Source of the DNA: Tubiluchus corallicola
Lineage: Eukaryota > Priapulida > Priapulimorpha > Priapulimorphida > Tubiluchidae
Reading direction: 5' to 3'
Assembly: GCA_030141605.1 (NCBI GenBank)
Contig: JAQGDQ010000647.1
Location: forward strand, 19,108 to 83,107
DNA: 64,000 nt
The notes below the pieces were generated by a model. It saw only the letters and a program-made list of their open reading frames with translations, did not search any database and had not been told where the DNA came from. Shown piece after piece: positions 1 to 64,000 of the stretch (its first letter is position 1; each line of letters begins with the position of its first letter). The translations under genes were made by a program, and so were the position numbers.

Positions 1-27
1 CTCTCTGCCTCTCTCTCTCTCACTCTA

Positions 28-109
<82 letters not shown>

Positions 110-134
110 CCTCTCTCTCTCTCTCTCCCCCTCT
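1..134. repeat. (CT)n microsatellite
   Basis: Near-pure CT dinucleotide tract with a few CCCC and A interruptions, truncated by the window edge. Confidence 0.95.
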
Positions 135-893
135 CTATACATAGGCCTGTATTTCAATTTTGCAATGATCTTGAAAGAAACTTACTAGCATGATGAGTGT
201 GCAGTAGCAAAGCAAACAGAACAATGAAACCAGCCAGAACCATGTCGTCGTTTTGTTCGACAGACTCGACCGAGAAGAAGATCAGAAGATCTGGAACATC
301 AACTCTGAAGATTTGTTACTCATATTTTCACAACAATTACTCATCTTCCGACTGCAAAGGATAAAATATCTGATAAAAATACTGAAATGATGTTTGAACA
401 ATTTAAAAATTAAACTTTAAGTCACTAATACAGATATTTTAAATGGAAAATGAGTGAACCTATAATTACATTATTTTTGAAGCCAAACTTGGCTGAAAAA
501 AAAGCGTGAAAGAGCTGAGCCTATAGCGAACTTTGAACTTAAAACAAGCAGTGTCTTACACTCTAGACCACACAGCCCCTTGTGGTTAAGGTAGGACATA
601 AAATTTAATCTATTCCCTAACTTAGATGCTGTACGTAACATATGTCATATACATATAACATATACATATGACAAGCTTGTATTAAGTACTTATAATGCAT
701 AAGTATTTGTTTATTGCGAAATAAATCTATTGAATTGAAAAAAAAGTTGAAAAAACTTAGATAACATTAAGATTTTCAAAATTTCGAGATTCATTTTTCT
801 TCAAACAACAACTGGAGCACAAGCAGATTGAGCTTTCTGAATAATTTGAGATTGTAAATTACAAATTGTAAAGCTGCGTGGCTGAGGAGACCT
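135..893. other. AT-rich stretch without recognised feature
   Basis: Stop-dense in all frames. The only structure seen is a short ACATATGACA/ATACATAT palindromic patch near 640-672. Confidence 0.5.
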
Positions 894-2578
894 AAATTAC
901 CTATTTTGCTTTTGTAAATACATAATTAGTACTTAAGTTGCTGTATCAATTTCTTTACGTATCTGTTTAATCATTACCTATTTGGCTTTTGCAAATACAT
1001 AATTAGTGCATAAGTTACTGTATCAATTTCTTTACGTATCTGTTTAATCATTACCTATTTGGCTTTTGCAAATACATAATTAGTGCATAAGTTACTGTAT
1101 CAATTTCTTTACTGGTCTGCTTAATCATTACCTATTTGGCTTTTGCAAATACATAATTAGTGCTTAAGTTACTGTATCAATTTCTTTACGTATCTGTTTA
1201 ATCATTACCTATTTGGCTTTTGTAAATACATAATTAGTGCATAAGTTACTGTATCAATTTCTTTACTGGTCTGCTTAATCATTACCTATTTGGCTTTTGC
1301 AAATACATAATTAGTGCATAAGTTACTGTATCAATTTCTTTACTGGTCTGCTTAATCATTACCTATTTGGCTTTTGTAAATACATAATTAGTGCATAAGT
1401 TACTGTGTCAATTTCTTTACTGGTCTGTTCAATCATTACCTATTTGGCTTTTGCAAATACATAATTAGTGCATAAGTTACTTCTGTTTATTCATTACCTA
1501 TTTGGTTTTTGTAAATACATAATTAGTGCATAAGTTACTGTATCAATTTCTTTACTGGTCTGCTTAATCATTACCTATTTGGCTTTTGCAAATACATAAT
1601 TAGTGCATAAGTTACTTCTGTTTATTCATTACCTATTTGGTTTTTGTAAATACATAATTAGTGCTTAAGTTACTGTATCAATTTCTTTACTGGTCTGTTT
1701 ATTCATTACCTATTTGACTTTTGTAAATACATAATTAGTGCTTAAGTTACTGTATCAATTTCTTTACTTGTCCGTTTAATCATTACCTATTTGGCTTTTG
1801 CAAATACATAATTAGTGCATAAGTTACTGTATCAATTTCTTTTCTACAGGTCTGCTTAATCATTACCTATTTGGCTTTTGCAAATACATAATTAGTGCAT
1901 AAGTTACTGTATCAATTTCTTTATTTGTCCGTTTAATCATTACCTATTTGGCTTTTGCAAATACATAATTAGTGCATAAGTTACTGTATCAATTTCTTTT
2001 CTACAGGTCTGCTTAATCATTACCTATTTGGCTTTTGCAAATACATAATTAGTGCATAAGTTACTTCTGTTTATTCATTACCTATTTGGTTTTTGTAAAT
2101 ACATAATTAGTACATAAGTTACTGTATCAATTTCTTTACTGGTCTGTTTAATCATTACCTATTTGGCTTTTGCAAATACATAATTAGTGCATAAGTTACT
2201 GTATCAATTTCTTTACGTATCTGTTTAATCATTACCTATTTGGCTTTTGCAAATACATAATTAGTGCTTAAGTTACTGTATCAATTTCTTTACGTATCTG
2301 TTTAATCATTACCTATTTGGCTTTTGCAAATACATAATTAGTGCATAAGTTACTGTATCAATTTCTTTACTGGTCTGTTTAATCATTACCTACTTGGCTT
2401 TTGTAAATACATAATTAGTGCTTAAGTTGCTGTATCAATTTCTTTACTTGCCTGTTTATTCATTACCTATTTGGCTTCTGTTAAAAACATAATTAGTGCT
2501 TAAGTTACTGTATCAATTTCTCTACAGGTCTGCTTAATCATTACCTATTTGGCTTCTGTTAACTACTTAATTAGTGCA
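894..2578. repeat. 77-bp tandem array, about 22 copies
   Basis: The unit begins ATTACCTATTTGGCTTTTG and contains AAATACATAATTAGTGC. Shortened units of about 55 bp, lacking the GTATCAATTTCTTTACTG part, occur near 1480, 1610 and 2060. Every unit contains several stops. Confidence 0.95.
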
Positions 2579-3164
2579 TGACAGGCTCTGCCTATATAAA
2601 CTGGTTGCACGTTTGTAAATTTACCACTGATGATGACAGCAGCAGCTAGTCGAACAAAATTAACGTTTTTATAAAGTTGTGTTATTTTTAACTATAAATA
2701 CTACTTATTTAATTAGAGCAAAATTTAATTTGCATGAGTTTCTGTTGAAAGGAGTTTTCGGGAATTACTAACCTTGTCAATCGACTTTTCTTTCAACACT
2801 TAGCGATGTTTCTGACCAATTCTAGCGTTGAATACTTATGACTGAGAAATGCACAAAGATTTCTAGTTTTTATATAACAAAACACTAAAACACATCAAGG
2901 CGCACGCGTTGCCGGAAAAACCTGTTTTGAAATAGAAACTTCGAGTAGAGCAGCCTTAAATTGTACTAACCTTTTGGTGTGATCTAGTTAGTGGAATTTT
3001 ACCGCCAGGGGTCGTTGTCTTACGCTCTACGTTGTATTAAAGGTGCAGAAAAAAGCTTTGGGCTAGTTTAGGCCTACTGTATGTATATGAACCCAGCCAA
3101 AATTGTGACTTTTCCTGTGACTTAATTACCGGTCGTCTTCTACGCATGCGTGATGTCTCAAGTT
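2579..3164. other. no recognised feature
   Basis: AT-rich sequence. A TATATAAA string at about 2592 has no associated gene. Confidence 0.4.
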
Positions 3165-3590
3165 GCCCGCTCGTGTATAGGTACTGTGGAACAGCAGCAC
3201 CCCCTGTTTTCACTCAATGTTTTCGGTAATATTCAAAATAATAAGTCTTTTTTCTTTAGTTCTTTCTTTATATTTGTATGGACCAGAGCACGTGCGGGTA
3301 GTAGTGTTTGCTTCACAGCTCAGAACGGTGGTGTGCACGCTGCACTGCTAGCGTCTGCTGCTAGGTAGAGAAAGTACTGTCACTCATACAGTTTGTTGTC
3401 GGTTGTCACGTGCTTCGTAAAAATAATAAAATAATAAAAACGTGTACTGGCATATTCTAGAACTCAGCAATTTAAGATATTCGTTAGCAAAAAAAGTTTA
3501 AGATTTTATTATGTTTATGTGTAAAATGTCGTATATTTGTATGTTTGAAATTACAATTACAAATTACAATATTAAAATCCCAGTTTTTTT
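3165..3590 (+). mobile_element. diverged, truncated copy of the 43820-44334 hAT-like element
   Basis: Shares GCTCGTGTATA, GTACTGTGGAA, TTCTTTCTTTATATTTGT and AAATTACAATATTAAAAT, in the same order, with 43828-44260. The outer ends have decayed. Confidence 0.55.
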
Positions 3591-4019
3591 TCACTCATCC
3601 ATTCTTTTTTCATCTGGTTCACATGACAGTGGGCTTATACAAGCCTTTGCTTCTCTAGCCCACTGCAGTACAATTATTCTTTTATGATAACGATAGTGTA
3701 TGAAATCTAACAATCTGATTCAGTATGACGTAATAATTTTGATGTCACTGTGTGCTTAATGTCATTATATTGTACTGAATGTGATAATAATAAAACTAAA
3801 CTAGTAACACAAATAGCTTGTTGCTTGACTCTTTCGGTTATTGAAAAGTGACCTGATTGAATTCTCGAGTGTTTTTTTCTAGTTAAACTTGATCAAGCAA
3901 AACTTATCGGAAATAAAATTGTTGTGAAATTGGTTTATATACATTATCATCAGCAGTACGTTAATCATTATGACGTCATCATAATTATGGTGAGCTGCTC
4001 ACATTTTGTCTATAGCATT

Positions 4020-4690
4020 GTCTCCAACCACTTCTATCTGCAGCTAAGAGCGCAATTCTTCTACTTCTAAAGAAAGATTTGGTTGAAGTTGTTGAACATC
4101 TTTATTTATCTTAGCTATCCAAGTTGTTTTTGGTTTACCAGGTGGTTTTTTGGCAAGGTTTTAAGGCTCCTTTAAGGCGATTCTTACTGGTGCTTCATTT
4201 GGTAATCTTAGAAGATGTCCTAGTCATCTTAATCTTCGGATCTTGATCTTTGAACTCTAAGGAATTTCTTTCATTCTGGTGTATATATCTTAATTTTTGA
4301 TTATGTGTGGCCATCTTATCTTTAAAACTTTCCTAGGAAGACTTCTATGAAATGAGACAATCTCTTTTTCTTGAGTAATCGTTAAACCCCAAGTTGTCAC
4401 TGTTGTGCACAAATATGCTGGTACCGTAAGCATTAAATAATCGAAGTATTACGTTAAGAGACTTATTTTCTTGCTAGTTAATACATTCTTATGCTGAAGA
4501 AAAGAATGAATTGCTTTTGCTTTCTGCTATAAATGTCGTCTTCGGTGTCTAGAAAAGTGCCTGTGTACTTGCACTTTTTTCAAGACTGATTACCATCTCT
4601 TGCAATAATATATTCTTCAGTTTTTGACTGGTTTACTTGAAGATTTCTTTTCTCAAGTTTTTCGGAAAATCCATTTTTATTGTTAGTATG
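4020..4690 (-). mobile_element. LINE relic: end of reverse transcriptase and C-terminal region
   Basis: The minus strand gives scattered in-frame pieces of a non-LTR retrotransposon. LEKRNLQVNQSKTEE and KCKYTGTFLDTEDDI resemble the RT thumb pattern (hydrophobic-xVNxxKTE ... KYLGxxLD). These are followed by the downstream part also present at 41180-41710. Several stops and frameshifts break it. A clade cannot be assigned by eye. Confidence 0.6.
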
Positions 4691-5139
4691 AAAATTTGAT
4701 ACACTGATCCATCACTGTGCATTGTGCGACAATTATAAAATTTTCCAGAACGTTAACTAACAGCGCCATCTATAGGGCCTGTCAAGCACGAAACCTGAAT
4801 TTTGTCGAGACACAACGCAGCGAACAGACAAAGTCTAGCTGTCAGTATAAAAAGTTTTCAAATTTACGCTTTAGTTATACCAGTGAATGACAAACCTTTA
4901 TTGAAATGACAAACAATAATGATTACACTCACAATTGTACAATATTTGACGAATATAATTCACACTTGAGAACAGCCTCACCACGATTCTTGCATTATCT
5001 CTATTATATTTACTTGTAGTGCTAAACGTATAGCAAAAGAAGTGGGCAGAGATTTCAATAATGCAGATTCTAAACAAAATCTACGATCCTTGATATGTTG
5101 TTGCCTGCTACTTTAAAGTGCAAGAAAACCCTCCACTTA
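4691..5139. other. no recognised feature
   Basis: AT-rich intergenic sequence with no repeat or coding signal recognised. Confidence 0.4.
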
Positions 5140-5779
5140 CATAAAGCTTTAAAAATCGTCTTAAAATTTTATATCACTTACATACTGCCTTTTCGCACGC
5201 AGAACTTGCATCAACATGTAAATTTAAACTCCCGCAACGACCATTAGACGCAGCCATTTTGATGATAAGTCATTTGAAACAAGTTTTGATAACACTGAGT
5301 AAAGTTTGAAAAAGTAATCAGGGCATTCGTAGTTCACACGTCACTAAGTAAAACTTAAAATTACCGTATCTTGTCAATAGGATTAAAAATACGTTTTTGG
5401 TTAACGAGTGCTGCACTCTGGAGGGTGAGTCAGCGACATTTTACCAATTGGTGAAAACATTTTGAATAATTAGCAATTTTTTTAGTTAAATAGGCTTTCA
5501 AGCAGGTAAGTAAAGTGCAAAGTAATATAACTTTGCATGGAAAGTTTTTTGAGATATAATTTAACATTGCCATTTCTTCCCCCGTTTTACATTGTGTGTA
5601 TATGACGTCATGTAATGGCGCAGTCTGATCCTTACTGCGGGAGATTTAAGATGAAAAACAAAAACTCCTTTCAACGCGAGTACGATACCTGCATAGAGTT
5701 GCTATAAAGTAATAAAAATTTTTAAAGCGATTTTTCTGAAACCTACTTCAGGTGCCCCTTTTCTTGTCCTTTAAAGAAA
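5140..5779 (-). mobile_element. dispersed TTAA-type element, family R1, near-complete copy
   Basis: Reverse-complement relative of 52390-53012. Shared blocks include AAATCGTCTTAAAATTTTA, GCTGACTCACCCTCCAGAG-like and CCCCTTTTCTTGTCCTTTAAA. R1 copies recur at 32880, 42036, 46690, 60245 and 60917. Confidence 0.65.
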
Positions 5780-6277
5780 CAAGACCAAATAGACATGTCC
5801 ACCCTGATTTATAATGAAGAAAAAAGCAAGCATAATCTACACGATAAACCACTAAAAACCAGCGAAAAAACAACAAAAATATCTGTGATTTCCCACAATT
5901 CTTTGCAGTTACAGTTATTATTACCCTGCAAAAATGAACACATTATTAATTCCATAGATGCAACACAGACAATATAAATCTGCTGCCTACTGCTGGACAG
6001 CAGAGAAAAATACCGCAGGTACGAACGGACAGACAGACAGGCGGTGGCAAAATAAAAAATGTTAGTGACTTTATTAGACGACAAGAATTATATGATCTGC
6101 AAAACAGTTAAACAGCACGATTCCAAGTATGATAAAAGTAAGTTGTTTAGATTTAAAACGTTTTTTAGACATTCGGGTTGTCCAGCTGAAACGTCGCCGA
6201 CCAACTTTACTCTAAGAATCCGCTATGTTAACATACAAAATCAAGACGACACGATTTTTTTAAAATTTTAATCAAAA
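5780..6277. other. no recognised feature
   Basis: Contains overlapping short open frames on both strands (60-91 codons) that match no family I know. They are probably chance. Confidence 0.35.
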
Positions 6278-6936
6278 GTGTGCTTGCAAACCAAAATCGT
6301 CCACAAGTCGGCATAGTTAAAACTACGTTATGGTGCTTTAAAGTAAAATGCAGCAAAAATTTTTTCAAATGTCAGTTTATTTTTTAGGTAAACAAATGCT
6401 AAATATATTTTACTTTTATATTCTAGCATTCATTTATCAAGAAAATGTTCAAAAAATATTAGAATTTCATTTTACAATTCCGTACCCCTTTCTCTGGCTA
6501 GAAACTCCTACAAGAATTTTGAAAAACTTGTACATGTATTTTCAAACTCCAATAGTAACTCGTGGAAGCAGTCATTTTGCTTCAGGTTTCGTCTGTTGCC
6601 AAACCCAGATCCTTGTCAGAAAGAGCCATCTACTGGATTTAAACATAAATGTGTTCTTGTAAAGTCCGTAGCAACCAACCTTTTATACGGTTGCAAAGTG
6701 TTTTGTAGAAATGCGACAAAAAACAATGGCTGACTTTAACATTGATTTTCTCAAGATTACGTTTTTCAGTGTGCAGCCTGCACCTCAACTTCAATGTGGA
6801 TTATCTCAGCTTAGAAACAACATAGGACAATGAACTTGGTACCAAAATGATCATCAATGAATGCAGATTCAGGAGATGTGAATAACTAGAAAAGCTTAAT
6901 TGCCGACTTACGGATGATTTTGGTATGCAAGCACAC
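6278..6936 (+). mobile_element. 659-bp inverted-repeat element, TIR GTGTGCTTGC
   Basis: Both ends carry an imperfect inverted repeat of about 33 bp (GTGTGCTTGCAAACCAAAAT ... and ATTTTGGTATGCAAGCACAC). A second copy lies inverted at 29369-29976. The target duplication is not clear. No transposase is inside. Confidence 0.75.
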
Positions 6937-7664
6937 AAATACGCCTTGAGTCATGCGACAAATTTCTTCCTACACTGGAGAAAAAGTTAAAGCATTAAAA
7001 TATGTCTAAAAATCAACACAGTACAACAGTCAAAAGAAACTTTGCACACATTTGCAATAACTGATAAAACACATTCACACAATATACAAAATTTTTCATC
7101 AATAAATCATAAATAATAATAATCAGCCTAACATGATTTCACGCTTCGTCAGTCGTGTGTAATTTTTTCGACAAACATTGTATAAAACTATGTTCTTTTA
7201 CATACGATGTAGCATAATTATATAAAAACGTGTCATAAACGTGTACAAGAAATAGGTTCTTTACGCAACAACTGCTAAATAAGCTCATTTCAAAATATAC
7301 CGAGTGGATTCAAAACCAGCTGTACTTAGCATCGTATTAAGTGAGATTAGTGATTTCTGTTCCAACAGATGTCGCTACAAGTTATCTCCAAATGTAAGCT
7401 GTAGCAGTGTTTCAACTCCTTCGGGACCGCACCACTCGTAATAGGTTTTGTAGGACCTACGACTTTTCTGCTACTGTATGAGCACAGACATAACTAAATG
7501 ATTGCAAATTAGGTACTGTTCTATTCAGGAGAATCTTTGCTATCTAGTCATGGTATTTGTTTAAACATTTATAAGTGATTTGATTGGATAAAATTAAGAA
7601 AAACTCGCCATTTTCAGACACTCCAACTTAGCCGATTGAGTAGCTTAGTCTGGTGCAGACTTGC
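6937..7664. other. no recognised feature
   Basis: AT-rich, with no repeat partner seen in the window. Confidence 0.4.
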
Positions 7665-7672
7665 GTGATCGT

Positions 7673-8083
7673 TAGGGGTGAGCGTTCTCTACCAGAAAGC
7701 GAATTCGAATCGAACCGAATTTGTGACTTTCGAATTCGAATCGAACCGAACTTCAGTGTTTCGAATTCAAACCGAAATCGAATTGAGATCGAAAGATTTT
7801 CGAACAAGTTTTCGAACTACCAGTAAAAATTAGTCTTACAAAGATCATGCATATCACTAGATTTTGTTCTGCAAGAAAACGACTAGTAATTGGTATAAAA
7901 TTGTGTGCTGAAATCACAGCTAAATTATGCTAATTTCATGATGTCTTGAAAAATCGTTTTAGTGATAAAGAACATGTGTGATTGAAGTGCTGAATTATTC
8001 GAATCTACAGTTTTGGATTCGAATCGAGTTCGAACTAAAAAAACTCGTTCGAATCGAACTCGAACGTTCGATGCTCACCCCTA
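7673..8083 (+). mobile_element. 411-bp hAT-type MITE, copy 1
   Basis: The TIR TAGGGGTGAGC is found at both ends. It is flanked by a perfect 8-bp target duplication, GTGATCGT (7665-7672 and 8084-8091), which is diagnostic of the hAT superfamily. The subterminal regions are built from reiterated TTCGAATTCGAATCGAA motifs. No transposase. Confidence 0.85.
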
Positions 8084-8091
8084 GTGATCGT

Positions 8092-8825
8092 ACACACTAT
8101 TTTATTGAATGGTGTACAGAATTCATGTAAAAGGCAACTAGTCAACTGAGGAGAAATTAAAGTCAATTCATCTTTTAACAGGAAATTCCGTGTCTGGATA
8201 GGTGAAATTTTCTGCTTTAGCTGATTTCACACAACTGATACTCTACATTGTTACAGTGCAAACAATGCAGTTTCATCAAAAATGGATTTTTACTTTGTCT
8301 AAGATAAGCAAATGCATTTCATATATAATTTCGCATAAAAATCCATTGTGTGAGGAGCAGAAGCCTATCAATTATGATATAACTATTGCTTAGTGTGAGC
8401 AGTTTTTCATGAAGCCATGCGCAACTGCAACAAACACTTACAGTCCTGAAGGAGTTAATCATAACGCAACAAGACTGCCTTGAAATCTCTAATCACGAAG
8501 CAAAGAACATCGAAAGTGCACCAAGTGGTTAGAAAACCAAATGTTTGATAGTAATAGTTGATTTGTGCTCTAAATTAATACCTTTACAATATCCATCTGC
8601 AGTTTAAATATATACAACTTTCACATAGACAAACTAGTAGCTTTTTATATATAATCTGACTCGCGTCTCAGTGTGGTAACTGTGGCCTTAATACTTATCA
8701 ATGATATGCAATAGCCGAGCCTCAAGAAACTTTAGTAAGATCTCAACATAGTAGCCCACTGGCATCCAAAATAATTCAACATTAATACAGCCATTGTATC
8801 GCTATTAAAAACGTAATACTGCTCG
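8092..8825. other. no recognised feature
   Basis: Contains a 63-codon frame at 8202-8393 of no known family. Confidence 0.35.
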
Positions 8826-9027
8826 TTAAGGCGCGTTCAGACTAGCGAGTTTTCTCGCCAAGTTAACTAGCAAAGTAACTCGCAATCATCTTCAGACTAG
8901 AGAGCAAAACTTGCTGTAACTTAGGTATGCCAGGTTATGTTCAAGTAAGGAGGGGTTTTTGGCTAGGTTGTATGACATTATGTCAAATAGGGGTTACTCT
9001 ACGACGAGTCTTCTTCAATCTTGTAAA

Positions 9028-9640
9028 AATGTCTTTAGAAGTTATCACTTTAACACCTAAGGTCGTGCAGTCAATGTATTATGTGTCATGTCTGTAGTTA
9101 TCACTTTAACATCTAAGGTTGGGCAGTCAATGTATTATGTGTCATGTCTGTAGTTATCACTTTAACATCTAAGGTTGGGCAGTCAATGTATTATGTGTCA
9201 TGTCTGTAGTTATCACTTTAACATCTAAGGTTGGGCAGTCAATGTATTATGTGTTATGTCTGTAGTTATCACTTTAACATCTAAGGTAGGGCAGTCAATG
9301 TATTATGTGTTATGTCTGTAGTTATCACTTTAATATATAAGGTTGGGCAGTCAATGTATTATGTGTTATGTCTGTAGTTATCATTTTAACATCTAAGGTT
9401 GGGGGCAGTCAATGTATTATGTGTTATGTCTGTAGTTGTCACTTTACCATCTAAGATTGGACAGTCAATGTATTATGTGTTATGTCTGTAGTTGTCACTT
9501 TAACATCTAAGATTGGACAGTCAATGTATTATGTGTTATGTCTGTAGTTATCACTTTAACATCTAAGGTTGGGCAGTCAATGTATTATGTGTTATGTCTG
9601 TAGTTATCACTTTAACATCTAAGGTTGGGCAGTCAATGTG
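9028..9640. repeat. 56-bp tandem array, about 11 copies
   Basis: The unit contains GTAGTTATCACTTTAACATC, TAAGGTTGGGCAGTCAATG and TATTATGTGTTATGTCT. The array abuts the 41-bp array, and the last unit runs into it at about 9640. Confidence 0.95.
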
Positions 9641-9644
9641 ACTA

Positions 9645-11487
9645 TGTCCCCGCCAGGAGAGTATGAAGGTAGCGAGTAGGGACCGGGTCCCCGCCAGGAG
9701 AGTTTGAAGGTAGTGAGTAGGGACCAGGTCCCCGCAGGGAAAGTTTGAAGGTAGTGAGTAGGGACCGGGTCCCCGCCAGGAGAGTTTGAAGGTAGCGAGT
9801 AGGGACCGGGTCCCCACCAAGAGAGTTTGAAGGTAGTGAGTAGGGACCGGGTCTCCGCCAGGAGAGTTTGAAGGTAGTGAGTAGGGACCGGGTCTTTGCC
9901 AGGAGAGTTTGAAGGTAGTGAGTAGGGACCGGGTCTTTGCCAGGAGAGTTTGAAGATAGTGAGTAGGGACCGGGTCCCCGCCAGGAGAGTTTGAAGATAG
10001 TGAGTAGGGACCGGGTCCCCGCCAGGAGAGTTTGAAGGTAGTGAGTAGGGACCGGGTCCCCGCCAGGAGAGTTTGAAGGTAGTGAGTAGGGACCGGGTCC
10101 CCGCAGGGAAAGTTTGAAGGTAGTGAGTAGGGACCAGGTCCCCGCCAGGAGTTTGAAGGTAGTGAGTAGGGACCGGGTCCCCGCAGGGAAAGTTTGAAGG
10201 TAGTGAGTAGGGACCAGGTCTTTGCCAGGAGAATTTGATGGTAGTGAGTAGGGACCGGGTCCCCGCAGGGAGAGTTTGAAGGTAGTGAGTAGGGACCGGG
10301 TCTTTGCCAGGAGAGTTTGATGGTAGTGAGTAGGGACCGGGTCCCCGCAGGGAGAGTTTGAAGATAGTGAGTAGGGACCGGGTCCCCGCAGGGAAAGTTT
10401 GAAGGTAGTGAGTAGGGACCGGGTCCCCGCAGGGAAAGTTTGAAGGTAGTGAGTAGGGACCAGGTCCCCGCCAGGAGAGTTTGAAGGTAGTGAGTAGGGA
10501 CCAGGTCCCCGCAGGGAAAGTTTGAAGGTAGTGAGTAGGGACCAGGTCCCCACCAGGAGAGTTTGAAAGTAGTGAGTAGGGACCAGGTCCCCACCAGGAG
10601 AGTTTGAAAGTAGTGAGTAGGGACCAGGTCCCCGCAGGGAAAGTTTGAAGGTAGTGAGTAGGGACCAGGTCCCCGCCAGGAGAGTTTGAAGGTAGTGAGT
10701 AGGGACCGGGTCCCCGCCAGGAGAGTTTGAAGGTAGTGAGTAGGGACCGGGTCCCCGCAGGGAAAGTTTGAAGGTAGTGAGTAGGGACCGGGTCCCCACC
10801 AGGAGAGTTTGAAGGTAGCGAGTAGGGACCGGGTCCCTGCCTGGGGAGTTTGAAGGTAGTGAGTAGGGACCGGGTCCCCACCAGGAGAGTTTGAAGGTAG
10901 CGAGTAGGGACCGGGTCCCCGCCAGGAGAGTTTGAAGCTAGCGAGTAGGGACCGGGTCCCCGCCAGGAGAGTTTGAAGCTAGTGAGTAGGGACCAGGTCC
11001 ATGCTGGGAGAGTTTGAAGCTAGTGAGTAGGGACCGGGTCCCTGCAGGGAGAGTTTGAAGATAACGAGTAGGGACCAGGTCCCCGCCAGGAGAGTTTGAA
11101 GCTAGTGAGTAGGGACCGGGTCCCTGCAGGGAGAGTTTGAAGCTAGTGAGTAGGCACCGGGTCTTCGCCGGGAGAGTTTGAAGCTAGCGAGTAGGGACCA
11201 GGTCCGTGCTGGGAGAGTTTGAAGCTAGTGAGTAGGGACCGGGTCTTTGCCAGGAGAGTTTGATGGTAGTGAGTAGGGACCGGGTCCCCGCAGGGAGAGT
11301 TTGAAGATAGTGAGTAGGGACCGGGTCCCCGCAGGGAAAGTTTGAAGGTAGTGAGTAGGGACCAGGTCCCCGCAGGGAAAGTTTGAAGGTAGTGAGTAGG
11401 GACCAGGTCCCCGCCAGGAGAGTTTGAAGGTAGTGAGTAGGAACCAGGTCCCCGCAGGGAAAGTTTGAAGGTAGTGAGTAGGGACCG
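9645..11487. repeat. 41-bp tandem array, about 45 copies
   Basis: The unit contains CCCCGCCAGGAGAGTTTGAA, GGTAGTGAGTAGGGACCGGG and T. It is far more GC-rich than the surroundings. Because 41 is not a multiple of three and the unit has no stop on the minus strand, all three minus frames stay open for 340-420 codons. Confidence 0.97.
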
Positions 11488-11856
11488 AAATCTGAATCTT
11501 TTCCAGTGCTTCACCTGATGACCCTTTTCCTTTGGTGGTAATTTTGTACATGTGCACCATTGTAGATTGTATGATTTGCAGTTGTTTGTCTCTTTTTGTT
11601 GTTTGTGTCTGTGGTGTTGATGTCATTTGAGTTTAATTATCCTCCAATAGTAAAGGTAAGATCACACTTGTTTCACTATTCGCTGCAAGACTGCCGAAAG
11701 TGAATGCTGTAGGCATTCACACTAGTAAATGAACGCAGACAGTAAATTTTTGCAATTTTTCGCCGACGGCAACTCACGAAGCAGTTCACACTCACAAGTT
11801 TGCTGTCAGACAGAAAACTTACAACAAACATACTCCCTAGTCTGAACGCGACGTTA

Positions 11857-12409
11857 CGACTAAAGTGCAAGGGCGAGACAGAGTGCACGCAAAATTAACG
11901 AATTTGGAAACCCAATCTGGCCGAAAAGAAGAAAGTGTGAAAAAGTTGTTACTGCATCTGCATTTGAACCAAGGACCCGTGGATCGCAGCTTCGTACTGC
12001 TCTCCCGCGGTAACTGGCTTCATTCTACATTTAATAACAATTATCCTTCAATTAGGGCTATAAATAACTGAAGTACACAATTATCATAAGTTAATAATAT
12101 TATAACACAAAAATAAAGGAGATTCGTTTTCCTAATTCAAAAGCCATTACGCCCAATCGTTTCTCCCAACAAATACCCAAATTTTTTTCTGAAACTCGCA
12201 AATGAGGAAACACATGAACTACATCAACACAAGATACTGCCAAGCTGCCACAAAATCTTGTCCCGGCCGGCGCTCGGAAATTTGCAAGTCCACTGCAGGG
12301 AAATTGCCCCGCGTTTTAAAAAGTGATCGGATTTTTTTACATAGATGGCGCACGCGACAATCCAGAATACAGAAGAACGTCCAACACGACAAGCGCAACG
12401 TGACAATAT
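11857..12409. other. probable arrestin 3' UTR and downstream flank
   Basis: Lies between the big inverted-repeat element and the arrestin stop codon. No splice-compatible coding exon is seen. Confidence 0.4.
12030..12035 (-). promoter_or_regulatory. possible polyadenylation signal ATTAAA
   Basis: ATTAAA on the minus strand, about 375 bp after the arrestin stop codon. No AATAAA was found between the stop and 11660. The hexamer is a common variant but also arises by chance in AT-rich DNA. The 12036-12409 stretch would be the 3' untranslated region. Confidence 0.2.
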
Positions 12410-12512
12410 CTACGCCTCGACCTCGTCCGGCTCTTCGCCTTTCAGACGTAAGCGAGCAAAGTCCTCGAATATTATATCGTCGTCTTGGTCGGCGTAGCAG
12501 TTCGCGTCCTCC
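12410..12512 (-). CDS. ARRB: beta-arrestin exon k (C-terminal tail and stop)
   Basis: Encodes [18 protein letters not shown] followed by [15 protein letters not shown] and a TAG stop, entered through a split Met codon (AT|G). The acceptor is [21 protein letters not shown] matches the vertebrate AP2-binding segment (DDDIVFEDFARQR), including both Phe and the Arg that locks the tail in the polar core. Nine extra residues separate it from the clathrin-box-like motif, and the acidic end is shorter than in vertebrates. Confidence 0.95.
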
Positions 12513-15500
12513 CTGAAAAATGGACGGATGTTAGAAATACACAAACATTATTTATTAACGTGTGATCCAACACGTCGAGTGCTACCCAAGATTAGTTCTG
12601 GTCATAAATTAGAAAATAATTCTCATGCATTCTTCCTAATGGGTTCATAAACATTTTTATTTTAATATTCTCGCTAGCATTCGTCACCTCCCCAGATGGC
12701 ATCATTTCGGCTTCCCGTTTTCGTATAAATTGTAACGAACATATTCTGAAAAACACTTTATTTCGTTTGTTTCGTTTAATACTACATTTAGTGAGGTTGC
12801 TGTGTCGTTTATGGCTACATTCAATGAGGTTATAAACATCGGTTAAAGTGTTTATTCTCTGGGGGACAATCATAACACATAAACGGAATTGAAAAATAAA
12901 AGATACCCGTATTTCACATACGACTGCATCATTATTACGTGGATACTTAAATTTTAATGCTGTTGTTGCTCATAGTGCCATTTGCCATAGAGAGTAAGGG
13001 TCTAACAATGACTCAGTTTTCTTCTAAGATGAAAAATACACCAAAAGACTGAGAGAACAATGACTCTGTTTTCTTCTAAGATGAAAAATACACTGAGAAG
13101 GAGGAAATGATGGCTGAGCTGTCCTCTAAGATGAAAAATACACCAAAAGACTGAGAGAACAATGACTCAGTTTTCTTCTAAGACGAAAAAATACACCAAA
13201 AGACTGAGAGAACAATGACTCTGTTTTCTTCTAACATGAAAAATACACCGAGAAGGAGGAAATGATGGCTGAGTTTTCCTCTAAGATGAAAAATACACCA
13301 AAAGACTGAGAGAACAATGACTCAGTTTTCTTCTAAGATGAAAAATACACCGAGAAGGAGGAAATGATGGCTGAGTTTTCCTCTAAGATGAAAAATACAC
13401 CAAAAGACTGAGAGAACAATGACTCGGTTTTCTTCTAAGATGAAAAATACACTGAGAAGGAGGAAATAATGGCTAAGTTTTCCTCTAAGATGAGAAATAC
13501 ACCAAAAGACTGAGAGAACAATGACTCAGTTTTCTTCTAAGATGAAAAATACACTGAGAAGGAGGAAATGATGGCTGAGCTGTCCTCTAAGATGAAAAAT
13601 ACACCAAAAGACTGAGAGAACAATGACTCAGTTTTCTTCTAAGACGAAAAAATACACCAAAAGACTGAGAGAACAATGACTCTGTTTTCTTCTAACATGA
13701 AAAATACACCGAGAAGGAGGAAATGATGGCTGAGTTTTCCTCTAAGATGAAAAATACACCAAAAGACTGAGAGAACAATGACTCAGTTTTCTTCTAAGAT
13801 GAAAAATACACCGAGAAGGAGGAAATGATGGCTGAGTTTTCCTCTAAGATGAAAAATACACCAAAAGACTGAGAGAACAATGACTCGGTTTTCTTCTAAG
13901 ATGAAAAATACACTGAGAAGGAGGAAATAATGGCTAAGTTTTCCTCTAAGATGAGAAATACACCAAAAGACTGAGAGAACAATGACTCAGTTTTCTTCTA
14001 AGATGAAAAATACACAGAAAGGAGGAAATGAAAGCCGAGTTTTCCTCTAAGATAAAAAAATCGGGAAGAGACTGAGGAATAATGGGTTAATGCTCCTCTA
14101 GGATGAAAAGCATACCAAAAGATAGACGGAGCAGAAGAACAATTTTCCGCTATGGTAAAAAATACACCACGAGACTTGGGGAATAATGGCTGAGTTTTTC
14201 CCTAAGATGAAAAATACACCACGAGACTTGGGGAATAATGGCTGAGTTTTTCCCTAAGATGAAAAATACACCACGAGACTTGGGGAATAATGGCTGAGTT
14301 TTTCCCTAAGATGAAAAATACACCATGAGACTTGGGGAATAATGGCTGAGTTTTTCCCTAAGATGAAAAATACACCACGAGACTTGGGGAATAATGGCTG
14401 AGTTTTTCCCTAAGATGAAAAATACACCATGAGACTTGGGGAATAATGGCTGAGTTTTTCCCTAAGATGAAAAATACACCATGAGACTTGGGGAATAATG
14501 GCTGAGTTTTTCCCTAAGATGAAAAATACACCACGAGACTTGGGGAATAATGGCTGAGTTTTTCCCTAAGATGAAAAATACACCATGAGACTTGGGGAAT
14601 AATGGCTCCTTCCGCATCTCAATTAGTCGAAATTGCTTCCACTAGTTACTGATTACTCAACATGTATTTTATGAACAAACAGCTGATGTTTGCTTGTCAA
14701 ATAAGGAAATGGACATAAGATTACACAAACGAAGCCACATCATCAATACGAATATGGTAACGTAGCAATGCTGTTGAGTAACCCGCATTACATTTAGTAC
14801 AGGATGCCCAGAAAACAATTACACACCAATAGATATCAATAGTAAAAAGACAGCATTTAAAAAGAACCGTGCAAAGAGTAGTATACCTAAATGGAAAAAC
14901 CGATTTTCAGAGTACACAAGAGTAATATACATAAATGGTAAACCGTTTGTTTAATATTTCATATTATTGATTATAGAATAAGGCGTTTGGTTAGATTTTA
15001 ATTATTTCCGAAGCTGTTCTGACAGTTACCATTCAGTGAACATGATTTGTTTGCTTCCATGGCCAACTTTTTACCAAGAGTGCCACCTGGTGTACGAAAT
15101 TTAAAAGTTTTTCACCAATTTCATTTACATGACAAAGCTATATATTTGCATTTGGCTGTCATACGAGACATCTTGCATCAAACCCAACCGAAAGAAAGAC
15201 ACACAGAATTAACTAATATTGCAACCCATTATAGTTTGGCTATTTTTTTAGATCTGCTCTGTTTCTGGTGTCTTTTAAGCCAAAAATTGAACCGAAATGC
15301 ACCAAATAAATTCAAGCATATAACATTGTCAGTTCTTTTTTCACATTATTAGTATTCGTAAAAGGGAACATTCAGGATTCACAGTGCAAACAAAGTCTCA
15401 AAACAACTGTGTCAGCTTTGCACTGATATGTCAATTTTGAAAGTATTTTTCTCAAAGCTAAAACACGGATATGCGAGACAAATCAGTGACATTTTGGTAA

Positions 15501-18500
15501 ATCTCAGAATAAATCTTCGGATAGTTAGAATAAGCCTTTTCACAGTTTTGTTGTGCGCACGCGCAGCTGATGTAGGTCAAACGTATAGTGTACCACAGTA
15601 ACGCATCTTAATTACAACTGTCACGTAACGTGTGGGTAACGCAAAACATGTTTTACATGGAGTTTACCTAATTATGCATTTACTAGCAGGAGCTTACATG
15701 GAAACAAGAAAAAATGTAAGTCTTAGCTACACCCGTCACGTGACATGTTGGTAAAGCAAAGCCGTCTGCCATGTAAGTTCGGTAATAGCAGTTGTTTTAC
15801 TTACTTAATGATGAATTTGTTTGCGCGCAGACTGATTTACTAACAAGATCTTACATGGAAACAAGAAAAAATGTAAGGTCTTAGCTAAACCCGTCACATC
15901 ACATTTTGGTAAAACAAAGCCGTCTGCCATGTAGGTTCGATAATAGCACTTGTTTTACATGGACTTTACTTAATTATGCATTAGTCTGTGCGTAGACTGA
16001 TTTACTAGCAGGATCTTGCTTGGAAACAAGAAAAAATAAAGTAGGTAAGGTTCTGGCTAGCTGTTAATCTGTTACTATTACAACAGCATGGGCTGCGAGG
16101 CGTTGTCAAGTGTACACAAGGGTGTTGTCTGGTTCACTTAACCTTTGACCTTTTCACAAATCATCATCAATCGTTGGAACTGTGAAAAAGCTTATTGCAG
16201 AATGAAAGAACGAGCAACTTGTTTCCTTGCCTAGAACGACACAACACGAACAAATCAGAGCCGCCGAACTCGAAACTTACCAAAGTCTTTAAAAAAAGTT
16301 TATTAAACAAATTCACTCACATTGTATCAAGAGTGATGAGATTTGTGTCGATGGGAGCCGTCCCATCTTGGTTTATGTTCATCTGCTGAGCAACGCTAAG
16401 CGGCCGACTCGGAGGAGGCGTCTCCGGGGGCTTCGGGTGGGTCAACGTGAATGGCAACTCCACTGATACGTCACTGAAATAAGCAACTATTAAATTATAA
16501 TATTCGTTTAAATGCTGCCATAATCAAAAGCACTAATAAATTTACAGTAGGAAATCAACGGGAACTAGGGGAATGTATCTCAGCACAGAAACTAGGAGAA
16601 TGTATCTCAGCACAGAAACTAGGAGAATGTATCTCAGCACAGAAACTAGGAGAATGTATCTCAGCACAGAAACTAGGAGAATGTATCTCAGCACAGAAAC
16701 TAGGAGAATGTATCTCAGCACAGAAACTAGGTGAATGTATCTCAGCACAGAAACTAGGAGAATGTATCTCAGCACAGAAACTAGGTGAATGTATCTCAGT
16801 ACAAAAACTAGGAGAATGTATCTCGGCACAGAAACTAGGAGAATGTGTCTCAGCACAGAAACTAGGAGAATGTATCTCAGCACAGAACTAGGAGAATGTA
16901 TCTCAGCACAAAAACTATGAGAATGTATCTCAGCACAGAAAGCAGGTGAACGTATCTCAGCACAGGAACTAGGAGAATGTATCTCAGCACAGAAACTATG
17001 AGAATGTATCTCAGCACAGGAACTAGGAGAATGTATCTCAGCACAGGAACTAGGAGAATGTATCTCAGCACAGAAACTATGAGAACGTATCTCAGCACAG
17101 AAACTAGGAGAACGTATCTCAGCACAGGAAACTAGGAGAATGTATGTCAGCACAGAAACTAGGGGAATGTATCTCAGCACAGAAACTAGGAGAACGTATC
17201 TCAGCACAGAAACTAGGAGAACGTATCTCAGCACAGAAACTAGGAGAATGTATCTCAGCACAGGAACTAGGAGAATGTATCTCAGCACAGAAACTAGTTG
17301 AATGCATCTCAGCACAGAAACTCGGAGAATGTATCTCAGCACAGAAACTAGGAGAACGCATCTCAGCACAGAAACTAGGAGAATGTATCTCAGCACAGGA
17401 ACTAGGAGAATGTATCTCAGCACAGAAACTATGAGAATGTATCTCAGCACAGAAACTAGGAGAATGTATCTCAGCACAGGAAACTAGGAGAATGTATGTC
17501 AGCACAGAAACTAGGAGAATGTATCTCAGTACAGAAACTCGGAGAATGTATCTCAGCACAGAAACTATGAGAATGTATCTCAGCACAGAAACTCGGAGAA
17601 TGTATCTCAGCACAGAAACTAGGAGAATGTATCTCAGCACAGGAACTAGGAGAATGTATCTCAGCACAGAAACTAGGTGAATGTATCTCAGCACAGAAAC
17701 TAGGAGAATGTATCTCAGCACAGAAACTAGGAGAACGTATCTCAGCACAGAAACTAGGAGAACGTATCTCAGCACAGAAACTAGGTGATGTATCTCAGCA
17801 CAGGAAACTAGGAGAATGTATCTCAGCACAGAAACTAGGAGAATGTACCTCAGCACAGAAACTAGGAGAATGTATCTCAGCACAGAAACTAGGTGAATGT
17901 ATCTCAGCACAGAAACTAGGAGAATGTATCTCAGCACAGAAACTAGGAGAACGTATCTCAGCACAGAAACTAGGAGAATGTATCTCAGCACAGAAACTAG
18001 GTGAATGTATCTCAGCACAGAAACTAGGAGAATGTATCTCAGCACAGAAACTAGGAGAATGTATCTCAGCACAGGAACTAGGAGAATGTATCTCAGCACA
18101 GAAACTCGGAGAATGTATCTCAGCACAGAAACTAGGAGAACGCATCTCAGCACAGAAACTAGGAGAATGTATCTCAGCACAGAAACTAGGAGAATGTATC
18201 TCAGCACAGGAACTAGGAGAATGTATCTCAGCACAGAAACTAGGTGAATGTATCTCAGCACAGGAAACTAGGAGAATGTATCTCAGCACAGAAACTAGGA
18301 GAATGTATCTCAGCACAGGAACTAGGAGAATGTATCTCAGCACAGAAACTAGGTGAATGTATCTCAGCACAGAAACTAGGAGAATGTATCTCAGCACAGA
18401 AACTAGGTGAATGTATCTCAGCAAAGAAACTAGGAGAATGTATCTCAGCACAGAAACTAGGAGAATGTATCTCAGCACAGAAACTAGGAGAATGTATCTC

Positions 18501-21500
18501 AGCACAGAAACTAGGAGAACGTATCTCAGCACAGAAACTAGGAGAACGTATCTCAGCACAGAAACTAGGTGATGTATCTCAGCACAGGAAACTAGGAGAA
18601 TGTATCCAGCACAGAAACTAGGAGAATACTCAGCACAGAAACTAAGAATGTATCTCAGCACAGGAAACTAGGAGAATGTATGTCAGCACAGAAACTAGGA
18701 GAATGTATCTCAGTACAGAAACTCGGAGAATGTATCTCAGCACAGAAACTATGAGAATGTACCTCAGCACAGAAACTAGGAGAATGTATCTCAGCACAGG
18801 AAACTAGGAGAATGTATGTCAGCACAGAAACTAGGAGAATGTATCTCAGCACAGAAACTAGGAGAACGTATCTCAGCACAGAAACTAGGAGAACGTATCT
18901 CAGCACAGAAACTAGGTGATGTATCTCAGCACAGGAAACTAGGAGAATGTATCTCAGCACAGAAACTAGGAGAATGTACCTCAGCACAGAAACTAGGAGA
19001 ATGTATCTCAGCACAGAAACTAGGAGAATGTATCTCAGCACAGAAACTAGGAGAATGTATCTCAGCACAGAAACTAGGAGAATGTATCTCAGCACAGAAA
19101 CTAGGAGAATGTATCTCAGCACAGAAACTAGGAGAATGTATCTCAGCACAGAAACTAGGTGAATGTATCTCAGCACAGAAACTAGGAGAATGTATCTCAG
19201 CACAGAAACTAGGAGAATGTATCTCAGCACAGAAACTAGGAGAATGTATCTCAGCACAGAAACTAGGAGAATGTATCTCAGCACAGAAACTAGGAGAATG
19301 TATCTCAGCACAGAAACTAGGAGAACGTATCTCAGCACAGAAACTAGGAGATGTATCTCAGCACAGGAACTAGGAGAATGTATCTCAGCACAGAAACTAG
19401 GAGAATGTATCTCAGCACAGAAACTAGGAGAATGTATCTCAGCACAGGAAACTAGGAGAATGTATGTCAGCACAGAAACTAGGAGAATGTATCTCAGTAC
19501 AGAAACTCGGAGAATGTATCTCAGCACAGAAACTATGAGAATGTATCTCAGCACAGAAACTAGGAGAATGTATCTCAGCACAGGAAACTAGGAGAATGTA
19601 TCTCAGCACAGGAACTAAAAACAAAAGGTGAATGTATCTCAGCACAGAAACTAGGAGAATGTATCTCAGCACAGAAACTAGGAGAACGTATCTCAGCACA
19701 GAAACTAGGAGAATGTATCTCAGCACAGAAACTAGGTGAATGTATCTCAGCACAGGAAACTAGGAGAATGTATCTCAGCACAGAAACTAGGAGAACGTAT
19801 CTCAGCACAGAAACTAGGAGAACGTATCTCAGCACAGAAACTAGGTGATGTATCTCAGCACAGGAAACTAGGAGAATGTATCTCAGCACAGAAACTAGGA
19901 GAATGTACCTCAGCACAGAAACTAGGAGAATGTATCTCAGCACAGGAAACTAGGAGAATGTATGTCAGCACAGAAACTAGGAGAATGTATCTCAGTACAG
20001 AAACTCGGAGAATGTATCTCAGCACAGAAACTATGAGAATGTATCTCAGCACAGCAACTCGGAGAATGTATCTCAGCACAGAAACTAGGAGAATGTATCT
20101 CAGCACAGGAACTAGGAGAATGTATCTCAGCACAGAAACTAGGTGAATGTATCTCAGCACAGAAACTAGGAGAATGTATCTCAGCACAGAAACTAGGAGA
20201 ACGTATCTCAGCACAGAAACTAGGTGAATGTATCTCAGCACAGGAAACTAGGAGAATGTATCTCAGCACAGAAACTAGGAGAACGTATCTCAGCACAGAA
20301 ACTAGGAGAACGTATCTCAGCACAGAAACTAGGTGATGTATCTCAGCACAGGAAACTAGGAGAATGTATCTCAGCACAGAAACTAGGAGAATGTACCTCA
20401 GCACAGAAACTAGGAGAATGTATCTCAGCACAGGAAACTAGGAGAATGTATGTCAGCACAGAAACTAGGAGAATGTATCTCAGTACAGAAACTCGGAGAA
20501 TGTATCTCAGCACAGAAACTATGAGAATGTATCTCAGCACAGAAACTAGGAGAATGTATCTCAGCACAGGAAACTAGGAGAATGTATCTCAGCACAGGAA
20601 CTAGGAGAATGTATCTCAGCACAGAAACTAGGTGAATGTATCTCAGCACAGAAACTAGGAGAATGTATCTCAGCACAGAAACTAGGAGAATGTATCTCAG
20701 CACAGAAACTAGGAGAATGTATCTCAGCACAGAAACTAGGAGAATGTATCTCAGCACAGAAACTAGGAGAACGTATCTCAGCACAGGAAACTAGGAGAAT
20801 GTATCTCAGCACAGAAACTAGGAGAATGTATCTCAGCACAGAAACTAGGAGAACGTATCTCAGCACAGGAAACTAGGAGAATGTATCTCAGCACAGAAAC
20901 TAGGAGAATGTATCTCAGCACAGAAACTAGGAGAATGTTTCTCAGCACAGAAACTAGGAGAATGTATCTCAGCACAGGAAACTAGGAGAATGTATCTCAG
21001 CACAGGAACTAGGAGAATGTATCTCAGCACAGAAACTAGGTGAATGTATCTCAGCACAGAAACTAGGAGAATGTATCTCAGCACAGAAACTAGGTGAATG
21101 TATCTCAGCACAGAAACTAGGAGAATGTATCTCAGCACAGAAACTAGGTGAATGTATCTCAGCACAGAAACTAGGAGAATGTATCTCAGTACAGAAAGTA
21201 GGTGAATGTATCTCAGCACAGAAACTAGGAGAATATATCTCAGCACAGAAAGTAGGTGAATGTATCTCAGCACAGAAACTAGGAGAATGTATCTCAGCAC
21301 AGGAACTAGGAGAATGTATCTCAGCACAGAAACTCGGAGAATGTATCTCAGCACAGGAAACTAGGAGAATGTATGTCAGCACAGGAAACTAGGAGAATGT
21401 ATCTCAGCACAGGAAACTAGGAGAATGTATCTCAGCACAGGAACTAGGAGAATGTATCTCAGCACAGAAACTAGGTGAATGTATCTCAGCACAGGAAACT

Positions 21501-24500
21501 AGGAGAATGTATCTCAGCACAGGAAACTAGGAGAATGTATCTCAGCACAGGAACTAGGAGAATGTATCTCAGCACAGAAACTAGGTGAATGTATCTCAGC
21601 ACAGAAACTAGGAGAATGTATCTCAGCACAGAAACTAGGTGAATGTATCTCAGCACAGAAACTAGGAGAATGTATCTCAGCACAGAAACTAGGTGAATGT
21701 ATCTCAGCAAAGAAACTAGGAGAATGTATCTCAGCACAGAAACTAGGAGAATGTATCTCAGCACAGAAATTAGGTGAATGTATCTCAGCAAAGAAACTAG
21801 GAGAATGTATCTCAGTACAGAAAGTAGGTGAATGTATCTCAGCACAGAAACTAGGAGAATATATCTCAGCACAGAAACTATGAGAATGTATCTCAGCACA
21901 GAAACTAGGAGAATGTATCTCAGCACAGAAACTATGAGAATGTATCTCAGCACATGTATTTAAATGAAGTCAGAAAAATGCGAATGCCATTAGAATTAAT
22001 AGTTTTAGGTTTGCACTGTTATTTCAATCGATAGACTGTTATGATTTTTCATGTCTGCTACACGTTCTTACAATAAAATCGCTGATTCTGTTTATATTTG
22101 ACGACGTTGAGCAATAATTCTTTCTTTTCTCCACAGTGTGGTGTCACGTCGTTGTAGAATTTTTCCCACACAACATTAGGCTCTGTATACTTAGTCAATA
22201 AATCTTGTTTTTCTTTCCTGCGTCGCACCACAATACGGTGGTGCAACCAGCCTGTCTACGTGACATCTGTGATAAATGTTAATCGGAATTCAAGTGCAAG
22301 TGTTAAAATCTTCAGCTTGCATAATTAAAGTCAAACTAAACTCTCGCCATAATGTAAACTTTTACAACTTAAAATCCACTCTCATTACGAATATTTCAAT
22401 TTATTTTATTATAAACTTACTGCAAAACTTGTTTCTTCTGTTTTTTTATAACTTCGTTTTTAGCGGTATTGAATTAGAAGAATTTGACGAATGACAATGA
22501 GTACAGTCGCCAAAGATCAGTACCTCGTATGTCATTTTTGCTCACTCACGTGAAAGACGCGAAACATGGCGATCTTTACAGCAATGCACACGTTCGAAAT
22601 TCGCTAGAAAATGGTAAGTTGTTTAATTTATGAGTTTCTTTTGTTTAATAACTAAGGATTCCTTGTGTAATCATAATAATCTGTTAAGAAAAACTTCAAT
22701 GTCTCTTGGGGTTACGTAGGGTTTTAAAGGAAAGGTCAAGTCTTCCGGGAAGTTAGGCTTATTCGAATGTTCACGAAAAATGTGAGAAGGATTTAGTAAT
22801 AAAATTGCAATAAGCTACTCGTGTAACTAGTAAAATCACTTTAAAGTCGCGATCACTCCCATTTTCAATACTCATTATTCTTCTAATGATGTCATTCGTC
22901 TTCAAGAAAAGTAGTGCACTAAAAATCTTCGTCGAAAGTATATTGCATTTTTACAAAAATATCAGATAGCTAATTTTGAAATATTTTTGCACAAATATCA
23001 AGTAAGCTGCAGAAGTTTGAATTAGTTTAAGCAACGCGCACTTATGAAAAGTCACGATGCACTTATGAAAAGTCACGAAGTCTCCCAGTAATTTAAAAAT
23101 TAATGGCGCCAACCACCACGCCTGAAAATTTCTAGTCAGAGGTAATACATTTTAAATTTATAATTTATAGACAGTAATTCACAAATTTCTTTGTCATATT
23201 TTTCCAAGTTTAAGTAATAAAAGCAAAATAAATAACCCAACATACTCAGTTGTAGCGAATGACTCGCGAGGAACTATTTTGTAACGCGTAGAAACATAGT
23301 AGTAAGTAGTTCGGTTAGGCAGAAAACATGTGAAGAACATGGCTTTGTCATTGCTGTCGTCTTTATTATATTTTGTGTTTTACACAAGACTAAACTTTAT
23401 GTTACCGTTGAATATTGTGTTGCTACCAACGTTAATTTCTGTGAAATAAAACAATCATCTACAAAGAAAAAATAACACAATAGAGGAAGCCTGCACGCCA
23501 TGAAAGAAAAAATCATAAACACTGTCCGACACGAGTGACCTACTCTTTTCTTTAAAGGAAAACCGGACGATTGTGTAAACATGAGTTCAAAATAAAGAAT
23601 GCTATAAAATATTGAAAACTACAACAGCTTTTTTAAATCAAAGCTCAGATTAAATTTTAATTACCTCGGATACCCAAATTTCGTTAAACTTTCAAAGCTA
23701 CGCGCTGAATCTATTAAGACTGGCAGCAGCACTTTTTTCTCACATTCACGTGGCAGACAAATAGAAGGCGGTACCGTGATAACCGTGATCATGAACTGCA
23801 GTGTTAGTTTCTGACGTCATATGATGTAGAGCCCATTTTTCATGACATCATGAGCTTAAACAGTACTGTAACACTTATACAAATGTGCTTGACGCGCAAG
23901 GGAAGATGCCTGCCATTGCACAAACTGTGGTTAGTTTCTGACGTAAGCAATAGCTGTGTTCGGTTGCCGTTAATTAACTTTCTAAGCTAATTATTCAAAT
24001 ATAAGAAACAACTGCTAACTTTTATACGCAAGAAAATGTATATTTTGGACAGTAAATTAAAATGAGATTGAGTCTAAACAATCATCTGGCTTTCCTTTAA
24101 GAAGCAAACATACCTGCCATACGCCACTATGAGACGAACTTTTACTGCATATTTAACAATGATACCCAGGTTTTCTTTCTGTAGCGATTCGTTCATTCTG
24201 CAAAATAAAAACAACACGCGTTGATATTTAAAATAAACACAAAGCATCCTACGCAAGCAAATTTACCAGCACTGCACAAACAACTGCACTTTTTTTCCGC
24301 AGGAAATGTTCCCAGTAATTCAGGATAATAATCCGAGAACCTATTATCTTAAATGTCATGCTGTTTTCTTATCAGGCTTTTGTTTAACGAAGCCAATGTA
24401 AGAGAGAAAATTTACCAAGTTTTTTATACGCTGAACATTATGTGTGTGAGATTTTTAACAAGCATGACAACAAGGTAATGATACTGAATAGCTGGAAACA

Positions 24501-27500
24501 CACATTCGGCTCATAATCCTTACCGATCAATATAAAAAAAACAGCCTTCTGTTTGTTACATTTTCAGCTACACTTGTTACACCACTTACACTAGTTATAC
24601 CACTTAAAAAGTAAACATAATACTGTGAATTAAATAAAAACTAGACGCAATCTTAAATTGTAAACAATCTACCTTGTAAAATATTGAAAGTAAACATGCT
24701 ATTTTTCCAAAAACGACTTATTACCACACAAACACAATTTCACGTTCGCGCCACTAGTTCTTCGCTGTTACATGCATTTCGCCATTCGCTAGCTAGACGG
24801 GCACTAGCACCAGCATTTTGGTAATGCAGTGCACAAGAAACAGGTGCAGCACCTCTCAGTTCAGATGTGTTAGTTCGTGATGAACAACACACGTTCGACA
24901 GCTCATGCATGAGCACAGCGGTAAATTTAAAATTGGAATTTTTATTATAAACCTTGTGTTATTTATGTAAATGTTGAAGATGAATTTTCTGTGCGCAAAT
25001 GATATTATTTTGCAAAAAACGAGTAAAATTTCATACAGCAAGCCACAGCATTGCTTATTGAACCTTACTAACTCTCTTCATCAAACGTATCCAGTAAAAA
25101 ACACAAATTTACCAAATACCGCACGACTAGCACTCGTGACAGTAGACTACGACTTGCAATGCAAACGTTCACGGTTCAAATCCAGGTTCAGGCGAGTGTT
25201 TTTGCATCTACTAGCTTTGGTTTCAAGTTTGATTTAAAATCAGTGGTCGATAAACATGAAAACTGAGTGCATAAGTAAGTATTTGCATGCTCGCAAAGGT
25301 TCACGGTTCAAATCCAGGTTCAGCCGAGTGTTTTTGCATCTACTAGCTTTGGTTTCAAGTTTGATTTAAAATCAGTGGTCGATAAACATGAAAACTGAGT
25401 GCATAAGTAAGTATTTGCGTGCTTGCAAAGGTTCACGGTTCAAATCCAGGTTCAGCCGAGTGTTTTTGCTTTAGTTTTAAGTTTGATTTAAAATCAGTGG
25501 TCGATAAACATGAAAACTGAGTGCATAAGTAAGTATTTGCGTGCTCGCAAAGGTTCACGGTTCAAATCCAGGTTCAGCCGAGTGTTTTTGCATCTACTAG
25601 CTTTGGTTTCAAGTTTGATTCAAAATCAGTGGTCGATAAACAAGAAAACTGCATGCATAAGTAAGGATTTGCACGCTGGCACTAGTAAATAAACAGATCA
25701 GCACTTACATTGTCGATGAGCCAAGGTTCGTATCTTCATGTTTCAACTTGCCATCCAGGGCTAAGCCTCGCTTGTCTTTGTTATTAGCCAGTAACGGTGT
25801 GACGTAGAAAACCTTTGAAATTGTCGTGCACGGCGCGAGGGGAAAACCGTCTCTGCACAATACATGAAAAAATCGTTACGTGCAAAAACACAAATCTTAA
25901 CGTGCAAAAGCGCACGTCTAAATAAAGAGTTTGAAACAAGGCAACGTTAATAAAACTGGATTCGATCACACATCGGGCTTTGTACCTGAAGATTCGAAGG
26001 TTTCCACTGCTGCTCGTAGTTCCTGAACAGAGGGATTTCATAAACCAGCAAGAGTCGAAATCTTTGAAAGTTTTCAGTCACCGTCATAGTTTTGTGTGCA
26101 ACATTTAACTTAAAAGTACTTTTACCAATTTTGATTTCATCATTCGTTAAGTCAATTCAATTGCATGACAAGCACTTCTTAACGTTAACAGACGGTAACA
26201 ATAGATAGTTTCCATTACGGTCAAACGGCAAAAAATTTTGATTCTGAAATGACGTCACTACGATCACAGGCAGATCACGCTATTGTCTCTGGCGAGTTCT
26301 CGGAGAACCCGATAAAGTCGAATTCTCTAGACGATAGAAATATAAACAAAACATACAGTTACAAGATGAAGTGCAAATGTCGGTGGTACAAAGCAGGGAT
26401 GCTGATAATTGTGCTCTCGTCAGAGTTTCGTTTCGGCGAAATTTACTAAGTTTCATAGCCGAAATTTCCGATAATTTTGGGCAGCATTTTTCGGAGGTTT
26501 TACTAGTATTTGTCCAATTTACCCTTTCTCTTCTCTAAATGTCAAAAACCGATAAAAATCTTGGCTAAAATAGTTCAAATAAAGTGAGAATTTCGTTTAC
26601 TTAACAGTTTGTGACGCGATATTCACAGCAATGTGGCATATCTTCGGGGCTGGCCACTGTGAAGTTTTAGTCTCTCCAGGCCCAATCAACCGAAATACCA
26701 AACCACGTTTGAATTTACTTGAGCAAAATCATTTTTAATTTTGAAAAATTTACGAAATATATTCAACAAAACATCTACAAAACAAAATTTGTTTATTTTA
26801 ATGAAGAATTATGATCTTTTTAAACATTAAGGAAACTTAAATTCAAAAACATTGTAAAACATTAATTTTTCTAATGTAAGCCACTCCATCAAACTTCAGG
26901 TTCTTTACTATAAAACATCTTTGAGTTTTTATCAATAACCTTGAATCACAGCAAATAAAAGCAAAGAAACAAAAACAAAAAACAAAATATTTTACATTTT
27001 TTAGAATTTTCCTTTTTTCAGTGTTAACACTAGTCGGTTTTGCAAAAATGTTTCGGTTCGGTTTCTCATGTTTGATAAATTTCGGTTTCGGTTTGTAAAT
27101 TCGGTTTCGGTAACATCCCTGCTACCCAGCTTGAAATTTTGCAGAAACTGTCGAGGGAGACGATAAAACACCTACAATCAGCTTGTGATTGTACAACTCG
27201 CTCTAGAGTACAAATGATTACAGCCTACGATCACTAGGGGTGAGCATCGAACGTTCGAGTTCGAACGAGTTTTTTCAGTTCGAACTCGATTCGAATCCAA
27301 AACTGTAGATTCGAATAATTCAGCACTTCAATCACAGGTGTTCTTTATCACTAAAACGATTGAAACATCATGCAATTAGCATAATTTAGCAGTGATTTCT
27401 GTGCACAATTTTAAACAAATTACTAGTCGTTTTATTGCAGAACAAAATCTAGTGATTGGCATGATCTTTGTAAGATTAATTTTTGTTGCTGGTTCGAAAA

Positions 27501-30500
27501 CTTGTTTGAAAATCTTTCAATCTCAATTCGAATTCGGTTCGAATTCGAAACACTGAAGCTCGGTTCGATTCGAATTCGAAAGTCACAAATTCGGTTCGGT
27601 TCGAATTCGCTTTCTGGTAAAGAATCCTCACCCCTAACGATCATTGAGACATCAGATCTGGCGCCATAATCAGGAAAAAACGTTCGACGATGTAAGCGGA
27701 AACTGTCTATTGTTTGAAAAACTCATCAAAAATACAAAAATCTAGAACTGAACTAATTTAAAAACACGAATTACTAATTTCATTTCAAAATTTAGTTTGT
27801 TGAGTGAAGTAATCAATTGATGAACATCTTGAACATGACTTTTTGAGACATGTCTACACTGATATGTCTACGCATCCAACACCATATCCGACAAGACAAT
27901 CATGCAAAAATAATGCTGGACAGTTTCTCAGGGGTCATTAATACAGTAAAACTCCGCATAACTCAAATCCGAAAAAAAATTTGAGTTGGGCAATGTTGAC
28001 CATTTTCCAGCACGGAAACACTAAACACCTCCTCCAGATGGAGAGCTAAATAGAAGGCAGAAAGTCAACCCTTCTATACGTAAACGACAAGATTTGATGA
28101 CAATTACATAAAGAATAGCAATTTATAACGACTTGTAAGACATCAGAATCTTCCTGGAAGATGATACTGTTTTTGAGATGTACGAAACTTTTTATTTTTC
28201 TAGAGTATAAATTGCATTTTTGCGTCAGGCGATGTAAATTACATGTATTTTGAGTAAATGTGCCATAATTTTTCATTTGCCGTAGGTGAAATTTTGAGTT
28301 ATATATTCTGAGTTAAGGGATGTTTTTTGTCAGAAAAACGAAGGATTTCATCCGTTCCGCTGAATTTATTTGAGTTAGACGAAAACTTGAGTTATGCGAT
28401 TTTGAGTTACGCGGAGTTTACTGTACTACGTCATGATAAACTATTCTTACGGCACTTCAAAAGCATTATATACTCGTTTAGCATCTAAGATTTTAAAATC
28501 ACAAAATAGTTTAAATTCGTGTGATATAAATCAGAGTAACTATGCACTCGTTATGCTGCTTTTAAACAGTGGACAAAACGAGGTGGATTTCTACGCAAAC
28601 GAGATATCGTTCAATCATTACAAACATTACTGCACATCAGAAAAGTAGAAGAGTCTATCTTCAAACAGTGGCACAGCTCAAGCTTATCCTGGTGTAGCAA
28701 TTGATTTGTCAACATCATTGTGTAGCAAGATTTAGATTGGTAAAGTTTAGTGGTGTTGGATTGAAGTTGGAAATAAATCGTGGAAATAAAATAATAAAGC
28801 GCTACTGAAAAAATGTGTTAGTGGAGATATAAATTCTTCCCCACTCGCTTCAACAACTACGATGCCCGGAAGTTGTTGAAATATTGAAACTTGAACATAA
28901 TGTGCTTCACGGTGCACTGCACGCAAATTTCGAAAATGAAGAAGAAAAATTCTATAACATTGCAAGCATGATAAGTCACTAAAATAAATGTTGATAAACT
29001 TTCGGCAGGACACATTTTTGAAGAAAAGTTAATTGTTACAAGTGTCCTGGCCTTCTACCGTCCCGTCAATCATTTTTTCGCTGCACTTGATCAAAGAGCC
29101 GCCCTCTGAAGACCCTCTCTGCCTCCCCCCTAGCTGCGCCACTGTCTTTAAACTATGGATGTGCAATAATCTTAACACAGACTGTCATGGTCGGACTTGA
29201 GATAAATCCAGCTTCCGTTACATGATTTTTCACCAAATCGTATTGTATGTGATCCCAAAAACAACAAAAACAGCCGAAGTTGAGGAATGTTGTGTGACGC
29301 AATCACGTAGGGTACAACGAGATGTACAGACTGTGGATAAATCCCATGCTACTTTTAAAAAATAATATGTGTGCTTGCACAGAAAAATCGTTCACAAATC
29401 GGCAATTAAGCTTTTCTAGTCATTCACATATCCTGAATCTCCATTTCATGAGGATCATTTTGATACCAAGTTCTGTCTTATTTCTAAGCTGAGATAATCC
29501 ACATTGAAGTTGAGGTGCAGGCTGCGCACTGAAAAACATAATCTTGAGAAAATCACTGTTAAAGTCGGCCATTGTTTTTCGTTGCGTTTCTACAAAACAC
29601 TTAGCAACCGTACGAATGTTAGTTGCTATGGACTTTGCAAGAGCATAATGAAGTTATGTTACTGATGAAGATCTGAGCTTGGCAGCAGAAAAAACCCAAA
29701 GCAAAAATGACTTCCACGAGCTACTATAGGAGTTTGAAAATACCAGTTTTTCTACAATTGCATTGCTAGTTTTAGCCAGAGAACTGGGTATGGAGTTATA
29801 AAATTAGATTTTTAGTATTTTTTGAACATTTTCTTGATAATTTGATGCTAGAATATAAAAGTCCAATATATTTAGCATTTGTTTTTATAAGAAAAAAAAT
29901 TTTTTGGAGCATTCTACTTTGAAGCATCATAACGTAGTTTTAACTATGTCGACTTGTGAATGGCTTGCAAGCACACATACGTATCATAATAAAGAGCACA
30001 AACGCGATAGGAGCCGGACCATTAAATGAACACGAAGATAATTATTTTACGTTTACCAATGGATGAGAGCTTGTTCAGAACACTAACATTATTGGCTAGA
30101 ATTCAAAGCGAGTTTAAATAGCTGTTTTGTATGTACAGCTTTCTGTACAAAAATTTAAATCACTCTACTCGAGATTGTTGTTACAGCGAGTACCTCGCTT
30201 AACGACTCTCCGTTTAACGATGTTTCGCTTAACGTCGTGTTTTGTTGGAGCGCATTAGCGTGATTAATCGAGGACTCCCTGTATTCTCATTTACGTTATG
30301 GAAATAACAGGTGCCTGAAGTCATCGGCACCCACACTCAGGTGAAAGAATAGCCGGGATCATACGACGATCATGATGGGGGAAAAACCATGTTTTTGTGA
30401 AGCCGTTCTTATCGAGAGCTGCCCGACGGCTTAAACGGCTAGACCGGTCAAACACGACAGAGCGTGCACAAGGTGAAAAATAAACCGAAAGTCATACAAA

Positions 30501-33500
30501 AGTACGACAACTTACTCGGGTTCTAGCGTTGACACATTGCACTTGTACGAAGCGTTGTAAAACAAACATATTTCTGCATATTGCCTAACTGTAATATAAA
30601 GAAAAGATTTAGGCATGCCGTACAGAGAAAGCAACAGCGAAAGCTTGGCGACACACAACAGGTGGCGCTTGGAGGTTTACCAACAGGCACACAACGTTCA
30701 AGACATGCAACGATAACGAAGTACTACATTGGCTGCAGCCGCTCGGCGGCGACAGCCAACAGGGTTCCCACAGAAATTTAAAATAAATTTCCCGGACTTT
30801 TCCATGACTAGCACAGTTGCGGTAGTGCTAACGAAATTACACTAATCGCATTAAATAAACTTTCTTAATCCAATCATTTTTAGAACAGAAATCAAACCTG
30901 GAAGCTGCCATAGCAAAATTTTATTTGAACGCGAACTGCTGGAAAATATGTTTGGAAAAATATCGGTTCACCGCGATTATTTTCGCAACCCTTTCTAACT
31001 TCCCCGACTTTTCGACCCATTTTCATCATTTTCGCTGACTTTTTACCAAATTATCTTTTTCCCCGACTTTGATTTTCCAGGATACCCTGTACTTTGACAG
31101 AATTTCCATGACCGTGGGAACCCTGAGCCAATTAAGCACAGGTGAGAGCACAATAATTTACACACATCGAAAAGAAACGAGTGTGAACAACTGTGAGCGA
31201 GTTACTAGAGAAGGCGGCAAAAAGTATGGAACAGCAAAACAGCCAGACGTTGACCATACAGTCATCTACAAAGCGGTTCCTACACTCGGAGACATGCTGT
31301 TAGTGCAAGACCGGAGCAATTACGATTTCTGATTTGGCAGACTTACTCGCTTTCCAATTCGGCCACAGTGCATTTGTACTGAGCGGTAGAGAACAGGCAA
31401 ATGTCCGCAAACTGGCGCACTGGCAGGAACAAGACAAATAAGCGATTAATGATCGTCAAGGCGTCGGCCCAAATTAGCCATTACCGACAGCCGAGAGAAT
31501 GTATGTAGTCCGTAAAACCGTGATTGCATCGATAAATTATTGTTAGCGTTGTTAGCTTTGTCAAGAAACAGGGAAATAACTGAGCAATTTACAAAGTGAC
31601 AAGGCGACAGGTAAACAGGAAAATTTGCTCTGAAACGGCCGGTAAATTTACCAGAGGCGATGTTACAAAGTACACTGCCCTTTGTTACTTCAATGATTAT
31701 TTTGTTTTAGTAAATAGCAAAGGTGCAGGTAATGGCATGTTACCGTGGCGACAAAGACTAAGCAGCAGCATCGTAAACCAATGCCCGTTTAACAAAGCAC
31801 AAGAACTATTACGCAACGAACAATGTACTCCAATGAAAATCCATTCAGTAGGATTTCCGTTTACCAATCATTGCATACCTCTCTGTGGTGGAAAATTATG
31901 AAACACGCTTGAATTTATAATTATGTACGTTTTACTTAAATGTGTCATAATTATTTATGACATAATAGGAACTGTTAGAAACTGATAAAGTGTTGCCATG
32001 CCAATGTGTGCGCAAAATTTTTGACAATACAACGCCAAATTTTAAGTAATATTTAGATAAAACACGAGTTTCATCACTTTCTCATCGGGAGAAAGGTGAA
32101 AAATGGAAAAGAAAACAAATAAATAAATGAGAAAAAAGAAAAGGAGAAGCAATGCCTCTTTTTCTAGCGGATTTCCAAACATCAAGGATATTATGAGAAA
32201 AAATGAGGCAAATAGCCTTCAGCATAATGTTGATGTCTGTCTTATTTGAAACAAGGACTGCAAACATCTTCTCCCAAACGTAGTAGATTAATATCAATTT
32301 TACACGAAAACCCTATTAACAACGATTATGGCAAACCAACTTGAGAACAGGCTTGCCCTATTCGGGCCGGGTGTTAAACGGGTTAGCTTCACGGGTTGCG
32401 TTAGGCAACCAAAATATTTACTACAGTTCTCTGGTGCTAATCATTTTGCTCGAACGTGATTTTGCTTTAATTTAATTTAAAGCTGCTCTAATACTACTTC
32501 GGCGTGATTTTAATTACTGTGGCTTTAACATACATTCTATTTTAAGGTGATTTTAATCAAGCATTGTAGTTTTAAATTACATTCTATTTTTAACTAACCA
32601 TTAAGTTAACTAACCACGGTTTTAGCGTGACTTTGTAAATCATGATACTCATGCTTTGATTAATAAACGATGAATGCTTCTGATGCGACATGGATCGTAG
32701 ATCATTTATTTTAAGTTAATTTAAACTTAGTTAGTAATTACACGAAAATATAATGCCATATTGTCTACTGCATGCCTGAGGGTCATTCCCGGTACGTAAC
32801 GCAACAGCTCAGTAGTGTTACAGAATACAGTATAAGGGAATTATTGAAGGGAAAGGAAAGGGAATTTCAGAGTATATCCCTAGGAGTTTTCCAAAAAAAA
32901 ATTTATTTAACTTAGCATTACACTTAACTGTTTGAAAGATTTGGGCAATTGCAAAAGAAAATTGTTAATAATTTAAAACGTTCGCGTCAATCGGTAAAAC
33001 AGCTTTGCATTGTCATCCCAGTGTGCACCGCTGGCTCACCAAAAACACATTAATGATCTATCGCCTTCCCAGTGTGCACCGCTGGCTCACCAAAAACACA
33101 TTAATGATCTATCGCCTTCCCAGTGTGCACCGCTGGCTCACCAAAAACACATTAATGATCTATCGCCTTCCCAGTGTGCACCGCTGGCTCACCAAAAACA
33201 CATTAATGATCTATCGCCTTCCCAGTGTGCACCGCTGGCTCACCAAAAACACATTAATGATCTATCGCCTTCCCAGTGTGCACCGCTGGCTCACCAAAAA
33301 CACATTAATGATCTATCGCCTTCCCAGTGTGCACCGCTGGCTCACCAATAACACATTAATGATCTTACTGTTAAAAAAAAGTAATTTATAATCTTGCTTA
33401 GTCAGTGAAGTGCGTGTGTTCGCTACGAATGCTCTAATTATTTTTCAAACTTTATGCAATGTTGTCTAAACTTGCTTCAAACGATTTACCGTTAAAACGG

Positions 33501-36500
33501 CTGCACCTAACGGTCATCTTGGGAGCTTAAATTTGCACGTTTCATACGACGTTACTGCCCACGCAAGACATGTATAATGCAATAACGCAGAGCACGTAAA
33601 TAATATAAAATCTCAAAGCTTAATTTATGAAGAGTATTTTCTTGTGTTGTAACTAATGAAACAAGAACATCAAAACCAACGAGACCCCAGATCTCACGCC
33701 CTATTAAATCATAATTATAATGTATGAACTGAAGACTAGTACAATATTCCATCTACTTACAATTACAGGTTAAGAGAAGAAGTCGGAGGCTAAAGGAGTA
33801 ACACGGGGAAGCATAAATGCTTATAAAATACTTATAACCGAGCTGCTCGACTCACTCACTACGCGACACGGCCTCGTTAATAATGCAGAATGCCATCAGC
33901 TTAAAATCTCGCAATTTTACAAGTTCACAATTACTGCCCAACGTGGAATTCGCGGATTGCGGTTGTACGGCTCACTTTTACGACATTACATGGCTACAGT
34001 ACTCCGACAAGGGGAAAAATTTCTTTCAAACGAATTGGTAAGGTGCTTGAAAATAAGGATAGTTTTAAAACTCGGCAGTCGCAGCAAAACTACCAGCGGG
34101 AATTCTTACAATGCAGCCTTACAGAGAAAGTTAAACGTGCTAAAAGCACTTGCTTTGCAAACATTTTATATATGGTTCCCAATGGTCAGCAGCAAATGGA
34201 TGCCAGGCTCTTATTCTCGCGTCACTGTAGCTAACTGAAGCTACAGTACCCGAGTAATGCGGCAAAATTTTACACATGACTTTCAAAGCAGCTATTCACA
34301 AGAGTCGTAGTATGAAATGACAACTTCTCATAAATAAATTATTTTTAAAATCCGACATGTATATCGATCTAGCTGTAATTACTGTAGTGACTGTTTATTC
34401 AAATTGTATGATGTTAGTTCTTAAACAGTATGTAGTTTAGTTCTTAAATACTATGTTGTTTAGTTCTTAAATAGTCTGTTGTTTAGTTCTTAAATTGTAT
34501 GTTGTTAGTTCTTAAATAGTATGTTGTTAGTTCTTAAACAGTATGTAGTTTAGTTCTTAAATACTATGTTGTTTAGCTCTTAAACAGTATGTAGTTTAGT
34601 TCTTAAATACTATGTTGTTTAGTTCTTAAATAGTATGTTGTTTAGTTCTTAAATTGTATGTTGTTAGTTCTTAAATAGTATGTTGTTTAGCTCTTAAATA
34701 ATATGTTGTTTAGTTCTTAAATTGTATGTTGTTTAGTTCTTAAACAGTATGTAGTTTCGTTCTTAAATAGTATGTTGTTTAGTTCTTAAATAGTCTGTTG
34801 TTTAGTTCTTAAATTGTATGTTGTTTAGTTCTTAAATACTATGTTGTTTAGTTCTTAAATAGTCTGTTGTTTAGTTCTTAAATACTATGTTGTTTAGCTC
34901 TTAAACAGTATGTAGTTTAGTTCTTAAATACTATGTTGTTTAGTTCTTAAATAGTATGTTGTTTAGTTCTTAAATTGTATGTTGTTAGTTCTTAAATAGT
35001 ATGTTGTTTAGCTCTTAAATAATATGTTGTTTAGTTCTTAAATTGTATGTTGTTTAGTTCTTAAACAGTATGTAGTTTAGTTCCTAAATAGTATGTTGTT
35101 TAGTTCTTAAATAGTCTGTTGTTTAGTTCTTAAATTGTATGTTGTTTAGTTCTTAAATACTATGTTGTTTAGTTCTTAAATAGTCTGTTGTTTAGTTCTT
35201 AAACAGTATGTAGTTTAGTTCTTAAATAGTATGTTGTTTAGTTCTTAAATAGTCTGTTGTTTAGTTCTTAAACAGTATGTAGTTTAGTTCTTAAATACTA
35301 TGTTGTTTAGTTCTTAAATAGTCTGTTGTTTAGTTCTTAAACAGTATGTAGTTTAGTTCTTAAATAGTATGTTGTTTAGTTCTTAAATAGTCTGTTGTTT
35401 AGTTCTTAAACTGTATGTTGTTTAGTTCTTAAATAGTCTGTTGTTTAGTTCTTAAATAGTCTGTTGTTTAGTTCTTAAACTGTATGTTGTTTAGTTCTTA
35501 AACTGTATGTAGTTTAGTACTTAAATACTATGTTGTTTAGTTCTTAAATAGTCTGTTGTTTAGTTCTTAAACAGTATGTAGTTTAGTTCTTAAATAGTAT
35601 GTTGTTTAGTTCTTAAATAGTCTGTTGTTTAGTTCTTAAACTGTATGTTGTTTAGTTCTTAAATAGTCTGTTGTTTAGTTCTTAAATTGTATGTTGTTTA
35701 GTTCTTAAATAGTCTGTTGTTTAGTTCTTAAACTGTATGTTGTTTAGTTCTTAAATAGTCTGTAGTTTAGTTCTTAAATAGTATGTTGTTTAGTTCTTAA
35801 ATAGTCTGTTGTTTAGTTCTTAAATTGTATGTTGTTTAGTTCTTAAATACTATGTTGTTTAGTTCTTAAATAGTCTGTTGTTTAGTTCTTAAACAGTATG
35901 TAGTTTAGTTCTTAAATAGTATGTTGTTTGGTTCTTAAATAGTCTGTTGTTTAGTTCTTAAATAGTCTGTTGTTTAGTTCTTAAATTGTATGTTGTTTGG
36001 CTCTTAAATAGTATGTTGTTTAGTTCTTAAATAGTCTGTTGTTTAGTTCTTAAATTGTACGTTGTTTAGTTCTTAAATTGTATGTTGTTTAGCTCTTAAA
36101 TACTATGTTGTTTAGTTCTTAAATTGTATGTTGTTTAGCTCTTAAATACTATGTTGTTTAGTTCTTAAATTGTATATTGTTTAGTTCTTAAATTGTATGT
36201 TGTTTAGCTCTTAAATACTATGTTGTTTAGTTCTTAAATTGTATATTGTTTAGTTCTTAAATAGTATGTTGTTTAGTTCTTAAATTGTATGTTGTTTAGT
36301 TCTTAAATAGTATGTTGTTTAGTTCTTAAATTGTATGTTGTTTTGTTCTTAAATTGTACGTTGTTTAGTTCTTAAATTGTATGTTGTTTATTTCTTAAAT
36401 AGTATTTTGTTTAGTTCTAAAATTGTATGTTGTTTAGTTCTTAAATAGTCTGTTGTTTAGTTCTTAAATTGTATGTTGTTTAGTTCTTAAATTGTATGTT

Positions 36501-39500
36501 GTTTAGCTCTTAAATACTATGTTGTTTAGTTCTTAAATAGTATGTTGTTTAGTTCTTAAATTGTATGTTGTTTTGTTCTTAAATTGTATGTTGTTTATTT
36601 CTTAAATAGTATTTTGTTTAGTTCTAAAATTGTATGTTGTTTAGTTCTTAAATTGTATGTTGTAAGTTCTTAAATTGTATGTTGTTTAGTTCTTAAATAG
36701 CATGTTGTTTAGTTCTTAGTATTTGGTAATTTACTAACATACCTTACAAAACTTATGAAAAAAACGACAAATCACTTTACAAACAGTTCTACTTTTCTCT
36801 TACCAAATCAAAAGACAGACAAAATTGAATTCATACCTGTAATTTTGATCTTCTTTACCGTCTTGTTGGAATTATTTGTAACTTGTACATTAACGGCTAT
36901 TGATTCTCCGTGATAATACATCTGTAAACACACGAAAGTAAAGCCTGGTTCACACTACTGATTATGAACATGGTACATGCGAAAAACCTTTATTTCTGCG
37001 ACCATCCTCTACTAAATAATTCTTTGGAACAAACAGTATTATGCAGACAGAAAAATGGATGCGATTCTTCCATTTGTAACTGAAATTTCGATATCAAAGT
37101 TCAAAACTGTTCACACCTTTCCTTGTCAGAAAAACGCATATGATAGACTATAGTTTTGACTTCATTTTAAAGGAAAAATCAAAGGAAAAATATGCATTTT
37201 AACATAAATTAAGAAAATTGAAGTCACTTTCTTAAAATACGCTTTGCTTTAAAATGCAAAAGAAATTTAAAGATATCTCCCACCAGATGAACACCGCTGC
37301 CCTCATATTTGAAAAAAAATCACATAAACTTGTGTCTGCAGGGTAGCGTGAATGCGGCGAAGGCAAGCTGTGATGAAGCTACGCGTTACAACATTTCTAT
37401 AGATTTCGCAGAAGTTCAGTTATTCTAACGTTGTACAGTGGAACCTCGACTTACGAAAACCCAATTATACGAAAAATTCAGAATACGAATCGAGTTTCGA
37501 AAAAATTTCCATCCCGTTAAACGAAAAAATACGAAAATGAAAATCGAAAGTGCCACCCGACAGCGGTCCTCCTAGAATGCATTTCGTAGCATCGCGTGAA
37601 CGCATTCAATAACCATGGGTCCGAAAAAAGCAAGTGCCCAGCGGTAGTGATAAGAAGAAAAAGATGATGTTGATGAAAACAAAGCTTGAAATTATAGCTA
37701 AATATGAAAGTGACATGCGTGCAAGGGAGTATGAGCGAAACCCTTCGACGACCGGTCTTTATCATTAATGAACACATTTCTTTCGGTTGGCTACAATATT
37801 TACACTTTACACGACTGTTTTTTGGGGGGCTGGAACGAATTACGCCATTTATAGGGTAAATCTCGTCTCATAATACGAAAATTCTAAGATACGAAAACCC
37901 CTCAGGAAGAAATTAATTTCGTATCTGGAGGTATCACTGTATTTAACTGTGTTTATATAAAAATTAGTTATTTGATCAAGTTTAAAGTGGTTACATAGCT
38001 TTAAACCACGGAATTAAAAACCGTAAGCTGTGTACATTAATTGCGCATATAATTAATGTACATATTTCTTCAGTTTGAGAAACGCATGCAAATTTGCGAG
38101 CATTAGTAAGTGGCGGGCAGGTTAATTAGTTTCTAGAATTCGCTCTATAAGTCAAAAAAGATTGCTGAAGCACCTGGCGGAATAAGTGTTTATGTTGCAC
38201 GGTAACCGGATGACGCCATTTTTCATCTAAAAGTAGCGCGCTCAAGCGTGAAGTAATCACGACTTTTAACCAATATTACGAATTAAATAAGATGCTTATC
38301 ACAATTTTGTTGCTGAAACTTTCCAACATTTTCTCAAATATTCAGCTTCTCAAATGCGTTGACTTTTCCTTTAAACTCTCATTAGACAACAATCATCATA
38401 AACAATCGCAAACACTTACAGCGCCTTCTTACTGTCTCGTACGGCGCCACCACGCAGGGAGATCGCTACGCTCTTGATCAAGTTGTTAAATCCGCCTCAA
38501 AAATTGTAGGAATTCAACAGCAATCAATGGCACATTTGTATGAAACTAGGGTCGCAGAGAAAGCGCAAGTTATCATGAAAGATGAATTCCATCAGGGTAA
38601 TAAATACTTTGAAATGCTTCCCCTCCTGTCAGAGATTCCGCTTAATCAACGCTAAAACCACAAGAACTTTAAATTCATTCTATCCCGTTGCAATTCGCAC
38701 CATCAACAGTAAATCTCCAATATTAATAATCTATGTCACTGTACAACTGTGTTAATCTCCTTGTTGTCTCCATGAGTTATTGCAGTATGTAAATTTCACT
38801 GCATGTGTTACGCTATAATGACAATAAATTGCTTACTTACTTACCAGGGTTCCCACAGAGTTTTAAAATAAATTTCGCTGACTTTTTCGTGACTTTTTCC
38901 TGACCAAATATTGATTTTCCGCGACCAAGATAAGCAGAAATTGCATTACCAGTACACATATTCAAACATTTTTGTGTATGGACATTCATACATATACTGA
39001 TATATAATATGTCGGCCAATCATTATTTTTGGAACAGAAATCGAAACTCGGAGCCTGGTATAGAAAAATTTTATCTGAACACGAAAAATATGTTTGGAAA
39101 AATATCACTTCACGGCGATTAATTTTGCAACCCTTTCCAATTTCCCCGACTTTTCGCCGCATTTTCATCATTTTTCCTGACTTTTTACTCAAATTATCTG
39201 TTTCCCCGACTTCTTCATCACTTTCCAGGATAGCCTGTATTTTCAAGGGTTTTCCTGGACTTTCCCTGACTGTGGGAACCCTGAAATAGTGCTAAATTTG
39301 CTGAAAAAATACCAACCCCTTTATCTAACGAAGCCTCTAGATGCAGAGGTCCAGGGCTCATCATAAAATCTTTTGTCACCTCGGCACTTGGCTGTGGTCC
39401 GGGGTCCTCAGGTGCGTACATTACTTTTCTAATAGCCAATCGGACGGAATTCCTGAAATGCGTAAAATCTCTAATGTCAAAACAGTAAACCGACCTCTAG

Positions 39501-42500
39501 ACGAGGATAATTGATTGCATATTGATTAATGAGTTATTGAATATTTAAAATACATTAAAGGAAAACCAGATGATTTGCTACTTAGACGGGCACTAACGCC
39601 TCCATTTCGGAAATGCGTTGCACAAAAAAAGATGCTGTACTTCTCCGTTCAGATGTGCAAGTTTGCAACGAGTTCGACAGCTCATGCGCAAGCATAGTGG
39701 AAAATTTAAAATGTGAATTTTTTATCTTAAACTTGTCTAGTTTTAGTACAAGACACTGAATATCTTACAGTAGCTACTGTACTTCAATTTTCGCTTTCAC
39801 AAACACGTGCAACACGCTCGTGAAATGTTTTTGCTGTAGAAAAATTATGTCAGTTTGTGATGACATGAACAGTTGGGTTCACCCTCCATTAATTAAGTTT
39901 TTAATCTATTATTTAAACATCAGAAAGGCTTTTGCAGTATTAAATGTGTTAAAATGTATTTTTTTATTGGACCGGAAAATGGGGTAGTATATGAAATATC
40001 ATCCTGTCTTCCTCTAAAGGTTTATTAATTTTCTTCTAACACTTAATAAAAACTATGTGTCGGCATATGCCGTCTTAAGTAAACAAATGCAAAAAATGTA
40101 AACAAAAGTCATTAGACTCCACAGGTAATCCATGTAATTAAAACAACACAACGATGTTAAAACAATTTAGTTAAGAATCATGCCAAACGTTTCTACAGAG
40201 CTGTTGCTGTCATCATCAGTGCAAAATTTTTACAAACATGGTCGGTCCTGAAAGAGTTAAGAAGCTTCAATCGCCTATAAGAGTGGGAAGTGGTGCTGAC
40301 AAGCCACTGCTGCACCAGCGTTTAGTTTTTTGCTGGATTACTGCTGCGTTTACCTGTCTGATGGCAGATTTCTTTTATTTTAGAATTCTGCTTTCCAGTG
40401 TCAGGCATATGATAATCTGCGCTCAATTATCTAACAATTGTTGAAGCTGTTGCATCATCACAAATACGTACAGCTAGAGCTAATATAAAAGCAAAAACGT
40501 TCAATTGAAAATTAAAGTCTGCAGGTAAGGAAATTGAACTTTGTTCAAGCGTAACCCAGTATTAAAACTTCTCTATATCTTGAAATCTTGGAAATAATTA
40601 AATCCTCAGGAAAAGCAATTACAAGGGGTTCTCGTCACTGTCACGTCACAACAATTAATTAACGTTTTCTCTACTCGGCAAAAACGTTTTAGTTCCTGTT
40701 AAAAGTTTCAAGCCAACCCATCTAATAATGATCTTTAATTTTCATTTCTTAACGCTATTTGATGAGTTTTGGAGCAATGGGAGCAATGGGAGCTGGTCTA
40801 GCTGGATTTCCCAATTTTTCAGCAATGAAAATAAAATTTTTTGAAAATGAAAATAAATTTAAACAGCAAACGTTACGGGCGTATGCTGAAAACACGACGA
40901 AAACGTTTCGTGTCGGTTTTTGTTCAAAGTCGCAATTCATTTTTAAATGATGGCAAAAAACTAGACATCGCAGACTTGAAGAAATGAAATAATTTAGCAA
41001 AAAGTAACGCGACTCCACACAAACTGCATTACGCTGATTTTACGAAACATTTCGCAAATTCTTTTTCCACGCCAACAATGATAAGACACAATTTATGACT
41101 TCTGCTTGCACCTGCTGCATATATAGAGTCTCCAGGGGAAGCCAGGCAACAAGTCAGAAGATATTACTCATTCACTTCTTTAAAGTCTCGTTCCACCTAC
41201 TGTAGGCATTGAGGTATCAACATTTAGTAGAGCATTCCACCCACTTTTATCTGCAGCTAACAGAGTCTGCTCCTAAAGGTGGATTTCATTGAAGTTGTTG
41301 AACATCTTCATTTATCTTAGCTATCCAAGTTGTTTTAGGTTTACCAGGTGGTTTTTTCCAAGGTTTTAAGGCTTCCTTTAAGTTTAAGGCAATTCTTACT
41401 GGTGCTTCATTTGGTAATCTTAGAAGATGTCCTATCTATCTTAATCTTCGGATCTTGACCTTTGAACTTCAATAAATTTCTTTCATTCTGATATACAAAT
41501 CCTGATTTTTGATTATGTATGGTCATCTTATCTTTAAAACTTTCCTTAGAAGACTTCTATGAAATGTGTCAATCTGCTTTTCTTGAGTAATCGTTAAACC
41601 CCCGAGTTTTGCCGTTGTGCATAAATATGCCAGTAACGTTTTTTTACAAGGTTTTAAGGCTTCGTTTAAGGTAATTCTTACTGGTGCTTCACTTGGTAAT
41701 CGTAGAAGATGTCTTTCATACGGCAAAGAAAATACTGATGAATTTGGTTGCCAGGCAACAGTGCGGATCATTTTACAACAGTGTACGGCTGCCAACAATG
41801 TAGCAACAATCACTGTAATGTTTCCTCTCCTCTCGTCTTACCGTTTGTGTGGCTTCTCTTCCATTGTCTCCGCAACGTACGTCTTCAGTTCGTAGTCGAC
41901 CCCGCATGGTTTCCCGGTGTCGCCCGGAGCAGGCTGTAGTGTCACCGATGCGGGAGCATATGACGGCAACTGAAAGAATCAAATAGATATTTTAAACAGC
42001 ACACAAAAATGAAATCGAGAATGCTGCAACGTTAGTTAAAGGAAAAGGAAAGACAATTTTGAAGAACTTTCCATACGAACTCACATTACTTAGTAATACT
42101 CCTTAGTTGCTTAAAAGCTTAAGTAACTGGAAAAAAGAATTCTTATTAATTTGAAATGTTCGATCCATCTGGTAAAATGGCATAGCATCACCCCTTCCCA
42201 GTGTGCACCACTGACTCACCAAAAAGGTATTATTAATCTTAATGACAAGTTAAAGTAATTAATACTTTTGCTTAGTTAGTGAAGTGTGTGCTAGCCATGC
42301 TCTGATTATTTTTTTAAACCTTGGGCAATGTTATCTAAATTTGTCTCAAACAACCGACTGTCAAAACAGCACCGCCTAACGGTCATCGCAGGAGTTTAAA
42401 TTTTATACAGCACTGCTGTTAATGCAAGCTATGTTTGCAACAAAGCAACAAGTGGATTGTTCAACATTTTAAGACGAATTTTTTAACTTGTCGAAAGCAA

Positions 42501-45500
42501 ATGATTCTATTGTCTATGACCTACAACACGGGAGTGCAAACTGCGGCCCGCGGGCCACTTGCGGCTCGCCGAAAGATCTTGTGTGGCCCACGAGGAGGTT
42601 TGTCAACGTAATGAAGGTGCGGCCCACGCGATCCAGCTGAAGTCCACACCAATATAGCAAAGATAGTGCGGGTAGTTTTTTCCTCTAGATCGGATGGCAT
42701 TAACCCGTACAAGACCGTTGTCACTTAATGTCACTGTCCGACATGACGAAATATATGGTTTTTAATATAAATTTTAATAACTTCTAAAATAGTTTCTTGA
42801 GTGTAGTATTGTAGTAGTGATGATGCGCGCAAATCGGATGCAAAAAAATCGTTATTAGGTCCTACTGTACTTGGCTCCGTGACCAAACTGCATGTGGCCC
42901 ACAGGAATTGCGGGAAAATTTAATGTGGCCCGGCCAGTCAGATAATTTGCACACCCCTGGTATACAAGATGCAGTTGAAACGACAAGTCTCACAAATTTT
43001 TGTGAAAAAGAACGGGTATTTCTCCAATGATTTACCTGAAAGAAGAATGGATATGCATTCTGTCCGAGTTTTTTAATCAGCCGTTCTTGCAGTCGTGTCA
43101 GCGGCTTCTGTTGAGCGGCATCCGGAGGAAAAACCTGAAAAACACAAACTGCGCCTTTAGACAAAAAAATGACGACGCGGGGTCGGCAGTTCCAATAATT
43201 TGACGCGAAATAACCAACGTAGTTGTTAAAATACTTTACAAATTCTAGTCGTCTGATTAGATGTGGAAAAGATCCACTTTTACTGGACCTGGATGAGCAC
43301 CAGAGCGGGATAACCTTCAAGGTTTTTTGCGTAGAAATCTAAAGCGGAAATGATGTTTATCGACGAACAAATCTCTTCATTCCATCAGATTTGTGGCTAA
43401 AATTACAAATTTAGTGATGTTTGTTCGAAAGCAAACAATATTTTTTGTTTAGGATTTATCAAGTTTATGTATAAATTTTCGTATATTGTTTGTTTGTTTA
43501 AAATTACGACATAAAATTAGACACTTTTGTTTCGTCTTACGCAGCATTAAAACATTGGCTTAAAATTTTCTGAAGCAGCACCCCCGGTTCAAATTATGAG
43601 AATGTTTATGAACGAAAATGTTGCAAGTGTTTGGGAGTTATTGATATCTATATGCTATTACCACAAAAAAACTAATCTTTTGGAAGAGATTTAATGGTTA
43701 AAATGTTGAGTCTGCACTTTTTTATATAAACAGATTTCATTTTACAGAACATTTGGCATACTGAAAAGCCTGTCTGATTAGCATTTAGGAATGAGCAACT
43801 ACCATAAAGTTATGGTAGGCAGTGGTGGCTCGTGTATAAGTACTGTGGAAATGCGGCACTCCCTATTTTTACTCACTATTATCGATAGTATTCAATATGA
43901 TCAATTTAGTTCTTTCTTTATATTTGTGCGTAACCACAGCACGTGAGGGTAATACTGTTTCATTCACAGCCCAGCACAGTGCGCTCCAGCAATGCGGTGT
44001 TTGGCTGTTGTGTGCATGCGGCCATGTACGAATGAGTCCAGGTAGAAAAAGTACTGTCGCTAACACAGTTTGTTGCTAGTTGTCATGCGCTTACCGTGAA
44101 TGGATCAAGCTTCAACTGTAACAATTTGGACTATTAGTAAGCAAATAATATTTTTTTGTTTAGGATTTTATCAAGTTTATGTATAAACTTTCCTATGTAT
44201 GTTTATTTAAAATTAAAATTACAAATTACAACATTAAAATTCCATATGTTTGTTTCATTTTACACAATATTAAAACAATTGCTAAAAATTTTCTGAAGCA
44301 GCACCCCACTAATTCTATCTACGAGCCGCTACTGGTCTACTGCTCTGCTAACAAGCAATTTCAGTATAAGCTAAGCCAAGATCGTTACCCTAAAAGTATG
44401 ACTACTTGGGAAAATACTATTGCATAGTTAGTTCGTAATAACAAAGGCGGGCGGGCGTATTTCATCTGAATACGACTCCACTTTTGGAAATGGCATCCAG
44501 TAAGAGCAAATCATTAGAAAAGAAACCCGAGCGTTCAGTATCATTTACGGCAAGCTTAACATTTTCTAAACCATAACCGCATTAAAACTCGACTTTCATC
44601 CGATGCTGAAGAACTCTCGCAAGAAGAATCGGTGACACGTGTCACCTCGAACATGAGTAGCTCTACTAAACCAACATCAGGCAACATCGTTAGAGATTTC
44701 GATACGATCAAACAGGTACACGACCCCCAGTCGGGATAATTACAAGAAACCACAACCTGGAAGATTTGAACTGCTCCCATTGTGAGCTTAGCACAATGGA
44801 AATGACATATAATGGCAGTGGTTACTCCAGTTGTGTTAGAAACTGGAAGGCACACTAATATCACAGAAGATCAAAGATTGTATCATTTTTGTGGTCAGTT
44901 ACTGGTCAGAGACTGAAAAACATGTTTTTATTGCATTGTCCCCTTTATGTCCCCGGATATTCGCATTTCGTTATTCCAGTGTCTAAGCACAAAAATCAAT
45001 AATTTTAATGAGTTCAATGATAATGATAAATTACGTCAGATAAGTTAGGTGATATATGTTTAAAAGAATGTGCCAAAACCTGCCACCTAGTGGCGGAAAG
45101 GAGAAATGTTTTAACTAGTGTAATGATATGTTTTAATGTTTGTTTAATGACCGATTTAATTTACGTGTAAATGTAAGGTAAGTTTTAATGTAAAATGGTT
45201 GTTTTAATGATTTTTAAGGTGTCACATAACTCTGTCGATAGATTGGCTTTTATTTCACTGTAAGTGTGCACACTTTTGTGTTTCAAATTGTTGTGAAATA
45301 AAACATGACCACTATAATTAACTAGCTATGCTATACTGTACTATAACTGCTGTGTAGTGGATTTACAGGCGCTCACACTTAGAATACCTGAGCAATTACA
45401 GTGAATTATAGACATAAAGCTTATTAGATGATGACGAATGTTGCACCTGTGCTCCAACATAGGCTCAAGGTACATCAGGTGTCGCCAAGATGCATTTGAT

Positions 45501-48500
45501 TACGACAACACGGCACAAGAAGAAAGTGATACAATCCCTCGAAAATAACAGCAAGAATTTTAGATCATTTCAACAAATACAGAAGTTTTAAACTGTTGCA
45601 ATGCGTACGATATTGGTGCAATGTTGATGCAATGTGTACGATATTGGTGCAATGTGTACGATATTGGTGCGATGTTGGTGCAATTTGTACGACATTAGTG
45701 CAATGTTGATGCAATGTGTACGATATTGGTGCAATGTTGATGCAATGTGTACGGTATTGGTGCAATGTGTACGATATTGGTGCAATGTTGATGCAATTTG
45801 TACGACATTAGTGCAATGTTGATGCAATGTGTACGATATTGGTGCAATGTTGATGCAATGTGTACGATATTGGTGCAATGTGTACGATATTGGTGCAATG
45901 TGTACGATATTGGTGCGATGTTGGTGCAAATTGTACGACATTAGTGCAATGTTGGTGCAATGCGTAGGATATAGGTGAATTGGTGCAATGTGTACGAGAT
46001 TGGTGCAATGTGTATGACATAGGTGCAATGTTGGTGCAATCTGTAGGATATAAGTGAAATGTTGGTGCAATTTGTACGATACTGGTGCAATAGGTGCCAT
46101 GTTGGTGCGATGTGCGAGATATAGGTGTACTGTTGGTGCAATGTGTACGACATAGGTACAATGTCGGTGCAATGTGAAAGATATAGGTACAATGCTGGTG
46201 CAATGTGTACGATATAGATGCAATGTGTACTATATAGGTGCAATGTTGGTGAAATGTGTACGATATTGGTGCAATGTTTTAAGCCTCTCTTTGATTTCGT
46301 TTCACAACGATTGTCGTTAATCGATCGAGAATGCAGGGAAGCTTTGTCTTTCAAGGCAGGTAATTAAGATAACTCTCTTGCACTGAAACCAGGTAATTAA
46401 CGAGCCTCACCTGCATCGAGGCCAGGTACAAATCCTTCCTGAACGTGAGCCCCAGGACGTCCAAATCCTCCCGTCCATAGCGGAAGGCAGCGAGAACGTG
46501 AGCGTAGACCTTTCTGTCCTTCAAGTAGTCTGGATCAATTAAAACAACGCCATCTGTAAACAGAATTGTGAAATTATTAGAAAACGTAATTGAAATGGTC
46601 TGGAAATATTAATTCAATGTTTATAATAGCAAAAAAACTACTAAAGAAGCCATATTAAGCTTATCTTTTTTGGTTTCCTATTAAAATGGCTGCGCGTAAC
46701 GGTCATAGCGGGAGTTTAAATTTATATGTTTAATACAGCGTTACTGCCGACGCAAGCCCTGTATGCAAAAAGGCAGTAAGTAAGTGGTATAAAATTTCAA
46801 GACAAATTTTTTCAGCTTTATGTAAGCGGAGGGTTCTCTTGTGGTTAAAACTGTGTGTAGGTTGTATAAACAATAGGTGTTCCAAGTACTCATGCAAATT
46901 AAGTTTAAAAAATATGTTCTATTAAAGGAAAACCGGATGATTGTGTAAACATGAGTTCAAAATAAAGAATGCTCTGAAATATTGAAAACTACAATAGCTT
47001 TTTTTAATCAAAGCTTACATCAAATAATAATTACCTCGGACACTCAAATTTCGTTAAACTTTCAAAGCTACGCGCGGCTCAGTGAATCTACTAAGATTGG
47101 CGGCGGCGCCTTTTTGCCACGTGCGCGTGGCCGACAAATAGAAGGCGGTACCGTGATAACCATGATCATGAACTGCTGTGTTAGTTTCTGACGTCATATG
47201 ATGTAAAACCCATTTTTCATGACATCATGCGTTTAAGCAGTACTGTAACACTTACGTAAACGTGCTTGACGCGCAAGGGAAGACGCCTACCATTTCACAA
47301 ACTGTGGTTGGTTTCTGACGTAAGCAATAGCTGCGTTCGGTTGCCGTTAATTAACTTTCTAAGCTAATTCTCAAATATAAGGAACAACTGTTAACTATTA
47401 TAGGCAAGAAAACGCATATTTTGGACAGTAAATTAAAATGAGATCGAGTCTAAACAATCATCCGGTCTTCCTTTAACTAATATCCTTTCCCTTGTACTTT
47501 GCCCAATAAAAGCCTCCAGCCATTATATCAACTTGAAATTCATTAATTGCAACTCGAATGCATTATTGTTGCCACGAAAATTTACTGTTCGCTAACGATT
47601 AAATTTTTAATTAATTTCATACGTCGACTTCTACTAAAATAACCATAAAAGCATACCCTGTGCAAAACAAAATGTCAACATAATTAAAATTTCTGCAAGG
47701 ATGACGGTACTTGATTACATGGAGAATTTGTGGGGCACAGAAAGTTCTGAAAAACGTCTGTCCGCAATTACTCAAATTCCACAATTAATTAAGCTCAGTA
47801 GAAGAACAACCCAATTCAGAGCTACTAACTCATGATTATAACAGAGCAGAAAGTTAATGGAACACACGATGATTTTGCATTTTCAAGTTGGATAAAAATT
47901 ATACATTTTTTAAAACACAATTGATACTGCAAAAACGGTTCTGATAATTAAATAATAGGTTAAAATCTTAATTAACGGCGGGCGAACCCAACTATTGATG
48001 ACGTCACAAACTAACATAATTTTCAACAGCCAATATATATTGCACGAGCGTGTTTGTGAAAGTGAAAATTGAAGTACAGTGCTACTGTAAGATATTCAGT
48101 GTGTTGTATTAAAACTAGGCAAGTTTTAAGATAAAAATTCAAATTTCAAATTTGCCACTGTGCTCAGGCATGAGCTGTCGTAACAAACTAACACATCTGA
48201 ACTGAGAGCTACTGCCCCTATTTTTGTGCAATCCGTTTCCGAAATGCAGGCGCTAGTGCCCGTCTAACTAGTAAATGGCGAAATGCACGTAACAGTGAAG
48301 TACTAGTGGCGCAAACGTGAAATTGTGTTTGTGTGGTAATAATTCTTTCACGTAAATCATTTTTGAAAAAATAACATGTTTCCTTTCAATATTTTAAAGA
48401 ATAGATTGTTTTGACATACAGTTTAGATTGGGTCCAGTTGTGCTTTAATGCAAATTATATACCTTTCCTTCCTTGGCAAGATTGAAGTAAATGATTGATG

Positions 48501-51500
48501 GATTGACTAAATAATGTAATCACGAAATCAAAGAAAGCCATAGGAGTGGAACGCAGCCATACAAGTGGAACAACCACCCAAATTTAAGTTAAATAAAGCC
48601 CTGCTCTACATTGTATTTCACAAGATTAGATATTTGAGGCACTAAAACTTCGGCGGAAGGGGAGGTGACTATGTAACATCGGTGAGACAGCTAAGGGAAG
48701 GATGTAGTGACAATGTAACATCGGTGAGACAGCTAAGGGAAGGAGGTGGTGACAATGTAACACCAGTGAGACAGCTAAGGGAAGAAGGTGGTGACAATGT
48801 AACATCGGCGAGACAGCTAAGGGGAGGAGGTGGTGACAATGCAACATCAGTAAGACAGCTAAGGGAAGAAGGTGGTGACAATGTAACATCAGTGAGACAG
48901 CTAAGGGAAGGAGGTGGTGACAATGCAACATCAGTAAGACAGCTAAGGGAAGAAGGTGGTGACAATGTAACATCAGTGAGACAGCTAAGGGAAGGAGGTG
49001 GTGACAATGTAACATCAGTGAGACAGCTAAGGGAAGAAGGTGGTGACAATGTAACATCAGTGAGACAGCTAAGGGAAGGAGGTGGTGACAATGCAACATC
49101 AGTAAGACAGCTAAGGGAAGAAGGTGGTGACAATGTAACATCAGTGAGACAGCTAAGGGAAGGAGGTGGTGACAATGTAACATCAGTGAGACAGCTAAGG
49201 GGAGGAGGTGGTGACAATGTAACATCAGTGAGACAGCTAAGGGAAGAAGGTGGTGACAATGTAACATCAGTGAGACAGCTAAGGGGAGGAGGTGGTGACA
49301 ATGTAACATCAGTGAGACAGCTAAGGGGAGGAGGTGGTGACAATGTAACATCGGCGAGACAGCTAAGGGGAGGAGGTGGTGACAATGCAACATCAGTGAG
49401 ACAGCTAAGGGAAGGAGGTGGTGACAATGTAACATCAATGAGACAGCTAAGGGGAGGAGGTGGTGACAATGTAACATCAGTGAGACAGCTAAGGGAAGGA
49501 GGTGGTGACAATGTAACATCGGTGAGACAGCTAAGGGAAGGATGTAGTGACAATGTAACATCAATGAGACAGCTAAGAGAAGAACATGGTGACAATGTAA
49601 CATCGGTGAGACAGCTAAGGGAAGGATGTAGTGACAATGTAACATCAATGAGACAGCTAAGGGAAGGAGGTGGTGACAATGCAACATCAGTAAGACAGCT
49701 AAGGGAAGGTGGTGGTGACAATGTAACACCAGTGAGACAGCTAAGAGAAGGATGTGGTGACAATGTAACATCAGTCAGGCAGCTAAGGGAAGGAGGTGGT
49801 GACAATGTAACACCAGTGAGACAGCTAAGGGAAGGGGAGGTGACTATGTAACATCGGTGAGACAGCTAAGAGAAGAACGTGGTGACAATGTAACATCAGT
49901 CAGGCAGCTAAGGGGAGGAGGTGGTGACAATGTAACATCAATGAGACAGCTAAGGGAAGGAGGTGGTGACAATGTAACACCAGTGAGACAGCTAAGGGAA
50001 GGAGGTGGTGACAATGTAACACCAGTGAGACAGCTAAGGGAAGGAGGTGGTGACAATGTAACATCGGTGAGACAGCTAAGGGAAGGAGGTGGTGACAATG
50101 TAACATCGGTGAGACAGCTAAGGGAAGGATGTAGTGACAATGCAACATCGGTGAGACAGCTAAGGGAAGGAGGTGGTGACAATGTAACACCAGTGAGACA
50201 GCTAAGGGAAGGAGGTGGTGACAATGTAACATCAGTAAGACAGCTAAGGGAAGGAGGTGGTGACAATGTAACATCGGTGAGACAGCTAAGGGAAGGTGGT
50301 GGTGACAATGCAACATCAGTGAGACAGCTGAGGGAAGGAGGTGGTGACAATGTAACATCAGTAAGACAGCTAAGGGAAGGAGGTGGTGACAATGTAACAT
50401 CGGTGAGACAGCTAAGGGAAGGAGGTGGTGACAATGTAACATCGGTGAGACAGCTAAGGGAAGGTGGTGGTGACAATGCAACATCAGTGAGACAGCTGAG
50501 GGAAGGAGGTGGTGACAATGTAACATCAGTGAGACAGCTAAGAGAAGGTGGTGGTGACAATGTAACATCAGTAAGACAGCTAAGGGAAGGAGGTGGTGAC
50601 AATGTAACATCGGTGAGACAGCTAAGGGAAGGTGGTGGTGACAATGCAACATCAGTGAGACAGCTGAGGGAAGGAGGTGGTGACAATGTAACATCAGTGA
50701 GACAGCTAAGAGAAGGTGGTGGTGACAATGTAACATCAGTAAGACAGCTAAGGGAAGGAGGTGGTGACAATGTAACATCGGTGAGACAGCTAAGGGAAGG
50801 TGGTGGTGACAATGCAACATCAGTGAGACAGCTGAGGGAAGGAGGTGGTGACAATGTAACATCAGTGAGACAGCTAAGAGAAGAACGTGGTGACAATGCA
50901 TGGCTAGTAAGACAGTCATTACAATGCATGACCAGTAAGAAACTTGTAAAACTTGCTTTTTGCAATTTAGGCACCAGCTCTTAACTCTGAAGTCTTGAAT
51001 GCCAAGTTGTACAGCTTTGATTAGAATCCCATGATGGGGGGGGGGGGGTCATTAGCAAGATTGGTGAACTAAATGTATAGAATCACACTTACTGCAAATG
51101 CACACTCTGCGCTTCAGTGGCTCACATGATTATACTGAAGCTCGGTAAGTAATTTAGCTGAAAGCAAGAGTTGGGTAGAGAGTCACCATTGTATGTTCTC
51201 TTGTGTGTTATCACGACACGGTTCAGAAACTATGAATGGAATTCATTGCAGAAATGGTAAATCTAAGAGTTGAATGGGGGGAGGGGCACAGTTGTCACAA
51301 TCTTGTCTTTCTGTGTGGATAAATATCCAGACAAAATAGCTGCTACCAATTTCATTACATCGAATGGTAGAAATAGTCTCATGTATATCTTATGCAAACA
51401 TAAACAGGAAAGGTCAAAGGTCAATATAACAATCGCCATGGAGGAATAGTAAACTGCCATCGTGGAATGCAAATAAGAAATGTCAAAGGTCAAAACCATA

Positions 51501-54500
51501 GTCGCCATTAAAAAATACCAAATTGTTATTGTGGAATCTAAACATAAACAGGAAAGGGCAAAGATCAATATAACAATCGCCATGGAGGAATAGTAAACTG
51601 CCATCGTGGAATGCAAATAAGAAAGGTCAAAGGTCAAAACCATAGTCGCCATTAAAAAATACCAAATTGCTATTGTGGAATCTAAACATAAACAGGAAAG
51701 GGCAAAGATCAATATAACAATCGCCATGGAGGAATAGTAAACTGCCATCGTGGAATGCAAATAAGAAAGGTCAAAGGTCAAAACCATAGTCGCCATTAAA
51801 AAATACCAAATTGCTATTGTGGAATCTAAACATAAACAGGAAAGGGCAAAAGTCAAAACTGTAGTCACCACTGAAGCATACTAAATTACCATTGTAAAAA
51901 TAAAACGTATATAGGAAAGGTCAAAGGTCAATACCAAAGTCGCCACTGAGGAATACTAAATCGCCCTTGTGAAATGTAAACATAAATGGGAAAGGTCAAA
52001 GGTTAAAGCTATAGTCATCATTGAGGAATATTCAGTTGCCATTATAGAATGCAAATAAGAAAAACCAAAGGTCAAAACCATAGACGCCGTTGTGAATACT
52101 AAATTGCCACTGTGGAACGCAAACATAAATAGGAAAGGTCAAAGGTCAAAATCATAATCGCCACTGAGGAATACTAAAGTGATTCTCATGCGATTACAAC
52201 AATTGTTCAAGAAGTTTCTGAACAAGACTGCACGGGAGACTAAATATCCTGATAAAAAGGCAGCAACATACTCAGGAAATTGGGTTGACATGTCACGTGA
52301 CACCAAAATGGAAAAAAGGAAACGGAAATTATACAGAAAAACTGTAAGTTTGCGCAACATTGTTGCGCACTCGTGCCTGGCAAGACGACGTTTAAAGGAC
52401 AAGAAAAGGGGCATCTAAAGCAAGATTCAGAAAAATCACCTTAAAAAATTACTATATTTTATAGCAATTTTATACGTCGTTCTCACGCTGAAAGTAATTT
52501 TTGTTTGTTTTCATCTTAAATATCCCGCAATACTGTTCCACCGCGCCATTACATGACGTCACCTATGCAAATGAAAACAAGGGGAAGAAAAGGAAATGTT
52601 AAATTATGTCCCAGAAGACTTTCTACGCAAATGTATATTACTTAGTATTTCACTTATCTGCTGGAAACACTTATGTAACTAGAATTAATAATTTAAAATT
52701 TGTGCCAATTGGTAAAATGTCACTGACTCACCCTCCAGGGTGCGCCACTCACTAACCAAAAATGTATTTTTAATCTCATTGACAAGATACAGTAATTAAA
52801 AATTTTACTTAGTTAGCAACATGTGCGCCACGAATGCTCTAATTATTTTTTCAAACTTCACGTAACTTGCTTCAAACCACTAAAATGGCTGCAACTAACG
52901 GTCATCGCTGGAGCTTAAATTTACTTGTTTAATGTAGTATTACTGCCGACGCAAGTCCTGCATGCAGAAAGCCACTGCGTGTGCGGTACTAAATTTTAAG
53001 ACGATTTTTAAGCTATATATATATGTATATGTATATATGTATATATGTGTATGTGTATATGTATATGTATATGTATATATGTATATATGTATATGTATAT
53101 ATGTATATATGTATATGTATATATGTATATATGTATATATATATATAGATAGATAGATATAGATATTTATTTATTTGTGTGATTTATGTATGTAGAGGGT
53201 TTTCTTGTACTTTGATCATTTTCGTCACAGACGCCTGGCAAAAAAACCTTAAAGAGACGCGACGCATCAAGACGTGCAACGTAATGCCTAGCAGAGAGAA
53301 GCCTAGACGCATCACGACGTGCAACGTAATGCTTAGCAGAGAGAAGCCTAGACGCATCACGACGTGCAACGTAATGCCTAGACGCATCACGACGTGCAAC
53401 GTAATGCCTAGACGCATCACGACGTGCAACGTAATGCCTAGCAGAGAGAGAAGCCATTGAAATCGCTCGTTCCATAGAATGCGTGCACGCGAAGCCCCTT
53501 TTATTAATAACCTGAAGTTGATGTTGACATTTTGAGTAGAAAATGATTTAATGACTCGATTCAAAACCGACAAGGCACGTCGGCTGGCAGAAAAGAAGCC
53601 ATCACGAAGCCATCGTGCAAGCGAACATGTCGTCACACGCAGTCACGCCTATAGGCAAATGGCAATTGATTCGATTAGCAATTTCTGCCACGTCTCGCTT
53701 AAAAACTCAAACTGAATATCGGGAAATTCTCGACGAATCAGGTAACAGAGCAAAAGCAAATCTCCCCCGTTTATTCCAACTTTGATTGGGGCGCGCATGA
53801 CACACGCGCGATTTTATCGGAGACACGGGAATTCACTGTTTAACACTGCAGCGCTTTGCAAAAACTTTGGAAAAGCAGGCTAAATGGAGTTGGTATTACT
53901 TTTGCCCTGAGGCGGAACTAGGGGGGGCGCCCCCCTGCAAAATCGGACAAATAATTTTTTGCAGTGAAAATTGCGTTCGCACACAATAAACTTGTTGTCG
54001 TAACAAAGCTGGTGTGACTTTTTGAATGACGTACCGTTCCACATTTCATTTTGACATTATTTCCTGCGTATTATTTTCTTAAAACTTGTGTGTGATAAAT
54101 TTCTGTAAATAACAATTTAGTTAGAGGCACATTAATAACGTTAGGTTAACTGAGAGTTAATTTTCTCATTATTGCTCTGTCAGCTACGCCGTCCTACACA
54201 CATGCTAATTATAGGCCTGCATGCAGTATAAAAGGGGTTAAAAACTGGCTTAACCATTATTTAACCACTTCGGATACCTCGCCCTCCCAGAAAATATTTG
54301 CGCCCCCCTGTTTGCCACATCTAGTTCCGCCCCTGCTTTTGTCATCTGTGACACACATGCAACTCTTGTCAATTCAACTATAAGTTGTACGAGCAGTCTA
54401 GTAGTGTGTCACGAACGGTGAACGGCACGCAGTATGGGAAACCATTTTTGCTATCAATAAAGAGACAAGATGTAAGGCTTTTGTAACTATCAAAAACCAG

Positions 54501-55537
54501 AATCCGAGACATTATCGTCCACTTCGTCCTTTCGTCTTGCGCGGAAGTGGTGCTGACAAGCCACTGGAGTAGCAGTGTCGAGTTTTTTTGCTGGATTACT
54601 GCTGCGTTTACCTGTCTGAAGGCAGATTTCTTTTATTTTAGAATTCTGCCTGCTCAATGTCGACAATAGACGTGACGGGCGTATGATGATGATGATGTCC
54701 ACAGAAGTATGGGAATATTTTTTGTGTACATAATACTGACGGACGTTATACTTAGGCTAGTGAACAATAATGCACGCGTTTTATAATGAGGTAAACAAAA
54801 GGACAAAGGACAAAAGGACAAAGACACTTATTTACAATCACTTGGAAAACAGACAACATTAACCAGCCGCTACTATATGGGACTCTTAACGAATACAACA
54901 AGTCTGAGACACCACAAATAAATAATACAGGTGGTCGTGAGATTCGAACTCGGGCTGCAACCCGAGCAACACCCATAGTCCGTTACCCTAATTTTAGATT
55001 TAGATTTAATATTTTATTTCAAACTTCACAAAGTTCATAAACACATCACAAATTAATACAAACAATACAATAAATCATGACACACAACAATAACACAAAT
55101 AACAATTAACGATATAACAAACTACGCCAATGACGTCTAATTACAGAAGTAAAGTTTGCGTCACTGTTTAAAATGTTCTTGCATATAAAATTTTCACTCT
55201 TAAAAAGCGTGACGTATAAACTGTATGCACATTTTCTGTGAATCACATCAAAATAAATAATATTAAGTCTAGTAGAAATATATCTTGCGCTCGTATCATT
55301 TGAAAAGTTAAACAGCTTCCGTGTTGATACATTATACGCAACCTTGAGTTTGCTAAGATTGTAAGAATAAAAATGTCTCCAAGTGGACATACAATAAAAA
55401 GTAGTGCAGTAAGCATTAAACAATTGTCTCTTCACGTTAACTGAACAGTGAGTAAATTTCATGAGTAATTTATTTGTTCTACCATAGTAAATTGAACATT
55501 GTCGTAATATATCTAAATCATCTCTATTGTCAAGAGG

Positions 55538-55576
<39 letters not shown>

Positions 55577-58500
55577 CTGATAAAATATGACCCAGATATT
55601 TTTCCTTTTTACTAGGTACAGAACTTTTACACTGCAAAACAACAGACCCAAAAGTAAACTGCTGCATGTGGGCGGAGCGAAACGTGACAAGTTTAGCCTT
55701 ATTCACATTTACAAGGATATCATATTCTTTAGCAAATTTATTAAAAAAAACCACTCGGCCACCCGTATTGACACCGCCGCATCAAGGAGGAGAATATAAT
55801 GGAGTCAAAAGTGCATGTACTTCAACGGTTTGACATTAGTACTATGACAAATGCCTATTGTGTCCTGTTCTTGTAGTGCAAGTCTTGTCCAGCAGTTAAA
55901 TCTCTTTGTGCCTGAACATCTAAACCAATCATATGTTCCTTTACAGAACGTAACAATTGTGGGAAGTAATAGGCATGTAGTTGCCAGTGGCTGTGATCTT
56001 AATTCTTAAAGCAAAACCGGACCAAATCTTATACTGCAGGCCAGAACAATCTACTCAATAAAATATCATCGGAAACATACTATTTTTCAGAAATGACTTA
56101 CGTGAAAGAATTATTATCACACAAACACAATTTCACGTTCACGCCACTAGTTCTTCGCTGTTACAACTATTTCGCCATTTGCTAGTTAGATGGGCATTGG
56201 CGAATTGCATGAAAAACAGGTGTTGTACCTCTCAGTTCAGAGTTGTTCGTTTGTGACGTAATACATACGTTCGAGAGCACAGCGGTAAATTTAAAACTTC
56301 AATTTTTATCTTAAAATTTGCCGAGAATTTGTATATTACACTGAATGTTGTACATGCATTGCTGTGCTTTAACTTTCGCTTTGGCAAACACGTGCATCAC
56401 GCCCACGGAATGTTTGTGCTGTTGATGGTTGTATTCGTTTGTGATGTCATGAGTAGCTGGGCTCGCTCGCCTTTAATTAAATTTCTAAGCTTTTATTTAA
56501 TTAACAAATATACTTTGACATTATTATATGTGTTAAAAGGTATACATTTTAACACTATTAAATACATTTAACTATACTTCAAAATGGGGTACCATATGAA
56601 ATATCGTCCTGTTTTGCTTTAAGTTCATCAAACGGGCTCCGTGCCATCCTATTAAATCGAACGAATTATCGCATCACCACACATTCCCATTTATCAAATG
56701 TTCCCATATATTGGTTGAGATGACTTTCCGCCGTGACAATCCTATGTTATGTATGACCACATGTCATATACGCTCGCAAATGAGTAATATTGGCGAGAAA
56801 TTGATGTTTTCATTTGCCGTGACAGTGTGGGCGTATCTAGTTGATCAAATCTGCTATTAGTTATTGATTAATAATTGTTCAACTGCAGCAATTTTCTCCT
56901 GCAGTGCAGCAGTTTCCTTAAGAAAAATTACTGCATTTCACTCAGACCAGTGAGAAATCGATGTACTGCCATTTATCTATCTGGGACGAACATCGGAGCA
57001 TCAATAACATCGCGTGGTGCGGCTGCATCCGTGCAGCATCAGCAACACGCATCCATATCTGGTGAGTAAGTTACCCAGGATTTTAATTAGCTAGGGTCAA
57101 ACGCTGATATTGATTCAAGCAAATCGAAGTAGTTACTGGAAGGCCTATAGCCTGAGCTTAATAAGCTACACATAAATCGTGTCAGAGAGAAATCAAAAAG
57201 GTTCCAAAATAACTCCTTGAGGGACACCCAAGTTCCTCGGACACTTTGCCGTGTCAGAAAGAAATGAAAAAAATTCAACCTATGGAACACCCAAGCTCCC
57301 TGGGCATTTTTGCCCCGTCAGAAAGAAAGTCGAAACATTCCAAACTGACTTCCTGTGGAACACCTAAGCTCCCTGGACATTTTTACCATGTCAGAAAGAA
57401 ATGACAAACATTCCAAACTGACTTCCTGTGGAACACCCAAGCTCCCTGGACATTTTTACCATGTCAGAAAGAAATGACAAACATTACAAACTGACTTCCA
57501 GTCAAACACTTAAGTTCCATGGATACTTGGATACTTTTGTCATGTCAGAAAGAAACAGAATAGGTCACAAAGAAATTCCCTGAGGAAAGCCCAGGTTCCC
57601 TCAACATATTCTGCCTTATCAAAAGAAGCGAAAAAAGTTTCAAATTTAATAGGTGAGGACGTCAAAATTCTCTGGGTTTGAATTAACTCCCGGAAGGACG
57701 CCCAAGGATCCTGGGCATCTGCCGACATGCTAGAAAGACATGAAAACGTTCTTAATTAACTCCTTGAGAAAAATCCAAGTTCTTGGGACAGTTTTTCCCG
57801 CATAATAAAGAAAGTGAGAAACATTCTAAATTAACTCCCTTAGGAACACCTGAGTTTGCTGTGTCAAAAAGCGATTAGGCTCCGAATAAACTCCCGAAAG
57901 ACACCCGAGTTTATGGAGTGCCTGACCAGAATCAAGCGAAACAGGTACCGAATTATGTCACTGGGGGACACCTGACTTCTCTGCACTTTCTAGACTAGCA
58001 AGTAATGACCTTGCATCTTTAACATGGTCGAATACTTAAATTTGTCAGCAGTACAACATTTAAATATATTGCTATTGCATTTCTGCATGCATCAGTGCCT
58101 CATTTCTGTAATGGTCATGCATTTCTTCACTACAAACATCTACGATATTTGATTCATTCATTCATAAAGATGCAAAAGCTGCAGACTAACTCCATTACGT
58201 AAACATTAATTATCATAATTTTATCAGTCAGGCTAATTTTTTGTTAGAAATTAATCACTATGACTATGATTATTTCTCTAACAATACAATTTTGCCATTT
58301 GAGTAACGATATAAACACAATATCGCTAGACAATAACGAGAGATATAACAATCTTAGAACTAAATAGGGGGTGAGGATTCTCCATCACAAAGCGAATTCG
58401 AATCGAATCGAATTTTTGACTTTCGCATTCGAATCAACCGAATTTCAAGATTTGGAATTCAAGTCGAATTCGAATTCAGTTTGAAAGATTGTGGAATAAA

Positions 58501-61500
58501 GTTTTCAATCACACTTGAGACCTCAAGAACTGGACTCGCAAAAATCATGCATATTGCTCGATTTCGTTCCGCAGTAAAATCATTGGTAATTTGTTTAAAA
58601 AGTTTGAAGGTGTCACATTTTAGAAAAAAAATCTCATTTGTATATACTTTTATTATCATGTAAGGAAAACATTTAACAACACACCACAGGCACTTACTGA
58701 GCTCAGTTTTTATATAAGTCCCACATAACGAACAGGTGCAATGTATTAAACAACACGCAGTTGCACAGCCTGACTGAATATAAAAGCTATGTAAAGTTGT
58801 AAATACGGTAAATATGTAAACTGTCGTTAATATGTAATTAATAATGACCACTTACAAACTAGATTAATAGTTTTTCTAATACACCACAAGTAATTGTTTA
58901 ACGTGCTCATTACATAAGCAACTATAAACTGATTCTCAGAAATCACAACGGAACTGTACTGACTGCATGATGTTTCATGTGTCTTAATGATAAAGAACAT
59001 ATGCAGTTAAAACGCTGAATTATTTGAATCCACAATTTTAGGTTCGAATCGAATCTGAATGTTTCAAGCTCACCCCTAGCAAATACTTTCAATTTGTAAT
59101 GGATACATTTATTGTGATTTTGTAAGTTAATAAGACCAACAAAAGAGAAACATTTTCTATTCTTATGCTGTAGTTTTGGTACTACTTTCTGTATGCTAGC
59201 TAATGCACACGTGTGTCAATGTAGGCAGAATTACAATACATATTTTTATTTTGTTTTGTTTTGCTTGTTTTTGATGCATTGGTTTTGGAACATATACGTC
59301 TTTTTTCTGCGTCGTTTTTCTGCACGGTATATCCTCGCTTTACGACTCCCCACTTAGCATCGTTTCGTTGCACGGTATATCCTCACTTTACGACTCCCCA
59401 CTTAGTGACGTTTCGTTGCACGGTATATCCTCACTTTACGACTCCCCACTTAGCGTCGTTTCGTTGCACGGTATATCCTCACTTTACGACTCCCCACTTA
59501 GCGTCGTTTCGTTGCACGGTATATCCTCACTTTACGACTCCCCACTTAGCGTCGTTTCGTTGCACGGTATATCCTCACTTTACGACTCCCCACTTAGTGA
59601 CGTTTCGTTGCACGGTATATCCTCACTTTACGACTCCCCACTTAGTGACTTTTCGTTGCACGGTATATCCTCACTTTACGACTCCCCACTTAGTGACGTT
59701 TCGTTGCACGGTATATCCTCACTTTACGACTCCCCACTTAGCGTCGTTTCGTTGCACGGTATATCCTCACTTTACGACTCCCCACTTAGCGTCGTTTCGT
59801 TGCACGGTATATCCTCACTTTACGACTCCCCACTTAGCGACGTTTCGTTGCACGGTATATCCTCACTTTACGACTCCCCACTTACCGTCGTTTTGTTGCA
59901 CGGTATATCCTCACTTTACGACTCCCCACTTAGCGACGTTTCGTTGCACGGTATATCCTCACTTTACGACTCCCCACTTAGCGACGTTTCGTTTTAGCGA
60001 CAATTTTTCTGCCTTACTTTTAAGAACTAAAGTTTTGTTTACTGGGTTCGTATTTGTATATAGAAGCCCAATATTTAGCCCAGATCACGATACGATATTG
60101 GGCAATAGTTTGCGCAACTAAACTGACAGCAGGCCCTCAAACACAGCTAAAGGCAAGCCATGGTGATTCACTGCTTTTCCACCTTTAGGTAAAACTCCAC
60201 TTGATAAAATATACTTAACGTTTTCCTTGAAAGTTATAATTTTTTCAGGCTTTACGCAATGTCATTTAAACACATTTCAAACGGCTTACCATTAAAATGG
60301 CTGTGCGTCATGGTCACTGCGGCAGTTTAAGCTTGTCAGGTTTATACAATGTTACTGCTAATGCAAGCCCTGCATGCAATAAGACAAATTTTCAAACTTT
60401 ATCTATGAAGAACGTTTCCTTGTGTTTTAACTGATTTGCTATCCGAGGAAACACGTGACAATGTTCTTCTCGAACAGGGCGAGTTTGAATTCCACAGAGA
60501 AGAGTCCCAGGAAAAAACGGATTCACGTGCAACCGAACGCTACATGTAAGAATGTTCGGAATGTGAATATAAACTACACGTATACAGTAAACCACGCATT
60601 GATGTCAGCCGTTCTCCATCAAGGTTCATTAATTTCCACAAAGCCATATTATGCAAAGCCAAAGCCACGTCGCTGCTATCTAAAGAGACTGCATCATCCC
60701 TTTAATGAGCAGCATACTCAGGGTAGCAATAATAGCTAATGGCTTTCAAATGATAGCAACGGATGCTGCTGAGAACTCCGTCTATGCATAACCGATTACG
60801 CAATCGAAAAGGCAAGCAATAATAAGTGCACCTGCAAATTTCTAACACCTGGCGTGGCTTCTCTGCTGAGGTCAAGGAAAATAGAAGCCACGTTTCGGGA
60901 ATGAATGAACGTCATTTTAAAGGAAGCCCTTTACTTGTGTAAAGCGAAAAAAATTCGTCTTCAAATTTTACATCATATGTTGTCTTATTGCATACAGAGC
61001 TTGCGTTTGCAGTAACGATGTGCATAACTTGAAAATTTAATGGCACAACCATTTTAATGGTATGTAGTTCGAAGTTAGTGTAGAAAACACCGTTTTAAGT
61101 TTGTAAAAATAATCAGAGCATTCGTAGCACACACATCGCTAACTAGGTAAAAGTTTCAATTCTTTACATTGTCAATAAGATCAATAATGTGTGTTTTGTG
61201 AACCAGCGATGCACAGTGGGAAGGTGAGTCAATGACGTCTTGCCAGTTGATGCGAGCGTTTTAAATTACCAAGATTTTTCCTTTCCAATTAAATAAGTCT
61301 TTCAAACAGGTAAGCATAACGCTAAGTAATATAACTTTAAGTGGAAATTTTTTTGGAACATACTTTTCAAAATTGCCTTTTCTTTCACTTTAAAGGAAGA
61401 CAGGATGACATGTACTAACACATTTTCAAGTACGGTAAAAAGTATACATTTTAATAGCAATTATAGCGCAATATTTTCTGATAATTAAATAATAGATTAA

Positions 61501-63107
61501 AATCTTAATTAATGGCGGACGAGCCCAACTAGTGATGACATCACAAACTTACATAACTTTGACGTAATAATCAAAAATATTCCGTGAGCATGTTGCATGT
61601 GTTTGCGAAAGCGTAAATCGACGTACAGTGCTTCTCTAAGAGATTCAGTGTGTTGTATTAAAATTTGGCAAGTTTCAAGATCAAATTTCAAATCTCAAAT
61701 TACCGCTGTGCTCATGCATGAGCTGTCGAATGTGTGCAGTTCGTCACAAACTAACACATCTGAACTGAGTGGTACAGCACCTGTTTTTTGTGCAATGCGT
61801 TTCCAAAATGTAGGCGTTAGTGCCCGTCTAACTAGCAAATGGCGAAATGCATATAACTACGAAGAATTAGTGGCGTGAACGTGAAATTGTGTTTGTGCGA
61901 TAATAATTCTTTCACGTAAGTCATTCTTGCAAAAATGGTATGTTTCCTTTCAAGATTTTAAATAATATTTTGTTTAACAGTGGGTCCGGTTTTGCTTCAA
62001 CTAAACTGCTAAAGATTTAGGCTATGTACATGGGGATTTACAAAAAACCTCTCTTCTTTTACCAAAGCTTATACATCACCAATCTACGGCCATATCACGT
62101 TGAAAACACTGGTTCTCGTCTGATCACCGAAGTTAAGCAACGTAGAGTCTGGTTAGTACTCGGATGGGCGACCGCCTAGGATTACCAGGTGCTGTAGGCT
62201 TTGCGGGATGCCCACACTGTATCTCGACACTAGGCGGAGGAGCTGCACAAGCACAAAACGCTAGAGGGCGGAGGAGGTCAAGTAACCCAACGGCCATGTG
62301 TAGAGGAGTAAACCTTCCAATTCAGGAGTGGAGCCCCGAAGGCGGACCAGTGCAGCGTGCTCACTGACTCCGGCAGCTCCTGCAGGCAACCTGGTGCCAA
62401 ACGTATCGCTCCGCTTTCCTTTGGACTACACCAGGGAGGAAGAGAGAGGGTTCCTGTTGTCTGGGCAACTCAGGATCTCCATACACCTTGCCCAGGCAGT
62501 GCACCCTGGAGACGTTCAAGGATCGCACTGCTCAGCCACAGTCGACGCTGCAGCTCCATCAATGTGATCAATAACTGACTCTCTTGGTGCACATTCCGTT
62601 GTCTTCCGAGACAGAAGGATGCCAACAAGTAAACAACAAGTAAACAACAAGTAAACAACAAGTAAACAACAAGTAAACAACAAGTAAACAACACCAAGAC
62701 CATGTGATTATTGTTAATGACGTACAGCATTAAAAATACAGTATAACCTACAATGTGAATAGGTTTAAAGAGGTACTAATGCTCTTCTAACGGGCATAAG
62801 TAGTTTTGCAAACACTTTCTATCACCAATACAGACAGTAATCTTGTTTTCTCGGGAGAAAATAACGCCTTCAGGGAAACGTCTAATACTTTAGGCTCCCA
62901 GATCATTGGAAACCAGGATCCCCGCTAAACCCGGCAGAAAATAGCAAAATCAATTACTCCTGTTATCATAGACGTGTTCTATTTATACTGAGAAGCCACT
63001 CGTGTGACTCTGGCTTCAGCAATTAGTAGAGAAGCCATGCACTTACCTATGGGATCAATGTGTGTGAGGTGATCTACGAAATCGCGCTTCCCTAGATAGC
63101 AGGTGAT
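12410..63107 (-). CDS. ARRB: beta-arrestin, partial gene (11 coding exon positions visible, 5' end off window)
   Basis: Beta-arrestins are cytosolic adaptors. They bind activated, phosphorylated G-protein-coupled receptors, stop G-protein coupling and link receptors to clathrin-coated pits. Joining the exons listed below gives about 402 residues with no internal stop and every intron phase matched; human beta-arrestin-1 is 418. Landmarks in order: [10 protein letters not shown] (first strands), [15 protein letters not shown] (finger loop), [40 protein letters not shown] (phosphate-sensor Arg), LHLEASLDK, the C-loop segment (two alternative exons), [16 protein letters not shown] (two polar-core Asp), LITLD (clathrin-box-like) and [16 protein letters not shown] (AP2-binding tail). 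The initiator exon, expected to encode roughly 25 residues, is not in the window. Introns run from about 1.8 to 16.5 kb and are largely repeats. The arrestin assignment is certain; the beta (non-visual) subtype rests on the two endocytic motifs. Confidence 0.95.
13000..14060. repeat. about 50-bp tandem array with a 461-bp higher-order period
   Basis: Two unit types alternate. One carries GAGAACAATGACTCAGTTTT and the other GGAGGAAATGATGGCTGAG; both carry TCTAAGATGAAAAATACAC. Distinctive variants (GCTGAGCTGTCCTC, TTCTAACATG) recur about 461 bp apart, so a multi-unit block has been duplicated. Confidence 0.9.
14150..14605. repeat. 52-bp tandem sub-array, about 8 copies
   Basis: The unit contains CGAGACTTGGGGAATAATGG and CTGAGTTTTTCCCTAAGATG. 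It is a diverged, recently homogenised extension of the preceding array, with only C/T variation in CACGAGA/CATGAGA. Confidence 0.95.
14640..15600. other. intron sequence without recognised feature
   Basis: The 101-codon open frame at 15047-15352 (plus) starts [12 protein letters not shown]. It matches no family I recognise and sits inside the arrestin intron. Confidence 0.35.
15600..16050. repeat. about 160-bp degenerate tandem repeat, about 3 copies
   Basis: ACATGGAAACAAGAAAAAAT recurs at about 15696, 15853 and 16017, with shared CCGTCAC, AAGCCGTCTGCCATGTA and GACTGATTTACTA blocks. Confidence 0.8.
16321..16473 (-). CDS. ARRB: beta-arrestin exon j (last C-domain strand, linker, clathrin-box-like motif)
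   Basis: Encodes [18 protein letters not shown], then a Pro/Ser/Gln-rich linker, then [30 protein letters not shown] is the closing strand of the C-domain. LITLD satisfies the clathrin-box pattern L-hydrophobic-x-hydrophobic-acidic; vertebrates have LIELD. The linker is somewhat longer than in vertebrates. The acceptor is TATTTCAG and the donor GTGAGT. The 27-bp array begins about 75 bp upstream of this acceptor. Confidence 0.95.
16550..21955. repeat. 5.4-kb array of a 27-bp minisatellite, about 200 copies
   Basis: The unit is GAGAATGTATCTCAGCACAG plus AAACTAG. Variants are GGAACTAG, GGAAACTAG (28 bp), GTGAATG, AACGTATC, CTATGAG and GTATGTCAGC. Blocks bearing the GTATGTCAGC variant recur at 19461, 19959 and 20447, spacing about 490-500 bp, which shows higher-order repeats. 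The 9-codon period keeps frames open on both strands (minus VLRYILLVS, plus GECISAQKL). The array fills much of the intron between arrestin exons i and j. Confidence 0.98.
21960..23551. other. intron sequence without recognised feature
   Basis: AT-rich. The short frames at 22058-22246, 22276-22494 and 23397-23582 match no family known to me. Confidence 0.4.
23552..24100 (+). mobile_element. TTAA-flanked element, subfamily A, copy 1
   Basis: TTAA at both ends (23552-23555, 24097-24100), with TIRs AGGAAAACCGGACGATTG and (right, reversed) AGGAAAGCCAGATGATTG. Nearly the same element lies at 46922-47476. TTAA targets are typical of piggyBac-like transposons; no transposase is present, so that is inference. 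Its right end lies 13 bp from arrestin exon i. Confidence 0.75.
24114..24197 (-). CDS. ARRB: beta-arrestin exon i
   Basis: Encodes [18 protein letters not shown] followed by KVRLIVAYG. It is entered through a split Ile codon (AT|A) and leaves AG for a split Ser. LGIIVxYxVKV is an invariant arrestin strand. The acceptor is TTTTGCAG and the donor GTATGT. A TTAA-flanked element ends at 24100, so it occupies the intron from base 14 onward. Confidence 0.95.
24640..24990 (+). mobile_element. partial TTAA element, subfamily B
   Basis: Shares ACACAAACACAATTTCACGT, CGCCACTAGTTCTTCGCTGT and GAGCACAGCGGTAAATTTAA with 56006-56622. The terminal repeats were not found. Confidence 0.6.
25121..25192 (+). 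other. degenerate tRNA-like sequence (possible SINE head)
   Basis: TAGCACTCGTG at 25128 resembles a pol III A box and GGTTCAAATCC at 25173 fits a B box. Their 45-bp spacing is that of a tRNA. The acceptor and T stems do not pair well, so this is not a functional tRNA. Confidence 0.35.
25150..25690. repeat. 132-bp tandem repeat carrying a B-box motif, about 4 copies
   Basis: ACGGTTCAAATCCAGGTTCA recurs at 25171, 25303, 25435 and 25557 (spacing 132, 132, 122). Each unit also has AAAATCAGTGGTCGATAAAC and GAGTGCATAAGTAAG. It lies about 20 bp from arrestin exon h. Confidence 0.9.
25709..25852 (-). CDS. ARRB: beta-arrestin exon h (polar-core exon)
   Basis: Encodes [35 protein letters not shown] and [12 protein letters not shown], entered through a split Glu codon (GA|A). 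The Asp of ALDG and the Asp of HEDT are the two polar-core acidic residues, and both are present. The acceptor is TGTGCAG and the donor GTAAGT. A 132-bp tandem repeat lies about 20 bp beyond the donor. Confidence 0.95.
25853..26393. other. intron sequence without recognised feature
   Basis: No repeat partner or coding signal recognised. Confidence 0.35.
26394..27121 (+). mobile_element. hAT-like MITE, TIR CAGGGATG
   Basis: The left end CAGGGATGCTGATAATT and the right end AACATCCCTG are inverted. Flanks GTACAAAG and CTACCCAG agree at 5 of 8 positions, consistent with an old 8-bp duplication. TTTCGG/CCGAAA motifs are reiterated inside. Confidence 0.5.
27235..27636 (-). mobile_element. 402-bp hAT-type MITE, copy 2 (same family as 7673-8083)
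   Basis: Inverted relative to copy 1. TIRs are TAGGGGTGAGC and CTCACCCCTA. Flanking 8-mers ACGATCAC and ACGATCAT (7 of 8 identical) form the target duplication. Confidence 0.85.
27944..28423. mobile_element. 480-bp pogo/Tigger-like MITE
   Basis: TIR CAGTAAAACTCCGCATAACT at the left; CAGTAAACTCCGCGTAACTC (reversed) at the right. A TA dinucleotide duplication lies on both sides (27942-27943, 28424-28425). TA target and CAGT ends fit the Tc1/mariner-pogo group. No transposase. Confidence 0.75.
28424..29368. other. intron sequence without recognised feature
   Basis: The short frames at 28433-28648 and 28747-29013 match no known family. Confidence 0.4.
29369..29976 (-). mobile_element. 608-bp inverted-repeat element, second copy of 6278-6936
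   Basis: Reverse-complement copy with the same TIR GTGTGCTTGC. The shared interior includes ATAATCCACATTGAAGTTGA and TTCTTGATAA. Possible TA flanks. Confidence 0.75.
30184..30281. mobile_element. 98-bp pogo/Tigger-like mini-element
   Basis: CAGCGAGTACCTCGCTTAAC at the left and TTAATCGAGGACTCCCTG at the right are inverted, with TA on both sides. Inside, CTTAACGACTCTCCGTTTAA resembles the unit of the 59322-59997 array. Confidence 0.65.
30516..30588 (-). CDS. ARRB: beta-arrestin exon g2, alternative C-loop segment (probable mutually exclusive exon)
   Basis: 73 nt between acceptor TATTACAG and donor GTAAGT, with the same phases as exon g1. It encodes [18 protein letters not shown] followed by VSTLEP, with no stop. 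Of 23 complete codons, about half give the same residue as exon g1. VRQ, A, ICLF, A, YKC, V and LE are kept, while S-T-A-Q of the loop becomes Y-N-A-S. Skipping or including both exons would shift the frame, because 73 is not divisible by three. The exon is therefore either a true alternative or a recent pseudo-exon. Intact splice sites and a non-random substitution pattern favour the former. Confidence 0.85.
30760..31125 (+). mobile_element. 366-bp inverted-repeat element, TIR CAGGGTTCCCAC, between the two alternative exons
   Basis: CAGGGTTCCCACAGAAATTT at the left, CCGTGGGAACCCTG at the right. AGCCAA directly flanks both ends (30754-30759, 31126-31131). A related copy is at 38845-39283. The TIR looks hAT-like, but the duplication I see is 6 bp, so the superfamily is uncertain. 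Confidence 0.75.
31347..31419 (-). CDS. ARRB: beta-arrestin exon g1, C-loop segment, canonical version
   Basis: 73 nt between acceptor CTGCCAG and donor GTAAGT; phase 1 in, phase 2 out. With the upstream G it encodes [17 protein letters not shown] followed by TVAELES, close to the animal consensus [20 protein letters not shown]. The C-loop (F-S-T-A-Q-Y) contacts intracellular loop 2 of receptors in known arrestin complexes. A second exon of the same length and phase lies 758 bp further on in the direction of transcription; see exon g2. Confidence 0.93.
31420..32879. other. intron sequence without recognised feature
   Basis: The 101-codon frame at 31596-31901 and the others here match no family. 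No further copy of the C-loop exon was seen. Confidence 0.4.
32880..33680 (+). mobile_element. dispersed R1 element containing an expanded 51-bp minisatellite
   Basis: Shares CCAGTGTGCACC, CTCACCAAAAA, GCTCTAATTATTTTTCAAAC, CTAACGGTCAT and GACGTTACTGCC-like blocks, in order, with 42036-42486 and 52390-53012. Only this copy has the 51-bp expansion. Confidence 0.65.
33015..33366. repeat. 51-bp tandem array, 7 copies, nearly identical
   Basis: The unit contains CCCAGTGTGCACCGCTGGCT, CACCAAAAACACATTAATGA and TCTATCGCCTT. Units are almost perfect, so the expansion is recent. The 17-codon period leaves two plus frames open. Confidence 0.98.
33681..34389. other. intron sequence without recognised feature
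   Basis: The overlapping frames at 33957-34238 and 34043-34234 match no known family. Confidence 0.4.
34395..36718. repeat. 24-bp tandem array, about 97 copies
   Basis: The unit is TAGTTCTTAAATAGTATGTT plus GTTT. Variants are CTATG, TTGTATG, ACAGTATGTAG and GTCTG. Longer blocks recur (for example around 34440-34800 and 34830-35090). It ends about 115 bp from arrestin exon f. Confidence 0.97.
36837..36921 (-). CDS. ARRB: beta-arrestin exon f
   Basis: Encodes [19 protein letters not shown] followed by KTVKKIKIT, then a lone G completing Val of VRQ in whichever C-loop exon follows. The acceptor is TTTACAG and the donor GTATGA. The last Lys of KKIK aligns with a Lys known in vertebrate beta-arrestins to bind inositol phosphates. 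The 24-bp minisatellite starts about 115 bp beyond the donor. Confidence 0.95.
36922..37433. other. intron sequence without recognised feature
   Basis: AT-rich spacer between exon f and the pogo-like element. Confidence 0.4.
37436..37939 (+). mobile_element. 504-bp pogo/Tigger-like element with a transposase N-terminal remnant
   Basis: TIRs are CAGTGGAACCTCGACTTACG (left) and CAGTGATACCTCCAGATACG (right, reversed). TA flanks both sides (37434-37435, 37940-37941). Inside, the plus strand reads [20 protein letters not shown] then RNPSTTG, which resembles the Tigger helix-turn-helix pattern EKLEIIxxYExG...ARxxGxxxSTI. A stop and a frameshift near 37640 break it. Confidence 0.8.
37942..38430. 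other. intron sequence without recognised feature
   Basis: Spacer between the pogo-like element and the LINE fragment. Confidence 0.35.
38436..38840 (+). mobile_element. 3' end of a CR1/L2-like LINE
   Basis: The plus strand reads [35 protein letters not shown] and [15 protein letters not shown], ending at a stop. This is the C-terminal pattern of CR1/Rex-type LINEs (KxASKIxG...LYxxRxxxKAxxIxKD...FxLLPSG). It is followed by a short UTR ending GACAATAAATTGCTTACTTA. Clade assignment is tentative. Confidence 0.65.
38845..39283 (+). mobile_element. 439-bp inverted-repeat element, TIR CAGGGTTCCCAC
   Basis: CAGGGTTCCCACAGAGTTTT at the left, CTGTGGGAACCCTG at the right. Same family as 30760-31125, with shared AAAATAAATTTC, CCCCGACTTTTCG and CATTTTCATCATTTT. 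No target duplication was recognised. Confidence 0.75.
39317..39452 (-). CDS. ARRB: beta-arrestin exon e (phosphate-sensor exon)
   Basis: Encodes [36 protein letters not shown] and HLEASLDKG. The Arg in the VRLAIRK strand corresponds to the polar-core phosphate sensor. The acceptor is ATTTCAG. Phase-0 joining to exon f requires the donor GG|GTTGGT, which departs from consensus at +3. A 439-bp inverted-repeat element (38845-39283) begins 33 bp beyond the exon end. Confidence 0.95.
39555..40016 (+). mobile_element. TTAA-flanked element, subfamily B
   Basis: TTAA then AGGAAAACCAGATGATTTGC at the left; ATATCATCCTGTCTTCCT then CTAA at the right. The interior CTTAGACGGGCACTAACGCC is shared with 47854, 56006 and 61390 copies. 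Confidence 0.65.
40017..41179. other. intron sequence with one short dispersed repeat
   Basis: 40240-40430 is repeated at 54540-54690 (GAAGTGGTGCTGACAAGCCA, TGCTGGATTACTGCTGCGTT, TTTATTTTAGAATTCTGC). The rest shows nothing recognisable, including the 63-codon frame at 40759-40950. Confidence 0.5.
41180..41710 (-). mobile_element. LINE relic, C-terminal region of the polyprotein
   Basis: The minus strand reads [18 protein letters not shown], a stop, [21 protein letters not shown], a stop, [17 protein letters not shown] and [15 protein letters not shown]. This is the usual LINE ending (xFHRxxLRxILxIRW...RRLRWIGHxLRxP). Both stops sit where Trp is expected, so TGG codons have decayed. A duplicated fragment follows at 41640-41710. 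Confidence 0.7.
41842..41969 (-). CDS. ARRB: beta-arrestin exon d
   Basis: Encodes [34 protein letters not shown] and TMEEKPHK, with CG carried over to complete an Arg in the next exon. VTLQPGPEDTGKACGVDY is the family consensus for this block. The acceptor is CTTTCAG and the donor GTAAGA. A LINE relic ends about 130 bp beyond the donor. Confidence 0.96.
42036..42486 (+). mobile_element. dispersed R1 element with TTAA ends
   Basis: TTAA at 42036 and 42483. It has a single copy of the CCCAGTGTGCACCACTGACT segment that is expanded at 33015-33366. Confidence 0.6.
42527..42959. mobile_element. 433-bp hAT-like MITE
   Basis: CACGGGAGTGCAAACTGCGG at the left; TAATTTGCACACCCCTG at the right (inverted). 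GGCCCGCGGGCC and TGTGGCCC motifs are inside. Flanks ACCTACAA and GTATACAA agree at 5 of 8 positions. GGCCCGCGGGCC-bearing hAT elements are widespread in animals. Confidence 0.7.
43036..43134 (-). CDS. ARRB: beta-arrestin exon c
   Basis: Encodes [19 protein letters not shown] followed by [14 protein letters not shown], 33 codons, phase 0 at both ends. The amphipathic helix [12 protein letters not shown] is typical of arrestins. The acceptor is TTTTTCAG and the donor GTAAAT. A hAT-like element (42527-42959) lies 76 bp beyond the donor side of the exon. Confidence 0.96.
43440..43600 (+). mobile_element. fragment of the 43820-44334 element family
   Basis: Shares TTTTTTGTTTAGGATTT, ATCAAGTTTATGTATAAA and TTTTCTGAAGCAGCACCCC with the nearby full copy. 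Confidence 0.6.
43820..44334 (+). mobile_element. 515-bp hAT-like MITE, TIR CAGTGGTGGCTCGTG
   Basis: CAGTGGTGGCTCGTG at the left; TACGAGCCGCTACTG at the right. This terminus type (CAGTGGCGGCTCGTG) is common in animal hAT elements. No clear 8-bp duplication remains. Confidence 0.65.
44800..44990 (+). mobile_element. possible LINE 3' fragment (C-terminal zinc-finger part)
   Basis: The plus strand reads [20 protein letters not shown] followed, with breaks, by a Cys/His-containing stretch. It resembles the ETGRxxNIPxExRxCxxC...HxLxxCPxY ending of many LINE proteins. Short and eroded. Confidence 0.4.
44991..45592. other. intron sequence without recognised feature
   Basis: AT-rich spacer before the 20-bp array. 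Confidence 0.35.
45596..46280. repeat. compound 20-bp / 11-bp tandem array
   Basis: Units GCAATGTGTACGATATTGGT and GCAATGTTGAT or GCAATGTTGGT alternate irregularly. They degrade towards 46280, where the array ends about 130 bp from arrestin exon b. Confidence 0.93.
46411..46553 (-). CDS. ARRB: beta-arrestin exon b (finger-loop exon)
   Basis: Encodes [15 protein letters not shown], then [20 protein letters not shown], then LYLASMQ. This is the most conserved arrestin stretch. REDLDVLGL is the finger loop that inserts into the receptor's cytoplasmic cavity, and its key residues are intact. The acceptor TTTACAG gives phase 1 entry and the donor GTGAGG follows in phase 0. The intron upstream is about 16.5 kb. 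Confidence 0.96.
46690..46830 (+). mobile_element. partial R1 element
   Basis: AAAATGGCTGCGCGTAACGG, TCATAGCGGGAGTTTAAATT and TTACTGCCGACGCAAGCCCT match the R1 3' half. Confidence 0.6.
46922..47476 (+). mobile_element. TTAA-flanked element, subfamily A, copy 2
   Basis: TTAA at 46922-46925 and 47473-47476. TIRs are AGGAAAACCGGATGATTG and (right, reversed) AGGAAGACCGGATGATTG. Very similar along its length to 23552-24100. Confidence 0.8.
47477..47853. other. intron sequence without recognised feature
   Basis: Spacer between two TTAA elements. Confidence 0.35.
47854..48448 (-). mobile_element. TTAA-flanked element, subfamily B, inverted
   Basis: TTAA at 47854 and 48445. Interior CAAACTAACACATCTGAACT, GTGAAATTGTGTTTGTGTGG and GGTCCAGTTGTGCT match the reverse of 56006-56622. 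Confidence 0.65.
48665..50905. repeat. 42-bp tandem array, about 53 copies
   Basis: The unit is GACAGCTAAGGGAAGGAGGT plus GGTGACAATGTAACATCAGT and GA. The plus strand reads [14 protein letters not shown] for 389 and then 375 codons, and two minus frames are open as well. One shortened unit near 49840 resets the frame. Blocks of four units recur around 50330-50870. Confidence 0.98.
50906..51404. other. intron sequence, short poly-G
   Basis: A 13-base G run at 51036-51048 is the only notable feature. Confidence 0.4.
51405..52150. repeat. 144-bp tandem repeat made of two related halves, about 5 copies
   Basis: CATGGAGGAATAGTAAACTG recurs at 51437, 51581 and 51725. Each 144-bp unit has two halves of about 72 bp, both containing GGTCAAAGGTCAA-like and CGCCAT motifs. 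Copies beyond 51860 are diverged. Confidence 0.9.
52390..53012 (+). mobile_element. dispersed R1 element, near-complete copy
   Basis: Begins TTTAAAGGACAAGAAAAGGG and ends AAGACGATTTTTAAGC. Co-linear over its length with the reverse of 5140-5779. Confidence 0.65.
53015..53165. repeat. (TATATG)n / (TA)n microsatellite
   Basis: TATATATGTATATG-type alternation followed by TAGATAGATA. Situated at the end of the R1 copy. Confidence 0.95.
53253..53455. repeat. 30-bp and 51-bp interleaved tandem repeat
   Basis: ACGCATCACGACGTGCAACG TAATGCCTAG units, some with an added CAGAGAGAAGCCTAG segment. Five to six copies. Confidence 0.93.
53456..53906. other. intron sequence without recognised feature
   Basis: No repeat partner or coding signal recognised. 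Confidence 0.35.
53907..54335 (+). mobile_element. 429-bp hAT MITE, TIR CAGGGGCGGAACTAG
   Basis: The left end CTGAGGCGGAACTAG and the right end CTAGTTCCGCCCCTG are inverted, and GGGGCGCCCCCC-like tracts lie just inside. Flanking 8-mers CTTTTGCC (53899-53906) and CTTTTGTC (54336-54343) differ at one base, a hAT-type duplication. Confidence 0.85.
54344..54780. other. intron sequence with one dispersed repeat
   Basis: 54540-54690 repeats 40240-40430. Nothing else recognised. Confidence 0.45.
54995..55750 (-). mobile_element. LINE fragment: reverse transcriptase end and C-terminal region
   Basis: The minus strand reads [20 protein letters not shown] and [14 protein letters not shown], the RT thumb pattern (YxxxVNxxKxK...KYLGHxI). 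After a (TA)n tract at 55541-55573 comes [43 protein letters not shown], a typical CR1/Rex1-like ending. It terminates in an AATCTAAATCTAAAAT tail. 5'-truncated. Confidence 0.75.
55541..55573. repeat. (TA)n microsatellite inside the LINE
   Basis: Uninterrupted TA tract; it creates the spurious IYIYIY extension of the RT frame. Confidence 0.95.
56006..56622 (+). mobile_element. TTAA-flanked element, subfamily B
   Basis: TTAA then AGCAAAACCGGACCAAATC at the left; GTCCTGTTTTGCT then TTAA at the right. 617 bp. Confidence 0.75.
56623..57159. other. intron sequence without recognised feature
   Basis: The 64-codon frame at 56875-57069 matches nothing known. Confidence 0.35.
57160..57990. repeat. 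degenerate tandem repeat of about 73 bp, about 11 copies
   Basis: GGAACACCCAAGCTCCCTGG, CATTTTTACCATGTCAGAAA and GAAATGACAAACATTCCAAA recur. Best preserved at 57290-57500, and eroded to either side. Confidence 0.85.
58365..59078 (+). mobile_element. 714-bp hAT-type MITE, copy 3 (family of 7673-8083), enlarged
   Basis: Ends TAGGGGGTGAG and GCTCACCCCTA with CGAATTCGAATCGAATCG repeats. Compared with copies 1 and 2 there is about 300 bp of extra sequence between roughly 58620 and 58960. Flanking 8-mers no longer match. Confidence 0.75.
59322..59997. repeat. 48-bp tandem array, 14 copies, nearly identical
   Basis: The unit contains CACGGTATATCCTCACTTTA, CGACTCCCCACTTAGCGTCG and TTTCGTTG. The 16-codon period leaves two plus frames open (286 and 209 codons). 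The first unit (CCTCGCTTTACGACTCCCC) resembles the end of the pogo-like element at 30184. Confidence 0.97.
60245..60430 (+). mobile_element. partial R1 element
   Basis: AAAATGGCTGTGCGTCATGG, CAATGTTACTGCTAATGCAA and GCCCTGCATGCAATAAG match the R1 3' half. Confidence 0.55.
60431..60916. other. intron sequence without recognised feature
   Basis: The 94-codon frame at 60455-60739 matches no family I know. Confidence 0.35.
60917..61393 (-). mobile_element. R1 element with TTAA ends
   Basis: TTAA (60917-60920) then AGGAAGCCCTTTACTTG at the left; CCTTTTCTTTCACT then TTAA (61390-61393) at the right. Inverted relative to 52390-53012. Confidence 0.65.
61390..62000 (-). mobile_element. TTAA-flanked element, subfamily B, abutting the preceding element
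   Basis: Starts at the same TTAA that ends the R1 copy, then AGGAAGACAGGATGACA. It ends GGTCCGGTTTTGCT then TCAA. Interior matches the reverse of 56006-56622. Confidence 0.7.
62083..62202 (+). rRNA. 5S rRNA-like sequence (most likely the head of a SINE)
   Basis: 120 bp, the length of a 5S gene. TCTACGGCCATATCACGTTG opens it and GGTGCTGTAGGCTTT closes it. TCTCGTCTGATCACCGAAGT, TAAGCAACG, CTGGTTAGTACTCGGATGGG and CGACCGCCTAGGATTACC cover box A, the intermediate element and box C with few changes. There is no T-run terminator directly after, and unrelated GC-rich sequence follows, so an independent gene is less likely than a 5S-derived retroposon. Confidence 0.8.
62083..62687 (+). mobile_element. 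5S-rRNA-derived SINE (SINE3-like), about 605 bp
   Basis: The 5S-like head with an internal pol III promoter is followed by about 420 bp of GC-rich body unlike the neighbourhood. The tail is six copies of AACAAGTAAAC (62624-62689). Flanks ACATCACCAA (62073-62082) and ACAACACCAA (62688-62697) match at 9 of 10 positions, a plausible target duplication, although the right one partly overlaps the tail pattern. The body matches no SINE core I can name. Confidence 0.7.
62698..63046. other. intron sequence without recognised feature
   Basis: Spacer between the SINE and arrestin exon a (donor at 63041-63046). Confidence 0.4.
63047..63107 (-). CDS. ARRB: beta-arrestin exon a (first visible coding exon)
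   Basis: Encodes [20 protein letters not shown], matching the arrestin N-domain block [19 protein letters not shown]. The acceptor is TTTCAG directly before ATC (phase 0) and the donor is GTAAGT after a lone G (phase 1). That G joins AT of the next exon to give the Asp of DPID-GVV. The preceding exon, normally encoding the start Met and the VFKK..PNGK segment, was searched for in 63108-64000 and not found. Confidence 0.93.
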
Positions 63108-63164
63108 CTGAAAGAAGAGCATAGAATTACAAATGTTAGTACTTTTGCACACGATCATTTTCGT

Positions 63165-63540
63165 TACAGGTATCATCGTCATAGCAATCATGACGGTTAC
63201 CATTGTAGTCATCGTCATCGTCATCGTCATCATCATTGTTATCATCATCATCATCATCATAGTCATGGGTATCGTGATCGTCATCGCCATCATCTTCATT
63301 GTCATTGTCATCGCCATCATCTTCATCGTCATCGTCCTCGTCATCATCATCATTGTCATCATCATCATCATCATCATAGTCGTCGGTATCGTGATCGTCA
63401 TCGCCATCGTCATCAGCATCAGCAGCAGCATCGTCATCGTCATCGTTAACATCTTCTTCATTGTCATCGTCTTCGTCGTCATCGTCGCCGTCATCTTCAT
63501 CACAATCATGATCATTATCATCAGCGTCATCACCATTTTT
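63165..63540. repeat. ATC/GTC trinucleotide microsatellite
   Basis: Compound (CATCGT)n, (CATCAT)n and (CGTCGT)n. It makes all six frames periodic and produces Asp-, Met- or Ile-rich pseudo-frames. It lies about 60 bp upstream of the exon a acceptor. Confidence 0.95.
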
Positions 63541-64000
63541 ATTTGCTTGGCCAATTATCATTATTGTCATCACTGTTGTCTTTCTAACTGCCACCACCAT
63601 CACTAACAAAACAACAATCATCATCTTCATTTTTATTAGCTTGCCCATTAGCATTATTGTCATCGGTGTTGTTGTCATTTAGCTGTCACTGCTACAACTA
63701 ACCACGCAAGCATCGAATATCATAATTGAGTAAAGACCGTAATAATATTACTTCGATTTTCCATCATTGCAACCGCAATCTGGCCAACAGCAGCTGTGCC
63801 ACCAGCTTGACGATGAGCGAGGTGCCAGTCTCGCCACACTATCGACGAGTGCTGGGTACTAACGTGTAACGCGCGGAAGTGCGTAAAAGACGTTGAAAAG
63901 ACTATAGGATATACAAGGGCCTTTCCCTGTACGTGAGAGCTCTACCCCCTTATATTTGTATTTTATCCCTGGTAAATAAATCCATGAAAAATAATGATCG
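63541..64000. other. intron sequence upstream of the first visible arrestin exon
   Basis: Further ATC-rich sequence, then unique sequence. No exon with the expected VFKK...PNGK segment was found. Confidence 0.4.

Follow-up and report, generated by a model that had tools for sequence, protein, structure and literature searches.

The beta-arrestin gene

The window, i.e. the whole 64,000-nucleotide stretch of DNA analysed here, carries on its minus strand a beta-arrestin gene whose exons b to k run from 63107 to 12410 and span most of its length. Beta-arrestin turns off many receptors for hormones and neurotransmitters. We located this gene by tblastn, using a beta-arrestin sequence as the query, and set the splice sites of exons b to k by eye and with a script. 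The resulting reading frame from exon b to exon k encodes 402 amino acids. The features of the gene that are relevant here are the following.

63047..63107, minus strand: exon b (tblastn and gene model)
46411..46553, minus strand: exon c, single copy, spanning the greater part of the receptor-discriminator element of the N-domain (residues 45-86)
43036..43134, minus strand: exon d (gene model)
41842..41969, minus strand: exon e (gene model)
39317..39452, minus strand: exon f, with the non-consensus donor GGG/gttggt
36837..36921, minus strand: exon f2, constant, upstream of the pair (...KKIKIT; its last base is the first base of a Val codon)
31347..31419, minus strand: exon g1, canonical C-loop and receptor-discriminator exon
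30589..31346, minus strand: intron between g1 and g2, 758 nt
30760..31125, no strand assigned: short inverted-repeat element, MITE-like, with CAGGGTTCCCAC ends, inside the g1-g2 intron
30516..30588, minus strand: exon g2, alternative copy of exon g1
25709..25852, minus strand: exon h, constant, downstream of the pair (...EDTNLGSST)
24114..24197, minus strand: exon i (gene model)
16321..16473, minus strand: exon j (gene model)
12410..12512, minus strand: exon k, with the C-tail motif and the stop codon

The apparent donor of exon f, at position 39317 of the window, is an unusual 5' splice site, selected because it preserves length and frame. Both spliced products, with g1 or with g2, contain the Arrestin_N and Arrestin_C domains over the Pfam cut-offs, the Arrestin_C score being 73.8 bits for the g2 product versus 76.9 bits for the g1 product. 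A phmmer comparison made with the g2 isoform aligned it over its full length to chains of beta-arrestin-1 from solved structures (E 1.6e-161), and more weakly to visual arrestins (cone arrestin, E 6.2e-128; best S-arrestin, from rods, E 4.1e-115). Exon k has a C-tail motif of the pattern DDIxFEDFAR, which we take to be the AP-2-type motif of beta-arrestins. At the other end of the gene, we searched the 37.4 kb from exon b to the contig end and found no N-terminal exon with the pattern VFKKxSPNxK, presumably the segment with the phosphate-sensing lysines. This exon may be divergent, lie farther off, or be outside the assembly.

Three large minisatellite arrays lie in the introns of the gene (34401-36718, 16563-21954 and 48655-50898, with units of 23, 27 and 42 bp, respectively) and a fourth large one (9646-11487, 41-bp units) lies beyond the arrestin stop codon; these arrays overlap many long mechanical open reading frames. 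The intron between exons h and i also has a tandem repeat, at 25160-25681, with a unit of 132 bp. The unit includes GGTTCAAATCC, similar to a tRNA B box, and is possibly a tRNA-derived repeat. A second copy of the element with CAGGGTTCCCAC ends is found at about 38846-39282, just downstream of exon f.

Two versions of the C-loop exon

Exons g1 and g2 are each 73 nt long and lie 758 nt apart. An initial annotation of this DNA had placed two 73-nt exons on the minus strand at 31347-31419 and 30516-30588, with coordinates that proved correct, and had described them as stop-free, with like phases, AG acceptors, and GTAAGT donors, all of which are found in our gene model. More precisely, the acceptors of g1 and g2 consist of an AG after a pyrimidine tract (cttgttcctgccag; ttctttatattacag), the donor is GA/GTAAGT in both, and each exon encodes 25 residues in frame without stops. 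Their entry and exit phases are common, the upstream exon ending and the downstream exon starting with one codon base.

Splicing the gene in silico with g1 alone or g2 alone gives an open frame of 402 amino acids. Including both shifts the frame, the product reading ...ELESD before a stop directly after the junction codon, and including neither also shifts it, with a stop after 30 residues. Since an exon of 73 nt does not hold a whole number of codons, and both or neither shift the frame, productive use of g1 and g2 is predicted to be mutually exclusive by frame alone, in line with the earlier proposal, made from the exon length, that a transcript uses only one copy.

The two exons are identical at 46 of 73 nucleotides and 16 of 25 amino acids. 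When used as a tblastn query, the g1 peptide matches g2 with an E-value of 5e-8 and 64% identity, which shows that their likeness is not due to chance. The tandem duplication suggested at the outset is thus borne out by the two neighbouring exons, which are homologous and have the same phase. We found no convincing third copy of exon g in the window, searching by tblastn with the g1 peptide and with exon-g peptides of other animals, and there was one convincing match apiece for exons c to f, f2, h, and i. The only match of the g2 DNA in the whole assembly (343.5 Mb) was g2 itself.

The g1 peptide is identical to that of proteins of Mytilus, Mya, Nautilus, and Daphnia. The peptides of g1 and g2 had been called related yet different, which is apt: with 16 of 25 residues in common, g2 has three substitutions at the tip of the C-loop (S245Y, T246N, and Q248S, in arrestin-2 numbering) and six others (F238Y, D240E, T252N, A254S, E255T, and S258P), while it retains R236, I241, L243, F244, Y249, and K250. 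The Arg and the Lys said to be kept in both exons correspond to R236 and K250, as placed by the alignment to beta-arrestin-1.

We consider it likely that exon g was duplicated in tandem, that one version is spliced into each mRNA, and that the gene makes two beta-arrestins that probably engage receptors differently. Long ago, a single 73-nt exon would have been duplicated in tandem, giving rise to two coding versions of the C-loop segment (residues 235-259). A given mRNA would include a single version: g1 would give the conserved beta-arrestin, and g2 a form with an altered C-loop tip (Ser245Tyr, Thr246Asn, Gln248Ser) and a few changes in the neighbouring strands. Transcripts with both exons or neither would be frameshifted and removed by nonsense-mediated decay. 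Because the frameshift and the decay suffice together, exclusivity would be enforced whatever regulates the choice. This choice would be regulated by tissue or stage, and the two proteins may prefer different receptors or dock onto the receptor core at different angles. We infer from the sequence that both exons are spliced in vivo.

The segment encoded by exon g

When aligned to beta-arrestin-1, exon g covers residues 235-259 of arrestin-2. It nearly coincides with the receptor-discriminator element of the arrestin-2 C-domain, given as residues 233-262 in the available text of PMC11173308. The initial annotation held that this segment includes the C-loop that contacts intracellular loop 2 (ICL2) of the receptor, and the complexes tabulated in the available part of PMC10866553 agree with it. 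The ICL2 contacts listed there are I241, L243, and Y249 in the complex with beta1AR, and N245-T246 or F244 in two NTSR1 structures. Hence, two of the changed tip residues of g2, 245 and 246, are ICL2 contacts in one of these published complexes (PMC10866553). A different receptor preference of the g1 and g2 proteins is therefore plausible. The idea is better grounded than was initially stated, as exon g matches the element at 233-262 and residues 245-246 touch ICL2.

It is also conceivable, if somewhat unlikely, that both isoforms are made and that the swap mainly alters inositol-phosphate or membrane binding, oligomerisation, or the orientation on the receptor, and not receptor preference. 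The segment includes R236 and K250, which we take to be residues that bind IP6, an inositol phosphate. In addition, the C-loop mutant F245A of arrestin-3 showed no significant change in binding to four GPCRs in the available text of PMC6420155, whose abstract prints Phe255Ala and mild, variable effects. This result is a caution for the idea of a changed receptor preference as well, although the Phe hit by this mutation is retained in g2. What speaks against such a reading is that R236, Y249, and K250 are unaltered in g2, and that three of its nine differences are at the receptor-facing tip.

Exon g in the arrestins of other animals

We compared the gene with arrestins of other animals, using the best 120 of 3876 proteins in a full-length search, so that the comparison covers the nearest relatives only. 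Exon by exon, 123 of the 124 retrieved proteins (P0027 was dropped) were set against the Pinctada protein. Exon g is in general well conserved, with a median identity to Pinctada of 92%, versus 72.5% for the mean of the seven other exons over the 123 proteins. In three proteins it is instead the least conserved exon: in Dimorphilus (P0074) it has 28% identity (next lowest exon 79%, mean of the others 88%), in Lingula X3 (P0107) 52% (next 73%, mean of the others 85%), and in Tubulanus X2 (P0070), narrowly, 68% (next 72%, mean of the others 86%). On either side of exon g, f2 and h appear canonical in each of these proteins, although Tubulanus has four extra residues at the border between g and h. 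These are hints of alternative versions of exon g in Lingula, Dimorphilus, and Tubulanus, the weakest being that of Tubulanus; they are known from proteins alone, and the isoform names of Lingula and Tubulanus are database labels. Bdelloid and tardigrade proteins vary in exon g too, but it is not their least conserved exon.

If these versions were related to g2, the pair would be an ancient alternative exon of protostomes and not a local duplication. Besides the low conservation of exon g, the proteins of Lingula (X3), Tubulanus (X2), and Dimorphilus have in common that all are without Q248. Yet g2 matches g1 at 16 of 25 residues, versus 13 for Tubulanus, 9 for Lingula, and 7 for Dimorphilus, exon i of Tubulanus is nearly as low as its exon g (72%), and a tree of so short a segment would not be reliable. 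We thus regard an ancient origin as unlikely, and favour a tandem duplication within this gene. We also rejected homology of g2 with exon g of any of Lingula, Tubulanus, Dimorphilus, the bdelloids, or the tardigrade, which the identities do not support: the highest identity of g2 to these other versions is 16 residues (Adineta), against the same number for g1. A search with the region of Lingula X3 returned only itself and Liolophura.

We then have eight pairs of related entries, not all of them from a single species, that can be compared across exons c to i. Five pairs show no difference and two show single-residue differences. The eighth pair is Zootermopsis X3 and X4, with exon h as its sole difference. 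Arthropod beta-arrestins (P0087, P0088, and P0016, from Zootermopsis and Penaeus) have this exon in two versions, and in one Penaeus model the two copies follow one another.

A tree built from the window together with 55 of the 124 proteins placed the window beside Gordionus (support 99/90), and then with tardigrades and arthropods (98/88); the branch of Gordionus is long and flagged as unsure, and the root serves for drawing only.

Evidence of coding constraint on exon g2

The differences between g1 and g2 number 7, 7, and 13 at the first, second, and third codon positions. Three methods gave a dN of 0.26-0.29, with a saturated dS (not computable, 12, and 17). When sequences were evolved neutrally to 27 differences, at least 16 residues were kept in none of 20,000 runs starting from g1 and in 2 of 20,000 starting from g2. 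This test is generous and confounded, because the silent changes may all stem from the conserved g1. We therefore rely on a conservative test in which only g2 changes, up to its nine amino-acid differences, in 20,000 neutral runs. A sequence both stop-free and fitting the arrestin profile as well as g2 was obtained in 0.7% of the runs: 58% of them were stop-free, and 1.3% of these fitted the profile like g2. The profile was built on 56 distinct segments, taken from 112 of the 124 proteins, the other 12 having been missed by the pattern and left out. Of the nine changed residues of g2, six are known from other arrestins at the corresponding site, compared with an average of 2.2 for the stop-free runs (P 0.007), four of these six each resting on one distinct segment.

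These results make neutral decay of g2 unlikely. They lend moderate support to the view that g2 has coded for protein ever since the old duplication, and the case that the sequence makes for a second coding exon is good. Could g2 still be a decaying duplicate, a pseudo-exon that is rarely or never spliced and whose open frame is a remnant? In favour of this, 58% of the neutral runs remained stop-free despite nine amino-acid changes, and we found no g2-like loop among 5.8 billion clustered proteins, where all four candidates carry the canonical FSTAQYKC; a g2 isoform could be hidden in that set, since its clusters were made at 90% and the isoforms differ by 9 residues. However, g2 has the exact length of 73 nt, an intact acceptor, a GTAAGT donor, and preserved phases, and its changes fit the arrestin profile better than those of 98.7% of the stop-free neutral runs, which leaves decay improbable. 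It is very improbable that g2 is a poison exon, whose joint inclusion with g1 (...ELESD, then stop) would tune the arrestin dose by decay without any g2 protein, as the reading frame of g2 itself seems to be under constraint and a pure poison exon needs no such constraint.

Introns around the pair

Intronic RNA structures that compete with each other are a known, though not universal, means of making exons mutually exclusive. We compared 15 pairs of intron segments, each 171-400 nt long and all from this one genome, and found no support for docking-selector RNA pairing around the two exons (z between -2.07 and +1.86 relative to shuffled sequences). The g1-g2 intron has three GCATG motifs (31297, 30708, and 30618), one of them 49 nt after g1 and the others 120 and 30 nt before g2. 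Relative to the gene-wide rate this corresponds to a P of about 0.02, or 0.004 without the inserted element, for a motif that was picked after looking and is only seventh among the enriched 5-mers. Under the usual Rbfox rule, motifs at these positions, downstream of g1 and upstream of g2, would promote the use of g1 in the presence of active Rbfox. Rbfox-type regulation of the pair is thus a weak lead. The h-i intron (24198-25708 of the window) has six GCATG motifs, as dense as in the g1-g2 intron, and no alternative exon is known there.

The only gene of its type detected in this genome

The genome was searched with the g1 product at E <= 1, a search that a very divergent visual arrestin could escape, and all 12 matches were exons of this gene. 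The recovery of g2 among them, with 60% identity over 30 amino acids and an E-value of 0.009, shows the sensitivity of the search. A paralogous arrestin as the source of g2 was rejected on the same ground, as the search returned this gene alone. With Pfam at E <= 0.001, the genome yielded 14 matches to Arrestin_N and 9 to Arrestin_C, all of them outside this gene. The 14 Arrestin_N loci, of about 3.1-3.4 kb each, reach at best an E-value of 0.23 against this protein and look like alpha-arrestins. These Pfam searches could overlook another intron-rich arrestin, since the short exons of this gene itself went unlisted. By sequence similarity, this is the sole gene of the visual/beta-arrestin type detected in the genome. 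With all 12 matches in one gene, the g1/g2 pair seems to be the only source of variety that this genome has for this part of arrestin.

Relation to known systems and significance

Local duplication of exons is known in other genes of the GPCR pathway. G-alpha genes are a case in point, with GNAO exons 7-8 in vertebrates and preGNAI/Q/S in amphioxus (PMC5896119, available text). As proposed here, the alternative exons of GNAO encode regions that couple to active GPCRs, with one set per transcript; GNAO duplicates its final pair of exons (PMC5896119), whereas the beta-arrestin gene duplicates one internal exon of 73 nt. The G-alpha cases are from deuterostomes (PMC5896119), while the present gene groups with ecdysozoan arrestins, a placement that is uncertain.

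Splicing also produces several forms of arrestin from one gene in vertebrates. The long and short forms of beta-arrestin-1 are distinguished by an 8-residue insert, which our alignment places at about residues 333-340. The p44 form of arrestin-1 is truncated at its C-terminus (PMC11173308, available text). Unlike g1/g2, neither p44 nor the insert swaps homologous exons or changes the C-loop. Another case is exon h of Zootermopsis and Penaeus, where homologous alternative copies occur in the same gene family and in the adjoining exon. They affect exon h and not the C-loop exon, and are known from database isoform labels alone; among the PMC matches listed, we found no literature on them.

A further parallel was engineered. 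Chimeras of arrestin-1 and arrestin-2 had residues 45-86 and 233-262 swapped, the second segment being nearly the same as exon g, and exchanging both elements reversed the receptor preference (available text of PMC11173308). In the present gene the C-domain part alone comes in two versions, exon c of the N-domain being single.

Mutually exclusive exons have been described in many human genes, in a source whose available text does not mention arrestin (PMC9741552), and the available part of a survey of deuterostome arrestins has no mention of exon duplication, alternative splicing, or the C-loop (PMC5501109). We found no arrestin with tandem alternative exons among the PMC titles and abstracts listed, a scope outside which most subscription papers fall. 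The claim of the initial annotation that no described arrestin has this exon pair agrees with these PMC listings, but database isoforms of other phyla suggest a phenomenon that may be wider.

Hundreds of GPCRs are served in vertebrates by two non-visual arrestins, and invertebrates have one (PMC11173308, available text). One might tentatively propose, with more doubt than confidence, that invertebrates diversify receptor choice by splicing, through repeated duplication of exon g (here, and possibly in Lingula, Dimorphilus, and Tubulanus) and of exon h in arthropods, and that subtypes encoded by splicing take the place of the gene duplicates of vertebrates. The pair described here draws attention to candidate alternative exons of other phyla. 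It also provides two naturally occurring C-loop variants, with nine residues between them that differ, which would be useful for dissecting how arrestins recognise receptor loops. Since the duplicated exon is the mapped receptor-discriminator segment, it suggests that receptor preference may be encoded by splicing in a single non-visual arrestin, and one gene could probably provide this animal with two arrestins that have distinct receptor tastes.
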